DNA of 64,000 nucleotides from NCBI GenBank assembly GCA_031279555.1, contig JAITIK010000143.1:1-64000 (forward strand), given 5' to 3'. The stretch comes from Treponema sp. GTDB lineage: Bacteria > Spirochaetota > Spirochaetia > Treponematales > Breznakiellaceae. The notes under the pieces were generated by a model. That model was not told where the DNA came from. It saw nothing but the letters and a program-made list of their open reading frames with translations, and did no database searches. Positions 1 to 64,000 of this stretch are shown here, piece after piece; positions within the stretch are counted from its first letter, which is position 1, and every line of letters begins with the position of its first letter. The position numbers and the translations under genes were made by a program.

Positions 1-267
1 ATTCTTGAGTCCATAGAGCGGCTGAACGAGATAACGGGGGAAGTGAGGGGGAGCGCCCAGGGGATGCTTGGGGGGAGTCATAAGGTGATACAGGAGAGTA
101 AGAGCCTTGAAGGGATCACGGCAGAGATAGGGGATGGGATGCAGGAGATGGCATCCGGAGCGGAGCAGATAGATACGGCGGTACACAAGGTCAACGATAT
201 AAGCATAGAGAACAAGAAGCAGATAGAGCGGCTTATGACTGAGGTGTCCCGCTTCAAGGTCGAATGA
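1..267 (+). CDS. Methyl-accepting chemotaxis protein, C-terminal fragment (start lies outside window)
   Basis: Frame 1 is open from base 1; SLEGITAEIGDGMQEMASGAEQIDTAVHKVNDISIENKKQIERL resembles the MCP signalling-domain C-terminus. Confidence 0.8.
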   Translation: MLESIERLNEITGEVRGSAQGMLGGSHKVIQESKSLEGITAEIGDGMQEMASGAEQIDTAVHKVNDISIENKKQIERLMTEVSRFKVE

Positions 268-474
268 GGGGCAAAGATAGGAGGCGCTAGCCTAAAGCTG
301 ATAAATTGCTCGTCATGCGCTACAGGGCGCCGTTCATTTGGAGCGTACTATGAAATGACAACCGATCCCGCCTACGGGCCGATTGACGGGAAACCCGCGC
401 TTATGACCGGTATGGCGGTTCCATGAAGGACATGCGTGGAATTCGCGGTTCGGGATCGATGCGCCGCCTTCGAA

Positions 475-504
475 CCGCTCCGCGGCCTGGCGCCTGCGGA
501 GCGG
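475..504. repeat. Perfect 9-bp inverted repeat CCGCTCCGC-12nt-GCGGAGCGG
   Basis: Arms 475-483 and 496-504 read directly. Confidence 0.6.
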
Positions 505-525
505 CTGGCTGTCCCGCGCCGTTCG

Positions 526-561
526 CGCCGCGATTATCGCCGCGATTATCGCCGCGATTCG
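526..561. repeat. Tandem repeat, three copies of a 12-mer CGCCGCGATTAT (third ends CG)
   Basis: Direct reading upstream of hisC. Confidence 0.85.
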
Positions 562-642
562 ACCGCCGTTCACCATGCCGTTAATGCGGCTCCCGCGCAA
601 CCGCCGCCGCTTGTTGGCATCGCCGGAACCGGCGTTGCCCGC

Positions 643-672
643 TATACAAACCCTATCTGATTCAAGTAAAAT
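643..672 (+). promoter_or_regulatory. Candidate promoter of hisC (TATACA-18-TAAAAT), -10 ends 6 nt before ATG
   Basis: TAAAAT 667-672, ACCCCC, ATG at 679; -35 is weak. Confidence 0.4.
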
Positions 673-678
673 ACCCCC

Positions 679-1773
679 ATGAGCAGATTTTGGAATTCAA
701 GGACGCGGGGGCTTTCCCCGTATGTACCCGGGGAACAGCCGCAACAGAGTGCGTACATCAAACTCAACACAAATGAAAACCCCTATCCGCCTTCGCCTGC
801 GGCGCTTGATGCGATTAAACGCGCCGCGGACGAACGCCTGCGGCTCTATCCCGATCCCGCGTGCCGTGAATTTCGGGAGGCTGTGGCTGAACGCTGGCGA
901 GTGAAGCCGGAACAGGTGTTCGCGGGCAATGGTTCGGATGAAGTCCTCGCCTTCGCTTTCGCCGCCTTTTTCGAGACGGAAGCGGGCGCCGCGCCGCGCC
1001 GCATCCCGCCGGTCTTGTTCCCTGACATCACCTACAGCTTTTATCCGGTTTACGCCCGGTTGTGGGGGATTCCCTGCGAATGTCCGCGCGTGAGAGACGA
1101 TTTTTCCATTGACCACACGGATTTCCTTACGCCGTGCGGCGGCGTTGTGTTTCCAAACCCCAACGCCCCGACCGGCGCCGCCCTGCCCAGAGAACATGTT
1201 CTCGCCATTGCGCGTTACCACGCGGAGCAAAACGCGGTTGTCATCGTTGACGAGGCGTACGCCGCCTTCGCCGCCCCGCGCCTTTCCGTCATAGATCGCA
1301 TAGCGGAACATCCGAACCTGCTCGCGGTTCACACGCTCTCAAAGTCCGCGTCTCTGGCCGGCTTGCGGCTCGGCTTTGCCGTGGGATCTGAGGAGCTTAT
1401 CGAGGGTCTATGCCGCGTCCGTGATTCCTTCAATTCCTATCCGGTTGACCGCATCGCCCTTGCCGGCGGCGCCGCGGCGGTGCGGGACGCCGCGTACTAC
1501 GAGGAGACGACGCGCAAAATCATTGCGACGCGGGATCGGGTGTCCGCGGCTCTTGTTGAAAAGGGCTATACCGTGACGCCTTCAAGCGCCAATTTTCTCT
1601 TTATACGGCATCCGGCGCTGTCCGGCGCCGAATTCTTTACAAGACTGCGTGAGGCGGGCATACTGACGCGCCATTTCAACACAGGCCGCATCGCGGACTT
1701 TATCCGCGTCAGTATCGGATCCGACGCTGATATGGATGCGTTTCTGACGGCGTGCGCAAAGGAGATGGTATGA
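679..1773 (+). CDS. hisC: Histidinol-phosphate aminotransferase
   Basis: Class I/II aminotransferase; NPNAPTG and HTLSKSASLAGLRLGF PLP-lysine motif; followed by hisD. Confidence 0.9.
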   Translation: MSRFWNSRTRGLSPYVPGEQPQQSAYIKLNTNENPYPPSPAALDAIKRAADERLRLYPDPACREFREAVAERWRVKPEQVFAGNGSDEVLAFAFAAFFETEAGAAPRRIPPVLFPDITYSFYPVYARLWGIPCECPRVRDDFSIDHTDFLTPCGGVVFPNPNAPTGAALPREHVLAIARYHAEQNAVVIVDEAYAAFAAPRLSVIDRIAEHPNLLAVHTLSKSASLAGLRLGFAVGSEELIEGLCRVRDSFNSYPVDRIALAGGAAAVRDAAYYEETTRKIIATRDRVSAALVEKGYTVTPSSANFLFIRHPALSGAEFFTRLREAGILTRHFNTGRIADFIRVSIGSDADMDAFLTACAKEMV

Positions 1774-3116
1774 TAATAATTGCGGGCGGCGAATTTGACG
1801 CCTATTGGAAGAGCCAGACGGTCAGCGGCGGCGGCGTTGCCGGGCGCGTGGATCGCGACGTGCGGCGCGGCGTGCGGCGCATCATTGACGAGGTGCGGCG
1901 GCGCGGGGACGCGGCGGCGCGGGAGTTTACGGCTCAATTTGATCACACTGTTCTTGAACGGTTTGAAGTCCCCGGCGGCGCGATGGATGCGGCGTTTGAA
2001 AGGCTCCGTGCGACCGATACGGAATTGGCGGCTGCGCTGGAAATGGCGAGGGATAACATCCACCGGTTCGCCGTTGAGCAGAGAAAGCAGTTTTTTGATT
2101 TTGAATGTGAGATTGCGCCCGGGGTGATTGCGGGGCAGCGGGTGATTCCGGCGCAAAAAGCCGCGATCTACGCGCCGGCGGGACGGTTCCCGCTGATATC
2201 CTCGGTCTTGATGGGCGTTGTGCCGGCGCTTGCCGCCGGTGTGGAAGAGGTGTTCGTCGCGTCACCGCCCGCCCAGGATGGGAGCGGCTTGCCGGATTGG
2301 CGGATTCTGGCGGCTGTCCGCATTGCAAGCGGCGTCCGCAATGCGAGTATCCGCGCCGCGGCTGTCCGCGCGTTTGCCATAGGCGGGGCGCAGGCGATAG
2401 CCGCGCTTGCCTTTGGAACGGAGACCATTCCTCGCGCTGATGTAATCGCGGGTCCCGGCAACAAGTACGTGGCTGTCGCCAAGCAACTCCTGTTTGGGGA
2501 AGTCGGCGTTGACTTTGTGGCGGGTCCTACGGACGTGCTTGTCATCGCCGGACCGGATGCAGACCCTGACGTCATCGCGGCGGACATGATCGCCCAAGCT
2601 GAACACGATCCGGATGCCCGCGCCCGCGTCCTCGCGCCGGACGCGGAGATAGCCGGGCGTATCGTACAGGCGGTTGAAAAGCGGAGCGGCGCTTCTGCGG
2701 GGACAGCGCGGGCTTCGCTTGATGCCGGCGGTCTCATCATCACGTACGCGGATGAAGGCGAAGCGGCGCGCATAGCGAACATCATCGCGCCCGAACACCT
2801 TGAACTGCAATGCGGCGATGAAGCGAATAAACGTCTCCTCCCGCAACTGAAAAATTACGGGGCGCTCTTTATCGGCGAGAAAGCCGCCGAAGCGCTCGGC
2901 GACTACAGCGCCGGAACAAACCACACGTTGCCGACATCAGGTTGCGCCCGTTTCACCGGCGGTCTTTCCACGAGGCATTTCCTCAAAATCGTCACCACCC
3001 TGCGCTGTACTGAAGGCGCGGGCTATGCGCCGGTCGTAAAAGCCGCCGAGACCATCGCTCGCGCCGAGGGGCTTGCAGGACATGCGGAAAGCGCGAAGAT
3101 GCGGCTGAGGCGCTGA
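1770..3116 (+). CDS. hisD: Histidinol dehydrogenase
   Basis: IAGPGNKYVAVAKQLLFGEVGVDFVAGPTDVLVIA and HTLPTSGCARFTGGLS; ATG at 1770 with AAAGGAG upstream overlaps hisC stop (ATGA). Confidence 0.95.
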   Translation: MIIIAGGEFDAYWKSQTVSGGGVAGRVDRDVRRGVRRIIDEVRRRGDAAAREFTAQFDHTVLERFEVPGGAMDAAFERLRATDTELAAALEMARDNIHRFAVEQRKQFFDFECEIAPGVIAGQRVIPAQKAAIYAPAGRFPLISSVLMGVVPALAAGVEEVFVASPPAQDGSGLPDWRILAAVRIASGVRNASIRAAAVRAFAIGGAQAIAALAFGTETIPRADVIAGPGNKYVAVAKQLLFGEVGVDFVAGPTDVLVIAGPDADPDVIAADMIAQAEHDPDARARVLAPDAEIAGRIVQAVEKRSGASAGTARASLDAGGLIITYADEGEAARIANIIAPEHLELQCGDEANKRLLPQLKNYGALFIGEKAAEALGDYSAGTNHTLPTSGCARFTGGLSTRHFLKIVTTLRCTEGAGYAPVVKAAETIARAEGLAGHAESAKMRLRR

Positions 3117-3154
3117 ACGGCGTTGCCGGACGCGACAGCATTGCCTTCCATTCC

Positions 3155-3183
3155 TTGACATCTCCTGCGTTTTGTTGTATTAT
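3155..3183 (+). promoter_or_regulatory. Sigma70-type promoter TTGACA-17-TATTAT
   Basis: TTGACA 3155-3160, TATTAT 3178-3183, upstream of the HTH-EIIA gene. Confidence 0.75.
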
Positions 3184-3200
3184 GGCGCCAAGAGGCTATA

Positions 3201-3854
3201 ATGACTGATGGAGATATACTAACCATAGAAGAAGTGGCAAAGTACTTGCGAGTTTCAGAACGCACGGTGTACGATTGGGCGCAGAAAGGCGAAATTCCGG
3301 CGGGAAAAATTGGCGCCATCTGGCGATTTAAACGCATTGATATAGAGCGGTGGGTCAACGACCGGCTTTCCGCCAAGCCGCCAAAATCAGACGCGGTGCA
3401 TGTTGAGGCCATTATTTCTCCTGACCGCATTATTTTTCTTGATTATTCAACCAAGCGGGACGCTCTTTCCGCGCTTGCGGACAACCTCGCCCTTGCCCCG
3501 CAGGTAAAAAACCGCCAAGAATTGATAGCTGAAATAGTAAAGCGCGAAGAGCTTATGAGCACCGCCATAGGAAGGGGCATTGCCATTCCCCATGTACGGC
3601 TTGCTTCCGTGACGGATCTGGTGGCTTCCGTGGGCATAAGCCGTACTGACATCATTGATTTTCAGGCGTTGGATGATGAGCCGGTGCGTCTCCTGTTTAT
3701 GATTGCGGCGTGCTACAATCAGCACACGTACTATTTGCAAACCTTGTCTTTTTTCAGCAACCGCTTCAAAGACAAGCGCCTGCGCGACGAGCTTCTCGCA
3801 ACTGAAACGACGCGGCAGGCGTACGCCCTCTTGACGGCTATCCCGCCGGCATAG
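3201..3854 (+). CDS. Excisionase-type HTH domain fused to PTS EIIA (PtsN/fructose-like) domain
   Basis: LTIEEVAKYLRVSERTVYDWAQKGEIPAGKIGAIWRFKRIDIERW HTH, then EIIA with GRGIAIPHVR active-site His region. Confidence 0.85.
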   Translation: MTDGDILTIEEVAKYLRVSERTVYDWAQKGEIPAGKIGAIWRFKRIDIERWVNDRLSAKPPKSDAVHVEAIISPDRIIFLDYSTKRDALSALADNLALAPQVKNRQELIAEIVKREELMSTAIGRGIAIPHVRLASVTDLVASVGISRTDIIDFQALDDEPVRLLFMIAACYNQHTYYLQTLSFFSNRFKDKRLRDELLATETTRQAYALLTAIPPA

Positions 3855-3874
3855 TCGCCTGCGCAACCGCGCCG

Positions 3875-4927
3875 CTACCAGTCAAATTTGAACGCCGCCT
3901 TTTCCGCATACTTCCTATCGGGAGTGTAGATGCATGAAGGGAACTGAGGCTTGTTCGGCGAATCTGGAAAATGCTGGGTCTCAAGGCAAAAGCCGGCGTG
4001 TTTATTGTATACGGAGCCGGATTTCCCCGCTATGTTGTGCAGGTAGTTGCCAGTGTAGAATTGGATGCCGGGCTGGGTTGTGAATACGCGCATGATTCTG
4101 CCCGATGCGCGTTCAAACACTTCGGCTGCGGGACGCAGTTTGCCTGGGATCCCGGTTATCACGTAGCAGTGATCATAGCCGGCTCGCCCGCTAGCCGCGC
4201 CGGGCGCCGTTTTGTCTATGTCCATGCCGATAGGTTTCCACAGTCTGAAGTCAAAGGGCGTAAGCTCCACCTTCGCCACCTCGCCGGTCGGGATGCTATG
4301 TTCATCAACAGGGAGATATTCGGACGCATGGATGATCAACTCGTGGGAAAGCGTATCGCCGCGCCCTTCGCCCGCAAGGTTGAAGTAGGCGTGGTTGGTG
4401 AAATTCACCGGGCTCGGGGCGTCTACCGTGGCTTCGTAGATGACCGCCATCTCGTTTGAGTTGGTGAGGCCATAACTCACCGCGGCATTGAGGTTTCCGG
4501 GAAAACCTTCGTCATTGCTCGGGCTATTCAATTCAAATCGGACGTACACTCCGCCTTTATCCTCGTATTGTTCCGCGCTCCAGACCTGCCTGCCGAAGTT
4601 TTTTAATCCCGCGTGGAGGCAGTTTTCCCCGTCGTTTTTGAATAGAGTGTAGGTCTTGTCATCAATTGTGAACCGCGCGCCGCCGATACGGTTGGCGAAG
4701 CGTCCTATGGTGGCGCCGAAAAACACCGGATCCGCGGCATAGCCGCTCAACGTTGAGTAGCCGAGGAGGATGTCCGCAACGCCGGTCTTGCGGGACGGCG
4801 TATAGAGGGACGTGAGCGTCGCGCCCAGCGTACTGATAGACAGCGTTATATCTCCGGACGACAGCGTATAAAGTTCGACCTTCTTTCCATTGGAAAGCGT
4901 TCCGAAAGGTTTCTTGTTGATTTTCAT
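3875..4927 (-). CDS. galM: Aldose 1-epimerase
   Basis: TIGRFANRIGGARFTID, NHAYFNLAGEG, PGIQFYTGNYL motifs; likely start 4927. Confidence 0.9.
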   Translation of the reverse strand: MKINKKPFGTLSNGKKVELYTLSSGDITLSISTLGATLTSLYTPSRKTGVADILLGYSTLSGYAADPVFFGATIGRFANRIGGARFTIDDKTYTLFKNDGENCLHAGLKNFGRQVWSAEQYEDKGGVYVRFELNSPSNDEGFPGNLNAAVSYGLTNSNEMAVIYEATVDAPSPVNFTNHAYFNLAGEGRGDTLSHELIIHASEYLPVDEHSIPTGEVAKVELTPFDFRLWKPIGMDIDKTAPGAASGRAGYDHCYVITGIPGKLRPAAEVFERASGRIMRVFTTQPGIQFYTGNYLHNIAGKSGSVYNKHAGFCLETQHFPDSPNKPQFPSCIYTPDRKYAEKAAFKFDW

Positions 4928-4933
4928 GGGAAA

Positions 4934-4961
4934 AGTATACCACAAAATGAAACGTTGTAAA
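4934..4961 (-). promoter_or_regulatory. Candidate galM promoter TTTACA-16-TATACT, -10 ends 6 nt before ATG
   Basis: Reverse complement reading of 4928-4961. Confidence 0.6.
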
Positions 4962-5016
4962 GCGAAAAGTGAAAAAAGTTTATACGCGGCGCCTGGTTTT
5001 CCGCTCCGTGTCGCAA

Positions 5017-5039
5017 CGAACTTTCGCTGCGAAAGTTCG
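5017..5039. repeat. Perfect 10-bp hairpin CGAACTTTCG-CTG-CGAAAGTTCG
   Basis: Direct reading; immediately downstream of the minus-strand ORF ending at 5045. Confidence 0.75.
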
Positions 5040-5044
5040 CGCTT

Positions 5045-5395
5045 TCATAATCCGTATCCGTCCGCCAAAATCAGAATGGATGATGAGAAAATCGCCGCGA
5101 TTATGCCGAAAAGCAGTAGCAACGCATAGACGGCGACGCCTCCGATATAACGAAATCTGCCGGAAGCGAACATCAATAATGTGCAAAAAATGCCAATCGC
5201 CGATGAGAACGCAAGGCAAACGCCGGCTGTCGCCAGCAAACTGAGCGTCATTCGCTCTGTCTTGTCCATAAAACTTTGCGTATTGCCTAAAATATAGAGC
5301 AGGAGCAGGAGAGCGCACATCACAAAAAAGAAGAATGAAATCCGTTTCATAAGAATAATGACAACGGGTTTCCGTATCGGTCTAGTAATTTTCAT
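5045..5395 (-). CDS. Small multi-TM membrane protein, function unknown
   Basis: Four hydrophobic segments; candidate promoter upstream on the minus strand. Confidence 0.55.
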   Translation of the reverse strand: MKITRPIRKPVVIILMKRISFFFFVMCALLLLLYILGNTQSFMDKTERMTLSLLATAGVCLAFSSAIGIFCTLLMFASGRFRYIGGVAVYALLLLFGIIAAIFSSSILILADGYGL

Positions 5396-5515
5396 CTTTT
5401 TATAGTATACTCCAACTCTGTCTTTGCGGTAAAGGCGTTTTCATGTTTTAAAGCGTCAGTAACTATTGCAAACCGTTGTTTGTTGTCATGGTATAGCTTT
5501 TACAGGAGTCAATCA

Positions 5516-6181
5516 ATGAGGAAGGCTCAAGCCTTTTTGTTTTTATGCTGTTTGTTGTTTTTTTCCGGCTTATGCCGCGGTATGATCGTATACGCCCAAG
5601 AAGAAGAATCGGACGAAGACGCCGAAGAGGAAGTTCCCTTCGATGAGTATGAAGGCATAATGCCGTCCTTGTATTCAAGCGGCGAACAGATGCTTTCTTT
5701 TACCGTTGGGGCTGTCATTCCCCTTTTTTACACTAACAGCGACGGAACCGCGCTAAACGGCGGTACAAATATAAATGTGGGCGGAGGGGGCTATTTGTCG
5801 TACAGTTATTTCCTTGCCCCGCATTTTTTTGTGGGCGGCGAAGCCGGCGGCGCGTTTGCGGGAACCATTGGTGAAAATATGCTGTACATTGTGCCTTTCG
5901 GCGTACGTGTGGGGTATCAATTCACTTTCTCCATTAAAAATCTGAGGTTTGAGATCCCCGTCTCCCTTACGCTCGGTGGAGTCACCCAAAAGTACCTTGA
6001 AACCGATTATTTCGGCTTGTTTCTGAAACCTACGGTTTCCGGGTTTTTCCGTTTAAATCCGGATTGGTCTTTCGGTCTGAATGCCGGGTGGCAGCTTATT
6101 CCTCAATGGACAAAAGAATCCAGAAAAGACATGATCGGACACTTCCTTGAAGTGTCGTTATCTGCGCGTTTCCATTTTTAG
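5516..6181 (+). CDS. Predicted outer-membrane beta-barrel-like exported protein
   Basis: Signal peptide MRKAQAFLFLCCLLFFSGLC; alternating amphipathic strands and terminal aromatic (ARFHF). Confidence 0.6.
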   Translation: MRKAQAFLFLCCLLFFSGLCRGMIVYAQEEESDEDAEEEVPFDEYEGIMPSLYSSGEQMLSFTVGAVIPLFYTNSDGTALNGGTNINVGGGGYLSYSYFLAPHFFVGGEAGGAFAGTIGENMLYIVPFGVRVGYQFTFSIKNLRFEIPVSLTLGGVTQKYLETDYFGLFLKPTVSGFFRLNPDWSFGLNAGWQLIPQWTKESRKDMIGHFLEVSLSARFHF

Positions 6182-6192
6182 GATGATGCATG

Positions 6193-6235
6193 AGCCTTTT
6201 CCAAAAGGCGAACTTCCTGTTTGATGAAAAAGGCT
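6193..6235. repeat. Intergenic palindrome AGCCTTTT...AAAAGGCT, with alternative GCCTTTT-CC-AAAAGGC pairing
   Basis: Direct reading between two CDSs. Confidence 0.6.
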
Positions 6236-6256
6236 AAATTTGAGGGTATATGAGAT

Positions 6257-7348
6257 ATGAAAATTAGAGCTATGGCAGGTGTTCTTGCCGCTTTTTTGTT
6301 TTTTTCCTGCGATCAATCTCCGATATTTTATGCGATTTATCAGGAAGTGGAACCAAAGGATCCGAGAGTTAAGGGGAATCCCACCAATATGGTCGAATTA
6401 GATGAGATCATGTACGTTGCGAGCCGGTTCGGAAAGTATGTTCACCGTTACGGCAATGGCGAATGGATCTCCCCCATAGCTTCGCCCGGCGGGAGGAACA
6501 TTATGGAATTGGAGACTGACGGGAAATCTCTCTATGCGCTTGCCGGAGATCCGCTTGGTAAGACGGAAGTGTACGTCAAGAAGGATGATGACGCTTGGGA
6601 TCCGATTCGCTTTGATGCAAGCGGCGTTATACAAACTATATGCGGGGCGGGGGACGCTAACGGGGGGTATCTATTCGCCTCAACTGAAGAAGGGTTGTTT
6701 TCCTACCAAACGGGCGGCGAAGAGTTTTCTTCCGAATCCTTGTTGCCGGATCTTCCAAAAGAAGACATAGTAAAAGGCGCGGCGCGTTTGGATGGGATGT
6801 ACTATGTGGCGATTGTTAATAAAGGCATTTATACCTTTGACGGAGCATCCTTGTCTGCGGAGCCTGTCGACGGAACCGCCGGCAAACCCATTGTCGGGAT
6901 ACGCGTTGCCGGTAATAGAATCGTGGCGGTCAGCAGGTATCCGAGCGACGGGGCCGGCTCCCTTTTTTACGGTGACTCCTCTGGTTTCACTGAAGTGAAT
7001 AAGGGCGTCGCCTTTTCGGGCGCAATGGGAATATGGCGCAATCCGGATAATCCTACACAATCTCTCCTGCTTGTAGGCATTCAGTCCCAAACTTATTCAA
7101 CGGTTAACGGTTACCGGGAAATTTTACTTGGCGATGACGGGTCTTTGGATGTCAATTCACTTGGTTTGAGAACGCCCGGAGACTCCTCCGAGGTTTCCAC
7201 CGTATCAAGCGCCGACAGGTATACATCTACAATGGGGTTGCGCGTTGCGACAGCCTTGTATCAGGCGCCGGACAACACGCTTTTCGCTTCCACCATGAAA
7301 AACGGACTCTGGTCGTATAGACGTGACGTCTGGAACGCTGAAGAGTGA
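6257..7348 (+). CDS. Predicted lipoprotein, beta-propeller-like, function unknown
   Basis: Lipobox-like MKIRAMAGVLAAFLFFSCDQ; repeated short beta-rich blocks. Confidence 0.55.
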   Translation: MKIRAMAGVLAAFLFFSCDQSPIFYAIYQEVEPKDPRVKGNPTNMVELDEIMYVASRFGKYVHRYGNGEWISPIASPGGRNIMELETDGKSLYALAGDPLGKTEVYVKKDDDAWDPIRFDASGVIQTICGAGDANGGYLFASTEEGLFSYQTGGEEFSSESLLPDLPKEDIVKGAARLDGMYYVAIVNKGIYTFDGASLSAEPVDGTAGKPIVGIRVAGNRIVAVSRYPSDGAGSLFYGDSSGFTEVNKGVAFSGAMGIWRNPDNPTQSLLLVGIQSQTYSTVNGYREILLGDDGSLDVNSLGLRTPGDSSEVSTVSSADRYTSTMGLRVATALYQAPDNTLFASTMKNGLWSYRRDVWNAEE

Positions 7349-7357
7349 GGCGTCCCG

Positions 7358-9598
7358 CTGAACGAGCTTTTCAGCGCGGCGAATCGCGCCGCAGGCCCCC
7401 TTGCCGACCGTATGCGTCCCCGTACGTTGGACGACATCATTGGACAGGATCACATCGTGGGACAGGGGCGGCTTTTGCGCCGCGCTATTCAGGCGGACAG
7501 AATTTCCTCGCTTATCTTTTACGGTCCGCCGGGAACCGGCAAGACGAGCCTCGCCCGTGTCATCGCCAACACCACAAAATCCACATTTGAAAGTCTCAAC
7601 GCGGCGCTTGCCGGCATCAAAGACGTGCGGGAAGCCGTTGATCGGGCGACCGAACGCAGAAACCTTTACGGTACGCGGACGATTCTTTTTGTGGACGAGG
7701 TTCACCGGTGGAACAAGGCGCAGCAAGACGCGCTCCTCCCCTGGGTGGAGAATGGCGTCATCATTCTTATCGGCGCGACCACTGAAAATCCGTTCTTCGA
7801 GGTGAACCGCGCCCTGGTAAGCCGGAGCCGCATTTTCCAACTCAAATCCCTTGACAAGGAAGGGCTTTTTGAAACGGCGCGGCGCGCCTTGGCGGACAAA
7901 GAACGCGGCTATGGCGCGTGGCGGGTGACGTTTGAAGAAGGCGCGTTGGATCACCTCGTGGAAGTGGCTGGCGGAGATGCGCGGAGTCTCCTCAACGCGC
8001 TTGAGCTTGCCGTTGAGACCGCGCCGTCCGTGTGGCCGCCTCCTGAAAACGCCGTAATTTACGTGAGCCTTGAGGCGGCGGAACAGAGCATACAACGCCG
8101 GGTCGTGCTGTACGACCGCGACGGCGACTATCATTTCGACGCCATCAGCGCGTTTATCAAGAGCGTACGGGGTGGCGACCCTGACGCCGCGCTGTACTGG
8201 CTTGCGAAAATGGTGAAAGCCGGGGAAGATACGTCTTTTATTTTCAGGCGCATGATCATCTTGGCGAGCGAAGACATAGGGTTGGCCGATCCGCACGCCC
8301 TTTCAGTGGTTGTTTCCTGCGCTGAAGCCTTTGATCGCGTCGGTTTTCCCGAAGGCAATTTCCCCCTCGCCCACGCCTGCCTCTACCTAACGACCGCGCC
8401 CAAGTCCAACTCGACGCTGGCTTTTTTTGACGCCATGAAGGAAGTCGAAAAGGAACACGCCGAAGTGCCGAACCACCTGCGGGATGCGAACCGCGACAGC
8501 GAAAGTTTTGGTCATGGGGAAGGCTACCTGTATCCGCACGCTTACCGCGATCATTGGGTTGCGCAACAGTACCTGCCTGCGGCGCTGAAGGGAAAAACGT
8601 TTTACACGCCCTCAACGGTTGGCTACGAGGGCAAAATTCGGGAAGAAACGCTTCGCAAGCGGGAAATCCAAGCGGCAGTCTTACTCGACGGCGACAAGCG
8701 CGAGGATGTACTTACATGGTCGGCGGTGTCAAAGGGCAGAGAAGGCTGGTTCAAGCGGCTTTCCGGCGGCAGAAGCGCCTTGCTCCTGCGGGACAGGGAT
8801 CTTATTCTGGGGCAATGTTCGATTCAGCGCCACAGCCGTATCCTTATCGTCCATGCGGAGGACGGCCTCCTCCTTTGGGAAGCCCTCCGCCGCGCGCCGG
8901 AAGGCTTGTCTGCGGCCTGTGTGCGTGATGAAGCGGCGAAGTCCGCCCTGCTCGGCTACGCATCGATCCTTGACGAGACCGAACGCCCCCTCATACGGAC
9001 AGGCGGCGCCCCCTCGCCGGGCGAAGCCGAAGCCGCGTTTTCCTGCACACAGTTTGACTATATCCTGACACGCGAACCGTGGCGGCAGACCGGCGGCGGC
9101 GCGGGAGTTTTCACCGAGTTTGCGCAAAAATGCCGCAAGTTGCTTGCCCCAACAGGCGTTATCGTCGTCCTGCAATCCCCGCCCGCGCTCGGCGGAAAAA
9201 TTTTTCCTATCCTTGAGGCGGAAATCGAAGGGATTCTGCCGGAGGCACCGGAAACGCCAAAGATGGTGCAAAAACTCGCCGAAGCGGAGTGGGCGTTTTT
9301 TACCTCTGAGGGAAACAAACCGGAACTGCTCTGGAACGCCCAAACTCTCGAAGCCGCTTTCACGGAAGCCGGGTTCTCCGTGTCCATCTCGCAGGTTGAT
9401 CAAAAAGAAGAGCGTCTCCTTACGGAGCGCGATGTGGCGGCATGGTTCAGCAAGGAAAAATCAAGCTGGGGCGCGTTCATTGCGCGGGAATTGGGCGATG
9501 AAGCCTTTTACAATATAAAAAGAATGCTTTCCGAGCGGGCGAAACGGGGGCCGGTTGAATGGAAATGGAAAAGTCTGCTGTTGAAAGCGGCGTTTTAA
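7358..9598 (+). CDS. rarA: RarA/MgsA-type AAA+ ATPase with long C-terminal extension; probable CTG start
   Basis: PLADRMRPRTLDDIIGQDHIVG, GPPGTGKTSLAR Walker A, LFVDEVHRW Walker B, GATTENPFFEVN; conserved N-terminus continues upstream of ATG 7412 to CTG 7358. Confidence 0.85.
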   Translation: MNELFSAANRAAGPLADRMRPRTLDDIIGQDHIVGQGRLLRRAIQADRISSLIFYGPPGTGKTSLARVIANTTKSTFESLNAALAGIKDVREAVDRATERRNLYGTRTILFVDEVHRWNKAQQDALLPWVENGVIILIGATTENPFFEVNRALVSRSRIFQLKSLDKEGLFETARRALADKERGYGAWRVTFEEGALDHLVEVAGGDARSLLNALELAVETAPSVWPPPENAVIYVSLEAAEQSIQRRVVLYDRDGDYHFDAISAFIKSVRGGDPDAALYWLAKMVKAGEDTSFIFRRMIILASEDIGLADPHALSVVVSCAEAFDRVGFPEGNFPLAHACLYLTTAPKSNSTLAFFDAMKEVEKEHAEVPNHLRDANRDSESFGHGEGYLYPHAYRDHWVAQQYLPAALKGKTFYTPSTVGYEGKIREETLRKREIQAAVLLDGDKREDVLTWSAVSKGREGWFKRLSGGRSALLLRDRDLILGQCSIQRHSRILIVHAEDGLLLWEALRRAPEGLSAACVRDEAAKSALLGYASILDETERPLIRTGGAPSPGEAEAAFSCTQFDYILTREPWRQTGGGAGVFTEFAQKCRKLLAPTGVIVVLQSPPALGGKIFPILEAEIEGILPEAPETPKMVQKLAEAEWAFFTSEGNKPELLWNAQTLEAAFTEAGFSVSISQVDQKEERLLTERDVAAWFSKEKSSWGAFIARELGDEAFYNIKRMLSERAKRGPVEWKWKSLLLKAAF

Positions 9599-9623
9599 GA
9601 TGCGGTTTTATAGCGGCAAGAGA

Positions 9624-9670
9624 TAAGGCCGTTCCAAAAACTCCGCCGGGCGCGTTGTGGAACAGCCTTA
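9624..9670. repeat. Palindrome TAAGGCcGTTCCA...TGGAACaGCCTTA downstream of rarA
   Basis: 13-nt arms with one mismatch. Confidence 0.7.
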
Positions 9671-9772
9671 AATATACAGAAACGATCTGTTGATTTTTTT
9701 ATTGATGTGATATAATATAAATTCCTTTAGGGGGGAGTTTTAATAGTCTGCGCCCGGCGCGCGTTGCGGTTC

Positions 9773-9935
9773 CTAGCAGCCTGTCGCATTTGTAGTTTTT
9801 GCGCCATTTTATACCGTAAAAACCACGATTATTGGGCTTCTGCGAACCTTTGGTTCGATGGCAGTTTGCAAGGTAAAAAACCGTTTTTAAGGCGATTTTT
9901 GGAGATTTTATGCGCGAAGCGCGACAAACTGCTAG
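9773..9935. mobile_element. MITE/REP-like dispersed repeat, copy 1 (terminal inverted repeats CTAGCAGCCTGTCGC / GCGACAAACTGCTAG)
   Basis: Shares two 32-nt identical blocks with 44225-44375 at identical spacing; 13/15 TIR match. Confidence 0.7.
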
Positions 9936-9997
9936 GGGGGACGGTTTGAGCGGAGGAAATACGCCGTCCCGCCTTTAAGGATTTGGGAGGGGGAAAA

Positions 9998-11266
9998 ATG
10001 GAGTATTTTGTTGAACAAGCGTTGAATTATACAGAATGCCTCAATAAAATCAGGATGAAATACGGTGAAAGGGTGACGATTCTTTATCACAAAAACATTC
10101 GTATTGGGGGTATATTTGGTCTTTTTGCTAAAGATGGAGTGGAGATCACCGGATTTACCGCAAACAATTACGCGAAAAATCTGAATGTCGCGACGCCCGC
10201 TTCCAGCATACTTTCTGCTTCGGAGCCTAAAAAACCGCTTGATTTTAACGAAGAAAAAAAACGGCTCGTTGAAATGGGGAGCGCTGTAAAAAAAGAAGAT
10301 CCGACTCTGATGAAAGTTCTGGAGGAGATGAAGTCCATAAATGAGAAATTGAACCATAACGGCGGAGTTTCCGCTCGCGCCGAGCAAGCGTCTCATTCTA
10401 CGCTCGTCCGTCTGCGTGAGGCGCTTGCGCTCAATGATTTTTCGCAAAGTTATATTCAGAACATTATTGAACGGTGCAAGAAAGAAATCTCCCTTGAAAG
10501 CCTCAATGATTACGATGCTGCGCAGGATAAGGCGCTTGAGTGGATAGGCGAGACTATCCTCATTTATAAAGAAGCGAAAATCTATAAAAGACCGCGTATC
10601 ATGGTGTTAGTGGGACCTACAGGCGTTGGAAAGACCACAACCATCGCCAAACTCGCGGCTATTTACGGGATAGGAACCTCGGTCAAACCGCCTGTTTCGG
10701 TGCGGATGATAACCATTGACGCATTCCGCATCGGCGCGAAAGCCCAGATCGAAGCGTACGGCAACATCATGGAACTGCCCGTCTCCTATGTTGAGGATTA
10801 TGACGAGCTAAAAAGAACAATAGCTCAATATTCTGATGATGTTGATCTTATTTTGGTCGATACTATAGGAAAGAGTCCGCGTGATTCTGTTAAACTGGGC
10901 GAGATGAAGCAACTTCTGGATGCGTGCGGACCTCATGCGGAGGTGCATCTTGCCGTTGCGGCGACGACAAAATCAAGCGATATAAAAGAAATTCTGCGTC
11001 AATTTGAGCCTTTTAATTACCGTTCCGTGATCATCACTAAATTAGACGAAACTATACGCATAGGCAATGTGATAAGCGCGATCTCGGAAAAAGGGAAGTT
11101 GGTGTCGTATATAACGGACGGGCAAAAGGTGCCGAGCGATATTCAAACGGCGTCGGTGGTGCGGTTCCTCATCAATCTGGAAGGGTTTCATGTTAAGAGA
11201 TCGAAGATTGAAGAGCGTTTCCCGTGCAATGTCGCGGAGCAGATACAATGGAAAAATAGGCTCTAG
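9998..11266 (+). CDS. flhF: Flagellar biosynthesis SRP-GTPase FlhF
   Basis: VGPTGVGKTTTIAKLAA, MITIDAFRIGAKAQIEAYG, VDTIGKSPRD, ITKLDET; SD GGGAGGGGG before ATG 9998. Confidence 0.93.
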   Translation: MEYFVEQALNYTECLNKIRMKYGERVTILYHKNIRIGGIFGLFAKDGVEITGFTANNYAKNLNVATPASSILSASEPKKPLDFNEEKKRLVEMGSAVKKEDPTLMKVLEEMKSINEKLNHNGGVSARAEQASHSTLVRLREALALNDFSQSYIQNIIERCKKEISLESLNDYDAAQDKALEWIGETILIYKEAKIYKRPRIMVLVGPTGVGKTTTIAKLAAIYGIGTSVKPPVSVRMITIDAFRIGAKAQIEAYGNIMELPVSYVEDYDELKRTIAQYSDDVDLILVDTIGKSPRDSVKLGEMKQLLDACGPHAEVHLAVAATTKSSDIKEILRQFEPFNYRSVIITKLDETIRIGNVISAISEKGKLVSYITDGQKVPSDIQTASVVRFLINLEGFHVKRSKIEERFPCNVAEQIQWKNRL

Positions 11267-11276
11267 TTACATCTAT

Positions 11277-11325
11277 GGCCGCTTTTTCAAAATTTGCCGC
11301 CCTAGTGTTGCGTTTTGAAACGGCC
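11277..11325. repeat. Bulged palindrome GGCCG...TTTCAAAA / TTTTGAAACGGCC between flhF and flhG
   Basis: Arms 11277-11281 + 11285-11292 and 11313-11325; followed by TTTT. Confidence 0.65.
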
Positions 11326-11359
11326 TTTTATATAAACAAGGATTGTTAAGAGGATTGTC

Positions 11360-12274
11360 ATGGAAGATCAAGCGGAAAAACTACGTGAACTAATGCGGAA
11401 GAGAAGCGAGAATTCGGCGTCAACTGCGGAGAAAGTTCAGCCGGTTAAGACGTGGGAGCAGAAAAAGACCCGCGTCATCACCATTAGCAGTGGAAAGGGT
11501 GGTGTTGGGAAGACCAATGTCTCGGTAAATATGGCTATCGCCTATGCTAGGCTTGGCAAGAAAGTGGTTGTCATGGACGCCGATTTGGGGCTTGCCAATG
11601 TGAACGTTATGCTCGGTCTTGTTCCTAAATACAACCTGTATCATGTGATGCGCAAGCAAAAAACCATGAAAGAGATTTTGGAAGAGACCGAATACGGCAT
11701 CTCCATTGTCGCGGGCGCCTCCGGGCTTTCCAAGATTGCGAATCTTACGGAAGACGAACGGGAAAATTTTATCAATGAGCTTACCACCCTTGCCAATGTG
11801 GATATTATCATCATTGATACAAGCGCAGGCGTCTCCAAGAATGTGCTGGACTTCATCGTTGCGGCGAATGACGCGATTATCATTACGACGCCGGAACCGA
11901 CCGCGATCACGGACGCCTATGGCATTACCAAAATAATCGCCACCGAAATGGTGAACAAGGCTGGGCTTGGGATCGGGCTGAAACTCGTGGTGAACAGGGT
12001 GAAAAGCGCCGAAGAAGCGAAAAAGGTCGCGGAGCGAATGATCAGTATTGCCGGTCAGTTTTTGAACCTCAAGATAGAGTACCTTGGTTTCATTTACGAT
12101 GATTCAGTGGTTTCTCAAGCCGTATTGAGGACCAAGCCCTTCACGGTTATCGATCCCAAGAGCAAGGCGTCGCTCTGTGTGCAGCATCTTGTGGAGCGCA
12201 TGGATAAAACCGAAGTCCGGCATGAGAGCGGCGGTTTTGCTGTTATGATGAAACGGTTTTTCAACCGTACATGA
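11360..12274 (+). CDS. flhG: MinD/ParA-like ATPase FlhG (YlxH/FleN)
   Basis: ITISSGKGGVGKTNVSVNMA, VVMDADLGLANVNVMLGL; position after flhF. Confidence 0.92.
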   Translation: MEDQAEKLRELMRKRSENSASTAEKVQPVKTWEQKKTRVITISSGKGGVGKTNVSVNMAIAYARLGKKVVVMDADLGLANVNVMLGLVPKYNLYHVMRKQKTMKEILEETEYGISIVAGASGLSKIANLTEDERENFINELTTLANVDIIIIDTSAGVSKNVLDFIVAANDAIIITTPEPTAITDAYGITKIIATEMVNKAGLGIGLKLVVNRVKSAEEAKKVAERMISIAGQFLNLKIEYLGFIYDDSVVSQAVLRTKPFTVIDPKSKASLCVQHLVERMDKTEVRHESGGFAVMMKRFFNRT

Positions 12275-12282
12275 GGTGAAAA

Positions 12283-13026
12283 ATGCATGTAAAAACAAGC
12301 GGCGGCATTGCGGGTGGAGCCTTTCTTCTATCCTTTCTCATTGGACTTATTGGCGGAGCGGGTTTTCCGATGCTCCTTGTGCGCGCTCCTGTTTTTGCTT
12401 TGGTTTCCTTTGTGTTGTCAGAAGTTATTCATCTGGTTGTGGAACGTTTTTTGATTTATTCGCCGGTTGCCGCGGGTGAAGAGGCGTTGCCAGCCGGTTC
12501 CCATGTGGATATTTCTGTAGAAGACGCTTCAAGCGCGGAGCCATCCGAAACCGTCGCCATCTTGGATATAGCGGCGTCTGACGGCACAGAGGTTGCGGAG
12601 GCCGCCGCGAAAACTTCGGCGGAGTTCGAAACGGCTTCCGATGAATTTTTGGATAAAGCGTCGCTGGTGGGCGTATTGCCCATAAACGGAGCGCTGGATG
12701 AAGATGCCAAAAACGTCCATGCTGAAACAGCCGACGGCGTTGCAAGCGGCGCTGATTTTGCGGGCGAGTTGGCGGCGGACTCACCGGCAGGAGATTCAGC
12801 GGCGTTCGGCGCGATGGAGACGCTTTTTCCGAATACAGCCATGCCGTTGAAGGACGTGAAGTTGCCCGATATGGAAAGTACGTCCGACGCTTTTGTTGAA
12901 AAAAAAAAGGAGTTGTTTGAGCCGCCTACCTGGAAGCAGACGGGGAAGTCAAGTGAAGCTTTGGGAAAGAATTATGATCCCGCAAAAGTTGCGAATGCGA
13001 TAAAAACTTTATTACAACAAAAATGA
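12283..13026 (+). CDS. Membrane protein of unknown function within the flagellar block
   Basis: N-terminal TM region, low-complexity Ala/Glu middle; overlaps the sigma factor start. Confidence 0.6.
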
Positions 13027-13823
13027 GGGTGATGATGGGGAATATCCCTCTTGAGCGGAAAACGGAAGATGAGCTTTGGGTTGAGTACCGTAAGACGAAA
13101 GATCCAAAAATTCGAGAATCTTTTATTAAGCAATATGCGCCGTTGGTAAAATACGTAGCAGGCAGAGTTGCGGTGGGGATGCCTCCTACAGTGGAGTTTG
13201 ATGATCTTGTTGGGTTCGGTGTTTTCGGTCTTTTGGACGCTATTGACAAATTCGATCCGAAGAAAGGCGTTAAGTTCAAAACATACGCCGTTACCCGTAT
13301 CCGTGGCTCTATTATTGATGAGCTTCGTTCGATAGACTGGGTTCCACGTTCGGTGCGGCAGAAAGCGCGGGAAATTGAGAACGCTATAGGCGCGCTTGAG
13401 GCTCAGCTTGGCAGGGTTGCGACGGATCGGGAGATTGCGTTGTCGCTTGGGCTTAAAGAAGACGAGTATCTCAAGATATTGACGAAAACAACGTCAACTA
13501 CCATGCTTTCTTTGAGCGACGTGTGGTTTTCCGGCGACGAGAACGACAAAGTTTCCATTGGAGAAAGCATTGAGGCTCCTTCCAGCCTTAACCCCGATGT
13601 GATAACCGAGAAAGCCGAGTCTAAACGGGTGCTTAAAGAATATATAAAAGAGTTGTCAGACAAGGAGCAAAAGATACTTGTGTTATACTATTACAAAGGC
13701 TTGACGCTTAAAGAGATTGGACAGGTTTTGAGCGTCACCGAGTCCAGAGTGTCGCAGCTTCACTCAAAGGCAATAGTTCACCTGAGAGCTAAATTAACCA
13801 ATGCGCGGAAAGGTCTTTTATAG
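13023..13823 (+). CDS. fliA: FliA/WhiG-type sigma-28 factor
   Basis: [63 protein letters not shown]; alternative start 13035. Confidence 0.93.
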
Positions 13824-13880
13824 GAAGACGTAAAGTTGCAAAAAGGTAGCGCACCCTGTACCTTGCTAAAGGAGGCAGCC

Positions 13881-15839
13881 GTGATAGATTTTGTCAAACT
13901 GCAACAGTTGATGAAAGAACAGCTTGAAATTGATAGAGAAATTCGTATTGTCAACGCCGAAGGTCAGACATTGGATGCCGCTCTTAGGGAAGCGTCCACC
14001 CTGCTCGACATTCCGATGCGCCGCATTGAGTATGAAGTGATCGAACGGGGCTTCGGAGGCATTTTCGGCGCTGGAAGAAAAGAATGGAAGATCAAAGCTT
14101 ACGGCAAAGTTTTGATGCGGGAGGCGAATGTCAGCGCCGGCAGCGCGGACGCTGGTGAGAAAGCTGTCGCATTGGTTGCGAAGAACGTGGACGGAGAAGT
14201 GTTTGTCCGGTTAAACTCCAGCGGAGTGTTGCTTAAAGTAAATCCCTCTATTGGATCGGGCAGACCCGCCACTGAAGCGATGGCGATGCTGGCGCTCAAC
14301 GACCGGTCTGTTAAAGATATTGACGTGAATATGGTGCGCGCTGTTGTCGAACATGCCGAAGGCGTTTATGTAAAGGTCGGAACCTTTAACCGCAACTACA
14401 GCCATGACAGCAACATACGGGTTGAAATCATGGATAATGACATGAAAGCTTTTATAATCGTGGAGCCTGCGGGCGTCAATGGTTGCGATCTTTCTGAGGA
14501 CGTTATCGTCAATTTTTTGCATAAGAACCATATAGTGTACGGCATCAAAAACGACGTTATAGCGCAGTTTGTGGATCACCCCGTCTATAAGACGCCGACT
14601 TTAGTTGCGGAAGGGATAAAAGAAGCCAATGGACGAAACGCTTATATAGAATATAAGTTTGAAACAAATCCAAATAAGATGCATCTGAGGCAAAGCCGCA
14701 CCGGTACGGTTGATTTTAAGAATATTCAGCTTATCCAGAACGTAATTGAAAATCAACCCATTGCCGTAAAAATTCCGGCTGAAGAGGGGAAAAAAGGAAG
14801 AACAGTTAAAGGCGAGTTTCTTCCCGCAAAAGACGGCGTGGACATTTCGTTGCCGCTTGGGAAGAATGTACATGCGGACAAAGACGGCATGGTGATTTTT
14901 GCCGACATTAGCGGACAGGTCATGCTCGCCAACGGCGTTATCAATGTTGAGCCGGTATTTCTGGTAGAAGGCAATGTGTGCCTCAAGACTGGAAACATCA
15001 TTTTCTTAGGCACCGTCGTGATTACTGGCAATGTGGAAGACGGTTTCTCTGTAAAAGCTGCCGGAAACATTGAGATAAGAGGTACCGTTGGGTGCGCCGA
15101 AATAGAAGCGGAAGGCGACATCAGCGTCGCCCAAGGCATAACAGGGAAGACGACCGGTCATGTGAAGGCGGGAGGATCCATATGGGCGCGTTTTATAGAA
15201 AACGCTATTATTGACGCAGGCGACATGGTGGTGGTGTCTGACGGCATCATCAACTCACAGGTGGACGCCTACAAGCGGATCGTGTGCCAGGGCAAACGCG
15301 CCCGCATCGTGGGCGGAAAGCTCAGAGCTTCCGAGGAGATCAACGCGCAGATCATAGGCACTTCAAGCGGCGGCACTGAAACGATCTGTGAAGTGGGCAT
15401 CGATCCTAGTATAAAGGAAGCCCTTGAGGAGTTGGCGTTTGATAAGGAGCGTCATAAAAAAGAACTTGAAAGCGTACAAGCCGAAATGCAGATGCTCATC
15501 AACATAAAAACCCAGAGAAAAAGCCTCCCCGAAGACAAGGAATTCCTTCTGAATGAACTTATGGATCAGAGAAACAATCTAATCTCTGAATTGCAGGATA
15601 TTGATAAAAAAATAGACCAGAAACAGGAGGAACAGAGCGGCATCAAGACGCGGGGGCGTGTTTCCGTTGCGAACGTAATATACCCAGGCGCTAAAATCGT
15701 TGTTCGTGATGTTGTTGAGTCTATACGCAACCAATACCGGGCTGCAACCTTTATCTTGGAAAATAATCTTATTCGTGTTGTTAAATATGAAGAGCCTGAC
15801 AAAGATGCGAAGAGGGAGTTCGAGTTCGTGGATGAGTGA
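13881..15839 (+). CDS. FapA (DUF342) family protein with Jag-N-like N-terminal domain
   Basis: AKGxxG-like repeats (GNVEDGFSVKAAGNIEIRGTVGCAEIEAEGDISV), coiled-coil; GTG start at 13881 with AAAGGAGG. Confidence 0.8.
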   Translation: MIDFVKLQQLMKEQLEIDREIRIVNAEGQTLDAALREASTLLDIPMRRIEYEVIERGFGGIFGAGRKEWKIKAYGKVLMREANVSAGSADAGEKAVALVAKNVDGEVFVRLNSSGVLLKVNPSIGSGRPATEAMAMLALNDRSVKDIDVNMVRAVVEHAEGVYVKVGTFNRNYSHDSNIRVEIMDNDMKAFIIVEPAGVNGCDLSEDVIVNFLHKNHIVYGIKNDVIAQFVDHPVYKTPTLVAEGIKEANGRNAYIEYKFETNPNKMHLRQSRTGTVDFKNIQLIQNVIENQPIAVKIPAEEGKKGRTVKGEFLPAKDGVDISLPLGKNVHADKDGMVIFADISGQVMLANGVINVEPVFLVEGNVCLKTGNIIFLGTVVITGNVEDGFSVKAAGNIEIRGTVGCAEIEAEGDISVAQGITGKTTGHVKAGGSIWARFIENAIIDAGDMVVVSDGIINSQVDAYKRIVCQGKRARIVGGKLRASEEINAQIIGTSSGGTETICEVGIDPSIKEALEELAFDKERHKKELESVQAEMQMLINIKTQRKSLPEDKEFLLNELMDQRNNLISELQDIDKKIDQKQEEQSGIKTRGRVSVANVIYPGAKIVVRDVVESIRNQYRAATFILENNLIRVVKYEEPDKDAKREFEFVDE

Positions 15840-15845
15840 GGAACA

Positions 15846-16166
15846 ATGGCAATTCAACCTCTTGATCTACAGATTATGTTTACTCAAATTGACTCGATTG
15901 GGAAATCACAGGCTGTGCAAAAAGAAGGTCTGGTCATACAGCAATCCTTGCAAAACCTCAAAAAACAGGAAAGAACCGAAGCGGATATTCAAGCGGTAAA
16001 CGAGTCTCAGGATATCGGCGAAGGAGCGGGAGCGATACATGATCGCGGTTCGCGCAAATTTTCTGGAAAAGATGGAGAGCGGCGTCATGATAAAGAGCGG
16101 AAAGAAGACGCCGCTCCTAAATTGTGGGATCCTCAATTAGGGAAAAATGTCGATATAAGCGGGTAA
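15846..16166 (+). CDS. Conserved small protein of unknown function (FapA-linked)
   Basis: Operonic placement, charged C-terminal half. Confidence 0.55.
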   Translation: MAIQPLDLQIMFTQIDSIGKSQAVQKEGLVIQQSLQNLKKQERTEADIQAVNESQDIGEGAGAIHDRGSRKFSGKDGERRHDKERKEDAAPKLWDPQLGKNVDISG

Positions 16167-16167
16167 C

Positions 16168-16824
16168 ATGGATAGCGGCACGATTATTTCTATCATGAGT
16201 CTTGGTTTATGCGCGTTGTTTTTTATATATTGCAACGCATATATAAGGCGTAGAACCGGACAGGAACGTATTCTGGCGGAATTCAAGGAAGAGGTGTCAA
16301 AACTGATCGCCGAAATAGATGTTGCGACGGATCGTGATGCGACGCTCATTGAAGACAGGATCAAGACGATCAAGGCGTTGTTAGACGATGTTGACAAACG
16401 AATTTTGCTGTACGATCAGGAACTGGCGAAACGCCGCGCCAATGAGGACGCCTACGCCGAACTTGGGCGCAAGCGGCTTGTGGAAGCGCGCGTCAATGCG
16501 CATACGCTGGATTCGGCGGTACAGAACGGCGGCGGCGCGGCGCCAGTCCGCGAAATGAGCGTTCAACCTGTACTCAAAAAGGAACAACACGCTGGAGGCG
16601 GCGCTTTAAATGGCGCCGAAAAAGATAGTGATGATAAAGAGTGGAGAAAAGAGCGGGAAGAGCCGCCCGCGATTCACAGCGCCGCGACGGAACAAAAGCC
16701 CGTACTTGAACAGATTGCGGAATTATCCAGGGCGGGTTTTTCTCCCAATTTGATAGCGACTCGGCTGGGTATGAGTATATCTGAAATCGAGCTTGCCATA
16801 GCTATTGCCGAACAGCGTTCATAA
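16168..16824 (+). CDS. TM-anchored coiled-coil protein, DUF6115-like C-terminus
   Basis: N-terminal TM; C-terminal LIATRLGMSISEIELAIAI HTH-like segment. Confidence 0.55.
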   Translation: MDSGTIISIMSLGLCALFFIYCNAYIRRRTGQERILAEFKEEVSKLIAEIDVATDRDATLIEDRIKTIKALLDDVDKRILLYDQELAKRRANEDAYAELGRKRLVEARVNAHTLDSAVQNGGGAAPVREMSVQPVLKKEQHAGGGALNGAEKDSDDKEWRKEREEPPAIHSAATEQKPVLEQIAELSRAGFSPNLIATRLGMSISEIELAIAIAEQRS

Positions 16825-16827
16825 CTC

Positions 16828-17259
16828 GTGAAGAAAGCGTCTTTTCCCCTCGCCGCAGTCTTTTCTCTATTCTCTAAAAAGGTTGTGGTTTCATTCAAAC
16901 CTCTGGATGCGGCGGTGGCGCTTCTTTCGTTGGGAGCGGTTGTTTTTTCGAGTTTCACCGTTTACGCAAAGCCGCATGACAACGCGCAGGTGAGTGTCCG
17001 CGGACAAGACGGCGCGTGGATATTCCCTTTGGACGCGGAAGACACCGCAACAGTTTCCGGACCCTTGGGAGACACCGTGGTGGCGATTCATGGCGGTAAG
17101 GCGCGGGTGCTGTCGTCCCCGTGCCGCAATCAGACATGCGTCGCCCAAGGAGAGATCAACACTCCCGGTCAGTGGATAGCGTGCCTGCCGAACAATGTTT
17201 TTGCCGTCATAGAAAGTGGCGAAAAAGACCAGGAAGGGCTTGATGCAAGCGCATGGTAG
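16828..17259 (+). CDS. NusG domain II-like membrane protein
   Basis: GDTVVAIHGGKARVLSSPCRNQTCVAQGEINTPGQWIACLPN pattern; GTG start. Confidence 0.75.
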   Translation: MKKASFPLAAVFSLFSKKVVVSFKPLDAAVALLSLGAVVFSSFTVYAKPHDNAQVSVRGQDGAWIFPLDAEDTATVSGPLGDTVVAIHGGKARVLSSPCRNQTCVAQGEINTPGQWIACLPNNVFAVIESGEKDQEGLDASAW

Positions 17260-17791
17260 TATAGGGCGGGCATCCAAGCCGGTCGCTTTATTGGGCGCCC
17301 TGTGCCTTTTTCTTTCTTCCATTGAATACATGATCCCAAAGCCGCTCCCCTTCATGCGGATTGGCATTGCGAATTTGCCATTGATGCTGGCGCTGGATAC
17401 GCTTGGATGCGGCGATTTTTTTTTGCTTGTACTGATTAAGATTCTGGGACAGGCGCTGGTTACGGGTACGCTTTTCTCTTATGTCTTCCTTTTTTCACTT
17501 GCCGGAACCATATTTTCAGCGTCTACGATGTTTTTCCTGCGCCGGTTATGCGGCGACCGCATCGGGTTTATTGGAATAGGCGTCGCGGGAGCCATGTTTT
17601 CCAATCTAAGCCAACTCTTTTTGGCGTCTTTCTTTGTATTTGGAAAAGGCGTCGTGTATATCGCGCCGCTGTTTTTAGGAGCGGGGCTTGTCACCGGCGT
17701 GTGTTTGGGCGTGGTTTGCGAACATTTTGCCGGTACATCCACATGGTATGCGGAAGTCAAGCGCGGCGCCACGCCGCGTATTTCTGAGTGA
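17243..17791 (+). CDS. Gx transporter / heptaprenyl diphosphate synthase component I family
   Basis: PKPLPFMRIGIANLPLMLAL motif; overlaps the NusG-II gene, the usual partner. Confidence 0.8.
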   Translation: MQAHGSIGRASKPVALLGALCLFLSSIEYMIPKPLPFMRIGIANLPLMLALDTLGCGDFFLLVLIKILGQALVTGTLFSYVFLFSLAGTIFSASTMFFLRRLCGDRIGFIGIGVAGAMFSNLSQLFLASFFVFGKGVVYIAPLFLGAGLVTGVCLGVVCEHFAGTSTWYAEVKRGATPRISE

Positions 17792-17869
17792 ACGCGCCGC
17801 TAGACTGTCAGCGCGACGGCCGCTAAAACTGCCGGCGCAACGCTATGCCAGCCGCTGTTCCGCCGTATC

Positions 17870-17898
17870 TTTACAAGACAGCCGTTTTCCTCTATACT
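17870..17898 (+). promoter_or_regulatory. trpS promoter TTTACA-17-TATACT; predicted leaderless transcript
   Basis: -10 ends 17898, ATG at 17905, no SD. Confidence 0.65.
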
Positions 17899-17904
17899 GC
17901 ATCC

Positions 17905-18897
17905 ATGAAAATTGCATTAACAGGTATAAAACCTACTGGTATCCTGCATATCGGCAACTATTTTGGGGCTATACAACCGGCTTTAAAATTGGCTGAAGAA
18001 TACGACGCCCGTTATTTTATAGCGGATTATCACGCGCTCAACATCGTAAAAGACCCCAAGAAACTGCGGTCAAACGCTCTGGAGGTGGCGGCGGGCTGGC
18101 TTGCCTCCGGTCTTGATCCGAACAAGGTTGTCTTTTACCGGCAGAGTTCTGTTCCTGAGACATTTGAGCTTGCCACCATCTTAATGGCGTTCACCAGCAA
18201 GGGGCTTATGAACCGCGCCCACGCATATAAAGCGGCTGTTCAGGAAAACCTTGAAAAGAACGATGATCCTGACGCGGGAGTGAATATGGGGCTTTTTACG
18301 TATCCGGCGCTTATGGCCGCAGACATTCTGCTGTTTGATTCCGATGTGGTGCCGGTCGGGCAAGATCAGACCCAGCATGTGGAAATGGCGGCGGATATTG
18401 CGCAAGCCGTTAATTTCAATTATAAAAAAGATCTGCTCAAAATACCACGGGCGTTGATACAAGAGCATGTCGCGGTGATACCCGGTCTTGATGGACAGAA
18501 GATGAGCAAAAGTTACGGCAACACAATCCCGCTGTTTGCAAGCGAAAAACAGCTCCACAAACTCATCATGCGCGTCGTCACCAATTCCCAGATGGTTGAC
18601 GAGCCGAAAGACCCGGATTCTTCGCAAATTTACCAGTTGTACAAGCTGTTTGCAGACGCTGAAGAACAAGCTGTTTTGGCTGAGCGTTACCGCGCGGGCG
18701 GCATGGGCTGGGGCGAGGCTAAGGAAGAGCTTTTCCGCGTGGTGAACCGAAAACTGACGCCGTTACGCAGCCGGTTTGAAGAAATCATGGCTGACGCTGA
18801 AAAGCTCGAAGCTATTCTTGCCGAAGGCGCTGGAAAAGCCCGATCCATTGCGAAAGAAACGATGAGAAGGCTCAGGGACGCCATAGGCATTAGGTAG
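17905..18897 (+). CDS. trpS: Tryptophanyl-tRNA synthetase
   Basis: TGIKPTGILHIGNYFGAI, GQDQTQHVEMAADIA, KMSKSYGN. Confidence 0.95.
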   Translation: MKIALTGIKPTGILHIGNYFGAIQPALKLAEEYDARYFIADYHALNIVKDPKKLRSNALEVAAGWLASGLDPNKVVFYRQSSVPETFELATILMAFTSKGLMNRAHAYKAAVQENLEKNDDPDAGVNMGLFTYPALMAADILLFDSDVVPVGQDQTQHVEMAADIAQAVNFNYKKDLLKIPRALIQEHVAVIPGLDGQKMSKSYGNTIPLFASEKQLHKLIMRVVTNSQMVDEPKDPDSSQIYQLYKLFADAEEQAVLAERYRAGGMGWGEAKEELFRVVNRKLTPLRSRFEEIMADAEKLEAILAEGAGKARSIAKETMRRLRDAIGIR

Positions 18898-19010
18898 CGG
18901 CGCCAAGTGTCCGCGCCGTCTGCTCCCGTCCGCCGGCGGCAGACCCGCAAGTGGATCTGCCGTGCAAACAGCCCCGTTATGCGCTATACCGCAAAATATT
19001 TTGAAAAAGG

Positions 19011-19039
19011 TTGATATAAGCGATGAAATAAGGTATGAT
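19011..19039 (+). promoter_or_regulatory. Candidate promoter TTGATA-17-TATGAT, 8 nt before ATG 19048
   Basis: Direct reading. Confidence 0.5.
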
Positions 19040-19047
19040 TTATAACT

Positions 19048-19429
19048 ATGAAAATTATTGTAATTGGGTTTATTATTTTATCATGCGTTTCTTTAGCGTT
19101 ATATCTTTTTTTTCAAAAAAAGACATATTGATTTGTTTGATGAGAAGGCGATAGAGAAAATAAAGGGTTGTCATTATAAATTATTGGAAATAAAACGGAA
19201 AAGACGCGGGCATGGATTATTGCTAACGAATGCGGCGCCGTATAATGAACATCTATTGGAGGCGGAGCATCCAATTTCGAGGTTGCTTTTTCCACCGCAC
19301 GATATTATAGAAGTGTACGGCGTACTAGATAATAAAGAATATTTATTATTTACAATAGATTGGTCAAAAGACAACGCTCACAAGATAAAAGAAGTTGTGA
19401 ATAAATTGAATAAAGAAATTGGGGCGTGA
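19048..19429 (+). pseudogene. Small TM-anchored protein gene interrupted by a one-base frameshift at adjacent 8T/7A homopolymers
   Basis: Frame 1 MKIIVIGFIILSCVSLALYLFFQKKTY* then frame 2 DLFDEKAIEKIKGCHYKLLEIKRKRR...; deleting one base from the run joins both. Confidence 0.65.
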
Positions 19430-19856
19430 TTGATTCTATAGTGATTGTGTCTTGATAGCCGCTCTATTAAACTCGTTCGGTTGCCAACCGGGTTGCCAAT
19501 CTTGCAATTTCTCACCGTTGCGAAATCGGGTTTTTTCATTAGACCGGATATATCCCCCTCACGGCGCCCTCATTTTTATAGCTTGCCGCGTTCCCGCGAA
19601 AATGATGCCGGCGTATGCCGCCGCGCAACCCTTGTTCGGGTTGCAAAACGTCGTCTGTTTGAAGGTTCGCAACCTACCGGCCGCAAACCTCTCGCTATAA
19701 CCAAAACGTTATGCGATGCGCCGGGCGCCTGCCCGCATCAGCCGTTCGCATAAATGCGCCGCATTGAACGGGCTTTTATAGATTTTAACGATTGGGCAGG
19801 CTTTCATGGACCCGCATTGTCCGGTTTTTTATGGGGTCTTTTTCGTATATCGAACC

Positions 19857-19885
19857 TTGAAATACAACGGCGTTTTCAGTACAAT
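19857..19885 (+). promoter_or_regulatory. Promoter TTGAAA-17-TACAAT, -10 ends 6 nt before ATG 19892
   Basis: Direct reading. Confidence 0.6.
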
Positions 19886-19891
19886 GACGCT

Positions 19892-20317
19892 ATGTTTATT
19901 ATCACTGTAAGCCCCAGATTCGGAGATATTGACGGACTTGGGCATATCAATAACACCGTGCTTGCCGTATGGTTTGAACTTGCGCGCAACCCGCTGTTTC
20001 GGATTTTTGCGCCTGACCTGAACCTTTCTTATGAAACGTGGCCCCTTATAATGGCGCATACGGACTATGATTTTGTGGATCAGTTGTTTTTTCAATACGA
20101 TGTTGAAATCCACACCTCTATAAGCCGCATAGGAACAAAGTCCTTCACCGTGTACCATGAGGCGTGGCAGGAAGGCAGGCTCTGCGCGAAAGGCAGCGCG
20201 GTTATTGTACACTACGATTTTGTTGAAAAACAGACGACCCCGATTCCTGATGATAAAAAACGGCTCCTGGAAGCCCATCTATATGCGCCCGAAATCCCGA
20301 AAGTGACGACGGCATAG
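19892..20317 (+). CDS. Acyl-CoA thioesterase (4HBT hotdog fold)
   Basis: RFGDIDGLGHINNTVLAVWFELAR motif. Confidence 0.85.
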   Translation: MFIITVSPRFGDIDGLGHINNTVLAVWFELARNPLFRIFAPDLNLSYETWPLIMAHTDYDFVDQLFFQYDVEIHTSISRIGTKSFTVYHEAWQEGRLCAKGSAVIVHYDFVEKQTTPIPDDKKRLLEAHLYAPEIPKVTTA

Positions 20318-20347
20318 GAGAAAATTGGGCTTTTCAGCGCATAAAAT

Positions 20348-21754
20348 ATGAAAAAACAGAAAAATTTTATATTCAGATGCTCAAATTGCGGGCATGAGGA
20401 ACCCAAGTGGCTGGGGCGTTGCCCCGAATGCGGCGAATGGAATGTCCTGATTGAAGCCGCCTCCCCGGGTAGCGCCGACGTTGCGGCGGGCGTTTCACGC
20501 GGGCGCCATGTGAAAACGCCGCGTTCGTATCCCCTGTCATCGGTTGATCCGCAAGAAAGCGTCCGCATCTCTTCGGGCATCGCGGAGTTCGACCGTGTGT
20601 TGGGCGGCGGCATTATGAAGCGGGCGGCGATCCTCGTGGGCGGCGAACCCGGTATCGGGAAATCCACATTGCTTTTGCAGACCGCCGCCGCAGCGCGGAC
20701 TCAAGGGCGCGTCCTTTACATATCCGGAGAGGAATCCGCCGGACAGGTGCGTATGCGTGCGGACAGACTCGGCGTCATGGCTCGCGGTGAGCGCGGGGGC
20801 GACCGCATTGAAATATGCTGTACCAGCGTACTGGAAGATATTGAAATCGTTCTTGAAGCCGTCCGCCCGGTTGTCATCATCGTGGACTCGGCGCAAACCC
20901 TGCATACGGATGCGGCGGGGTTGACGCCCGGCACGGTAAATCAGATGAAGTACTGTTCATGGGAATTGATTTCATGGGTGAAGGAACATGACGCCGTACT
21001 TTTTCTTGTGGCCCATGTTACCAAAGACGGCGCCATAGCGGGACCGAAAACTCTTGAACACATGGTGGATGCGGTTCTTTATTTTGAACAGAATGATGCG
21101 GATTGCAGATTCCTCCGCGCCGCGAAAAACCGTTTCGGCTCGGTTGACGAGATTGGCATTTTCACTATGGGCGAAAAAGGGCTGGCCACTGTCGAGGATC
21201 CCTCGCTGCTGTTTCTGGTAAGCCGCGAAGGAGAACTGCCCTCCGGTGTTGCGACCGCCGCAGTGTTGGAAGGCTCCCGCGCCCTGCTGGTGGAAATACA
21301 GGCGCTCACCGCGCCGGTAAAAGGCGCTGTGAGCCGGGTATTCTCCGACCGGGTGGATCAGGCGAGGGTGTCCCGCATTGCCGCCATACTGGAAAAACAC
21401 CTGAATTTGCGGCTTTCCGATCAGGATCTCTACATCAATGTTGCGGGCGGCATTCGTATTGCCGAAGTCGGGGTTGATCTTGCCATTGCCGCGGCTCTGT
21501 ACTCGGCGCGTACGGACATCCCGTTGCCCGTGAAAACGGCGATAGCGGGCGAACTCTCCCTTGCCGGCGAAGTGCGCCCTTTGCGCCGTTTGGCCGGGCG
21601 CGTCAAGGCCGGCCAAAGCCTTGGATTTGAAACGTTCATCGGTCCCGCGTCCGATGAGGCGAATTTCGAACTTACTGCGGTAAAGGACGTAAAGTCCGCC
21701 ATACGGACGCTGTTTGCGCCTAATAGCGCGGCGCGCATGACGGAACGCAATTGA
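20348..21754 (+). CDS. radA: DNA repair protein RadA
   Basis: CSNCGHEEPKWLGRCPECGEWN zinc motif, GGEPGIGKSTLLLQ, KNRFGSVDEIGIF. Confidence 0.95.
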   Translation: MKKQKNFIFRCSNCGHEEPKWLGRCPECGEWNVLIEAASPGSADVAAGVSRGRHVKTPRSYPLSSVDPQESVRISSGIAEFDRVLGGGIMKRAAILVGGEPGIGKSTLLLQTAAAARTQGRVLYISGEESAGQVRMRADRLGVMARGERGGDRIEICCTSVLEDIEIVLEAVRPVVIIVDSAQTLHTDAAGLTPGTVNQMKYCSWELISWVKEHDAVLFLVAHVTKDGAIAGPKTLEHMVDAVLYFEQNDADCRFLRAAKNRFGSVDEIGIFTMGEKGLATVEDPSLLFLVSREGELPSGVATAAVLEGSRALLVEIQALTAPVKGAVSRVFSDRVDQARVSRIAAILEKHLNLRLSDQDLYINVAGGIRIAEVGVDLAIAAALYSARTDIPLPVKTAIAGELSLAGEVRPLRRLAGRVKAGQSLGFETFIGPASDEANFELTAVKDVKSAIRTLFAPNSAARMTERN

Positions 21755-21780
21755 CGGATTGATCTGGATTGTAGTATCAT
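21751..21780 (+). promoter_or_regulatory. Promoter TTGACG-18-TATCAT, -10 ends 6 nt before ATG 21787
   Basis: Direct reading. Confidence 0.55.
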
Positions 21781-21786
21781 ACCGAC

Positions 21787-22248
21787 ATGACTGTAGGACT
21801 TGGGCATGTTGCGATCCGCGCCCGTGATATTGAGAAAACCGTCGCTTTTTACCGCGATGTACTTGGATTTCCCGAAGCGTTCCGTATGTACGACTTGCCC
21901 GGAGGCGCTCTTGGCAGCGTGCATATCTACATTGCGCCGAATCAGTTCATTGAGATTTTCCCTGGCGAACGGAACGCTCAGTCTGAAAGCGAATCAAAGG
22001 CGGAAGCCATTGTGCGACCCATCGGGCTTGTACACATCTGTCTGACGTGCGGCGATATTGAGGAAGCGTTTCAGGAAGCGCGCGCTCGCGGCGCCCCCAT
22101 TGATACGGAAATCAAAACCGGCGTCTCAAAATGCCTGCAATTCTGGACGCATGATCCGGACGGCAATGCGATTGAATTTATGCAGCTTGCGCCGGATTGT
22201 CTCAGAACGCAGGCTATGGAGCGCTTAAAAGAGAAAACGGCGCCATAG
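21787..22248 (+). CDS. VOC / glyoxalase family protein
   Basis: GHVAIRARDIEKTVAFYRDVLGF...HDPDGNAIEFMQ. Confidence 0.88.
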   Translation: MTVGLGHVAIRARDIEKTVAFYRDVLGFPEAFRMYDLPGGALGSVHIYIAPNQFIEIFPGERNAQSESESKAEAIVRPIGLVHICLTCGDIEEAFQEARARGAPIDTEIKTGVSKCLQFWTHDPDGNAIEFMQLAPDCLRTQAMERLKEKTAP

Positions 22249-22347
22249 TAAGACGATGCCGCATATCTTGCCTTTTTCCCTGGTTTTCGTTATCATTTCC
22301 TAGTAACCAATGAAAAAGCCATTTGTTTATTTATATAGGAGATTCCC

Positions 22348-22911
22348 TTGTCTCAGACAGAGTTCCGTAAGCTGTACGATACGGTGTTCCCTATCTTGTT
22401 CAGAGTAGCGTACCGCATAGCCAATAGCGAGGAGGCGGCGGAGGATCTTTGTCAGGATGCTTTTTTTCGTTTGTATGAAAAGGACATGGATTTTCCCAGC
22501 CTTGATGACGCGAAATATTGGCTTATCAGGGTGGTGAAAAACGCCGCGTTGAATTACGCAAAACGCAAAGAGCGGGAGCGGAAAGCCTATCAAAAAGCGT
22601 TTCGGGAAGACACGCGGGTGCAGGAGACTGGCGAAGCGATGGTTTTAAAGAAGGAGATGCGAGCGGAAATACAGGAAGCCCTGAATCAGTTGCCTGAAAA
22701 TTTGCGTGTTGTGATGGTTTTGAAAGAATACGCTGAACTTAATTACAAGGAAATCGGCAAGACTCTTGGCATAAGCGAAGGAAATGTAAAAGTACGGGTT
22801 TTTAGAGCGCGCGAGCGTCTTGCGAACATGTTTGAATCGGGGAATATCCCTTCCTTGGGAATACTTCAACCCATGCAGAAGGGGAGGCGAGATTCCCCTA
22901 TTATCAAATGA
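22348..22911 (+). CDS. ECF-type RNA polymerase sigma factor
   Basis: Sigma70 r2 and r4 motifs (AEDLCQDAFFRLYE; YAELNYKEIGKTLGISEGNVKVRVFRARERL); TTG start with AGGAG. Confidence 0.9.
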   Translation: MSQTEFRKLYDTVFPILFRVAYRIANSEEAAEDLCQDAFFRLYEKDMDFPSLDDAKYWLIRVVKNAALNYAKRKERERKAYQKAFREDTRVQETGEAMVLKKEMRAEIQEALNQLPENLRVVMVLKEYAELNYKEIGKTLGISEGNVKVRVFRARERLANMFESGNIPSLGILQPMQKGRRDSPIIK

Positions 22912-22925
22912 AGTGGAGGAAACAA

Positions 22926-23516
22926 ATGTGTCCTGAACGTCAGTTACTTTCAGTTTATCTTGATGGGGAGCTTCCGTCTCCGTGGAAAGAGAGAATGGAA
23001 GCTCATCTGGTTTTGTGTTCTGAATGCGCCGCATTGCTCGGGCGATTCAAAGGATGCATGGATATGTTAAAAACACCGCTTCCTGATAGGGATCGCGACG
23101 CAAAAGAGCGTGTGTGGCAAAACCTCTTGGCAAAAATGGCGTATGAGCGGGAACGCGGCTTTAATCCGGCTAAACTAAACCGGCAGTTATGGCGGCGCAC
23201 TATTAAATTGCCGTTGCCCGCCGTAGCTGCGGCTGTGGCGCTTGTCATAGCGTTCGCGTTTGTGATTGCCAGTCCGTTTGCGCCGCCAGTACAACAACAG
23301 GCTCCGGTGATGGCTTCCACAAACGCACCTGTAGACTATGATGTTAAAAGTATCGTTTCCGCACAGGATATGAGCAGTATATTTAACTATTTAGAGCAGG
23401 AAGATGCCCCTAATTATATGATTATTAAATTGCCTGAAAGCAAAACATTCACCAGAATCGGTGAGCCTGATATTCTAAAAGCCGTAGATTATTCAGGGGG
23501 AAGCCGCGAGGAATGA
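22926..23516 (+). CDS. Anti-sigma factor with zinc-finger (zf-HC2) N-terminus and one TM
   Basis: LSVYLDGELPSPWKERMEAHLVLCSECAALL H-x3-C-x2-C pattern; TM region. Confidence 0.85.
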   Translation: MCPERQLLSVYLDGELPSPWKERMEAHLVLCSECAALLGRFKGCMDMLKTPLPDRDRDAKERVWQNLLAKMAYERERGFNPAKLNRQLWRRTIKLPLPAVAAAVALVIAFAFVIASPFAPPVQQQAPVMASTNAPVDYDVKSIVSAQDMSSIFNYLEQEDAPNYMIIKLPESKTFTRIGEPDILKAVDYSGGSREE

Positions 23517-24031
23517 TGCGTTTCAAAAAGCTGTTTATGGTGAGAAGCGTTTTGTTTTTCACTGCCGGAGCCGCCGCGCTGTGGGCGCAATCTTTTGAGG
23601 ATGTCCTGCCGGGTCTTCAAGATAGAGCGTTGGTGCTTGATATAACAGCCCGTGTTGTGGAAAAAGACCGCCAGGAAGTGTGGAATTCTTCCAGTTCAAA
23701 AATTACAATTTCCGGACGGGCTGTGGGCGTTAAACTGCTGGGCGCCAACGTGATTGTCGCCATTCAATTTACTCCATACTTGGCGCGGGAAGGAAACACC
23801 ATTCTTGTCATTCAAGGGCAGATATGGATCAACCTTCCGGATCAGGGCGTACAGTACCAGACCACGTTGCAGACTATACCGGTGACGTTCGGGGAGCAGG
23901 TGTGTTTTTTCCCTCTGGGCGCCGCTTCTTCAAATGGAGACGCCTATATTGAAGTGTTGGTGAATGTATCCCCATATAAAGCGCCGGATGACGCTGTCGT
24001 TCAGCAGTCTTTAGATCCCAAAGAAGAATGA
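23513..24031 (+). CDS. Exported protein of unknown function in the ECF operon
   Basis: Signal peptide; overlaps neighbours by 4 bp. Confidence 0.6.
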   Translation: MMRFKKLFMVRSVLFFTAGAAALWAQSFEDVLPGLQDRALVLDITARVVEKDRQEVWNSSSSKITISGRAVGVKLLGANVIVAIQFTPYLAREGNTILVIQGQIWINLPDQGVQYQTTLQTIPVTFGEQVCFFPLGAASSNGDAYIEVLVNVSPYKAPDDAVVQQSLDPKEE

Positions 24032-25677
24032 AAAAAATTGGTTTTCTGAAGCAATGCTGTTTTTTTTGCGCGTTTGTCTTTTTTTCGTCAAGTCTCGTGG
24101 CGAGCCTCCTTGCATGCAAAGCGAAAGCTCCCGTAATTAAGGCGATTGATCCTAAAATCGGCGTGATGGGGGATATTATAAGCATTGCGGGCGAGCATTT
24201 CGGCAAGGAGCGGGACGCTTCTTATATAACCATAGCGGGTCAGGAGCCGACCGCCTCGTCGTACTTCGAATGGACGGACAACCTTATCCGCGTACGGTTG
24301 CCGGAATTCGGGCGAACAGGCTTGATTTATATTCATAAAGGCGATCTGAAGAGCAACGCGGTTCTTTTTTCAAACCGCTCAAAAATACCTGAACACCCGC
24401 AGTCCGCGCCCGCAAGCGCCGGACCGCGCATTGATACGGTAAAACCTGGATCAGCTTCCATCGGCGCTTTGATAAGCGTACAAGGCGGGGGATTCGGCGC
24501 GATGCGGGAGGATCGGAGCGTACGTTTTTCATGGACTGCGGAAAATCCCTTCTTAAATGCTGAAAATAGTGGAAAAAACACCATAGAACCCTTTGATGCG
24601 GGACTGGGATACGAATTGTGGACTTCAAATGAGATCCGCCTCCGCGTTCCTGACGGGGCGGTAAGCGGCGCCATTGAAATTCATACCGCGCAAGGCAATT
24701 CCGCGCCTGTGTTCTTTACAGTGGATGAGAAACCTGGCGTAAAAGCCTTCCATGACAAGCGGAGTTGGGTCATCGCGTACTCGGTGAATATACAGGTTCA
24801 AGATTCCTCGACTCCCAACACCCTCTACTTGTGGTTGCCTCAACCTGCGTATTCTTCTTCACAACCTAACATTGCACTGCTTTTCTGCGATAAAGAACCT
24901 TTTGTGGAAAACTACAGAGGAACAACGCTGTTTCAGATCAAAGACGCGGCGGCGCAGTCGAATATAAGTATAAATGTTTCGTACGTTGTGGACGTGTATG
25001 CAGTGGAGACCGCAGTAAAACCGCAATCAATAAAAACGCAGAGCGCCTTTTTGCCCGCGTCGTATACCCAGAACGACCCGCTTATTCCCTCCGATGATCC
25101 GGCGGTAACGGCCTACGCCGCAGAGATAGTCGGAAGGGAGCGGAATCCCTACATCAAAGCCCAAAAAATATACGAGTGGGTTATTGCCAACAACGCCATT
25201 CAAAACCATCCGCTTAATAACAATGCGTTGGATGTTCTGGAACAAAAACAGGCTGATTCGTATTCGGCGAGTCTTCTTTTTTGCGCCTTAGCGCGTTCCG
25301 CCGGCATTCCCGCCATACCGGTCGCCGGCGTTTTAATAGATAAGAACCGCATTGCGCATGTACATTACTGGGCGGAATTCTGGATTGACGGATTTGGATG
25401 GGTTCCCCTTGATCCGGCTCTTGGAGCGCGGGCGGCGCCGGCGTTTTTCTCATTGCGCGATGACGCGGAGTCATGGTACTTCGGCAACATTGACAACCAG
25501 CGGGTAAGTTTCTCCCGTGGACAGAACCGGCTTTCACAGATGGATCCGCGCGGGCGGCTTGCGGCGCACAAGCCCGATTATGCGTTGCAGGACTTTTGGG
25601 AAGAAGCGGTTGGCGGCATTACGTCGTATTCATCGCTATGGAGCGATATCGCTATAACGGGCATGTATACGCAATAG
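24028..25677 (+). CDS. Lipoprotein with two IPT/TIG-like domains and a transglutaminase-like domain
   Basis: LLAC lipobox; PVIKAIDPKIGVMGDIISIAGEHFG; LLFCALARSAGIPAIPVAG / HVHYWAEFWIDGFGWVPLDPALG (C-H-D). Confidence 0.85.
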   Translation: MKKIGFLKQCCFFCAFVFFSSSLVASLLACKAKAPVIKAIDPKIGVMGDIISIAGEHFGKERDASYITIAGQEPTASSYFEWTDNLIRVRLPEFGRTGLIYIHKGDLKSNAVLFSNRSKIPEHPQSAPASAGPRIDTVKPGSASIGALISVQGGGFGAMREDRSVRFSWTAENPFLNAENSGKNTIEPFDAGLGYELWTSNEIRLRVPDGAVSGAIEIHTAQGNSAPVFFTVDEKPGVKAFHDKRSWVIAYSVNIQVQDSSTPNTLYLWLPQPAYSSSQPNIALLFCDKEPFVENYRGTTLFQIKDAAAQSNISINVSYVVDVYAVETAVKPQSIKTQSAFLPASYTQNDPLIPSDDPAVTAYAAEIVGRERNPYIKAQKIYEWVIANNAIQNHPLNNNALDVLEQKQADSYSASLLFCALARSAGIPAIPVAGVLIDKNRIAHVHYWAEFWIDGFGWVPLDPALGARAAPAFFSLRDDAESWYFGNIDNQRVSFSRGQNRLSQMDPRGRLAAHKPDYALQDFWEEAVGGITSYSSLWSDIAITGMYTQ

Positions 25678-25721
25678 CGCGCTATTGCGCTGTTGTACAT
25701 AAAAAATTTGCTTGAGAAGGA

Positions 25722-26426
25722 ATGAGTATGACAACAGTTATTTCTCTTGGCGGATCCATTGTCGCGCCGGATACGGCGGACGCCGCTTTTTTGAAAGATT
25801 TTGCCCGTCTTATTAAAGAATTGCTTGACGCGGATCAGGAGCGCAGATTTATCTTTGTAGTCGGCGGCGGGGGTCCGGCAAGGATGTGGCAACAGGCGTA
25901 CCGCGAGGCGCGTAAAGCGCTTGGCGCGGCTGTTGTTGACGGGGACGCGGACTGGATCGGCATTATGGCGACGCGGCTTAACGCCCAACTTGTCAAAGCC
26001 GTCATGGGCGATTACTGTAAAGACGACGTGGTGATAAACCCCAGCGTTCCGGTCGCCTTTACCGGCAGGGCGCTTTTGGCCGCAGGCTGGAAGCCCGGGT
26101 TTTCCTCGGATTACGATGCGACGCTTCTTGCCGAACAGTTCAAGGCTGACGCCCTTATCAATCTCTCCAATATTGCACAGGTATACACGGACGATCCAAA
26201 AAAGAATCCCAACGCCAAGCCCATTGATCGCATCTCATGGAAAGATTTTCGCGCTATGGTCGGAGAAGAGTGGACGCCGGGGAAAAACGTGCCGTTTGAT
26301 CCGGTGGCAAGCCGCCATGCGGACGCCATAAAGCTCAAGGTCATCTGCGCTTCGGGAAGAAACCTCTTCAATTTGAAAAAACTTCTTGTCGGCGAGTCAT
26401 TTCTGGGAACCGAAATTTCAGGTTAG
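25722..26426 (+). CDS. pyrH: UMP kinase, archaeal-like branch of the PyrH family
   Basis: VISLGGSIVAPD, VVGGGGPAR, NLSNIAQVYTDDPKKNPNAKPI. Confidence 0.8.
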   Translation: MSMTTVISLGGSIVAPDTADAAFLKDFARLIKELLDADQERRFIFVVGGGGPARMWQQAYREARKALGAAVVDGDADWIGIMATRLNAQLVKAVMGDYCKDDVVINPSVPVAFTGRALLAAGWKPGFSSDYDATLLAEQFKADALINLSNIAQVYTDDPKKNPNAKPIDRISWKDFRAMVGEEWTPGKNVPFDPVASRHADAIKLKVICASGRNLFNLKKLLVGESFLGTEISG

Positions 26427-26510
26427 ACGCAGGCATTGCCCCGCTCGACTTCAAGGCGGGACGTCTGCGCCAAGCGTAACGCCCATAAACGTCCGTTTGT
26501 CTGAAAACTG

Positions 26511-27272
26511 CTATTCGTCATCCGAAGCGGCGGACGCCGTTTCGTCGCTTTCTTCGGCGCCAGGTGTGATTTCTTCCGGGGTTATAATGGAGAGCAGTTC
26601 CACCTCGAAAATCAGCGTCGAATAGGGGGGGATTATTGAACCCGCGCCCTCAGCGCCGTACGCTAAATCAGATGGAATAAAAAGCTCGTATATGCCGCCC
26701 ACGCCTATAAGCTGAAGCCCTTCAGCCCAGCCGTCTATCACCTCGGAAAGCGAAAATTCCACCGGTTCACCGTTCTCATACGAACTGTCGAACACCCTGC
26801 CGTCAAGAAGGCTGCCTTTGTAATGCACCTGTACCATATCGGTCGCAAGCGGCGTGGCGCCTGTCCCTTCTTGAATAACCCTGTATTGGAGTCCGCTCTC
26901 GGTGGTGATAACCTCGTCTTTTTGGGCGTTTTCAGCCAGAAACGCGGCTTCTTTCACCTTGCTTTCCTCGTTTTTTTTGTCTAAAGCGGCTCTATAAGCG
27001 GTGTTCGCTATATTCAACGCATCGTTTTCCGATAGGCTGAGATTGCCTTCAACAGCATCCTTAAAGCCTTTGGCAAGATCGCTGTAATTGAACGACAAGC
27101 CGCTGTCCGCGAACTGAACGCCGAATACTACGCCGAATGAATAACTGACGTCATCAAACGGCGCGCCCGGCGCGTCTTGTCCGGTTGCCTGTATGTCCAT
27201 CGCCGGTTTTGCAAACGCCGCCGCCGCAATGCCGGTCGCCATACACAGGATAAAACCTAGTTTTTTCATCAT
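26511..27272 (-). CDS. FKBP-type peptidyl-prolyl isomerase (exported)
   Basis: VQVHYKGSLLDGRVFDSSYENGEPVEFSLSEVIDGWAEGLQLI. Confidence 0.92.
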   Translation of the reverse strand: MMKKLGFILCMATGIAAAAFAKPAMDIQATGQDAPGAPFDDVSYSFGVVFGVQFADSGLSFNYSDLAKGFKDAVEGNLSLSENDALNIANTAYRAALDKKNEESKVKEAAFLAENAQKDEVITTESGLQYRVIQEGTGATPLATDMVQVHYKGSLLDGRVFDSSYENGEPVEFSLSEVIDGWAEGLQLIGVGGIYELFIPSDLAYGAEGAGSIIPPYSTLIFEVELLSIITPEEITPGAEESDETASAASDDE

Positions 27273-27278
27273 TGTCTC

Positions 27279-28160
27279 CTAATTCTTTACAATATCAAGC
27301 AATTCTACTTTAAAAATCAATGTGGAATACGGTGGAATGAGACTGCCCGATCCGCTATCTCCGTATGCCAGATTGGATGGAATATAAAACTGGTACGTAC
27401 TGCCTACGCTCATAAGCTGAATGCCTTCGATCCAGCCTTCAATGACACGGTTGAGGGTGAATTCCGCCGGTTCGCCGCGGGTGTACGAACTGTCGAACAC
27501 CGTGCCATTAATGAGCGTTCCTTCGTAATTCACCCGCACCGTATCGGTTGCAAGCGGTTTGCTCCCGTTCCCCTCGGTGATAACCTCGTATTGCAACCCG
27601 CTTTCGGTCGTAACGACCCCCTGTTTCTTGGTGTTTATGGCGAGGAATTCATTTTCCTGTTGCATGAGGCTTTCCGACCGTGCGTTCAACGCCGCGAAAT
27701 ACGCCGTTTGTATCCGATTGCTCGCTTCCTCTTCGGTAAGCCTCAGTTCTTTGCCTTCAAGAGAATCCCTGAAGCCGGCGAGGAAATTATCGTAATCAAA
27801 TTTAAGGCCAATGTCCTTAAATTCCAAGGCAAATGCCATTCCAAAAGCATAACTGGCGTCATTATCTAAAATTCCCGCTTCCGGTACGGCTGCTTGTCCC
27901 CCTGCGGCTCCGGCGGGATCGGATTTCTCTTCGTTTTTACATGCGTTCAACAACACCGCAAAAATGAAAAAAACTGCCAGTTGTTTTTTCAAATTGTCAA
28001 ATTTTGAGAAAACAACCATGGATTTAAATGGAAAAACGGGTTTCAGCCCGCTTTTCCCAAGCCTATGACGGCCTTTTTCATCGGAAGCTTCAGGTTCCAC
28101 GTTGCCCTCGAACCGAAGGATCGCGTTTTGAGAAAGGCTGACTAATGCGCTTTTTTTCAT
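27279..28160 (-). CDS. FKBP-type peptidyl-prolyl isomerase, lipoprotein-like; start uncertain (28160 has SD, 28019 gives direct lipoprotein signal)
   Basis: VRVNYEGTLINGTVFDSSYTRGEPAEFTLNRVIEGWIEGIQLM; LLNAC lipobox. Confidence 0.88.
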   Translation of the reverse strand: MKKSALVSLSQNAILRFEGNVEPEASDEKGRHRLGKSGLKPVFPFKSMVVFSKFDNLKKQLAVFFIFAVLLNACKNEEKSDPAGAAGGQAAVPEAGILDNDASYAFGMAFALEFKDIGLKFDYDNFLAGFRDSLEGKELRLTEEEASNRIQTAYFAALNARSESLMQQENEFLAINTKKQGVVTTESGLQYEVITEGNGSKPLATDTVRVNYEGTLINGTVFDSSYTRGEPAEFTLNRVIEGWIEGIQLMSVGSTYQFYIPSNLAYGDSGSGSLIPPYSTLIFKVELLDIVKN

Positions 28161-28176
28161 GTACGCTCCTAATTCA

Positions 28177-29502
28177 CTATACTCTTTTTGGTTCTTTTTG
28201 GGAAGAGGGCGCATGATGGACGATCATCACCTTGTCGATACGGTTGCCATCCATGTCTACTACAGTGAAATCAAAGTTTTTGTAATTGAACGATGCGCCG
28301 GTACCAGGAATCTCGCCGGCAAGATTCAGGATGAAACCGGCGAGCGTATGGTATTCCTGATGTTCGTCAATAAGGCTCGGAAGTGAAAGCAGATCGGCTA
28401 TCTCATCAATGTTGCTGCTGCCGTCAACAAGAAAAGAGCCGTCGCCCTGCCGGACTATCGCCTCGGTTTCAGCCGAATGCGCGGAAAGCTCGCCCACAAT
28501 CTCCTCAACAAGATCGTTCAGAGAAAGAATGCCCGCAAACCCACCGTATTCATCCATGATAAAAAGAAAGTCCACCTCTTTTTGTTTGAAAACATCAATG
28601 ACTTTGAGGGCGCTCATGGTTTCCGGTACAAAGTGTGGAGGTTTTACAATGCTTTTCAGCGTAATCTGCGGATTTGCGATAAAAGCGAACAGTATGTCTT
28701 CCACCGAGACGACGCCGGTCACCTCGTCCAGCGTATCTTCCGCGACAGGAAAATAACGCTGGACGCGGAACTCAGCCGTGACTTTCATAACCTCATCATG
28801 GCTTGCATTGATATCCAGCCACGCGATTTCCGAACGATGCGTCATAAAGGCGCCTGCTGGTCTGTCTCCAAGGTAAAAGACCCCTTCGACCATAGCGCGT
28901 TCGGCGCTTTCCACAATCCCTGATTTTTCCCCCTCCTGCAACGCGATGCGCAGTTCCGCTTCGGTTATGCTTTGGAGCGCTTCTCCTCCGGATACTTGAG
29001 CGTTAAACAGTTTCTTTACCCATAAAGAAAAAAAAGCGTTTGCCATGAAGAGCGGGGCGCATAAAAAAGCGGCGCATTTTATGAAAGGAAGAAAATGAAG
29101 TACGATATGTTCTGGTTTATGCATCGCTATGCGCTTAAAAACGCTTCCACCCAGAAAGCCCGTTGCGGCGGCGAGGATGATCAGCGCCAATCTTATCAGG
29201 TTAGACCTTTCCCACAAAGCGGACTGCTTTTCTGAATGCGCCAGAAAAATGTATGCGCTTCCTGCGGCGCCCGCGAGAAAAATAAAAAAACCATTGCATA
29301 TCCGCAACGCGGAGGTGAAAATTTCAGGATGTTCGGCGATTTTCAGCGCCAGACGATACTTTTTATTGCCGTCTTCCGCCTTGATTTTAAGGCGGGTCTT
29401 CCGCACCGAAAACAGCGCCGTCTCCAGCATGGCGGCAAACCCGGCGCCCGCGCAGATAGCGAATAAAGAAAGCGCGCAGAGAAACAACCGGTGCGAGATC
29501 AA
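28177..29502 (-). CDS. CNNM/CorC (TlyC-like) membrane protein with CBS pair
   Basis: N-terminal TM block, FLFIMDEYGGFAGILSLNDLVEEIVGEL. Confidence 0.88.
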   Translation of the reverse strand: MISHRLFLCALSLFAICAGAGFAAMLETALFSVRKTRLKIKAEDGNKKYRLALKIAEHPEIFTSALRICNGFFIFLAGAAGSAYIFLAHSEKQSALWERSNLIRLALIILAAATGFLGGSVFKRIAMHKPEHIVLHFLPFIKCAAFLCAPLFMANAFFSLWVKKLFNAQVSGGEALQSITEAELRIALQEGEKSGIVESAERAMVEGVFYLGDRPAGAFMTHRSEIAWLDINASHDEVMKVTAEFRVQRYFPVAEDTLDEVTGVVSVEDILFAFIANPQITLKSIVKPPHFVPETMSALKVIDVFKQKEVDFLFIMDEYGGFAGILSLNDLVEEIVGELSAHSAETEAIVRQGDGSFLVDGSSNIDEIADLLSLPSLIDEHQEYHTLAGFILNLAGEIPGTGASFNYKNFDFTVVDMDGNRIDKVMIVHHAPSSQKEPKRV

Positions 29503-30644
29503 CTGGCCATTTCATCCTTTCTTAACGGACGCACAATGAAAATGCCGTTCTTTGAAGTCTGCGCTGCCACTTTGTCGCCTTCAGGGGTGAACAATCCGAA
29601 TATCTGTACAATAGGGTAAAACGGATTTGCCGGATCGATGTCCACCACCTGTCCTTTCTTCCCATTTGAAAGAAGCACGTAGAGTCCCACGGGATACAGG
29701 GACAATGAGTACAATAAGGCTTTCACTATGGTTGGATCGTACTGTTTTCCCTCATTCTTGATCACCGTGTACATACCGCTGTATGCGTCTTTTGCGTCGC
29801 GGTACGGCCTGTTTGCCGTAAGCGCCTCATAAGAACACGCTACGGCTATGATCTTGGCGTAAAGACTGATTTTGTCGCCTGTCAGTTTTTGCGGGTAACC
29901 GCTTCCATTTTCACGTTCGTGGTGTTCAAGCCCCGCAAGGCAAACGGCAAGCGGCGCATTGAAAGATTTCAAAACAGTATAGCTGAACACTGGATGGGAG
30001 AAGATGGCTTTCCTTTCGTCCTGCGTAAGAGGGCGTTTGTTGTAATACCCCTTGGAAACCGGCGGGATTTTTGTCATGCCGATCTCATGCAACAGAGCGG
30101 CGATCCCCAATTCCACCAGCCTTGTATCGGAGAATTTGAGGTAGTTGCCGATAATCATTGAGATGATCATGCATCGCACCGCGTGAGATGCTTGATACCC
30201 CTCCTCCTTTTCCAAAGGCGGAGCGTTTTGCGCCCTCATCAGAAAGTGCTTATGCTCTTTGATCACAGGGACGACGCCGGCTATAAGCGCAGATAATTCA
30301 TTATAATCAAGTTTATTCTCTTTAGCTACCTGTACGAATAGGGTTTCCATGTAGTTTTTAAGCGTTTCGTACAGTTCGGATGCCTTGTCAATTTTCGCCT
30401 CGTCACCAGCCGGCTTGGTTGAGAGTATGGCTTCAACCGCCATTTCCTTTTTTTTCACAGCGGCCTCCTTGACATTCCACTCCCCTTCGGTCAAAACTTC
30501 GGTGAATTCCCATTCTTTAAGCGCGTGAAGCGTCGCATTTGAAAGCCCTATGGCAGGGTCTGCGAGTATGAATTGGCTGTCCAGATACACAGCCTCCGAC
30601 CAAACAATTTGCCCATGAATAGTTTTAACGCTTATACTTTTCAT
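29499..30644 (-). CDS. HD-GYP domain protein (putative c-di-GMP phosphodiesterase)
   Basis: ALLHEIGMTKIP, HHERENGSGYPQKLTGDKISLYAKIIAVA. Confidence 0.9.
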   Translation of the reverse strand: MKSISVKTIHGQIVWSEAVYLDSQFILADPAIGLSNATLHALKEWEFTEVLTEGEWNVKEAAVKKKEMAVEAILSTKPAGDEAKIDKASELYETLKNYMETLFVQVAKENKLDYNELSALIAGVVPVIKEHKHFLMRAQNAPPLEKEEGYQASHAVRCMIISMIIGNYLKFSDTRLVELGIAALLHEIGMTKIPPVSKGYYNKRPLTQDERKAIFSHPVFSYTVLKSFNAPLAVCLAGLEHHERENGSGYPQKLTGDKISLYAKIIAVACSYEALTANRPYRDAKDAYSGMYTVIKNEGKQYDPTIVKALLYSLSLYPVGLYVLLSNGKKGQVVDIDPANPFYPIVQIFGLFTPEGDKVAAQTSKNGIFIVRPLRKDEMAS

Positions 30645-30708
30645 ATCTATTCCTTTCTATTATGTTATGATAGATTAGAGTGAAAATTCAAGAGGGAAGA
30701 AGGTTCAC

Positions 30709-31527
30709 ATGAAAATAAAGATCATGTTTATTATTTTTAATAGTATTATCGCCTGCTTCATGGTCATCATTATAGGCGTCGCGTTTGGAGTGGAAAACAG
30801 TATGCAGGTGTTGGGGGTGCAGTTGTGGGGGCTGCTTGCGCTATGCGTGGTTGTACTCATCGCTTTTGACGCCTATTACTGTGTCAACGCGAAATTGTTG
30901 TCTTTTCTGGAGAGAGAAGATTGGCCCGCCCTTGTCCAGCATCTTGAAACGCAGACGCTGACTAAAGGACGCTATTCCGCCCGTTCCGTGCGTCTTTTGG
31001 CGCAAGCGTACCTCATTTTGTCTGATACGGCGTCGCTTGTCAATCTTGAAAACATGACTGCGCTCGCAAAGCCGCAGCTTGTCGAGACTTACGCCCTGAT
31101 TTTCGGAACCGCTCGCCTTCTGGAAAAGAACATGGTCAGCGCGGCGAACTTCTTTTCCGCCCGCATCCGCAGCCGAAAACCCAACAAAGCGGATTTGCTT
31201 TGGCTCCGTTTCTATTATGGGTTTTCCATGCTGCTTGACTGGCGGTTTGCCGAAGCCGCCGAAGAATTTATCATTCTGACTAAAATATCGAACAACGCGG
31301 TAATCACCGGACTAACCGCATGGTTTCTTTCCGACTATCTTGTCAAGACTCTGCCCGACCGCAACGCGGACATAACCGCCGCAATAGAGGCGTCCCGGAA
31401 ACAGGTGAAAGAAGCCGTTTACGATTTGCAGCAGTGGAATGCGAAAGTGTCGAGACTGCAAAGAAAGCCGCATGTCGCGATTATCAGCCAGTATCTCGGC
31501 AAAGCCGGATCGTGGATATTCGCGTAA
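30709..31527 (+). CDS. Membrane protein of unknown function
   Basis: Two N-terminal TM segments, helical C-terminal domain. Confidence 0.6.
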   Translation: MKIKIMFIIFNSIIACFMVIIIGVAFGVENSMQVLGVQLWGLLALCVVVLIAFDAYYCVNAKLLSFLEREDWPALVQHLETQTLTKGRYSARSVRLLAQAYLILSDTASLVNLENMTALAKPQLVETYALIFGTARLLEKNMVSAANFFSARIRSRKPNKADLLWLRFYYGFSMLLDWRFAEAAEEFIILTKISNNAVITGLTAWFLSDYLVKTLPDRNADITAAIEASRKQVKEAVYDLQQWNAKVSRLQRKPHVAIISQYLGKAGSWIFA

Positions 31528-31571
31528 ACGCCACTTGTCAAATTCTTCTTCAAGGTGTACCCTCTTTGAAT

Positions 31572-32897
31572 ATGCGGACATCAATTTATGAGGCGCTCAA
31601 CCGCGCTTTCACTTCGCCGATACGGGATTCTCTGTGGGGGCATGTGTACCTGACGCCGGCTCTTGAGGCGGTTGTCAGATCCGCGCCCTTTATGCGGTTG
31701 CATCGCATATTCCAGTTAGGTCCGGTATACTGCGTGTATCCGGGCGCGACGCACACCCGCGCCGCCCACTCCATCGGCGTGTTTCACCTTGCGCGGCGGC
31801 TTATCCATGCGCTTGCGGAACAGGGTGCGGACGAGTGGCTCACCCCTGCTGGCGTCCGGTCATTCCTTGCCGCGACCCTCCTCCACGATGCCGGGCATTT
31901 TCCGTACACCCATTCGCTCAAAGAACTGCCTTTGGAGTCTCACGAGGCGCTCACCGGCAAAATCATCCTGTCTTCTCCAATAAAAGACCTTGTCGCGCGG
32001 AGTGGGGCGGATCCGTATTTTGCGGCGGCTGTCGTTGACGCCGGATTGGACGCCAAATCGAAGGCCGGATCGAGCGCGGATTGCGGCGCGGATTGCGGCG
32101 AAGACAAGGAACTGATTTTTTACCGAAAATTGCTCTCCGGCTGCCTTGACCCCGACAAGCTGGATTATCTGAACCGCGACGCCCGTTACGCGGGCGTCCC
32201 TTACGGCGCTCAGGATGTTGATTTCATATTTTCGAGACTCCGCCCCGACAGGGATCGCGGCGTTGACATTGATTCTAAAGGCATTCCGGGCGTGGAATCT
32301 GTTCTTTTCTCAAAATATCTCATGTACAAAACGGTGTATTGGCACCGCTCCGTCCGTTCCGCAACCGCAATGATTAAAAAAGCTCTTGTCGCAGCCCTTG
32401 AGAAGCGCGTCATTGCGAAAGAAGAGCTTTACGATTTGGATGATCAGGGGCTTTTTTCACTCATGTCCGCCCGCTCCCGAATGGCGCCCATACTCTCTCT
32501 GGGCGATAAAGTCAAAAATGGCTGTCTGTATGAGACAATAGCCGAAATTCCCTTCGATGAATACGAACATTCAGGAAGCGCGGACTATATGGACATTGCC
32601 AAACGCTCCGCGTCTGAGGAGCGGCTTGCCGAAGCGCTGGGCAAGGCGACTGGCGTTTCCATTGCGGCGGACGAAATCATCATTGATGTGCCTGAGCCGA
32701 TCTCTTTTGAAACAGGTTTATATGTAACTGACGAACACTGTCCTTTCTCAAAAAGCTCGGCGCTTGTCAATGAAGAAACAATACGCTCATTCAAAAAGAA
32801 ACTGCGGATTCAAAGGATATTTCTTGATCAATCATCAAAAAAACGTATAAAACGTTGTGAAAAAATCGTTGACATTTTGCATACATTTACCTTATAA
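31572..32897 (+). CDS. HD superfamily phosphohydrolase (dGTPase/SAMHD1-like)
   Basis: PFMRLHRIFQLGPVYCVYPGATHTRAAHSIGVFHLARR, LLHDAGHFPYTH, LDYLNRDARYAGV. Confidence 0.88.
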   Translation: MRTSIYEALNRAFTSPIRDSLWGHVYLTPALEAVVRSAPFMRLHRIFQLGPVYCVYPGATHTRAAHSIGVFHLARRLIHALAEQGADEWLTPAGVRSFLAATLLHDAGHFPYTHSLKELPLESHEALTGKIILSSPIKDLVARSGADPYFAAAVVDAGLDAKSKAGSSADCGADCGEDKELIFYRKLLSGCLDPDKLDYLNRDARYAGVPYGAQDVDFIFSRLRPDRDRGVDIDSKGIPGVESVLFSKYLMYKTVYWHRSVRSATAMIKKALVAALEKRVIAKEELYDLDDQGLFSLMSARSRMAPILSLGDKVKNGCLYETIAEIPFDEYEHSGSADYMDIAKRSASEERLAEALGKATGVSIAADEIIIDVPEPISFETGLYVTDEHCPFSKSSALVNEETIRSFKKKLRIQRIFLDQSSKKRIKRCEKIVDILHTFTL

Positions 32898-32898
32898 T
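32869..32898 (+). promoter_or_regulatory. Sigma70-type promoter TTGACA-18-TATAAT
   Basis: Overlaps the 3' end of the HD gene, upstream of the ComFB-like gene. Confidence 0.75.
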
Positions 32899-32945
32899 GT
32901 ACTAATAAGTAACTTGGTCTGTACCTAAAAGAAGGGGATGCGCGT

Positions 32946-33662
32946 ATGGAACTCCATAACACAAATGAGGATGTTGTTATTGCTCAAGTAAACGATATGT
33001 TTGATATGATTGAGAGGAGCGATAATTCTGAGAATATCTGTACTTGCGAGCAATGCCGCATAGATACGGCGTGCTATGTGCTTAACCGTATTGAGCCTCG
33101 ATATATTGTTTCAAACAGGGGGTCTGTTAGAATAGGACACGACTCAATAGAAAATCAGCAGCGAAGGGCTGATATTGTTGTTATGATACGTGAAGGCATC
33201 ACAAAGATCAATCACAATAAGAGGCCGTCCTCCTCTCATGGGATTATAAAAGAAGATCCGCCGGTTTACGCCACCCCGGTGTTTAATTTTCCCGTGATCG
33301 TCGGGCGCGTCTTTGATGGAACCAATTTTGCGCCTATGGCGAACATTGACATTGAGTTGCTTCATGACGACGAGATGGTGGTTATGGTTAACAATAACTG
33401 GCAGAATCCCTACCGCCTTACTGAGCATAGCGAAGGTACGTTCAGTTTCTGGCCGGCGCCCATAGTGACTAGTGAGGCGAATGTGCATAAAATGTTCGAA
33501 TTCTCCATTAGAATTGATGTTCAAGGGTTTGATACGCTCGACTATTTTTTTAAGCTTCCCATCAAAAGCGAACAGAGAAGCGTCACCACGGTTTTGCCGG
33601 GCAGAACATTTAAGTTGCCAGACTTGTACTTATTCCCGGTCGGCGAAGACGCTGATTCTTAA
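32946..33662 (+). CDS. ComFB-like N-terminal domain fused to a transthyretin/Ig-like beta domain
   Basis: NTNEDVVIAQVNDMF...CTCEQCRIDTACYVLNRIEPRYIVSNRGSV resembles ComFB; C-terminal VIVGRVFDGTNFAPMANIDIELL. Confidence 0.65.
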   Translation: MELHNTNEDVVIAQVNDMFDMIERSDNSENICTCEQCRIDTACYVLNRIEPRYIVSNRGSVRIGHDSIENQQRRADIVVMIREGITKINHNKRPSSSHGIIKEDPPVYATPVFNFPVIVGRVFDGTNFAPMANIDIELLHDDEMVVMVNNNWQNPYRLTEHSEGTFSFWPAPIVTSEANVHKMFEFSIRIDVQGFDTLDYFFKLPIKSEQRSVTTVLPGRTFKLPDLYLFPVGEDADS

Positions 33663-33747
33663 TGTGGGCGAGTTGGTTTCAATCGGATTGACGGGATGCG
33701 GACTATGGTTGAGAACGGCTGAAACTTTGGTGAGAATGCGGTTGACA

Positions 33748-33774
33748 GGGAAGCCCCGATTGACGGGGCTTCCC
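33748..33774. repeat. Perfect 11-bp hairpin GGGAAGCCCCG-ATTGA-CGGGGCTTCCC
   Basis: Direct reading; no T-tract. Confidence 0.8.
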
Positions 33775-33799
33775 GATGCGCCGCGTCTTGCATGAAATA

Positions 33800-33872
33800 C
33801 GGGATGTAGCCTAGCGGCTAAGGCGCTTGCTTTGGGAGCAAGAGATCGGCGGTTCAAATCCGCCCATCCCGA
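33800..33872 (+). tRNA. tRNA-Pro (anticodon TGG), CCA not encoded
   Basis: CGGGATG/CATCCCG acceptor, CTTGC-TTTGGGA-GCAAG anticodon arm, GGCGG-TTCAAAT-CCGCC T-arm. Confidence 0.95.
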
Positions 33873-33891
33873 ATAGAGTGTAACGGGTGTT

Positions 33892-34443
33892 ATGCAAAAA
33901 AGCGGTTTATATTATACCATTATTGGTACGCCAGTGGGAGCGATGCAGGCGCTTGCTGAACATAAAGCGGATGCCGGCGTTGCGAGTGACGCTTGTAGCG
34001 CCGTCCTGACACGGCTTGATTTCGCCGGCAAACTCCCTTTCCCCCGACCGGTTGAGTACGCCGAAGCGCCGGATCTGCCCCTGTTCAACGCTCTCCGCGC
34101 GTGGCTGACAATCTATTTTTCCGGCAAAGACCCTGTCGCCGCGCACTGCGCCGCGCCGCCGCTGTCTGTGCGGGGGAGCGCTTTTCAGGAGCGGGTGTGG
34201 GATTTGCTTTTGCGCATCCCCTACGGCATGACAACGACCTATGGCGCTCTTGCCGCAGTCGTGGCGGCGAAGCGGCGTATTCCCGTTATGGCGGCGCAAG
34301 CCGTGGGCGGCGCTGTAGGGCGCAATCCCATCTCAATCGTCATCCCCTGTCATCGCGTCGTCGGATCGCATGGCGGCCTTACCGGTTATGGCGGCGGTCT
34401 TGAGCGAAAGCGATTTTTACTGAACCTTGAAGGCGCTCTTTGA
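33892..34443 (+). CDS. ogt: Methylated-DNA-protein-cysteine methyltransferase
   Basis: FQERVWDLLLRIPYGMTTTYGALA, IVIPCHRVVGSHGGLTGYGGGLERKRFLL. Confidence 0.93.
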   Translation: MQKSGLYYTIIGTPVGAMQALAEHKADAGVASDACSAVLTRLDFAGKLPFPRPVEYAEAPDLPLFNALRAWLTIYFSGKDPVAAHCAAPPLSVRGSAFQERVWDLLLRIPYGMTTTYGALAAVVAAKRRIPVMAAQAVGGAVGRNPISIVIPCHRVVGSHGGLTGYGGGLERKRFLLNLEGAL

Positions 34444-34468
34444 CAAAAACCTTCGTATAGATTATACT
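34440..34468 (+). promoter_or_regulatory. Sigma70-type promoter TTGACA-17-TATACT
   Basis: Upstream of the hybrid kinase gene. Confidence 0.7.
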
Positions 34469-34611
34469 TCTCTGTGTAGAAATTCCATTATTCATAAAAC
34501 AACATGATTGACTCTTTTTTATGCGGAATTCAGCGAAAAGAGCGTGAAAAAGCCGAAAAGGAAAACGAAGTGATTAAGGGCAGTTTTTTCATATAAGGAG
34601 AGAAAGTTCGC

Positions 34612-37600
34612 ATGGTCGATAAACGTATAGGGCCGCCAATTGACGCGGACACGCTGAGGATAATGCTCGCCGCATCCGGCACCGGCCTTTGGGATTGGCA
34701 TATCGACGAAAACATGGCGTATTACAGCGATGAGTGGCTTGCCATTGTGGGCATGCCGCCCGGCGTTTTTGAGCCGCGCATAGAGTTCCGGAGCGGACGC
34801 ATACACCCTGATGACATGGCGTATGTCAAAAGCGAATTTGATGCGTTTCTGAGCGGCAAGAGCAAGGGCGCCCCCTATATTGATTTCCGTATGAAATGCG
34901 CCAATGGGCCGTGGGTGCATGTGCGCGAAACGGTCGGCATAACGGCTCGCGACTCAAACGGGCGTCCGACGCGGGTGACAGGCATGATGCGCGACAATAC
35001 TGCCGCAAAAATACGTGAAAAACACCTTGAAGATGAACGCCGTTACCACATTTCAGTTGAGAACGCGGCGGGGCTTATGATATGGGAATGGGATATAACG
35101 GCTGATTCCATCATGTTCAGCGGCAAGCTCAAGCCGTTTAAAGAGAAATCGTTCAAGGAATTCATAAAAAGCGTACATCCTGATGATGCGCCACTGTACA
35201 AGCAAAATCTAGAGGAGTATCTTAAAAGAGGCGAAGGCAACTTTGAGCATATTCTCCGTTTGAAGGGGGCGAACGAGCGCTACTCTTGGAGCATGTTGCA
35301 TGCTGTAATTGTAGAACACGATAGTCTTGGCAGACCGACAAAGGTGATAGGCAGTACGCTTGATATTGATAAAAACGTCCGCTCGGAAGACGCCTTGCGC
35401 GCTTCGCTTGAGGAAACCATCCGCCATCGTGAGCGCCTTATGTCAGATATTGAGCGTTCTGAAGAAGCGCTAAAGTCTATGTTCAAAACCAGCCCTCATA
35501 CGTGCATCATGTTTGACAGCGAGTTTCGCGCTATTGACTGCAATCCCGCGGCGCTTGAATTGTTTGAATTTATGGACGAAGACGAATTCAGGCGCAACTT
35601 CGCAGGATTTATGGCGACTGCTATACCGAAACGCCAGCCTGACGGCAGAGTGTCCATACCGCTTTCCGACCGGCTTAATGCGGCTGTCCGTGACGGGACG
35701 TACGAATTTGAAATCGAACTGACGCTTAAGGGCGGCCCCTGCCCCTTAAGCGTTATAATCAAAAAGGTGGCCTACAAGGACAGCTTTGTGCTGATGCTCT
35801 ACGCAGTTGATCTGCGCAAGCAACGCGATATGCTCATGTCTCTTCGTCTGCGCGACAGGTTGCTTGAAACAATCAACAAAATGGCGGTCATGCTGATGAG
35901 ATCCAATGCCGACATCAGCGGCATACTGCGCGATGCGATTGCTGAACTGGGGGTGGGATCGGATGTGGATCTAGCGTATGTGCTGAAAAATCAGGAGGCG
36001 GATGGCGTACTGTACTGTTCGGTTGTGAGCGATTGGGCAAGGAGAGAAAACCAACTGCCGCCTCCGCCTCCGGCGCCGTATAACATCATCTTCCCCGATT
36101 GGCGCGACACGCTCGCTGAAGGCAAACTATACAACTACCGCATGGCGGATGCGATTGCATCTGCGGGCAATGATCCTCTAAAAATACCCGCTTCAATGGC
36201 AAAGGTGAAAATTTCGCTGAACATCCCGCTCTTTATACAGAACGCTTTTTGGGGCGCTATCGGATTCGCGCGTTACGACGAGGGCAAGCCTTTTATCAAA
36301 GCGGAAGAGGATCTGTTGCAGTCCGCGGGGATACTGATAGCTGCCGCCATAACGCGATTCAAGATGACGGAAACGTTGCTGGAAGCTAACCGCGCGGCGA
36401 TTGCGGGCGTTCAGGCGAAGACCAATTTCCTCTCCCACATGAGCCATGAGATACGTACGCCCATAAACGCCATAATCGGCATGACTATGCTCGCGCAAAA
36501 AGCGGCTGACATGCAACGCGTACGGTACTGTCTTACGCAAATTGAAAACTCTTCCCGCCAGCTTCTGGGCATTATCAACAATGTGTTGGACATGAGCAAG
36601 ATTGAGGCGAATAAACTTGATCTCAGTACGGAAGAATTCGTGTTTGAGGATATGATGCGGCAGGTCTTTGATGTCGTTCAGGTGAAAATAGATGAAAAAG
36701 GCCAGAAATTCCAGGTGAATGTGGAAAATACGTTTACCCGCGCCGTTATAAGCGATGAATTGCGCCTGTCGCAGGTGTTTATAAATCTTCTCAGCAACGC
36801 GATCAAATTTACGCCCGACGGCGGCAGAATATCGCTGTCGGTGAGCCAGACGCCTATAGACGCCGATGCCGCGCGGCTGCATGTTGTGATCGCCGACACC
36901 GGAATCGGCATAACCGAGGAACAAAAAACGCGGCTGTTTCACTTGTTTGAACAGGCTGAGAGCAGCGCCACCACCCGCAAATATGGCGGCACCGGACTTG
37001 GGCTTTCCATAGCGAAGAGCATAGTCAATCTCATGGGAGGCGACATTTGGATTGAGGATAATCCGGGTGGCGGCTCGCGATTTGTGTTTGAGGTTGTCAT
37101 AAAATGGGGCAAGGTATGCCGTACCGGCAAGTTGCCCAAACAGTTGCGTTGCGATCTGCGCATCCTGGTTGTGGATGACGATAAGGACACACGCGAGTAT
37201 TTCAAGGGCATACTGGCCGGATTTTTGCTGGAATGCGATGCGGCTTCGGGCGGCGAGGAAGCCGTTGTCATGGTGGAACGCCAGAAGCAAGACGGCAAAC
37301 CCTACCATTTGATATTCCTTGACTGGATGATGCCGGGCATGGATGGCGAGCGGACGGCCCTTGAGATAAGGCGCATCATGGGCGACGGGAGTCTTGGCGC
37401 CGCGCTTATCGTTATGATTTCCGCGGCGACCCGGAGTGAAGTTGATTCGACGCTTAACGCGCTCGGCATCACCAATTTCCTGCCCAAGCCCATACTGCCG
37501 TCCACCATCTACAATACGATTGTTGATTTGCTTGGGTACACGGGCGAGACGAATTCCGGCGATGACGACCAGACGCCCTCGTACGATTGGAGCGGCAAGC

Positions 37601-37965
37601 GGGTGTTGCTGGCCGAAGATGTGGAGTTGAACCGCGAAGTTGTCATGGGCATTTTAGAAGACACCGGAGTGACCATAGAGTGCGCGGAAAATGGTGTCCG
37701 TGCGGTCGAACTGTTTGCCAAAAACGACTACGATCTCGTGCTTATGGATATACAGATGCCGGTTATGGATGGGTATGACGCGACGCTCGCAATACGCGCC
37801 TCCGGAAAACCAAACGCCGCGATCTGTCCGGTCATTGCAATGACCGCCAACGCATTTAAGGAAGATGTCCGCGAATGTCTTGCCTCCGGTATGAATGATC
37901 ATCTCGCCAAGCCGCTGGAAGTAAAGCGTTTGTTCGACACGTTGGCCAAATATTTGTCTCCCTGA
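34612..37965 (+). CDS. Hybrid sensor histidine kinase (PAS repeats, HisKA, HATPase, two REC domains)
   Basis: NFLSHMSHEIRTPINAIIGM H-box, GTGLGLSIAKSIVNLMGG, ILVVDDDKDT and VLLAEDVELNRE receivers. Confidence 0.93.
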   Translation: MVDKRIGPPIDADTLRIMLAASGTGLWDWHIDENMAYYSDEWLAIVGMPPGVFEPRIEFRSGRIHPDDMAYVKSEFDAFLSGKSKGAPYIDFRMKCANGPWVHVRETVGITARDSNGRPTRVTGMMRDNTAAKIREKHLEDERRYHISVENAAGLMIWEWDITADSIMFSGKLKPFKEKSFKEFIKSVHPDDAPLYKQNLEEYLKRGEGNFEHILRLKGANERYSWSMLHAVIVEHDSLGRPTKVIGSTLDIDKNVRSEDALRASLEETIRHRERLMSDIERSEEALKSMFKTSPHTCIMFDSEFRAIDCNPAALELFEFMDEDEFRRNFAGFMATAIPKRQPDGRVSIPLSDRLNAAVRDGTYEFEIELTLKGGPCPLSVIIKKVAYKDSFVLMLYAVDLRKQRDMLMSLRLRDRLLETINKMAVMLMRSNADISGILRDAIAELGVGSDVDLAYVLKNQEADGVLYCSVVSDWARRENQLPPPPPAPYNIIFPDWRDTLAEGKLYNYRMADAIASAGNDPLKIPASMAKVKISLNIPLFIQNAFWGAIGFARYDEGKPFIKAEEDLLQSAGILIAAAITRFKMTETLLEANRAAIAGVQAKTNFLSHMSHEIRTPINAIIGMTMLAQKAADMQRVRYCLTQIENSSRQLLGIINNVLDMSKIEANKLDLSTEEFVFEDMMRQVFDVVQVKIDEKGQKFQVNVENTFTRAVISDELRLSQVFINLLSNAIKFTPDGGRISLSVSQTPIDADAARLHVVIADTGIGITEEQKTRLFHLFEQAESSATTRKYGGTGLGLSIAKSIVNLMGGDIWIEDNPGGGSRFVFEVVIKWGKVCRTGKLPKQLRCDLRILVVDDDKDTREYFKGILAGFLLECDAASGGEEAVVMVERQKQDGKPYHLIFLDWMMPGMDGERTALEIRRIMGDGSLGAALIVMISAATRSEVDSTLNALGITNFLPKPILPSTIYNTIVDLLGYTGETNSGDDDQTPSYDWSGKRVLLAEDVELNREVVMGILEDTGVTIECAENGVRAVELFAKNDYDLVLMDIQMPVMDGYDATLAIRASGKPNAAICPVIAMTANAFKEDVRECLASGMNDHLAKPLEVKRLFDTLAKYLSP

Positions 37966-38109
37966 TGGGAAGGGGAGGGCATCCCCGCCTATACTGGGCG
38001 CGCGTATCGGGCGGGCTGGCAATCCGCCGTTCAAGCATATAAACTTCCTCTTGAATGAGAGATATGAGAATGATAAGAAGGGCGAGAGAATGAGACTGCG
38101 GGAGCGAGG

Positions 38110-38200
38110 ACACGAACCGCACGAACGGAAAAAATATATCCCAGTTCCACTAAGAACGATCAAACCAAAAGTTCGTGTCCTCTGTTCGTGCGGTTCGTGT
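38110..38200. repeat. Inverted repeat ACACGAACCGCACGAAC / GTTCGTGCGGTTCGTGT with an extra GTTCGTGTCCTC arm
   Basis: 17-bp perfect arms 38110-38126 and 38184-38200. Confidence 0.8.
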
Positions 38201-38232
38201 TTTGAAACAGCCTCACATAGCCGCAGCCCCCA

Positions 38233-39906
38233 TTAGGGCGCGACCTTTGCGTTTTTGAAGAAGAAATATCCAAGCGGCGTATAATACATGCCGGTAATCT
38301 TGGGATTCATCATATAGGTTTGGGTGTAGAAATAGATCGGCCCCACCGCCGCGTCTTGCCCAACAAGGATGTCCTCAGCTTGATGCATAAGCCTCATGCG
38401 CTCTTCAGTTATGGCGGTTGACTGCGCCTGTTTGACAAGCGTGTCAAACGGGGAGCTTGCATACTGGGAATTGTTATTGCCGCCGCCTGTCAGATACATC
38501 TCAAGGAAGTTCATCGGATCGTTGTAATCGCCGATCCAGCCGTCACGGGCGATCTGGAACTCGCCGATCTTGCGGGTGTCAAGGAATACCGCCCAGTCCT
38601 GGTTGCTCAAGGTTACGTTTACGCCGAGCGCGGTCTTCCACATATCCTGAAGCGCTTCGGCGATGGCGCGGTGCGCGTCATTGGTGTTGTATATGTATTC
38701 GGTAACCGGGAAACCTGAGCCGGCAGGGTAGCCCGCCTCCGCCAAAAGCCGTTTCGCTTCGGCGACGTTCTTCTCGTAATCGCCCTCCGCAATGCTGTAA
38801 TAGTCGCCGCCGGTTTGTCGGAAATCGCTGCCCGCGCCCTCCGCATCAGCAATGCCGGACGGCACAAAGCCCGACGCGGGCTTCTGTCCTGCGCGGGTGA
38901 TCTGGGTTACAATGTAGTTGCGGTCAATGGCAAGGGTAAAGGCCTTCCGCACTCTCGCGTCATCGAACGGAGCTTTCTGGGTGTTGAAGCTCACGTAGTA
39001 TGTGCCGAGGTAGGGGACAATCTTGAGATCCCCCGAATCCAAGAGCGCCTGAATTTCATCTACCGGCACCGTCTCAATGAAATCAAGCTCCCCGCTGCGG
39101 AAACCCGCGAGAAGGGCGTTGTCGTCATCCATGAGCGCGAAACGGATCGTCTCGGGTCCGGACACCGGATCGTAGTAGTTGGGATTCTTTTCGACGGTCA
39201 AATGACTGTTGTGAACCCATTCTTTCATGCGGTATGGCCCATTGCTGATGTAGGTCGAAGGGCTGAATGTCCATTGTTCGCCGGCGCTTTCAATAATATC
39301 CTGCCTGACCGGAAAGGTCGCCGGGAAACACGCTATCTCGTCAAAGAACGGGCAATCATAGGTGAGAGTGATTTCCACCGTCGTATCGTCAAGCGCCACG
39401 ACGCCGAGTTCGCTTTTGTCCTTTTCACCCGCCATGATCTCATCGGCGTTCTTCACCATGGTGATCATATAGCTGTAATCAGCGGCGGTCGCGGGATCCG
39501 CCAGGCGGCGCCATGAATACACGATGTCCTGCGCTGTGAAGGGTTTGCCATCAGACCATTTGAGACCGTTGCGCAGGGTATAGGTATACGTAATCGCGCC
39601 GTCATCGTTGACGGCTTTTTGCGGGGCGCTCGCCGCTAATCCGGGAACCGCCTTTGCGATGCCGGATCCATTGTCCTCGTACTTGTAGAGACCTTCGAAC
39701 AGATGCTCCAGATAAATCGCGCTGTCAACCGCCGAGTTGAGCGCGGGATCAATAGTATTCGGCTCGGAGCCGAATACAGCCGTGATGGAAGTCGCGCCAG
39801 ATGTTTGCGCGGCTTGCGGCGCGCCTTCCACCGTCTTTTTCTGGCATGCCGCAATACCCAGCGACAACGCCGAAACCGTCAATAATGCGGACAAGATTTT
39901 CTTCAT
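38233..39906 (-). CDS. oppA: Oligopeptide ABC transporter substrate-binding protein
   Basis: EPNTIDPALNSAVDSAIYLEHLFEGLYKY; lipoprotein signal LGIAAC. Confidence 0.92.
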   Translation of the reverse strand: MKKILSALLTVSALSLGIAACQKKTVEGAPQAAQTSGATSITAVFGSEPNTIDPALNSAVDSAIYLEHLFEGLYKYEDNGSGIAKAVPGLAASAPQKAVNDDGAITYTYTLRNGLKWSDGKPFTAQDIVYSWRRLADPATAADYSYMITMVKNADEIMAGEKDKSELGVVALDDTTVEITLTYDCPFFDEIACFPATFPVRQDIIESAGEQWTFSPSTYISNGPYRMKEWVHNSHLTVEKNPNYYDPVSGPETIRFALMDDDNALLAGFRSGELDFIETVPVDEIQALLDSGDLKIVPYLGTYYVSFNTQKAPFDDARVRKAFTLAIDRNYIVTQITRAGQKPASGFVPSGIADAEGAGSDFRQTGGDYYSIAEGDYEKNVAEAKRLLAEAGYPAGSGFPVTEYIYNTNDAHRAIAEALQDMWKTALGVNVTLSNQDWAVFLDTRKIGEFQIARDGWIGDYNDPMNFLEMYLTGGGNNNSQYASSPFDTLVKQAQSTAITEERMRLMHQAEDILVGQDAAVGPIYFYTQTYMMNPKITGMYYTPLGYFFFKNAKVAP

Positions 39907-39927
39907 AAAAACCTCCTTAACTTGGGC

Positions 39928-39950
39928 CTGTTCCACAATTTTTGGAACGG
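39928..39950. repeat. Palindrome CTGTTCCA/TGGAACGG in the oppF-oppA gap
   Basis: Direct reading, one mismatch. Confidence 0.5.
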
Positions 39951-40068
39951 ACTTTCTTGCTAATATTTCAAAACGCCGGTCGTTGTCCGCAGATGTTTTT
40001 AATCCTCAAACAACGCCGGCGCTTTACAGCCAAACTACGCCGCCTCGCGCCGCCTCGCGCATTTTGAA

Positions 40069-41022
40069 TTACAGGCGATGACACGCAACCCAATGCCCGC
40101 TTGACGCTTCCCGCAATTCAGGGGCGGCTTCGGCGCACTGTTTTGTTGACAGGGGGCAGAGCGTTCTGAATCTGCACCCGGCCGGCGCATCCATGGGATT
40201 TGGGATTTCGCCTTCCAGCACAACGCGCATACGTGAGCGGGTGATTTTGGGATCCGGAATGGGAACCGCCTGGAGAAGCGTCCGCGTATACGGGTGCAAC
40301 GGCTTCTTGACCAACTCGCCGCTTGGCGCCAATTCAACCAAGTTGCCGAGGTACATTACCCCTATACGCCGCGAAATATGGCGCACCACGGAAATATCGT
40401 GCGCTATGAACAGATAGGTGAGCTTCATCTCCGCCTGCATATCCTCAAGCATGTTCACTATCTGGGACTGGATGGATACGTCAAGCGCGGAAACCGGCTC
40501 ATCGCATACGATAAATTCCGGCTCTACGGCGAGGGCGCGGGCGATGCCCACCCGTTGCTGCTGTCCGCCTGAAAATTCATGCGGGTACCGATTCGCATGT
40601 TCGCTATTAAGCCCAACCCGCGCCAAAAGCGAATTGATATGATCGCTCCGCTCGCTCGCCGACGACGCGAGGCGGTGAATGTCAATGGGTTCGCCCACGA
40701 TTTCGGCGACCGTCATACGGGGGTTCAAGGATGAGGAGGGATCCTGAAAAATAATCTGCATCTTCCGCCTGTAGGAGAGCATTTCAACATGGGTGATGTC
40801 TTGTCCGCGAAAAAAGATGTTTCCGGCGGTCGGTTCGTACAAGCGCAGCAACGTACGCCCGAAAGTCGTTTTTCCGCAACCCGATTCTCCCACGAGTCCC
40901 AAGGTTTCGCCTTCTTCAATATATAAGGAAACCTTTTCAACCGCGTGTATCTGTTTCGTCTTTCCCCAGCCCGCCTTGACTTTGAAATACTTCTTTAAAC
41001 CTTCAACTTCAATGAGCTTCAT
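40069..41022 (-). CDS. oppF: Oligopeptide ABC transporter ATP-binding protein
   Basis: GESGCGKTTFGRTLLRL, FSGGQQQRVGIARALAVEPEFIVCDEPVSALDVS. Confidence 0.93.
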   Translation of the reverse strand: MKLIEVEGLKKYFKVKAGWGKTKQIHAVEKVSLYIEEGETLGLVGESGCGKTTFGRTLLRLYEPTAGNIFFRGQDITHVEMLSYRRKMQIIFQDPSSSLNPRMTVAEIVGEPIDIHRLASSASERSDHINSLLARVGLNSEHANRYPHEFSGGQQQRVGIARALAVEPEFIVCDEPVSALDVSIQSQIVNMLEDMQAEMKLTYLFIAHDISVVRHISRRIGVMYLGNLVELAPSGELVKKPLHPYTRTLLQAVPIPDPKITRSRMRVVLEGEIPNPMDAPAGCRFRTLCPLSTKQCAEAAPELREASSGHWVACHRL

Positions 41023-42065
41023 GGACGATTCCCTCCATCTTTTGAGACAAGCCAGCAGGCGGCGCGGTGGCCGCCCGAGGAGAAGCCCTTGGCATCATCG
41101 CCGGGATTGACAACGGTCTTTTCGGGATTCCGTCTGACGCAGATTTTCATGCAGAATTCGCAACGCGGGGCAAAGGGGCAGCCCGGATTCGGATCGAGCA
41201 TGTTGATGGGCGAACCCTCAATCGGTATGAGCCGCTCCGTTCTTTCCTCGTCAAGGCGGGGCATTGAACGAAGCAATCCTTTTGTGTAAGGGTGAACCGG
41301 CGCGTAGAAAATATCCTCGACCGCGCCTTGTTCCACGATACGCCCGCCGTACATCACCGCTACAGTGTCGCAGATTTCCGCGATAACCGCAAGATTGTGG
41401 GTGATGAAGATGATCGCCATACTGGTTTTCCGCTGAATGGCTTTCATAAGCTCCAGTATCTGCGCCTGAATGGTAACGTCAAGCGCGGTCGTCGGCTCGT
41501 CGGCTATTAAAAGCTGGGGTTCGCAGATAAGACCCATAGCAATCATCACCCGCTGCCTCATGCCGCCGGAAAACTCATGCGGGTACTGGTTAAGGCGGCG
41601 TTCAGGGTTGGTGATGCCCACGAGCCTCAGCATCTCCATCGCTTTTTCACGGGCCGCTTTAATAGAAATTCCGCCGCCGCCCTTGTCCTTCGCATGTTCC
41701 CGCAACACGCTGATCAGTTGATTGCCAATGGTGTACACCGGGTTGAGGCTTTCCATGGGGTTTTGAAAGATCATGCTCATCCTATGGCCTCGAATTTTTT
41801 CCATGTCTTTCCGGCTGTAGGAGAGGAGGTTTTTGCCCTCGAATTCCACAGATCCGCCGGCAACCCGCCCAGGCGGATCGAGCAAGCCCATCACCGTATA
41901 GGCTTCAACGCTTTTGCCTGACCCTGACTCGCCGACAACGCCCATCACTTCGCCGTAATTCAGCGAATACGAGATGCCACCTACGGCTTTCACCTCGCCG
42001 GCCGGCGTAAAAAAGGAGACCCGCAAGTCCTTCACCTCAAGCAACGCTTTTTTCGCTTCCGCCAT
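41019..42065 (-). CDS. oppD: Oligopeptide ABC transporter ATP-binding protein
   Basis: GESGSGKSVEAYTVMGL, FSGGMRQRVMIAMGL, DEPTTALDVTIQAQI. Confidence 0.93.
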   Translation of the reverse strand: MAEAKKALLEVKDLRVSFFTPAGEVKAVGGISYSLNYGEVMGVVGESGSGKSVEAYTVMGLLDPPGRVAGGSVEFEGKNLLSYSRKDMEKIRGHRMSMIFQNPMESLNPVYTIGNQLISVLREHAKDKGGGGISIKAAREKAMEMLRLVGITNPERRLNQYPHEFSGGMRQRVMIAMGLICEPQLLIADEPTTALDVTIQAQILELMKAIQRKTSMAIIFITHNLAVIAEICDTVAVMYGGRIVEQGAVEDIFYAPVHPYTKGLLRSMPRLDEERTERLIPIEGSPINMLDPNPGCPFAPRCEFCMKICVRRNPEKTVVNPGDDAKGFSSGGHRAACWLVSKDGGNRP

Positions 42066-42075
42066 GTTCTCACCC

Positions 42076-43224
42076 CTATTTTTTGAGCCTTGGATCAAGG
42101 GCGTCCCGCAGCCCGTCTCCAAACAGATTGAACGACAAGATCAAAAGGCTTAACAACGCCGCGGGAATGATGAGCCGGTATGTATACGTGTACATGCCGC
42201 CGAGCGCGTCCGAAGCGAGGGAGCCGAGGCTGGTCATGGGCGCGTTGACTCCGACTCCAAGAAAGGACAGGAAGGATTCGAGAAATATCGCCGTCGGTAT
42301 CTGAAGGCAGGTCGCGGCGACAAGCGGTCCCACGCTGTTCGGCAATAGATGCTTGAAGATGATCCGCGCGTCATTTGCGCCAAGCGCGCGGGCGGCGAGT
42401 ACATATTCCTGCTGTTTGAGTTGCAGTATCTGCCCCCGGACGATGCGGGCGAGGGTGGTCCAATAGAGCAACGCGAACGCTATAAATATGGCGATGATGC
42501 TGGGTCCAAGCGCGATGATGAGCATTCCCACTATGTTGGTTTGATTGTTGTTGGCAAAATCGGTAAGCAGGGGCTTGAGCGTAACCGCAAGCAACAACAC
42601 CACGAGCACATCCGGCACCGAGTAGATGACGTCGACGATGCGCATCATCGCCATATCGACCTTTCCGCCGGCATAGCCCGCGATTGAGCCGTAGAGAACG
42701 CCGATCACAAGAGTGAGAATCGCCGCCGCGACGCCTATGATCATGGAAACGCGGGCGCCGTACATCAGACGTACGAGCAGATCGCGTCCGTGCGAATCGG
42801 TGCCGAACACATGAGGGAACACCTTCTCCCCGGCGGCGATGCGCGTCCGCTCCTGTTGGGAATAGGCGAGCGGCTTTAGGTTTTCGCTTCCACGAATCTG
42901 CTCGTCGTAATGATACCCCATGAAAACGGGGCCGATATACGCGAACAGGATGAGGAATACAATCACGCCAAAGGATGTGAGCGCGACATAATTTTTCCGA
43001 AGCCGTCGCCATGCGTCCTTCCAGTATGAGACGCTCTTATACCGCGGCTCAAAGGCTTTTTTCTCCTCAGCGGAAGCGGGCGCGAAAATGTCCTCGTCCT
43101 CCGCTCGATTTTGCGTCGCCTGTACATCAGCTTCATCTTGAAGGCGGCAGTACCCCCCCCCCCCCCCATGAAGCCGATCAAGGAGAGGCGCTTCTTGTGT
43201 TATATGCGCATCTTTTTTACCCAT
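42076..43224 (-). CDS. oppC: Oligopeptide ABC transporter permease; poly-G tract in codons about 20-24
   Basis: FGTDSHGRDLLVRLMYGARVSMIIG, ILEA-like LARIVRGQILQLKQQEYVLAARALGAND; gene order. Confidence 0.92.
   Translation of the reverse strand: MGKKDAHITQEAPLLDRLHGGGGGYCRLQDEADVQATQNRAEDEDIFAPASAEEKKAFEPRYKSVSYWKDAWRRLRKNYVALTSFGVIVFLILFAYIGPVFMGYHYDEQIRGSENLKPLAYSQQERTRIAAGEKVFPHVFGTDSHGRDLLVRLMYGARVSMIIGVAAAILTLVIGVLYGSIAGYAGGKVDMAMMRIVDVIYSVPDVLVVLLLAVTLKPLLTDFANNNQTNIVGMLIIALGPSIIAIFIAFALLYWTTLARIVRGQILQLKQQEYVLAARALGANDARIIFKHLLPNSVGPLVAATCLQIPTAIFLESFLSFLGVGVNAPMTSLGSLASDALGGMYTYTYRLIIPAALLSLLILSFNLFGDGLRDALDPRLKK
43153..43167 (-). repeat. Homopolymer C15 on + strand (G15 on oppC coding strand)
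   Basis: Direct count; encodes Gly x5 in HGGGGGY. Confidence 0.95.
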
Positions 43225-43236
43225 GGAGACCCACCT

Positions 43237-44172
43237 CTAATTCTCATTTGCAAGTTCTATGCGAGGATCGATGATCTTGTACAGAACGTCAACCAGAAAA
43301 CTCATAATGATGACCAGCGCGGCGAAAAATATCGTTGTTCCCATGATGATCGGATAATCACGGTTGCTGATGCTTTGAATGAAGTACCTGCCGAGACCGG
43401 GAATGTTGAAGACCGTCTCAACCACGAATCCGCCGGTCAAGATACCCGCTGTTACGGGTCCCAGATACGTGACAACCGGAATAAGCGCGTTCCGGAGCGC
43501 GTACTTGAAAATCAGCTTGGCGGTGGATGACCCATAGGCGCGGGCGGTTTTGATGTACTCCTTGTTCAACACGTCAAGCATGGAAGAACGGGTGTAGCGG
43601 GCGATGGAACACATGGGCATGAGCCCCAGCGTAAAACAGGGCAGCGCGTAGCTTATCGCGCCTCTGTTTAAGCCGCTTGTCGGAAAAATGCGCCATACGC
43701 CGCCGGCGAAGCACACCAGCAGCGCGGTCGCCACTACAAAGCCCGGAAACGCGATGCCGAGCGTGGTGATCACTTGGAGCAGGCTGTCCTGCCACTTGCC
43801 GCGTTTATACGCGGCGACGCATCCCAGCGCAACGCCCGCAAAGGTTGACCAGAGGAGCGCAATCGCGCCGATACGCGCCGACACCGGAAACATTTCGCTG
43901 ATAATCATCGCAACCGGCCTGTTTTTTTGCATTTTGAGAGACACGCCCATGTCGCCCTTCATAAGGCTCGCAATGTAATTTTTAAGCTGAACGGGAAGGG
44001 GCTTGTCAAGCCCGTATTTCGCTTGCAGTTGCGCGAGTACTTGGGCGGAAATGGCTTTTTCACCGAGAAACGGTCCCCCCGGCACTGTATTCATCAGCAA
44101 GAACGTCAAACAAATGACAAAAAGGAGGGTGACAAAAGCCAAAACGATTCGTTTTACAATATAGGAGAACAT
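43237..44172 (-). CDS. oppB: Oligopeptide ABC transporter permease
   Basis: FSYIVKRIVLAFVTLLFVICLTFLLMNTVPGGPF; FVVETVFNIPGLGRYFIQSISNRDYPIIMG. Confidence 0.93.
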   Translation of the reverse strand: MFSYIVKRIVLAFVTLLFVICLTFLLMNTVPGGPFLGEKAISAQVLAQLQAKYGLDKPLPVQLKNYIASLMKGDMGVSLKMQKNRPVAMIISEMFPVSARIGAIALLWSTFAGVALGCVAAYKRGKWQDSLLQVITTLGIAFPGFVVATALLVCFAGGVWRIFPTSGLNRGAISYALPCFTLGLMPMCSIARYTRSSMLDVLNKEYIKTARAYGSSTAKLIFKYALRNALIPVVTYLGPVTAGILTGGFVVETVFNIPGLGRYFIQSISNRDYPIIMGTTIFFAALVIIMSFLVDVLYKIIDPRIELANEN

Positions 44173-44224
44173 AAAAATCACCTTATCATTTCTTGCGGGA
44201 TTTGTCAACGCCGCAAGCGGCTGG

Positions 44225-44375
44225 GCGATTGTGGTTTTTTGCGGCGCTTTGTACCACAAAAATCCCGATTATTTGGTTTCTGCGAACCTTTGGTTCGATG
44301 GCAGTTTGCGCGGCAAGAAATCGACTAACCGGCGATTTTTTGGGATTTTATGCGCGAAGCGCGACAAACTGCTAG
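44225..44375. mobile_element. MITE/REP-like dispersed repeat, copy 2 (left terminal repeat degraded)
   Basis: Identical 32-nt blocks 44278-44309 and 44344-44375 versus copy 1. Confidence 0.7.
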
Positions 44376-44662
44376 CGCATGAGAGCCGCGAGGCTTGCGT
44401 CGCCGGCGCATGATTATGGCTTATTAGGATCCGGCGTTGGCGTCGTCGGCAATAGATATCCATAAACCGGTGTCAATCGGCGGCGGGCTTTCCGCCAACG
44501 TCTGACTGCGCCGCAATTCCCGCGTTGCGGATCCGCGTCCGCGCATTTCAGACTAGACGCTCCATAAGGCTAGGTGTTTTTCCCTATATATCGTCTATTG
44601 TTTATATAGCATTATTAATATCTATATAAAGTATAGCGTAAAGTATCTGTTAAAGTTACGGA

Positions 44663-44695
44663 TGTTTTTCAAAGCCAACCACGTTTTGAAAAACA
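44663..44695. repeat. Perfect 11-bp palindrome TGTTTTTCAAA / TTTGAAAAACA upstream of the SBP-fusion gene
   Basis: Direct reading. Confidence 0.75.
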
Positions 44696-44737
44696 CTCGT
44701 GTGATGAGACTAGTATGAGAGGAGGATGGATGGCTTG

Positions 44738-47611
44738 ATGTGGAGAATGCATAAAGAAACGCTGATTACTATAGGCGTTATTGCCGTGTTGCTGGCGGTT
44801 TTTCTTGCAACCCGAAGCAGAGATATGGACTACAGCGCAAAATATACGGGATCTGATTTGAAAACCAATAAATCAGGCAGGCAAAACACTTATGCAAAAT
44901 ATCTGGATCGTCATGCGGGCGCGGCGACGGGCGCGAAAGACATTCCAATTGATATTTTTTCTTATACGGCGGCTGAAGGCGCGGCGGAGCTTGTTAATTT
45001 CGAGGGCGAGGCGAGGGCGCTGAGAACGGAGGAAGGCGGATTCGTTGAATACAGCGTTTACGTCGAGAAGGCCGGCTTGTACAACATCTATCTGGAATAT
45101 TTTCCTGTTGAAGCGCGCGGCATTCCCATTGAGCGGAGCCTCTTGATTAATGGCGAGACGCCTTTTTTGGGCGCGGAACAACTCGCCTTCCAGAGGGTTT
45201 GGGGCGATGCGCCTACGGGTGTAAAAATCGACAACCAAGGTAATGAAATCCGTCCCTCGCAGGTTGAAAAACCTCGCTGGGAAGCGGCGTATCTGAAAGA
45301 TTACATGGGTTATTTTACCACCCCCTACCAGTTTTACTTTAAAGCGGGCGACAACACCATCCGATTCGACGGCATAAATGAGCCTATGGCGATCCGCAAG
45401 ATACACGTAACTGGCGTTGCGGTCACGCCAGCGTATGCGGACTACATAAAAAAATTCAATGCCGGAGGATTTCAGAATACAAATCAAACCTTTATGGAAA
45501 AAATACAGGGTGAAGCGGCGTTGTACCGTTCCGATCCCTCCCTTTACGCGGTGTACGACCGGTCGTCCGGCGCCACCGAACCGGTGAGCGTCGCAAAAAT
45601 CAAGCTGAACATGATAGGCGGGCAAAGCTGGCGCGTTTCCGGACAGTGGATCGAATGGGAAATTGATGCGCCGGAAGACGGCATGTACCGTCTTTCCGTT
45701 AAAGCGCGGCAGAACTACAACCGCGGTTTCGTATCAAACCGCACTCTGCGGATTGACGGCGAAATCCCCTGTCAGGAAGTCGCGGCGATACCGTTCAAAT
45801 ACAACAATAAATGGACGCTGGTTACATTCAAAGACAAAGATGGAAACGATCTATATTTCCCGCTCGCCAAAGGCAAGCATTCGATCAGGTTTGACATAAC
45901 ACTTGGAGAATTGGGCGAAATGTTGAATATTATGGAAGAAAGCGTATTCCGTCTCAATGAGATTTACCGTAAAATTCTGGTCTTGACCGGTCCGGAGCCT
46001 GATCCTTACCGCGATTACCGCGTGGATTATGTGTATCCAGATGTCATTACGGCAATGGCGAAGGAAAGCAAAATTCTGTACAAGCTGGTTGACGATCTGA
46101 CCGCCTATTCAGGCGAGCGCGGCTCTCAGGCCGCTTCGGCGCTTACTTTGGCGCGTCAGCTTGAGCTGTTTGTGAAAAAGCCGCATAAAATTCCGCAGAT
46201 GCTCATAAACTTTAAGGGCAACATCAGCGGGCTTGGGGACAGCTTAAACGGCCTCGCCCAATCGCAGCTTGACATAGATTACCTTGTGGTAAGCGCGAAG
46301 GATGCGAAACTGCCGGTTGTACATGAAAATTTCGCCGTAGCGGCAATACATGAATTGAAGTCGTTTTTTGTGTCGTTTTTCGTTGACTACAACAATCTCG
46401 GCGATGTATACAAAGGCGAAGATGTTGTTGATGTATGGATGTTAAGCGGACGCGATCAAAGCGTCATCCTAAAAGCGATGATTGACGACACGTTCACGCC
46501 CGTGACCGGCGTTAAGGTGAATGTCAAGCTCGTCGCTCCGGACGCGGTTATGCCCGCCGTAGTCGCGGGAACAGGTCCGGACGCGGCGCTCTCGATACCA
46601 CAAGGCGATCCGGTAAACTACGCGATCCGCAGCGCCGCTATGGATTTGTCGCAATTCGGGAGCTTCGACCAAATGAAAGCCGAATTCTACGACAGCGTGT
46701 TTGTGCCGTTCCGCTATGGCGGCGGCACGTACGGTTTGCCGGAAGCCCAGTACTTCAATGTGATGTTCTATCGTACGGACATCATGGCGGAACTTGGCCT
46801 CGACCCGCCTCAGACATGGGAAGATTTGATAAACATATTGCCGGTTATTCAGAAAAGCAACATGAATGTCGGCATCCCGTCCGTGGCGACGACAAGCGAT
46901 TTCTCGAACTTCCTCGCCCAGCTTTACCAGCGTCATGGAACGCTCTACAACGAGGACGGCTCAAGAACCATGCTTGACAGTGAAATCTCGGTTGACGCCT
47001 TTGACGCATATACGAAATTCTTCACCCATTACAAGGCGCCGACGGTCTACGACTTTGTAAACCGTTTCCGCACCGGGGAAATGCCGCTCGGGTTTGCGGA
47101 TTACACGACGTTCAACACGCTGGAAGTGTTCGCGCCGGAAATCCGCGGATTGTGGGACTTTGGGCTTATGCCCGGCGTAAGGCAGCCTAACGGCGAGATC
47201 GACCGTTCCGTGCCTACAGGCTCTGTCGCCTCAATGATCTTCTCGAACGCAAAGAAGCCGGAAGCCGCATGGGAGTTCTTGAAGTGGTGGGTGAGCGCGG
47301 ATACGCAAGTGCGGTTCGGACGCGAGCTTGAGAGCGTCATGGGAGCGGCTGCGCGTTACCCGACCGGAAACATGAAAGCCTTTCAGCGGCTTTCATGGGG
47401 TTCCCGCGAAATGGCGGTGTTAAGCGAACAGCGTTCGTGGACGGTCGGTACGCCGGAAGTGCCGGGCGGTTATTATGTCAACCGTCATATAGTAAACGCG
47501 GTGCGCCGCGTACTGAACGAAGGCGAGGATACGCGCGAAACGCTGCTTGATTACAGCCGCACCATAAATGACGAGTTGATAAAAAAACGAAAGGAATTCG
47601 GGCTTGAGTAG
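44738..47611 (+). CDS. TM-anchored fusion of N-terminal CBM-like domains with a C-terminal extracellular solute-binding domain
   Basis: N-terminal TM, two beta-rich GQWIEWEIDAPEDGMYRLSVKARQN-type modules, then SBP_bac_1-like YGLPEAQYFNVMFYRTDIMAELGLDPPQTWEDLI. Confidence 0.75.
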   Translation: MWRMHKETLITIGVIAVLLAVFLATRSRDMDYSAKYTGSDLKTNKSGRQNTYAKYLDRHAGAATGAKDIPIDIFSYTAAEGAAELVNFEGEARALRTEEGGFVEYSVYVEKAGLYNIYLEYFPVEARGIPIERSLLINGETPFLGAEQLAFQRVWGDAPTGVKIDNQGNEIRPSQVEKPRWEAAYLKDYMGYFTTPYQFYFKAGDNTIRFDGINEPMAIRKIHVTGVAVTPAYADYIKKFNAGGFQNTNQTFMEKIQGEAALYRSDPSLYAVYDRSSGATEPVSVAKIKLNMIGGQSWRVSGQWIEWEIDAPEDGMYRLSVKARQNYNRGFVSNRTLRIDGEIPCQEVAAIPFKYNNKWTLVTFKDKDGNDLYFPLAKGKHSIRFDITLGELGEMLNIMEESVFRLNEIYRKILVLTGPEPDPYRDYRVDYVYPDVITAMAKESKILYKLVDDLTAYSGERGSQAASALTLARQLELFVKKPHKIPQMLINFKGNISGLGDSLNGLAQSQLDIDYLVVSAKDAKLPVVHENFAVAAIHELKSFFVSFFVDYNNLGDVYKGEDVVDVWMLSGRDQSVILKAMIDDTFTPVTGVKVNVKLVAPDAVMPAVVAGTGPDAALSIPQGDPVNYAIRSAAMDLSQFGSFDQMKAEFYDSVFVPFRYGGGTYGLPEAQYFNVMFYRTDIMAELGLDPPQTWEDLINILPVIQKSNMNVGIPSVATTSDFSNFLAQLYQRHGTLYNEDGSRTMLDSEISVDAFDAYTKFFTHYKAPTVYDFVNRFRTGEMPLGFADYTTFNTLEVFAPEIRGLWDFGLMPGVRQPNGEIDRSVPTGSVASMIFSNAKKPEAAWEFLKWWVSADTQVRFGRELESVMGAAARYPTGNMKAFQRLSWGSREMAVLSEQRSWTVGTPEVPGGYYVNRHIVNAVRRVLNEGEDTRETLLDYSRTINDELIKKRKEFGLE

Positions 47612-47633
47612 AGCCGTCAAGGAGAGATGATAA

Positions 47634-48566
47634 ATGAGTTTTAAATCTTATGCGGCAAAGAGAAGAGAACGGTTCGGCAATCTTCTGAAACAAATTGGGA
47701 GGGCCAGGACATGTTATCTTTTTTTGTTGCCTTATGCGGTTGTATTTGCGCTTTTCGTTGTGGCGCCACTGATTGTTTCTATTTTTTATAGTTTTACGTA
47801 TTACAACATCCTTGAAGATCCCACATTTATTGGACTGCGCAACTACATCAACCTGCTTTTGAGCGACGACGTATTTCTGACGGCGGTGAAGAACACCTTT
47901 ATACTCGCCGCAATCACCGGTCCCATCGGCTATCTCGCATCCTTCCTATTCGCGTGGTTCATTTATGAACTGCCGCGCTACATTCGCGCGTTTGTAACGC
48001 TGATCTTCTATGCGCCCTCTATTTCAGGGTCTGTGTACATAATTTGGGCGATCATTTTTTCCGGCGACGCTTACGGCTACATAAACGGACTGCTGATGCA
48101 AATAGGTATAATCGATCAGCCGGTGTTGTGGCTGACGGATCCAAACTACATGATGCCGGTTATGATCGTCGTCGTCCTGTGGATGAGTTTAGGCACGGGC
48201 TTTTTGGCGTTTATCGCGGGGCTTTCCACCATTGACGAAAGCCAGTACGAGGCGGGCATCATGGACGGCATAACGAATCGCTGGCAGGAACTGTGGTATA
48301 TCACATTGCCGAACATGAAAGGCATGTTGCTGTTCGGCGCGGTCATGGCCATCACCCAGTCCTTCGGCATCGCCGATGTAACGACCGCGTTGTGCGGGTT
48401 CCCAAGCACCGACTACGCGGTGCATACGGTGGTGAACCACCTTGTCGACTACGGTTCAATCCGGTTTGAAATGGGGTACGCTTCCGCCATCGCAACGTTG
48501 CTGTTTCTCGCGATGATTTTGTGCAATAAAGCGGTTCAGAAAATGTTGAGCCGGGTTGGAACATGA
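47634..48566 (+). CDS. Carbohydrate-type ABC transporter permease (MalF-like)
   Basis: GLRNYINLL, ESQYEAGIMDGITNRWQELWYITLPNMKGML EAA loop. Confidence 0.9.
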   Translation: MSFKSYAAKRRERFGNLLKQIGRARTCYLFLLPYAVVFALFVVAPLIVSIFYSFTYYNILEDPTFIGLRNYINLLLSDDVFLTAVKNTFILAAITGPIGYLASFLFAWFIYELPRYIRAFVTLIFYAPSISGSVYIIWAIIFSGDAYGYINGLLMQIGIIDQPVLWLTDPNYMMPVMIVVVLWMSLGTGFLAFIAGLSTIDESQYEAGIMDGITNRWQELWYITLPNMKGMLLFGAVMAITQSFGIADVTTALCGFPSTDYAVHTVVNHLVDYGSIRFEMGYASAIATLLFLAMILCNKAVQKMLSRVGT

Positions 48567-48579
48567 GGGGGAGGAAACT

Positions 48580-49464
48580 GTGAAAAAGGCGCCTAAGAAA
48601 AAATTAATGAAAAATCTGAGTCACAGAAGACCAAACCGGTCTCTGGGAGGCGATATCTTTATCAGCATCATCCTCACGATTTTCGGGTTGTTTTTTGTAT
48701 ATCCGCTCTTGTACGCGATCAACAACGCTTTTAAACCGCTGAATGAGATATTCCTGTTTCCGCCCAAGCTGTTTGTCCAGCAGCCCACCATGAACAACTT
48801 CCAGGATTTGTTCATTATAATGAGCAAATCCTGGGTGACGTTTTCACGGTACATATTCAACACCGTGTTTATCACCTTTGGCGGGACGCTTGGGCTTGTC
48901 ATTCTCGCTTCAATGGGGGCGTTTGTGGTCTCGAAATACGTGTTTCCGGGCGCCAAGCTTTTCTTCTCCATCGTCATTACCACGCTTATGTTTTCCGGTT
49001 ATGTAACGGCGATTCCAAACTATCTTATTATGACGAGGCTGGGATGGGTGGACACCTACCTTGCGGTCATCATTCCCGCTTTTGCCATGCCTATGGGCTT
49101 TTTCCTGCTGAAGCAGTTCATTGACACCATACCGAACACGCTCATTGAGGCGGCGAAAGTCGACGGCGCGGGCGAGGCGCGGATATTCGCGCAAATCATC
49201 ATGCCGATGATCAAACCGGCGTGGCTGACGGTTATGATTTTTTCCGTTCAGAACCTTTGGAACGCCCGCGCATCAAATTTTATTTATTCGGAGCAATTGA
49301 AAACCCTGCCGTACGCGCTGGGGCAGATTATCACCGCAGGCGTGGCGAGAGTCGGCGTCGGCGCCGCGGTCACCTTGTTTGTTATGATTGTTCCTCTGGT
49401 CATGTTCATCTTGTGCCAGAGTAATGTTATTCAAACAATGGCGAATTCCGGCATTAAGGAATAA
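48580..49464 (+). CDS. Carbohydrate-type ABC transporter permease (MalG-like)
   Basis: IPNTLIEAAKVDGAGEARIFAQIIMPMIKPAW EAA loop; GTG start with GGGGAGG. Confidence 0.9.
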   Translation: MKKAPKKKLMKNLSHRRPNRSLGGDIFISIILTIFGLFFVYPLLYAINNAFKPLNEIFLFPPKLFVQQPTMNNFQDLFIIMSKSWVTFSRYIFNTVFITFGGTLGLVILASMGAFVVSKYVFPGAKLFFSIVITTLMFSGYVTAIPNYLIMTRLGWVDTYLAVIIPAFAMPMGFFLLKQFIDTIPNTLIEAAKVDGAGEARIFAQIIMPMIKPAWLTVMIFSVQNLWNARASNFIYSEQLKTLPYALGQIITAGVARVGVGAAVTLFVMIVPLVMFILCQSNVIQTMANSGIKE

Positions 49465-49476
49465 GGAGGAAGCGAC

Positions 49477-50997
49477 ATGAAATTTCCATTATTTTCAAAA
49501 TTGTTGGATGCGCCAAAAATGGCGGAGCCAAAGCCGTTCTCTTTATCAAGAATCGTGATCGCGTCCGGTTTTATCCTGTTTTTCCTGCCGTTCGCATCTC
49601 CTCTCTTTGCGGACGTGGCGACAAATTATTCGTACAACTACGATTATTGGAACGAGCAGGTCGTTTCACCCGATTCGTACCATGTAAGCGCCTACCTCAT
49701 CGGAGATGATTTTGGCATTGAGAATTTTCGCGATCCGCAAGGCTTATTTATTAAAGACAACCGCATCTATATCTGTGATTCCGGCAACAACCGGATAGTG
49801 CAGCTTGAGGCGAAACCGGACGGATCCTATGATCTTACACGGATCATCGCTTCTTTCTGGATTGGCGAAGAGGAAAGCGCGTTCAATTACCCGTCTGATC
49901 TGTTTGAAACCAAAGAAGGCGAACTGTTTATCTGCGATACAAACAACCACAGGGTCGTCTGGCTTGACAAGGACATGAACTACGTCGCTTCAATAATAAA
50001 ACCGGTTGATGAAAGTTTTGACGCGAATGTGGAATTTCTGCCGACGAAAATAGTCGTTGATCATGCGGGGCGTATATTCCTTCAGGCGAGGAACGTCAAC
50101 AAAGGACTTATGGAATTTGACAAAAACGGCGTTTTTGTAGGGTTCATGGGGGCGAATAAGGTGTGGGTCAATCCTGTTGACTATATATGGAAGTTGATTT
50201 CCACTCAAGCGCAACGGGCGCGGATGGATCTGTTCATCCCCACAGAATACAACAACCTCTGCCTTGACAACGACGGTTTCATCTACGTAACGAACAGCAG
50301 CAGTTGGTATATAGCCTCAGTACGCCGGCTTAACGCGATGGGGCAAGACATTCTCATACGGAACGGATACGAAGACCCGGTGGGAGATATTTCTTTCGGC
50401 AGCGCGGGCGGCGTCAGCGGATCTTCCAAGTTTATTGATGTGGCGGCGCTGGACAACGACAGTTACGCCTGTTTCGACCGCGTCCGCGGACGCATTTTTA
50501 TGTACGACTTCCAGGGAAACCTGCTGTATGCGTTCGGCGGACTCGGCAATTACAAAGGCTATTTTTTGCTACCGGTCGCCCTTGATAAAATGGGCTACTC
50601 GCTCTTCGCGCTTGATGCGCGAGCGGCGACGCTCACCCGCTTCGATTTGACTACATACGGTGATCTCATCAATACAGCGTTGGGTGAATATAAGGCGGGA
50701 CGGTATGAATCGTCTGCGGAGAAGTGGGAACAGGTGCTGAAAATGAATGGCAACTATGACCTTGCCTACATCGGCATTGGGCGCGCCGCGCTCCGGCAGG
50801 GCGACTACCTGAAGGCGATGGAATACTACAAGCTGAAGCGGGACGATAAAGGCTACGGCAAAGCGTTTCAGTTCTACCGCAAGCAATGGATGGAAGAAAA
50901 TTTATGGAAAATACTGCTTGTCCTCGCCATTGTCATTATTGTTCCCAAGTTGGTTAAAGGCATACTGAAATTTCGCAGGGAGGTCATGGAAGAATGA
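49477..50997 (+). CDS. NHL-repeat protein with TPR-like segment and C-terminal TM anchor
   Basis: FRDPQGLFIKDNRIYICDSGNNRIVQL repeats; YDLAYIGIGRAALRQGDYLKAMEYYKLK; C-terminal TM. Confidence 0.8.
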   Translation: MKFPLFSKLLDAPKMAEPKPFSLSRIVIASGFILFFLPFASPLFADVATNYSYNYDYWNEQVVSPDSYHVSAYLIGDDFGIENFRDPQGLFIKDNRIYICDSGNNRIVQLEAKPDGSYDLTRIIASFWIGEEESAFNYPSDLFETKEGELFICDTNNHRVVWLDKDMNYVASIIKPVDESFDANVEFLPTKIVVDHAGRIFLQARNVNKGLMEFDKNGVFVGFMGANKVWVNPVDYIWKLISTQAQRARMDLFIPTEYNNLCLDNDGFIYVTNSSSWYIASVRRLNAMGQDILIRNGYEDPVGDISFGSAGGVSGSSKFIDVAALDNDSYACFDRVRGRIFMYDFQGNLLYAFGGLGNYKGYFLLPVALDKMGYSLFALDARAATLTRFDLTTYGDLINTALGEYKAGRYESSAEKWEQVLKMNGNYDLAYIGIGRAALRQGDYLKAMEYYKLKRDDKGYGKAFQFYRKQWMEENLWKILLVLAIVIIVPKLVKGILKFRREVMEE

Positions 50998-51659
50998 ACG
51001 GAACGATTCAAATAATGGACAAGCCAAAGTCGGCGCGTTTGGGATTAACGCTCAAATATGCGTTGTATGTTATAACGCATCCATTTGACGGTTTTTGGGA
51101 TTTGACGCATGAAAAACGAGGATCCCTTGCGGCGGCGAATATTATTACCGCGGCGCTGGTGTTGGTTGAAGTGTTGCGTCTTACTTTAACCAATTTCCAG
51201 TTTATTTCTATAAATATGGAATATTTTAATGTCATCACTGTGGCGCTCCGTATCCTTCTGCCGCTTTTTTTGTGGACGGTCGCCAACTGGAGCCTTACGA
51301 CATTGATGGACGGCAAGGGCCGTATTCTTGAAATCTATATGGCGACAGCGTATGCATTCACCCCGTATATTATTATCAATGCGGCTATGATAGTGTTAAG
51401 CCAGTTTATTACGGAACAGGAAGGCGCAATTTATTATGTCTTAACCAGCTTTGCGCTTGTGTGGTCGGTTCTGCTGGTGTTGGCGGCGATGATGATGGTT
51501 CATAGTTACAGCGCCACGAAAGCGATTCTTTCCAGTTTGCTTTCTATAATAGCGATGGGCGTTATGGTGTTTATCTTTCTTATGTTTTTTAGTCTTATCA
51601 GTGATGCGATGGCCTATTTCATATCACTGTACAAAGAAATCGTTTTCAGGCTGACTTAG
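50994..51659 (+). CDS. Yip1-family-like membrane protein
   Basis: About five TMs, YVITHPFDGFWDLTHEKRGS N-terminus; overlaps the NHL gene. Confidence 0.65.
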   Translation: MNGTIQIMDKPKSARLGLTLKYALYVITHPFDGFWDLTHEKRGSLAAANIITAALVLVEVLRLTLTNFQFISINMEYFNVITVALRILLPLFLWTVANWSLTTLMDGKGRILEIYMATAYAFTPYIIINAAMIVLSQFITEQEGAIYYVLTSFALVWSVLLVLAAMMMVHSYSATKAILSSLLSIIAMGVMVFIFLMFFSLISDAMAYFISLYKEIVFRLT

Positions 51660-51669
51660 GAGAGGGGAC

Positions 51670-54219
51670 ATGAAAAAGAATTTAACGCCGGTTTTGCGAA
51701 TGTTGCTATTGCCCGTCATAGTGGGAGGAATTTTCATTTCGGCATCCTGCAACAGAGTGAAAGCGGAAGATAAAAGGATACAGTGGTACGAATGGGACGG
51801 CAATGAAAAAGAGGTGGTGATCCAAAATAGCCAGCTTGAACTGCGATTTTTTCCAAAAACCGCAGGCTTCACATTGACGGACAAGACTACCGGAACGGTA
51901 TGGCATTCCACTCCGGAAGATGCGGCGGACGATCCCGCGTCCGACGGTTTGACGAAACAGATATTGCAATCACAGTTTACGTTGGTTTACTCGGATGACG
52001 CGGGCGTGGGCGTGACGCTGCCGAATTCCAGATACAGCGTTGAAAAAGGCATGTTCGAATACGACTTGGTTGACGGCGGGCTTGAAGTGAACTACACGGT
52101 TGGCAATGTGTCGCGTGTTTTCTATATTCCAAAAGCGATTAGGGAACGGCGCTTCATTGAATTCCTTGAAAAGATGGAAAAATCGGATAGCGACAAGGTT
52201 GAAGGAAGCTACCGCCTATACGACATCAACAGACTGCGCGCAAACGACAACAAAGACGCGCTTCTTGCGTCTTATCCGGACTTAAAGGAAGAAAAGGTGT
52301 ACGTCCTGAGAGACGCCACGCAGGATTTTATGAAGGCGCAAATCGACGACCTGCTTGCCTCCGTTGGTTATACAATAGAAGATTACGAGGAAGACGCCGT
52401 GCGGTATAACGCGCCGGCTGAGGCTGAAAAGCCGGTGTTTAACGTAACCGTCCGCTACGAATTGGACGGCAACGCTCTTGTGGTGAGCGTCCCGTTTGAT
52501 AAATTGGCGTTCAGACCTGTATTCCCCATAACTCAGTTGAACCTTCTGCCGTATTTCGGCGCGGGCGGCGTTCAGGATGAAGGGTATCTGTTTGTGCCGG
52601 ATGGAAGCGGCGCCCTTATAAATTTTAACAACGGCAAAACCGGGCAGCTTGCGTACAACAACTATGTGTACGGTTGGGATGCGGGCATGTTCCGCGAAGC
52701 GATCATCCACGACAACAAGGGGCCGTTTCCGGCGTTCGGCGTCCAGAAAAATGGCAATGCGCTTCTGTGCGTGATTGAAGAAGGCGCTTCCTACGCAAGC
52801 GTCAGGGCGGATGTTTCCGGCAGAAACAGCTCCTACAACAATGTATATGGGCAGTACGCCGTCATGCATGGAGCGAGTCTGGATGTTTCGGCGAAATCCG
52901 ACAAAGCCGTGTATATGTACCAGGCGCAGCTTCCGCAGGGCGAACGGATCGTTCAACGATACATACTTTGCGCTGAAGACACCTATGTCGGAATGGCGAA
53001 AGAATTCAGAAAATACCTGCTTGCGAAAGACAGCGGGCTGAACGACAAGATCGATGGCGGCGTTCCTATTGCGGTGGAGATTATCGGGGCTGTGGACAAG
53101 ATTCAGCATCGAGTCGGCATTCCTTTTAACCTGCCGTTAAAACTCACTTCATATGAAGAGGCGGAGGGAATGGTGGAAGACTTCGCCGCTTTCGGCTGGA
53201 AAAATGTGAATGTCAAAATGATTGGCTGGTTTAACAACGGCGTCGAGCATTCCGTGCCGTCGGACGTACGCCTGATTTCCGGGTTGGGCGGCAAGAACGC
53301 ATTCAAGAGCCTTGTTTCCACGGCGCGCGACTTTGGTTTCAAATTGTACGCCGAGGGTGATTTCCTCCATATGCGTGATAACGGGCCTTTCGACACGTTC
53401 AGCTTGTATACGGACGCGGCGCGGTATGTTACCCGCAAGCGGATAGAGAGCTATCCCTACAGCTTCGTCTGGTTCGGGGAGCGGAAGAATTGGGGCAAGA
53501 TCAGTTATATGGCGACGCCTCTTTACATGAAAGAACTCATTCAGGGCTTTGAAGAGAAAACCGGAAAATTGGGCGTAACAAACGTCGCGTTCAGAACAAT
53601 CGGCGCGAGGCTTGGAGGCGATTACTATGAAAAACGGTTTGTAAGCCGCGAGGCGTCCATGAACCTACAAAAAAGAACGCTCGCCGAATTAAAACAGAAG
53701 GGAAGGGGAGTTCTCGTGAATACGGGCTTTTTGTACACCGCGCCCTACGCTGATTTCATCACCGATATACCGCTTGTGGATCAGGCGTTCGGCATTACCG
53801 ACATATCGATACCTTTCTACCAAATCGTTCTGCATGGACTCGTACCCTTTGCGGGACGGGCGATCAACCTCGCTGAGGATTACCGGCTTAATTTGTTGAA
53901 ATCCATTGAGAGCGGAGCTGGTTTGTATTTTAGTTTTATGACCGAGGACAGCGCGATTCTTCAGGAAACGAAATTCAGACAATTTTACGCCAATGAGTAC
54001 AGCAAGTGGGTGGGCGATGCGGACGCCATTTATCAGCGGTTTGCGCGTGATTTTGACGGTTTGTTCAATCAAAAGATTGACAGTCATGAAATACTCGCGC
54101 CGAATGTAACGCTGACCATATACGAAAATGGCGCCAAAGTTTTGGTGAACGCAGGCAAAACGAGTTGCAGCTATGAGGGCAGAAATGTAGCCCCGTACGA
54201 TTATGCGATAATAAAGTAG
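51670..54219 (+). CDS. Large lipoprotein, DUF5696-like; possible beta-sandwich plus TIM-barrel glycoside hydrolase fold
   Basis: ISASC lipobox; N-terminal beta-rich domain, later GWKNVNVKMIGWFNNGVEHSVPSDVRLISGLGG / FKLYAEGDFLHM barrel-like strands. Confidence 0.6.
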   Translation: MKKNLTPVLRMLLLPVIVGGIFISASCNRVKAEDKRIQWYEWDGNEKEVVIQNSQLELRFFPKTAGFTLTDKTTGTVWHSTPEDAADDPASDGLTKQILQSQFTLVYSDDAGVGVTLPNSRYSVEKGMFEYDLVDGGLEVNYTVGNVSRVFYIPKAIRERRFIEFLEKMEKSDSDKVEGSYRLYDINRLRANDNKDALLASYPDLKEEKVYVLRDATQDFMKAQIDDLLASVGYTIEDYEEDAVRYNAPAEAEKPVFNVTVRYELDGNALVVSVPFDKLAFRPVFPITQLNLLPYFGAGGVQDEGYLFVPDGSGALINFNNGKTGQLAYNNYVYGWDAGMFREAIIHDNKGPFPAFGVQKNGNALLCVIEEGASYASVRADVSGRNSSYNNVYGQYAVMHGASLDVSAKSDKAVYMYQAQLPQGERIVQRYILCAEDTYVGMAKEFRKYLLAKDSGLNDKIDGGVPIAVEIIGAVDKIQHRVGIPFNLPLKLTSYEEAEGMVEDFAAFGWKNVNVKMIGWFNNGVEHSVPSDVRLISGLGGKNAFKSLVSTARDFGFKLYAEGDFLHMRDNGPFDTFSLYTDAARYVTRKRIESYPYSFVWFGERKNWGKISYMATPLYMKELIQGFEEKTGKLGVTNVAFRTIGARLGGDYYEKRFVSREASMNLQKRTLAELKQKGRGVLVNTGFLYTAPYADFITDIPLVDQAFGITDISIPFYQIVLHGLVPFAGRAINLAEDYRLNLLKSIESGAGLYFSFMTEDSAILQETKFRQFYANEYSKWVGDADAIYQRFARDFDGLFNQKIDSHEILAPNVTLTIYENGAKVLVNAGKTSCSYEGRNVAPYDYAIIK

Positions 54220-54228
54220 GAGGAATAG

Positions 54229-55152
54229 ATGGAGAAAAATAATCTGACGCTTGAAACCAAGAACGTCATAGCGGGTTATCTTTTCATATCGCCGTTTCTC
54301 ATTGGGTTTCTGGCGTTTATGGTGTTTCCAATTATAGAATCGCTGAGGATGATATTCAGCGACGTCAGAATCGACACGGTGAAACAAGGGTTTTCCATGA
54401 CCTTTACGGGGATGGCAAACCTGAACAAGGTTTTTTTTATTGACGCGGAATTCAACCGTATGCTGGTCGAAGAATTGGGGCGCATGGTGCTGATCGTGCC
54501 GGCGGAACTCATTTTCAGCCTTTTTGTCGCGTTGATTTTGAATCAAGAATTTAAGGCGAGGGGATTTGTGCGCATGGTTTTCTTCCTGCCGGTTATTCTG
54601 TCATCGGGCGTTATGATTGGCCTTGAGACGAACAATACGCTTCTAAACGGCATGGCCGAAATGATACGGGACAGTAATACGATGAAGGCGTCTGTCACCA
54701 GCGTACTTGAGGATATTCTTGTCGTTTCTGAAGGATCGGGGGATAACGCGGTGGCCGATTTTATGGGCTATATTTTCGCGGTTGTCAATCAGGTTTACGA
54801 CATTGCAATGGCATCCGGCATACAGATCATTATCTTTCTGTCAGCGTTGCAGTCAATCTCGCCAAGCGTGTATGAAGCCGCGCAGATTGAAGGCGCGACT
54901 AAATGGGAAAGTTTCTGGAAGGTGACCTTTCCTATGGTGAGCCCTTTGATACTGGTTAATGTCGTTTACAGCGTGGTGGACTATTTCATAAGAACGGATA
55001 ATACGGTGATGACAAAAATACGTACAACACTTATGCAGCGTCTAGAATACGGCTTTGCAACGGCAATGGCGTGGGTGTACTTCTTGGCGGTCATCGTCAT
55101 TCTTGGCATAGTGGCGTTTGTTATTTCAAAGAAGGTGTACTACTATGAGTAA
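54229..55152 (+). CDS. Carbohydrate-type ABC transporter permease (MalF-like)
   Basis: SVYEAAQIEGATKWESFWKVTFPMVSPLI EAA loop. Confidence 0.9.
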   Translation: MEKNNLTLETKNVIAGYLFISPFLIGFLAFMVFPIIESLRMIFSDVRIDTVKQGFSMTFTGMANLNKVFFIDAEFNRMLVEELGRMVLIVPAELIFSLFVALILNQEFKARGFVRMVFFLPVILSSGVMIGLETNNTLLNGMAEMIRDSNTMKASVTSVLEDILVVSEGSGDNAVADFMGYIFAVVNQVYDIAMASGIQIIIFLSALQSISPSVYEAAQIEGATKWESFWKVTFPMVSPLILVNVVYSVVDYFIRTDNTVMTKIRTTLMQRLEYGFATAMAWVYFLAVIVILGIVAFVISKKVYYYE

Positions 55153-56158
55153 AATATTTAATTTGAAAGAATTCTATCGATTTTTGGATCAGAACCGGGC
55201 TTCAAGAGGAATCCTTCTTAAAACGAAGGTTGGAGACGTTTTATTCAAAGTATGCCGCGCTTTGTTGCTGTTTGGACTTTGTTTTCTTATCCTACAGCCG
55301 CTTCTGGACAAATTAAGCATAGCTTTTATGGCGTTGCAAGACTTGTACGACCCGACTGTCATAAGCATACCAAGACACTTTACGCTGGACAATTTCGCGT
55401 TGGCGAGCCAATTGATGAACTTCTTTCCCACGCTTTTCAGGACGCTTGTTTTGGTTGTCGTCAGCGCGACGTTGCAAATCGCCGCGTGTACGCTCACGGG
55501 CTATGGATTTGCGCGTTTTAAATTTCCTCTGAAAAACTTCTGGTTCGCCTGTGTCATGCTTATCATTGTGGTTCCGCCGCAGACAATAATGGCGCCGCTG
55601 TACCTGAATTTTCGGTTTTTTGACGTATTCGGACTTATTCGCGGATTGACCGGCAAACCGATCAACATGTTGAACAGCGCGGCGGGTTATTTGTTGCTGT
55701 CGATTACGGGAATGGGCTTAAAAAGCGGTTTGTACATCTTTATGCTCAGGCAGTTTTTCCGCAGTATGCCGAAAGAGCTTGAAGAAGCCGCGTGTATAGA
55801 CGGTTGTGGCAAGCTGAGGACGTTTGGCGAGATTATTCTTCCTGACGCCGCGCCTATGGTTACGTCGTGCTTTTTGTTCTCTTTTGTATGGCAATGGACG
55901 GATTCCTTCTATTCCAGCCTCTTCCTGACGACATATAGGGTGCTTGCCGCCCAACTCGGCGCGGTCTCCGACCGCCTGAGCGAATGGTGGGCGCAAAGCG
56001 TTGGTTACGCAAGCGGCGCTTTGCCGCCGGTCGGTTATATGCAGGCGATCATCGCCACTGGCATGTTGATGAGCCTTATACCAATTATCATCCTGTATCT
56101 TATAGCCCAAAAAGCGTTTGTTCAGAGTTTGAGCCGGACAGGTATTGCGGGCATGTAG
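55145..56158 (+). CDS. Carbohydrate-type ABC transporter permease (MalG-like)
   Basis: PKELEEAACIDGCGKLRTFGEIILPDAAPM EAA loop; ATG 55145 overlaps the upstream gene. Confidence 0.9.
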   Translation: MSKIFNLKEFYRFLDQNRASRGILLKTKVGDVLFKVCRALLLFGLCFLILQPLLDKLSIAFMALQDLYDPTVISIPRHFTLDNFALASQLMNFFPTLFRTLVLVVVSATLQIAACTLTGYGFARFKFPLKNFWFACVMLIIVVPPQTIMAPLYLNFRFFDVFGLIRGLTGKPINMLNSAAGYLLLSITGMGLKSGLYIFMLRQFFRSMPKELEEAACIDGCGKLRTFGEIILPDAAPMVTSCFLFSFVWQWTDSFYSSLFLTTYRVLAAQLGAVSDRLSEWWAQSVGYASGALPPVGYMQAIIATGMLMSLIPIIILYLIAQKAFVQSLSRTGIAGM

Positions 56159-56201
56159 CCTGCCCTGCGGGAAATTTCATTGAAAAATTTTTTATAGAGG
56201 C

Positions 56202-56241
56202 TTTCCTAAAACGCGCCCTATGGGTCGTCAGTTTTGGGAAA
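56202..56241. repeat. Leader palindrome TTTCCTAAAAC / GTTTTGGGAAA
   Basis: 11-nt arms, one G:U. Confidence 0.65.
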
Positions 56242-56409
56242 CGTTCTATTTAAATAGGGGAGCCTTTGAGAATTTAGTTTTGAGATTTTTTTTTACCCTA
56301 CGGAGAGTCTCGCTGTAACTGATTATACTAAAAGTGATTAGTGATTTTATTCGGAGGATATCTAGAAATCTAATTGGGGGGTTTCCAGATATTTTTATAT
56401 GGAAAAAAC

Positions 56410-56430
56410 GCCCTTGTAGGGCAATTTTTT
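56410..56430 (+). terminator. Short hairpin GCCCT-TGT-AGGGC followed by AATTTTTT in the SBP leader
   Basis: Direct reading; possible intrinsic terminator or attenuator. Confidence 0.5.
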
Positions 56431-56501
56431 CTGTTCATAGGTAAAAAACCTGATAGTTTGCTTTATGAAATGTTTTATTGTAGATAGATAGGAGGAAAGA
56501 T

Positions 56502-57905
56502 ATGTCAAGAAAAGCAAAACAATTTGGTGTTGTGTTGCTCTCACTTATGATTGCGGTAGTATTTATTGGATGTCAGAAAAAAAAGGCCGCCGATGAAGCC
56601 GCTGTAGTTACGGAAGCCGCTGAACGCGATCTCGGTGGTATGGAAATCATTTACGGCAACTGGTGGGCTGATTACGATGTAGACAGCTACGAGCCGAATA
56701 ATCCGGCTGACGAAAGAACTCTTGAATGGCGCAAGGAAATTCAGCAAAAGTACAACTTTAAGATGCGGGAAGCGAATGTAGCCACATGGGAACTTATGAT
56801 GGAAGAAAGCGCGTCCTCCATCATGGCGGGTACGCCTATTGCGCAGATTATTCAACTCCAGCCGGGGTGGGCGATGGCGCTTTATGGGCAGAAATTGCTT
56901 GCGCCGTTGGATGTGCCGAGCGTTGATTTTAACCAGGACAAACCCATACAGTGGAACAGATCGGTTAGGGATGCCTTTACTTTCAATGGAAATACATATG
57001 CCCTTACGGTTGGATATGGCGGATCACAACACGGCGGCGGGGTGTTTTACAACAAACGGCTCTTTGAAGAAGCCGGTTTGGACCCGAACCTGCCTTATGA
57101 TTTGCAGAAGTCAGGGGAATGGACGTGGGAAAAATTCCGCGAGATCTGCGCAAAAGTTCAACGCGACGTTGACAATGACGGTGTGATTGACGTGTATGCC
57201 ACCGCATCAATATCTACCGATGCGCTTGATTTTATTCTTGCCAGTAATGGCGCCCGCATCATTGATAAAGATTCCTCCGGTAAATTTGTTCTTGCCATCA
57301 ATAAACCTGAATTCCTTGAAGCCCTTCAGTTCTCTTGCCAGTTGTTCTTGGATGGCTATGTCAGAATCCAACGCCCGGACGAAAACTGGAATTATTTTGA
57401 ACCGTTGTTCCATGACGGGAAAATCGCCATGCGTATAGCCCAACAGTACGTCGCGCAACAACTTGCTGAGATGAAGGACGATTGGGGATTTGTACTGTTT
57501 CCCAGGGGCCCAAAACTTTCCAATTATCTGTTTAGTCAGGATGAAAACGTATGTATAATTCCCTCAACCTATACACCAGAAGAAGTTGACAACATCATGT
57601 TCGCCTATAAAATGTGGCAGACTCCCGCTCCGGGAAACGATGATGACAATGCGTGGAAAGGCGCTCAATACAACATCTATCGTGACACCCGCGCCGTTGA
57701 TGAAACGCTCGTTATGATTCGTGATCCCAGTTACAGCATCTTCAAATATGAAAACCTGCTTGGTGGTTTTACCAACGCAGCCAGAGGTCAGATGGCGTGG
57801 AATATGTGGGTTGACGGCGTAGCCCAGAACCCGGCGCAACTCATTGAACAAGTCACCCCTTCATGGCAAGCCATTGTTGAAGATGCCAATATAGAACTCC
57901 AGTAA
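56502..57905 (+). CDS. Sugar-type ABC transporter substrate-binding lipoprotein
   Basis: VVFIGCQKKK lipobox; YGGSQHGGGVFYNKRLFEEAGLDPNLPYDLQKSGEWTWEKFREICAKVQ. Confidence 0.9.
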   Translation: MSRKAKQFGVVLLSLMIAVVFIGCQKKKAADEAAVVTEAAERDLGGMEIIYGNWWADYDVDSYEPNNPADERTLEWRKEIQQKYNFKMREANVATWELMMEESASSIMAGTPIAQIIQLQPGWAMALYGQKLLAPLDVPSVDFNQDKPIQWNRSVRDAFTFNGNTYALTVGYGGSQHGGGVFYNKRLFEEAGLDPNLPYDLQKSGEWTWEKFREICAKVQRDVDNDGVIDVYATASISTDALDFILASNGARIIDKDSSGKFVLAINKPEFLEALQFSCQLFLDGYVRIQRPDENWNYFEPLFHDGKIAMRIAQQYVAQQLAEMKDDWGFVLFPRGPKLSNYLFSQDENVCIIPSTYTPEEVDNIMFAYKMWQTPAPGNDDDNAWKGAQYNIYRDTRAVDETLVMIRDPSYSIFKYENLLGGFTNAARGQMAWNMWVDGVAQNPAQLIEQVTPSWQAIVEDANIELQ

Positions 57906-57936
57906 GCCAACTTATACGCTCCATTGATTACATTGC

Positions 57937-57963
57937 CCCGCCGCGAAAAGCGGCGGGTTTTTT
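57937..57963 (+). terminator. Rho-independent terminator CCCGCCGC-GAAAA-GCGGCGGG-TTTTTT
   Basis: 8-bp perfect stem, T-tract, 31 nt after the SBP stop. Confidence 0.93.
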
Positions 57964-58284
57964 GTCCGTGACTTGCGGGTGCGCGCAGTTTGCGAAGTCG
58001 CAACGATCATTTCCGCAACAACGCTTGACATTATTTCGTTTTAATTTCTTTTGTAAATATACATAATGTCCAGTTGTTTATTGCCGCGCGCAATATAGAA
58101 ACGCTTGCTTGTCTCAAATCCGTTTTGGAAGAGAAAGAGTTTGAACCGATGCAGGAACACGCAAAAATGTTTGCCGCCTCGCGGACAGTAAATGTTGGAT
58201 ATAAGGCTTATAGGCGTTTTTTTGAAGGATTAAAGACGTTATTAATAATGACGCCGAAATAAAGAATTGGTATATGAGTCTGTT

Positions 58285-58320
58285 CCAAAACGCGAACTTG
58301 CGTTCTGGTTGGTTTTGGAG
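58285..58320. repeat. Palindrome TCCAAAAC / GTTTTGGA
   Basis: 8-bp perfect arms. Confidence 0.55.
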
Positions 58321-58413
58321 GTGATGTCGTTCTTAAATTTTTCGGAGATTATTTAAGCCATATACTGCCATATTTTGAAATAGCTAACAGAGATTATAAA
58401 AAGCTCGCCCACG

Positions 58414-58437
58414 CTGGGCGCTTCGCGCCAGTTTTTT
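58414..58437 (+). terminator. Bulged hairpin CTGGgCGC-TTC-GCGCCAG followed by TTTTTT
   Basis: Direct reading. Confidence 0.5.
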
Positions 58438-58522
58438 GTTGCGATAACGGCTCCAGCGCATTTGCCAGCGCTAGTCGCGTTTCTGTTGAACGGGTTATAT
58501 ACGGCGTCCGTTGCGCCGACCC

Positions 58523-58551
58523 TTGACAGTATTCCACTCTCATTTTATACT
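58523..58551 (+). promoter_or_regulatory. folP promoter TTGACA-17-TATACT
   Basis: Direct reading; start codon 14 nt downstream of the -10. Confidence 0.7.
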
Positions 58552-58565
58552 CTCACCCTAGATGT

Positions 58566-59402
58566 ATGATCGCTACTATTGAAAAAGACGTACGCCGTGT
58601 TCTTGTCATGGCGATAGTCAACTGTACCAACGACTCTTTTTTCGCGCAAAGCAGGGCGGCTGACATGGAGACGGCGGTGGAAAAGGCGTTGCGCGCCGTG
58701 GAGGACGGCGCGGACATCATTGACATCGGTGGAGAATCGACGCGGCCCGGCGCGGCGTATATAGGCGAGGAAGAAGAGGCTCGGCGGGTGTTGCCGGTCA
58801 TTCGGGGCGTCAGACGCCAGTCAGACGCCCCCATATCGGTGGACACGCGGAAAGCCGCGGTTGCGGCCGCGGCTTTGGAAGCCGGGGCGAACATCATCAA
58901 CGATATTTCCGCGCTGGAAGACGATCCCGATATGGGAAAGGTTTGCGCGGCGCATCGCGCTAAAGTCGCGCTTATGCACAAGAGAGGCGCGCCTGAAACC
59001 ATGCAAAATGATCCGTTCTACCAAGATGTTGTTGGGGAGGTCGCCGCTTATTTGCAAAACGCGGCGCGGAGGGCTTTGGACGCGGGCGTTGCGCGGGAAA
59101 ACATTATACTTGATCCGGGCGTTGGTTTTGGGAAACGGCTGGAAGACAACACGGCGCTCATCAAGCGCCTTGCAACAATCCGCGCTCTAGGCTATCCTGT
59201 GCTGATTGGGCTTTCGCGGAAGACCTTCATTGGAGAACTGACCGGAAGGGGCGTCGAGGACAGGCTCGCCGGCACTCTTGCGGCGAACGCGGCCGCCATT
59301 ATGGCCGGAGCGGATATCATCAGGGTACACGATGTTAAAGAAGCGGTTGATATGGTAAAGGTGTTGCATGGAGTGGCTGCAGAAACTGTCGGCAATGTAT
59401 GA
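58566..59402 (+). CDS. folP: Dihydropteroate synthase
   Basis: MAIVNCTNDSFF, GADIIDIGGESTRPGA, LDPGVGFGK. Confidence 0.94.
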   Translation: MIATIEKDVRRVLVMAIVNCTNDSFFAQSRAADMETAVEKALRAVEDGADIIDIGGESTRPGAAYIGEEEEARRVLPVIRGVRRQSDAPISVDTRKAAVAAAALEAGANIINDISALEDDPDMGKVCAAHRAKVALMHKRGAPETMQNDPFYQDVVGEVAAYLQNAARRALDAGVARENIILDPGVGFGKRLEDNTALIKRLATIRALGYPVLIGLSRKTFIGELTGRGVEDRLAGTLAANAAAIMAGADIIRVHDVKEAVDMVKVLHGVAAETVGNV

Positions 59403-60231
59403 CATAATACGTCCGGCGCTGGACATAACGATCTTGGCGTTATTGCTGTACATGACGTATGGTCTTTTGGTAAAAACCCAAGCCGTACAGATGATAAAAG
59501 GCGCGGGTTTTCTCGCCTTGGTGTATGGACTTGCGACCTTGCTGAGACTCACCACGCTGGTGTGGATACTCAAGGCGCTGGCTCCCGGACTGCTCATCGC
59601 AGTCGCCATTGTGTTTCAGCCTGAATTGCGCAAGATAATCCTCCGACTCGGGCAAAGCGAGTTTTTCAGACCGAACGCCAAGCCGAACGCGGGGCATCTG
59701 GAAGCCGTCATTACGGCTGCGGAAATTCTTTCCCAAAAACGGCGCGGCGTGCTTGTCGTGTTTCCCCGAAAAATCAACATCAAGAACATCATTGATACGG
59801 GGACAAAGCTCAACGCGGAAATTTCTTCAAGCCTCATCGTCGCCATTTTTGAGTTTGACGGTCCCCTCCACGATGGGGCGATGATCATTCAGAATGAGCG
59901 GATCGCGGCTGCCGGATGCTTCCTTCCCCTGTCCGAGCAACAGGACATCAAGAAAAGTTTCGGCACCCGTCATAGAGCGTCTTTGGGCATGTCCGAGCAG
60001 TCGGACGCGGTGATTCTGGTTGTTTCTGAAGAGACCGGGGCTATCAGCCTTGCCTTTGACGGAAAATTGTACTACGATCTTTCACCTATAGAAGCCGCTC
60101 GAAAACTGCGGGATCTGCTTGAGCATGGGAAACGCAGCGCCGGTGTTGGAGAGACAAGCATGGACACCGGCGATGCAAACGGCTCGTTCGATGGCATTAA
60201 TCCTATGGAAGCCGCTCCATTTAAGAAGTGA
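59368..60231 (+). CDS. cdaA: Diadenylate cyclase (c-di-AMP synthase)
   Basis: FDGPLHDGAMII and GTRHRASLGMSEQSDAVILVVSEETG DAC motifs. Confidence 0.95.
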   Translation: MEWLQKLSAMYDIIRPALDITILALLLYMTYGLLVKTQAVQMIKGAGFLALVYGLATLLRLTTLVWILKALAPGLLIAVAIVFQPELRKIILRLGQSEFFRPNAKPNAGHLEAVITAAEILSQKRRGVLVVFPRKINIKNIIDTGTKLNAEISSSLIVAIFEFDGPLHDGAMIIQNERIAAAGCFLPLSEQQDIKKSFGTRHRASLGMSEQSDAVILVVSEETGAISLAFDGKLYYDLSPIEAARKLRDLLEHGKRSAGVGETSMDTGDANGSFDGINPMEAAPFKK

Positions 60232-60245
60232 GAGAGGCGTCTAGT

Positions 60246-61232
60246 ATGAAGACACTGGATTATAGAAAAATACTTTTGAAAATCGCCGGGAACTGGACCG
60301 CCAAGGTGGTATCCGTTGTATTGGCGATACTGTTGTTTGCGTTTCACAAGGCGTCTTCCATGGAGGAGCGCTTTTTCTCAGCGCCGTTGCATCTGGAAAT
60401 TGACGGAAGCTATACGCCTTCCAGCCCGTATGACCAGACGCTCCGTGTGAGCCTGCGCGGGGAAGCGAACAGTATTTATCCGATTCTGGAAGATGATATC
60501 ATCGCCTACATTGATCTCAAGGGAAAAACCAAGGGGACGCACCGTGTTCCGGTACAGATACGGAAAAAAGGAACCGCTTTGGGCGTTGATCCCCTTGAAA
60601 TAAAGGTTGAACCTGGAGAAATATCGTTGACCATAGATCATAAGGCAAGCAAAACGGTGCAGCTTAAGACAAACGTCAGGGGTAGCCTGCGCAACGGCTA
60701 TCAACTTGCGGGCTGGACTCTTACGCCTGAACAAGCCGTTATCGATGGTCCCGCAGATGTACTCGCAACTATTTCAGAGCTTTTTACCGAAGACGTAGAG
60801 CTTGACGGCCATGATTCGGACTTTTCCATTGTAGTGAACATTTTGAATCATGAACCGCTCGCCATAATACGGGGAGGCGCGATGGCGGAATTCAAGGGCG
60901 TTGTGCAGGAAATTCTTGCGCAGAAAACCTACGAAAACATCCCCATTAGCCTGAGGAATCTGGATTCCATCCGCTGGACGGCAATCTTGAACATTGAGAA
61001 TGGGAGCGTCTCGGTTGAAGGCAGGCAACGCGATCTCAACCGGTATACGGCGCTTGACGCATTCAGCGTAGATTGCGCGGGAATTCAGGAAGCGGGTTCC
61101 TTTTCCCTGCCGGTTGATGTGAACATACCCGTGTACCTCAGCGCCACGGCAAGCGCCCCAAAAATGGTTGTCGTTACGGTACGTGCGGCGGAACTATCCG
61201 ACGCCGGTGACGAGGATGCGGCGCCGCGTTAG
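60246..61232 (+). CDS. YbbR/CdaR-like domain protein
   Basis: Follows cdaA; N-terminal TM and YbbR-type beta repeats. Confidence 0.85.
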   Translation: MKTLDYRKILLKIAGNWTAKVVSVVLAILLFAFHKASSMEERFFSAPLHLEIDGSYTPSSPYDQTLRVSLRGEANSIYPILEDDIIAYIDLKGKTKGTHRVPVQIRKKGTALGVDPLEIKVEPGEISLTIDHKASKTVQLKTNVRGSLRNGYQLAGWTLTPEQAVIDGPADVLATISELFTEDVELDGHDSDFSIVVNILNHEPLAIIRGGAMAEFKGVVQEILAQKTYENIPISLRNLDSIRWTAILNIENGSVSVEGRQRDLNRYTALDAFSVDCAGIQEAGSFSLPVDVNIPVYLSATASAPKMVVVTVRAAELSDAGDEDAAPR

Positions 61233-61277
61233 CCCTCACACGCTATGCGTACACGGTGCGCCGCGCTTCGGGGAGTG

Positions 61278-63272
61278 TCACCGCAATGTTCTCAATAAAG
61301 CGCGTAATTCCGGATCCGCCGCATGTTGCTGATCGACGCTCGGCGGCGAAGCGGCGTCTTGCGTTTCCGGTATCAACAAAACCTCGTCTCCGTCTGCAAT
61401 ATGGTCGAAAAAGCCGACCCGGGAAAGCGTACCGGCTGCGACTTCTTCATCAACGACGGTAATGATCAGCGCGCCAACCACATCTCCCGGCGAGTAAAGG
61501 ATTCCTATGCCTTCATTTTTAATGACGGTCTGCTTTTTTCTCACCACATCGTAGGTCGCTCCGGCTCTCACCCCATCCGCCTTTCCCTTGTCAATGAGTC
61601 CCTGCCCCTGTTTATGCTGGAGCAGTACGCTCCGGAACGGGAGGGATGCGCTTAATTGTTCGGTGATTCCGCGAGATGCGTTCCGCAGTTTGTCCGCGCC
61701 GGTACGATAGGAAGAGAAAACGCCGGCCGGGGATCCGGTGCGCGCCACGAAGAATTCGCCCTTGACCGATATGTCCCGCTCATTTTCATTTACCGATATG
61801 ATGAGAAAGTAATCTGCGCCGGCTGAACGCGCTTCCCTGAAAGCTGCGGAAAAAGAGGGTTGTCTCAATTCAATGTTCATGGGAGTGATGTTTCTATCGT
61901 GGATCATAAAGTCTTTTATATAGGAAGCGGTGAGGGCGCCCGCGTCCGCATGATAAAAGCTTGACTGGGAAACGACCGAGAAAATCGCTACATTCCAATG
62001 GCGCCCGCCGCTTGTCGCTGGATCAACGCCCCACTGCCTGTGAAGCGCTTCGGCTAAAAGCGCGTCATAGGCTTCCACCGCATCATCCACAGTTTTGTCA
62101 GCGGCGCCGAGTTGCTGCATGAAGCGCAGTTCGTCAACATAACGCGCCGGGTAGCCTTGCAATCGGAGGATTTCGGCGTATTCCTTTCTGGCAGGCGCGT
62201 AGGGATTGATGCGGAGTCCGCGCCGGTATTCAAAAAGCGCCTGATCTGACAGGTTGGCGGCTCTGTAATCACGGGCGCGGTTGAAATGGTAGTCAGCCCA
62301 GCGTACGCGCGCCGGGTCTTCGAGGTTGGTGTCGGCTATAAGCCGCTCTTCCAGCGCAACGCGGATAAATTCGTCGCTCTGGTCGATGGCGAGCGCGTTT
62401 ATAAAAATGTTCCTGGCATCGCCCTTGCGTCCAAGTTGGGCGTACGACATGCCCTTGAGGTACCACGCGCTTAAATTCTTCTGGTTGAACGCGATCGCCT
62501 CATCAGCAAGACGCGCCGCCTCTTCGTATTTGCCCGTTCTGTAACGGAGGTTCGCAAGAAGGGAACGCGCCGGATCAAAACCGGGCCTATAGAAGAGGGA
62601 TTTTTCCGCATGCGCTATTGCGGAATTGATTCTTCCCGCCTCCGCATCCAAGTACGCCGCGTAGTAGTAGACACGGTGATCGTCCGTGTGCTGGAGGAGG
62701 GCGCGTTCTATGTAGGACTTCGCCTGCTCCGTATTGCCCAGCGATCCTTGTACAAGCGCGAGGGAGACGAGGAGGCGCCTGTCGTCCGGGTAGCGGCGGA
62801 CGGCATCCTGGTAGCGCCGAACCGCATCCCCGGAATGGCCGCGGGCAATGTCAAGCTCCGAAGCGGCGAACAGAGCTTCTTTGTTGTAAGGTTCGCGGGA
62901 GAGCGACTCGGCGATCACCGAGAAAGCCGCGTCGAGTTGCCCCAGCGCAATGAGGACAAAGGCTTCAAGGTTTGCAAGGGCTATGTTTCCTCTCGCAAGA
63001 ACGCGAGCCTTCCGCACCCATACGAGGGCTTCGTCAAATTCACCTAAATTGTAGTAACACTCGGCGAGCGCGGCGGTGGCTTCCACATGGGCGGGGCTGA
63101 GGCGCAGACATTCAAGCAAGGCTTCCGACGCGGAATACCAGTCCTCCTCCACCATGAAGGCGCGTCCCTGATTGTAGTAGGAGGACACGCTCGCAGGAGC
63201 TTGCGCGGCTTGCGCGTACAGAACGCCGGCGGTTGCGGATAGTGCTATTATAAGAATGAACCGGTATTTCAT
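61278..63272 (-). CDS. Exported TPR-repeat protein
   Basis: Multiple TPRs (ALLECLRLSPAHVEATAALAECYYNLGEFDEAL); signal peptide. Confidence 0.85.
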   Translation of the reverse strand: MKYRFILIIALSATAGVLYAQAAQAPASVSSYYNQGRAFMVEEDWYSASEALLECLRLSPAHVEATAALAECYYNLGEFDEALVWVRKARVLARGNIALANLEAFVLIALGQLDAAFSVIAESLSREPYNKEALFAASELDIARGHSGDAVRRYQDAVRRYPDDRRLLVSLALVQGSLGNTEQAKSYIERALLQHTDDHRVYYYAAYLDAEAGRINSAIAHAEKSLFYRPGFDPARSLLANLRYRTGKYEEAARLADEAIAFNQKNLSAWYLKGMSYAQLGRKGDARNIFINALAIDQSDEFIRVALEERLIADTNLEDPARVRWADYHFNRARDYRAANLSDQALFEYRRGLRINPYAPARKEYAEILRLQGYPARYVDELRFMQQLGAADKTVDDAVEAYDALLAEALHRQWGVDPATSGGRHWNVAIFSVVSQSSFYHADAGALTASYIKDFMIHDRNITPMNIELRQPSFSAAFREARSAGADYFLIISVNENERDISVKGEFFVARTGSPAGVFSSYRTGADKLRNASRGITEQLSASLPFRSVLLQHKQGQGLIDKGKADGVRAGATYDVVRKKQTVIKNEGIGILYSPGDVVGALIITVVDEEVAAGTLSRVGFFDHIADGDEVLLIPETQDAASPPSVDQQHAADPELRALLRTLR

Positions 63273-63277
63273 TTTTT

Positions 63278-64000
63278 TTACTCCTCGTTTTCACGCTTCA
63301 CCACTATCTTTACTTTCTGGATTTTGTATCCTTCCATTTCCTGAATGATGAAGTCACATCCATTATACACGGTCTTTTCGTATTTAACAGGAATTTTCCC
63401 AAAAAGATCAAACACAAAGCCTCCCAAGGTGTCGAAATTATCAACGGGAAGATCAATGTTGATCTCTTCCGCGAGGTCTTCAAGATTGACGCGGGCGTCA
63501 CAAAGGTACACGCTTTCGTTTATCTTGACTATGTTCTCGGTTTCATTGTCGAACTCGTCCTGAATGTCCCCGACGATCTCCTCAAGGATGTCTTCCATGC
63601 TCACAATGCCGGAGACGCCGCCGTACTCATCGACTACAACCGCAATATGCACCCGTTTGCGCCTGAGTTCCCGAAAAAGCTCGTCAATGCGTTTTGGCTC
63701 AGGCACGAAAAACGGTTTGCGAAGGAGTTTGTGAATGTCGAATTCTTGATTCTTGACAAGGCAGGTAAGAACATCCTTTGCATAGAGAATGCCAATGACG
63801 TTATCTATGGTCTCTTCGTACACCGGAAAACGGGAATGTCCGCTTTCTGTGATTGCGGCGAGAATTTCATCTCTTGGCGAGCTTGCGTGAATAAAAACCG
63901 TGTCAATGCGCGGCGCCATGATTTCTTTTACCGTGGTGCCGGAGAGTTCTATGATGCCCCGTATCATTTCCTTCTGCTCATTTTCAAGAGCGTTGAAGGT
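63278..64000 (-). CDS. CorC/HlyC-like CBS domain protein, N-terminus outside window
   Basis: GTTVKEIMAPRIDTVFI, VVDEYGGVSGIVSMEDILEEIVGDIQDE; frame stays open to base 64000. Confidence 0.88.
   Translation of the reverse strand, partial: TFNALENEQKEMIRGIIELSGTTVKEIMAPRIDTVFIHASSPRDEILAAITESGHSRFPVYEETIDNVIGILYAKDVLTCLVKNQEFDIHKLLRKPFFVPEPKRIDELFRELRRKRVHIAVVVDEYGGVSGIVSMEDILEEIVGDIQDEFDNETENIVKINESVYLCDARVNLEDLAEEINIDLPVDNFDTLGGFVFDLFGKIPVKYEKTVYNGCDFIIQEMEGYKIQKVKIVVKRENEE

Follow-up and report, generated by a model that had tools for sequence, protein, structure and literature searches.

The run of 15 G in the 5' coding region of oppC, a gene for an oligopeptide transporter permease, is probably a slippage-prone tract that gates the oppC reading frame, so that OppC would undergo slipped-strand phase variation as one outcome of a genome-wide expansion of G runs. 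We hold this reading with moderate confidence from the sequences compared, and a slipped-strand length change shifting the oppC frame would be the simplest account of them; slippage in living cells, the loss of OppC and any benefit are what we infer from it. Understood in this way, the oppC run is a new case of poly-G frame switching, which is already known and has been established in Campylobacter (PMC6321876). The source organism is probably a termite-gut symbiont according to the literature on the group. If the reading is true, such probable symbionts have an unusually large set of poly-G tracts that includes a switchable peptide importer, and close relatives with different equilibrium lengths would make the control of slippery-tract length testable.

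The G15 run and the opp operon

The window analysed here is the whole stretch of 64,000 nucleotides, in which direct reading of the sequence gave C15 on the plus strand, i.e., G15 on the minus strand, within the 5' coding region of oppC, as the initial annotation had described (Table 1). The run lies 57 nt past the oppC start and encodes residues 20-24 of OppC. The open reading frame begins ATGGGTAAAAAAG, and its translation, ...RLH-GGGGG-YCRLQ..., passes through the run and continues into the OppC body, which bears out the annotated in-frame status of 15 G. The first in-frame ATG, GTG or TTG 3' of the run is a GTG within the first membrane segment, in agreement with the earlier statement that none lies between the tract and that segment. 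It had also been proposed that 14 or 16 G would truncate the protein. From the oppC ATG, 14 G leads through 62 foreign codons to a stop, as proposed; 16 G leads to a stop after 5 codons, although an ATG bordering the run then enters the OppC frame. No Shine-Dalgarno sequence was evident for this ATG on sequence inspection. With this caveat, a change of one base in run length results in frameshift and truncation.

Table 1. Features of the opp cluster and the oppC run (window positions).
Feature	Position	Strand	Basis or remark
oppA-like solute-binding protein (SBP_bac_5), last in cluster	38233..39906	-	Start codon picked by eye
oppF, ATPase	40069..41022	-	
oppD, ATPase, downstream of oppC	41019..42065	-	Orthologue in relative G009 has G15
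oppC, oligopeptide ABC transporter permease, 382 aa, frame open at G15	42076..43224	-	OppC_N, BPD_transp_1; Opp3C
OppC N-terminal extension, ~65 residues ahead of OppC_N, contains the run, sequence variable	43030..43224	-	Relatives, Pfam
G15 homopolymer, five Gly codons, 5' coding region of oppC	43153..43167	-	Sequence; same position in four sister species
ATG adjoining the run (AT precedes G15)	43167..43169	-	In OppC frame only at 13 or 16 G; direct reading, inference
Likely Shine-Dalgarno of oppC, AGAGGTGGG	43230..43238	-	Direct reading
oppB, permease, upstream in same operon as oppC	43237..44172	-	

The identity of the gene was examined with domain models. Pfam placed OppC_N at residues 66-118 (E 1.3e-16) and BPD_transp_1 at residues 175-382 (E 2.4e-30), and the best NCBIfam model was Opp3C at 323.7 bits, below its curated equivalog cut-off of 450. 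The gene order is oppB, oppC, oppD, oppF and the oppA-like gene, and the product combines both domains of an OppC permease with a position in an oppBCDF cluster.

The run is far longer than chance would give within an open frame, as expected of a phase-variable gene. About 1.4e-4 runs of at least 15 are expected in 64 kb, shuffles of the window contained a mean of 0.35 overlapping matches to runs of at least 9 vs. 7 observed, and the G15 is the sole G/C run longer than 7 in the window. The assembled length of 15 could be one base out. As a separate observation, the minus strand of the window has two copies of the motif GCGCTTCGCGCATAAAA, at 9906-9922 and 44346-44362, where 0.05 occurrences are expected; a related string lies near a G run in another stretch (L140), and it may be a dispersed repeat.

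Length alleles in related species and the proposed frame gate

The best matches to OppC were from Treponema MAGs, and weaker ones came from other Spirochaetaceae and from Firmicutes. The OppC proteins of four sister species are 87-92% identical, and the tract, whose presence in sister strains had been suggested as a check, was found in these four species at the same place in oppC. Across the five species of the genus, the run measures 15 G in this genome (G000) and in G008, 14 G in G003 and G005, and 9 G in G001; the alleles of 15, 15 and 9 are in frame and the two of 14 out of frame, so that the genomes differ by lengths corresponding to on and off. In G003 and G005, the homologous N-terminus (MDKTN... 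and MGKTN...) does not share the frame of OppC, and the OppC frame of both genomes lacks a start codon ahead of the run. An in-frame GTG stands shortly 3' of the run in G003, and translation may restart there. Between species, the OppC tail changes mainly through insertions and deletions whose length is a multiple of three, on either side of the run. Another relative, G009, has a shorter OppC N-terminus without the run and carries its G15 within oppD (VKAV-GGGGG-ISYS). Among the more distant treponemes inspected, most are without the oppC run and one has C11 in its oppC tail. The run at a homologous site in four species, together with the G15 in oppD of G009, makes a one-off assembly error unlikely and a length-gated frame likely.

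We propose that at 15 G (or 9, 12 or 18) ribosomes starting at the oppC ATG would cross the poly-glycine stretch, which sits in a variable and probably dispensable cytoplasmic tail, and would make OppC. A slip of one base would cause early termination and leave a transporter without one of its two permeases, and the off state would perhaps also lower oppDFA expression via polarity. Slippage would lengthen shorter runs and shorten longer ones, holding about 100 runs near the species-typical length. Transcriptional or translational slippage on G15 could blur the on/off switch.

G runs across the genome and their possible neutral origin

The whole genome contains 100 runs of G9 or more preceded by a non-G base. 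In the stretches taken around these runs 101 were counted, of which 74 are 150 bp or more away from any contig end. Counted over the parts of the genome that were retrieved, G runs numbered 452 at length 5, 78 at 6, 8 at 7, 0 at 8, 3 at 9, 1 at 10, 2 at 11, 1 at 12, 1 at 13, 18 at 14, 39 at 15, 7 at 16 and 2 at 17. Away from contig ends there is thus a steep fall over 5, 6 and 7, a gap at 8, a scarcity of 9-13 and a sharp peak at 14-16 with its mode at 15; A/T runs in the fetched parts do not extend beyond 10. Long G runs were present in every genome of the genus examined, with a modal length of 15 in G000 and G003, 12 in G004 and 11 in G002 (the last two values rest on 28 runs each), and counts per length class gave the same split of modal lengths in other members of the genus. 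Two single-contig genomes of the family also have long G runs, and the family maximum is about 300 runs. Family-level counts of runs of 16 or more are inflated by junk at contig ends. In stretches L250-L273, mostly from the single-contig genome G143, G runs of 10 to 61 were seen, several preceded by a string near TATATCCTAGTAAACCTATC and some followed by a string near TAATTCATTATAATACAAGGAATTA. Our literature search, thin on subscription journals, found no paper on poly-G runs in termite-gut treponemes.

Because about 100 runs occur in the genome and the trait is genus-wide, the presence of the oppC run alone is weak evidence of a dedicated switch. The initial suggestion of a candidate phase-variation switch is thereby narrowed: the run is real, in frame and recurrent, and 14 G breaks the frame, but it probably belongs to a set of slippery on/off tracts spread over the genome. 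Only 31 of the 74 runs fall inside called ORFs (from a simple in-house gene caller) at a coding density of 82%, so that genes are depleted; since most runs are intergenic, the oppC run is by itself no evidence of a dedicated switch, and a large part of the set resembles a by-product of mutation.

The in-gene runs fall in lipoproteins, glycosyl- and acyltransferases, a histidine kinase, transporters and sugar enzymes, and also in NADH dehydrogenase-like, YidC-like and transposase genes. Runs are in frame in genes for an NADH dehydrogenase-like oxidoreductase, a hybrid histidine kinase, an acyltransferase, UDP-galactopyranose mutase, a CDP-glycerol transferase-like protein and lipoproteins. Genes out of frame in the assembly and otherwise open encode two paralogous lipoproteins, acyltransferase-like and YidC-like proteins, a glycosyltransferase and a sugar-binding protein; a further frame-broken gene, of a sensor/AraC pair, codes for a LacI-like sensor carrying an AraC-type domain. 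Where Pfam gave no hit, lipoproteins and acyltransferase-like proteins were assigned by eye. A second OppC homologue has a run near its 3' end.

These data bear on a serious rival, namely that most runs are of neutral origin. According to this explanation, a genome-wide slippage bias grows any G run past about 7-8 bases to a set length, and the oppC run, sitting in a tail that is dispensable, was tolerated there without selection for a switch. We regard it as possible, though clearly the less probable reading, and it is compatible with the oppC run flipping expression, since the frame could still change. It is favoured by the number of runs (about 100), the 43 of 74 that lie outside called genes with genes strongly depleted, the occurrence of runs in transposase genes and the equal modal length inside and outside genes. 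A default-on state in genes, which we considered, appeared in G000 (12/21, p 0.02) and was abandoned because the sister G003 gave 2/9, no better than random, which also speaks for neutrality. On the other side, the oppC run is kept in five species and a sixth has a run in oppD of the same operon, the position of the run in an acyltransferase-like gene differs between G003 and G000, and 14 of the 19 in-gene runs of G000, in a hand-curated set, are placed so that the in-frame length is a multiple of three (p 4e-4).

The intergenic runs gave hints of a promoter role that we did not accept: 33 of 34 precede at least one gene, but just 13% of spacer length is convergent (p 0.08). In co-directional spacers, C is on the sense strand in 14 of 18 (p 0.03). 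A -10-like ATAAT precedes 6 of 45 intergenic runs, and these six include members of one repeat family. About 15 intergenic runs (in L111-L190, e.g., L161, L124, L154, L112 and L177, on C133, C39, C117, C2 and C168, respectively) have homologous flanks and are possibly a dispersed repeat or a promoter-like element; several of them have GATAAT or AATAAT just before the run.

Possible leaky gating, run length and known poly-G systems

Long homopolymers are known slippage sites, and RNA polymerase or ribosome slippage on G15 might mix frames at any DNA length, with the result that OppC output would be lowered and evened without switching. The apparently off 14-G alleles, otherwise intact in two species, would fit such a leaky gate, which we nevertheless judge improbable because poly-G loci already known do switch frames (PMC4085013, PMC6321876). 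A sequencing or assembly artefact, against which the initial annotation had cautioned, is very improbable: 27 of 101 runs lie at most 150 bp from a contig end vs. 2.2 expected, and some are in G/C-rich junk (one is G54), but the oppC run is 29 kb from the nearest contig end with unique flanks and is found again at the homologous site in genomes assembled separately, long runs exist in single-contig genomes of the family, modal lengths differ among species, and poly-G read tails would not be expected to leave G on a single strand between unique flanks. The contig-end clustering itself reflects either assemblies breaking at variable runs or sequence artefacts; clusters in G000 are at C48 (72211 and 72263, outside the window) and at the ends of C8, C23, C53, C83, C89, C96, C120, C193 and C204. 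The termite study PMC9137090, a possible source of these MAGs, sequenced on HiSeq 2500/4000.

Each sister species keeps dozens of unrelated runs, whether in genes or in spacers, at a single narrow modal length of its own (11, 12 or 15), and mismatch repair genes are present. A tentative proposal, to which we give somewhat less than even weight, is that G-run length is an inherited species property, set by a trans-acting replication or repair feature and tuning frame switches genome-wide. A narrow length peak fits insertion bias in shorter runs combined with deletion bias in longer ones, as reported at lower lengths for Campylobacter, with insertions favoured at G8-9 and deletions at G10-11 (cited in PMC4085013). 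Lost mismatch repair was rejected as the cause, as this genome encodes MutS and MutL in open frames that look intact and span 937 and 631 codons, respectively. Among 200 relatives, there was no clear link between MutL absence and run number (5/16 vs. 27/184, p 0.14). Several G-run-rich genomes (G060, G061, G063 and G082, one of which is 94% complete) gave no MutL match. A three-tetrad G-quadruplex limit at 15 is not favoured, as other species peak at 11 or 12.

Several known systems can be compared. The homopolymeric contingency loci of Neisseria meningitidis (PMC4085013) share the model in which insertion/deletion bias leads to an equilibrium length; their tracts are shorter, with 5-13 G tested, and their switching is laboratory-proven, whereas that of oppC is proposed from sequence. 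Treponema pallidum belongs to the same spirochete order, and poly-G length variation is linked there to expression of tpr genes and tp0126 (PMC7864442). However, the tracts described in that work are in promoters, act on transcription and comprise 7-11 G at tprL, while the oppC run has 15 G in a coding frame and lacks the T. pallidum-type placement by promoter elements upstream of a start codon. A further likeness is to Campylobacter (PMC6321876), with G runs in open frames, peaked lengths, out-of-frame alleles and many loci per genome, although the host here is an uncultured Treponema. Campylobacter tracts peak at 9-10 (53% are of 9 and 26% of 10), in contrast to 15 here and 11 or 12 in congeneric species, and 77% of its runs are in ORFs vs. 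42% here. Its strains have 5-81 phase-variable genes, compared with 100 runs of at least 9 in this genome and a maximum of about 300 elsewhere in the family.

Follow-up and report, generated by a model that had tools for sequence, protein, structure and literature searches.

In the usual picture, an ABC sugar importer consists of one solute-binding protein (SBP), one channel and one ATPase. In the CUT1 importers that borrow MsmX or MsmK, such as YtcPQ-YteP and GanSPQ of Bacillus and the CUT1 systems of Caldicellulosiruptor, the operon encodes MalF/MalG-type permeases and a family-1 SBP but no ATPase, and a UgpC/MsmK-type ATPase is found elsewhere in the genome (PMC7658222, PMC8579813). In Roseburia intestinalis, the mannan-utilisation locus known as MULL combines GH26, GH130 of subfamilies 1 and 2, an epimerase, a CE2 esterase, a LacI regulator and an SBP-permease set (PMC6385246). 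Here, we describe a nine-gene cassette from Treponema sp., a probable inhabitant of the termite gut, that has the permease types, family-1 SBPs and ATPase-free layout of the borrowing importers, together with three further genes set among those of the transporter.

The cassette lies in a window of 64,000 nucleotides (the whole stretch of DNA analysed) and is made of nine intact open reading frames on the + strand, spanning 44726-57905. SBP1 (44726..47611) has a Pfam SBP_bac_1 domain (PF01547, 77 bits), and the start at 44738 given in the preliminary description is no worse than the one at 44726, being preceded at normal spacing by GAGGAGG. It is followed by the MalF-type permease P1 (47634..48566; EAA loop EAGIMDG...LP), the MalG-type permease P2 (48556..49464; EAAKVDG...MP), an NHL-TPR protein (49477..50997; Pfam NHL, with TPR models below threshold), a Yip1-domain protein (50994..51659; Pfam Yip1, 45 bits) and a DUF5696 lipoprotein (51670..54219). 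A second permease pair comes next, that is, P3 (MalF/UgpA-type, 54229..55152; EAAQIEG...FP) and P4 (MalG/UgpE-type, 55118..56158; EAACIDG...LP), and then SBP2 (56502..57905), an SBP_bac_1-type lipoprotein (PF01547, 54 bits). All four permeases score above the BPD_transp_1 cut-off, and their EAA loops were read from the sequence.

With the listed starts, the spacing in bases is +22 (SBP1-P1), -11 (P1-P2), +12 (P2-NHL), -4 (NHL-Yip1), +10 (Yip1-DUF5696), +9 (DUF5696-P3) and -35 (P3-P4), the last shrinking to an overlap of 8 bases if P4 starts at its likely ATG (55145). SBP2 is not tightly coupled to P4, because a gap of 343 bases (56159..56501) containing a weak terminator-like hairpin (56410-56422) separates the two. 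An intrinsic terminator with eight GC pairs and a T run, the strongest of the region, lies at 57937..57957. The preliminary description had nine co-directional genes running to this terminator; the genes are all intact and Pfam-backed, but the coupling of the last one is loose. No Rfam RNA elements were found in 43000-59500.

SBP1 is a composite protein: a membrane anchor at the N-terminus (residues 11-29) is followed by two beta domains of CBM35-like type (about 70-230 and 290-395), a helical/coiled-coil stalk (about 394-515) and the SBP_bac_1 domain at the C-terminus (581-861). Its AlphaFold2 model (pLDDT 42) was too low for use. For SBP2, the best PDB match by sequence is an arabino-oligosaccharide binder. 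The NHL-TPR protein has a hydrophobic N-terminal segment, an NHL beta-propeller, a TPR-like region and a C-terminal membrane helix (471-489), and its Yip1-domain neighbour has five predicted membrane helices; the two genes are fused in eight loci among the relatives. Membrane anchors are present on SBP1, the NHL protein and the DUF5696 protein.

The cassette has no ATPase gene, and had been proposed to be a carbohydrate importer drawing its ATPase from elsewhere. This is supported by an orphan UgpC/MsmK-type gene in the same genome (L054:898-1998), which reaches 482 bits with the UgpC model, whose cut-off is 432, and does not adjoin permease genes, and by Paenibacillus, where ugpC lies directly upstream of the cassette; together they explain the absence. 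A dead or non-transport system for want of an ATPase was rejected, as all four permeases are intact with their EAA loops and the genome does encode a UgpC-type ATPase. The EAA-loop permease pairs, the family-1 SBPs and this ATPase, whose interaction with the permeases is predicted, place the system within CUT1.

The nine genes are conserved as a unit. The spirochaete loci examined that have DUF5696, about 55 in number, carry matching components in nearly always matching order (one is rearranged), and one genome carries at least six copies. Within the order, 73 of 394 genomes are cassette-positive. In the family sampled, NHL was found in 15 of 150 genomes, every one of which also has DUF5696, and the N-terminus of SBP1 in the same 15 plus one contig fragment. 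Correlations between the identity matrices of the different components are 0.85-0.98, and the cassette is passed on as a block within families; SBP2 and DUF5696 are its least conserved parts. Beyond the spirochaetes, two Bacillota plasmids (Butyrivibrio and Paenibacillus) have the gene order of the window, an apparent transfer between phyla; these plasmids are the Bacillota evidence, since the scan of genome contigs, queried with the window protein, returned close relatives only. Given this conservation, we rejected a chance neighbourhood; it also supports the mention, in the preliminary description, of similar neighbourhoods in some Firmicutes. No characterised orthologue explaining the set was found. 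In the literature searched, there was no published description of the nine-gene cassette, no mention of DUF5696 and nothing relevant on Yip1 or NHL together with sugar permeases.

Our preferred reading, which we put at even chances, is that the cassette encodes one membrane-tethered double ABC importer of oligosaccharides, with beta-manno-oligosaccharides as the most likely cargo in the window lineage. Each of the two channels (P1-P2 and P3-P4, both MalF/MalG-type) would be fed by a family-1 SBP, one being the helix-anchored SBP1 with its CBM35-like domains on a helical stalk and the other the lipoprotein SBP2, and a shared UgpC/MsmK-type ATPase encoded elsewhere would supply the ATP hydrolysis. 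NHL-TPR and Yip1 would form a single membrane unit, possibly with NHL as the scaffold proposed in the preliminary description, in favour of which are its conservation, its anchoring and the NHL-Yip1 gene fusions. The DUF5696 lipoprotein, at the outer face of the inner membrane, may bind glycans or trim them before uptake. A GH26 mannanase would free beta-1,4-manno-oligosaccharides, which GH130 enzymes, together with one of cellobiose-2-epimerase type, would phosphorolyse after import.

The suggested link to glycan degradation is upheld by the relatives, whose cassettes adjoin GH130, GH26, GH36, GH27, GDSL and CE2-like esterases, GH2 of mannosidase type and GH5, and more rarely PNGase F, GH38 or beta-1,2-glucan phosphorylase. 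In particular, GH130 is present in 65 of 73 cassette genomes and in 78 of 321 others (odds ratio 25), counts that ignore phylogeny, as do those behind the odds ratio of 14 for the GH43 control. Lifestyle accounts for part of this co-occurrence, because the control is also high, and we therefore rejected it as proof of mannan by itself. Of the 67 GH130 copies listed for cassette genomes, 22 are no more than 15 kb away from the cassette (19 of the 22 in one genus). The window genome encodes GH26, a UhgbMP-like GH130 and a fusion of cellobiose 2-epimerase with mannosylglucose phosphorylase, the enzyme set seen in the Roseburia mannan pathway (PMC6385246). These beta-1,4-mannan genes lie on contigs C29 and C40, away from the cassette. 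Counting against a mannan cargo, the cassette has housekeeping neighbours and no adjoining glycosidase gene in the lineage of the window, as in most f2 treponemes. Mannanase, mannoside phosphorylases and transporter are not co-located in the window as they would be in a mannan-utilisation locus; they largely are in relatives such as G553 and G543, and partly in G398 and G263.

The cargo could instead vary from copy to copy. A generic oligosaccharide importer carrying something other than mannan in the window lineage (beta-1,2-gluco-oligosaccharides, N-glycan fragments, or xylo- and xyloglucan-oligosaccharides) is a possibility that we consider somewhat unlikely. It would fit a paralogue sitting with SOGP, a Glycoamylase-family enzyme, GH35 and LacI; the PNGase F gene directly after P4 in G276 and the GH38 pair beside L121; the GH43 beside the Butyrivibrio cassette; and the neighbouring GH5, which is closest to cellulases and xyloglucanases. 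The binding domain of SBP1 also points this way, being closest in sequence, among PDB entries, to the beta-1,2-gluco-oligosaccharide-binding Lin1841 of Listeria (E 2.1e-14). Nor does the arabino-oligosaccharide binder matched by SBP2 point to manno-oligosaccharides. Mannan is not a universal cargo, because paralogues adjoin PNGase F, GH38 or beta-1,2-glucan genes. For the window lineage, the mannan phosphorolysis set of the genome itself and the UhgbMP-like GH130 of the closest relatives with linked enzymes argue against the generic importer and favour manno-oligosaccharides.

A second alternative turns on the DUF5696 lipoprotein, which scores 597 bits against PF18952 (cut-off 25.6) over the whole model length. 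Profile-profile alignment by hhalign relates it to GH129 over 306 columns (probability 95%, E 2.9e-8) that span the barrel and the C-terminal part, and it matches NagBb, a GH129 alpha-N-acetylgalactosaminidase, at E 0.0014. Homology with NagBb and DagB is collinear over the N-terminal sandwich, the start of the barrel and the C-terminal domain. The kinship is at superfamily level only, since the Pfam scan gave the window protein no PF11308 match. Because the AlphaFold2 models were unusable (that of DUF5696, from seven sequences, had a mean pLDDT of 35), the homology is drawn from profiles rather than a fold search. Other spirochaetes gave weak matches to DUF5696, including two that narrowly passed the family cut-off; these were set aside as GH13, DUF6259 and GH129 proteins that have a barrel segment in common with it, and the scan of viral contigs found no relatives.

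At the positions aligned with the catalytic Asp and Glu of NagBb, the window protein has no carboxylates. The NagBb acid/base, Glu478, aligns with N684/T685. The nucleophile, Asp435 (PMC5698469), aligns with R642/T643. Asp202, Asp486 and Glu517 are strictly conserved in DagB-type enzymes (PMC5698469), and the equivalent of Asp486, the sole one of the three that aligned, is also a non-carboxylate. With these canonical carboxylates absent, DUF5696 may or may not be an active glycosidase, and a glycan binder is a live alternative. The earlier proposal that the large lipoprotein is a glycan-active enzyme is partly supported, in that the GH129/DagB-type homology stands and the canonical catalytic residues are missing.

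It is unlikely, in our view, that the cassette encodes a pair of independent importers and a DUF5696 hydrolase that works outside the cytoplasm with acids other than those of GH129 (e.g. D651, D711 and E747), NHL-TPR and Yip1 being accessory or sensory proteins and not structural ones. Such a hydrolase would be in keeping with the fold homology to active enzymes, the conservation of these three residues in 44-46 of 50 sequences, the Asp retained at position 643 in many f2 relatives, and the precedent of DagB, active though the GH129 acid/base is not kept (PMC5698469). Against it, position 643 is T or N and 684/685 lacks a carboxylate both in the window protein and in close relatives of it, and none of the acidic residues in the barrel region is shared by all 50 sequences. 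A role in recycling or sensing glycans or glycolipids on the surface of the cell itself, rather than in nutrition, would explain why the window copy (like those of f2 treponemes) sits among housekeeping genes and not glycosidases, and would fit block inheritance, yet it is very improbable given that most genomes of the order have no cassette, that other copies are strongly linked to catabolic enzymes and that transfer between phyla is apparent.

The tethered double importer has a bolder form, which we advance tentatively: a new importer class, in which a supercomplex joins the two channels, through an NHL-propeller/TPR-Yip1 scaffold, to a noncatalytic glycan binder derived from GH129, with swappable SBP2s retuning the cargo (mannan, N-glycan, beta-1,2-glucan and others). 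A two-channel unit and three fixed accessory proteins are kept together across two phyla. If those proteins form a tethered complex for capture and import, glycan uptake would have a third style in addition to SusC/D and simple CUT1, and functions would be assigned to DUF5696 and to this bacterial group of Yip1 proteins. The same reading predicts the route by which gut treponemes take up hemicellulose fragments.

Compared with the described systems, the cassette differs from the MsmX/MsmK-borrowing importers in having a second permease pair and a second SBP within the same block, in the conserved NHL-TPR, Yip1 and DUF5696 genes between its transporter genes, and in the CBM35-like domains and membrane anchor of SBP1. 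The solved Lin1841 chain, of 397 residues, likewise has no counterpart of the SBP1 anchor, CBM35-like domains or helical stalk. DagB is a GH129-like 3,6-anhydro-D-galactosidase, whereas the window DUF5696 protein is a lipoprotein within a transporter operon. As for MULL, its components have counterparts in the window genome or beside relatives' cassettes, whereas the window's mannan enzymes are unlinked to the transporter; the available portion of its description gives one SBP and one permease pair, with DUF5696, NHL-TPR and Yip1 not seen there (PMC6385246).

The cassette comprises nine intact open reading frames, all on the + strand and spanning 44726-57905, on a contig of a 2.9 Mb draft genome. 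The nearest named relatives of this genome are Treponema MAGs with the isolate names Cc, Cd, Ct, Gx and Emb, which, from these names and general knowledge, we take to be termite-gut organisms. The earlier observation of a nine-gene cassette stands: in Pfam, SBP_bac_1 matches the first solute-binding protein (SBP1) over its C-terminal third and also the last one (SBP2), BPD_transp_1 matches all four permeases (P1-P4), and genes four, five and six match NHL (plus TPR models below threshold), Yip1 and DUF5696 (597 bits), respectively. Intergenic junctions are tight throughout, except for a 343-base gap ahead of SBP2 (56159-56501). At 56410-56422 the gap has a weak hairpin with a T run, similar to a terminator, that could reduce SBP2 transcription or uncouple it; the strong terminator described at 57937 was confirmed. 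By eye, the minus strand directly upstream (40069-44259) encodes a divergent dipeptide/oligopeptide-type ABC importer with two ATPases and two permeases, and 3' of the terminator (58566-61232) lie dihydropteroate synthase (FolP)-, diadenylate cyclase-like and YbbR-like genes. We found no description of the cassette in the searched literature, limited to open-licence papers, where absence is no proof of novelty.

Similar neighbourhoods had been mentioned earlier for some Firmicutes, and the unit is conserved in spirochaetes and on two Bacillota plasmids. We fetched approximately 55 distinct spirochaete loci and searched them with profiles of the nine window proteins and their first homologues. 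Essentially all display identical components and order, departing from it only at contig ends, in a few loci without a recognizable SBP2 and in one rearranged locus. Gene order is also identical on the Butyrivibrio fibrisolvens plasmid pNP243, and is kept on a Paenibacillus cellulosilyticus plasmid with NHL and Yip1 fused, a fusion shared by seven spirochaete loci. Genuine DUF5696 proteins occur in 12/296 genomes of a phylum-wide sample and in 73/394 genomes of the order; two extra matches barely above cut-off were rejected as a GH13 and a DUF6259 protein. Within the family, 15 of 150 genomes encode the NHL protein, and every one of them is DUF5696-positive. These 15 also have the N-terminal half of SBP1, which turned up elsewhere just once, as a 208-residue contig fragment from a genome outside the DUF5696 sample. 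One DUF5696-positive genome (G618) lacks NHL; its DUF5696 gene sits at a contig edge. Pairwise identities between components correlate at 0.85-0.98, showing joint inheritance of the block. In a concatenated component tree, with its root placed arbitrarily on loci L120 and L121, Butyrivibrio nests within spirochaete sequences, which suggests transfer between phyla. The best conserved component is P1 (median identity 59%), and the lowest are DUF5696 (34%) and SBP2 (32%), as expected if these two set specificity.

Individual genomes show further variation. The treponeme G385 (loci L141-L148 and L116) has at least six diverged cassette copies on separate contigs and eight NHL copies, including both separate and fused NHL/Yip1 types. 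Its L116:6772-18193 is the only rearranged cassette (NHL, DUF5696, P3, P4, SBP1, P1, P2), with a displaced, poorly resolved Yip1 match. At L148:6800-10952, P4 is followed by three tandem SBP2-type genes, suggestive of a single importer that draws on alternative binding proteins. In Paenibacillus cellulosilyticus (L040:19958-29181), four LLM-class flavin oxidoreductases and two more solute-binding proteins are among the gene products encoded past P4, a content at odds with a simple role in hemicellulose use.

The transport reading of the preliminary description was largely right, and the orphan MsmK-type ATPase it proposed to look for has a counterpart. In a genome search, the TOBE_2 domain characteristic of MalK-type ATPases turned up in two proteins: one is PotA-like and accompanied by its own permeases, and the other, on contig C113, matches the UgpC model at 482 bits (cut-off 432) with no adjoining permease. 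The genome also contains 39 BPD_transp_1 matches, several as MalF/MalG-like pairs. An ATPase common to several importers is established in Bacillus, Streptococcus and Caldicellulosiruptor (PMC7658222, PMC8579813), and in Paenibacillus ugpC lies directly upstream of SBP1. Taken together, the orphan ATPase and these precedents make the ATPase-less look of the cassette ordinary.

The proposal that the DUF5696 lipoprotein is a glycan-active enzyme survives in part. Its kinship to the GH129/DagB fold family fits: a 50-sequence profile hits 8rzk and 8rzg (E 1.5e-13) and DagB 5opq (E 2.4e-13) over three collinear segments, as well as GH129 NagBb (E 0.0014), and a profile-profile alignment with six GH129 proteins gives 95% probability (E 2.9e-8, 306 columns). 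However, catalysis by the window protein is doubtful on its residues. The two GH129 aspartates, which probably lie where barrel strand four ends, align to R642 and T643, and the glutamate of the GH129 GSEGGND motif aligns to N684 or T685, depending on register. That is, neither GH129 catalytic site has a carboxylate here, whichever aspartate is the nucleophile. Position 643 is Asp in many relatives of group f2, which includes treponemes, and T or N in the window's own lineage. No acidic residue in the barrel region is invariant among the 50 sequences; D651, D711 and E747 are kept in 44-46. AlphaFold2, supplied with seven sequences, gave no usable DUF5696 model. Since DagB lacks the NagBb acid/base yet is active through other residues (PMC5698469), loss of the canonical pair is no proof of lost activity.

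Mannan is the best guess for the cargo of the window cassette, but not a secure one. In 14 loci of group f1 relatives, GH130 immediately follows SBP2 or sits between SBP2 genes. GH5 lies ahead of SBP1 in nine f1 loci, and one more has it between P4 and SBP2. This GH130 has UhgbMP and the beta-1,4-mannooligosaccharide phosphorylase 5ayd as closest PDB matches; the GH5 resembles cellulases and xyloglucanases, unlike classical mannanases. Around fused-type cassettes lie genes for GH26, GH36 or GH27, GH130, LacI and GDSL esterases, one of which has a CE2 domain below threshold; the G263 cassette additionally has GH2 mannosidase-type and GH94 neighbours. GH130 occurs in 65/73 cassette genomes versus 78/321 others, and 22 of the 67 copies listed in cassette genomes fall within 15 kb of the cassette (0.8 expected), counts that ignore phylogeny, 19 of the 22 coming from one genus. 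A GH43 control associates with the cassette too (odds ratio 14); within GH43-positive genomes the GH130 association persists (odds ratio 21).

The window's own genome encodes a GH26 lipoprotein (contig C29) and, on contig C40, a UhgbMP-like GH130 followed by a cellobiose 2-epimerase/4-O-beta-D-mannosyl-D-glucose phosphorylase fusion (4150-6627 on C40 and on its fetched locus L136; N-terminal E 1.6e-84 to 5zig, C-terminal E 3.2e-169 to 3was). This natural fusion puts two consecutive steps of mannan catabolism in a single polypeptide. The mannan pathways of Ruminococcus albus and Roseburia use this combination of GH26, GH130 and epimerase/phosphorylase (PMC6385246). The 7.9 kb C40 shows no transporter gene of its own. 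The cassette may therefore provide the uptake step; several further permease pairs of the genome are candidates as well.

Other cassettes have other neighbours. In G276 (L050), PNGase F (7590-8819) follows P4 directly, at 4 bases, in the place of SBP2; GH38 genes follow the L121 cassette; and a fused-type G385 cassette (L145:151-19901) occurs with an SOGP phosphorylase, a Glycoamylase-family enzyme, GH35 and a LacI-like regulator, which suggests a beta-1,2-glucan locus. Given these neighbours, the chassis is probably general across cargos. The G276 cassette also carries a transposase gene (14051-15064) between its NHL and Yip1 genes.

Every extracytoplasmic part of the cassette looks tethered, given a hydrophobic anchor on SBP1 (residues 11-29), a C-terminal membrane helix on NHL-TPR and the lipoprotein-like N-termini read from the DUF5696 and SBP2 sequences; we infer that the tethered parts may form a complex, in which the NHL protein, as proposed earlier, might act as a scaffold. 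The N-terminal half of SBP1 matches 5x7g (E 1.4e-6), 2w47 and 2w1w in regions that are CBM35 domains, and is followed by matches to helical designed coiled-coil proteins. Among PDB entries, the SBP1 binding domain is closest to Lin1841, and SBP2 to an arabino-oligosaccharide binder.
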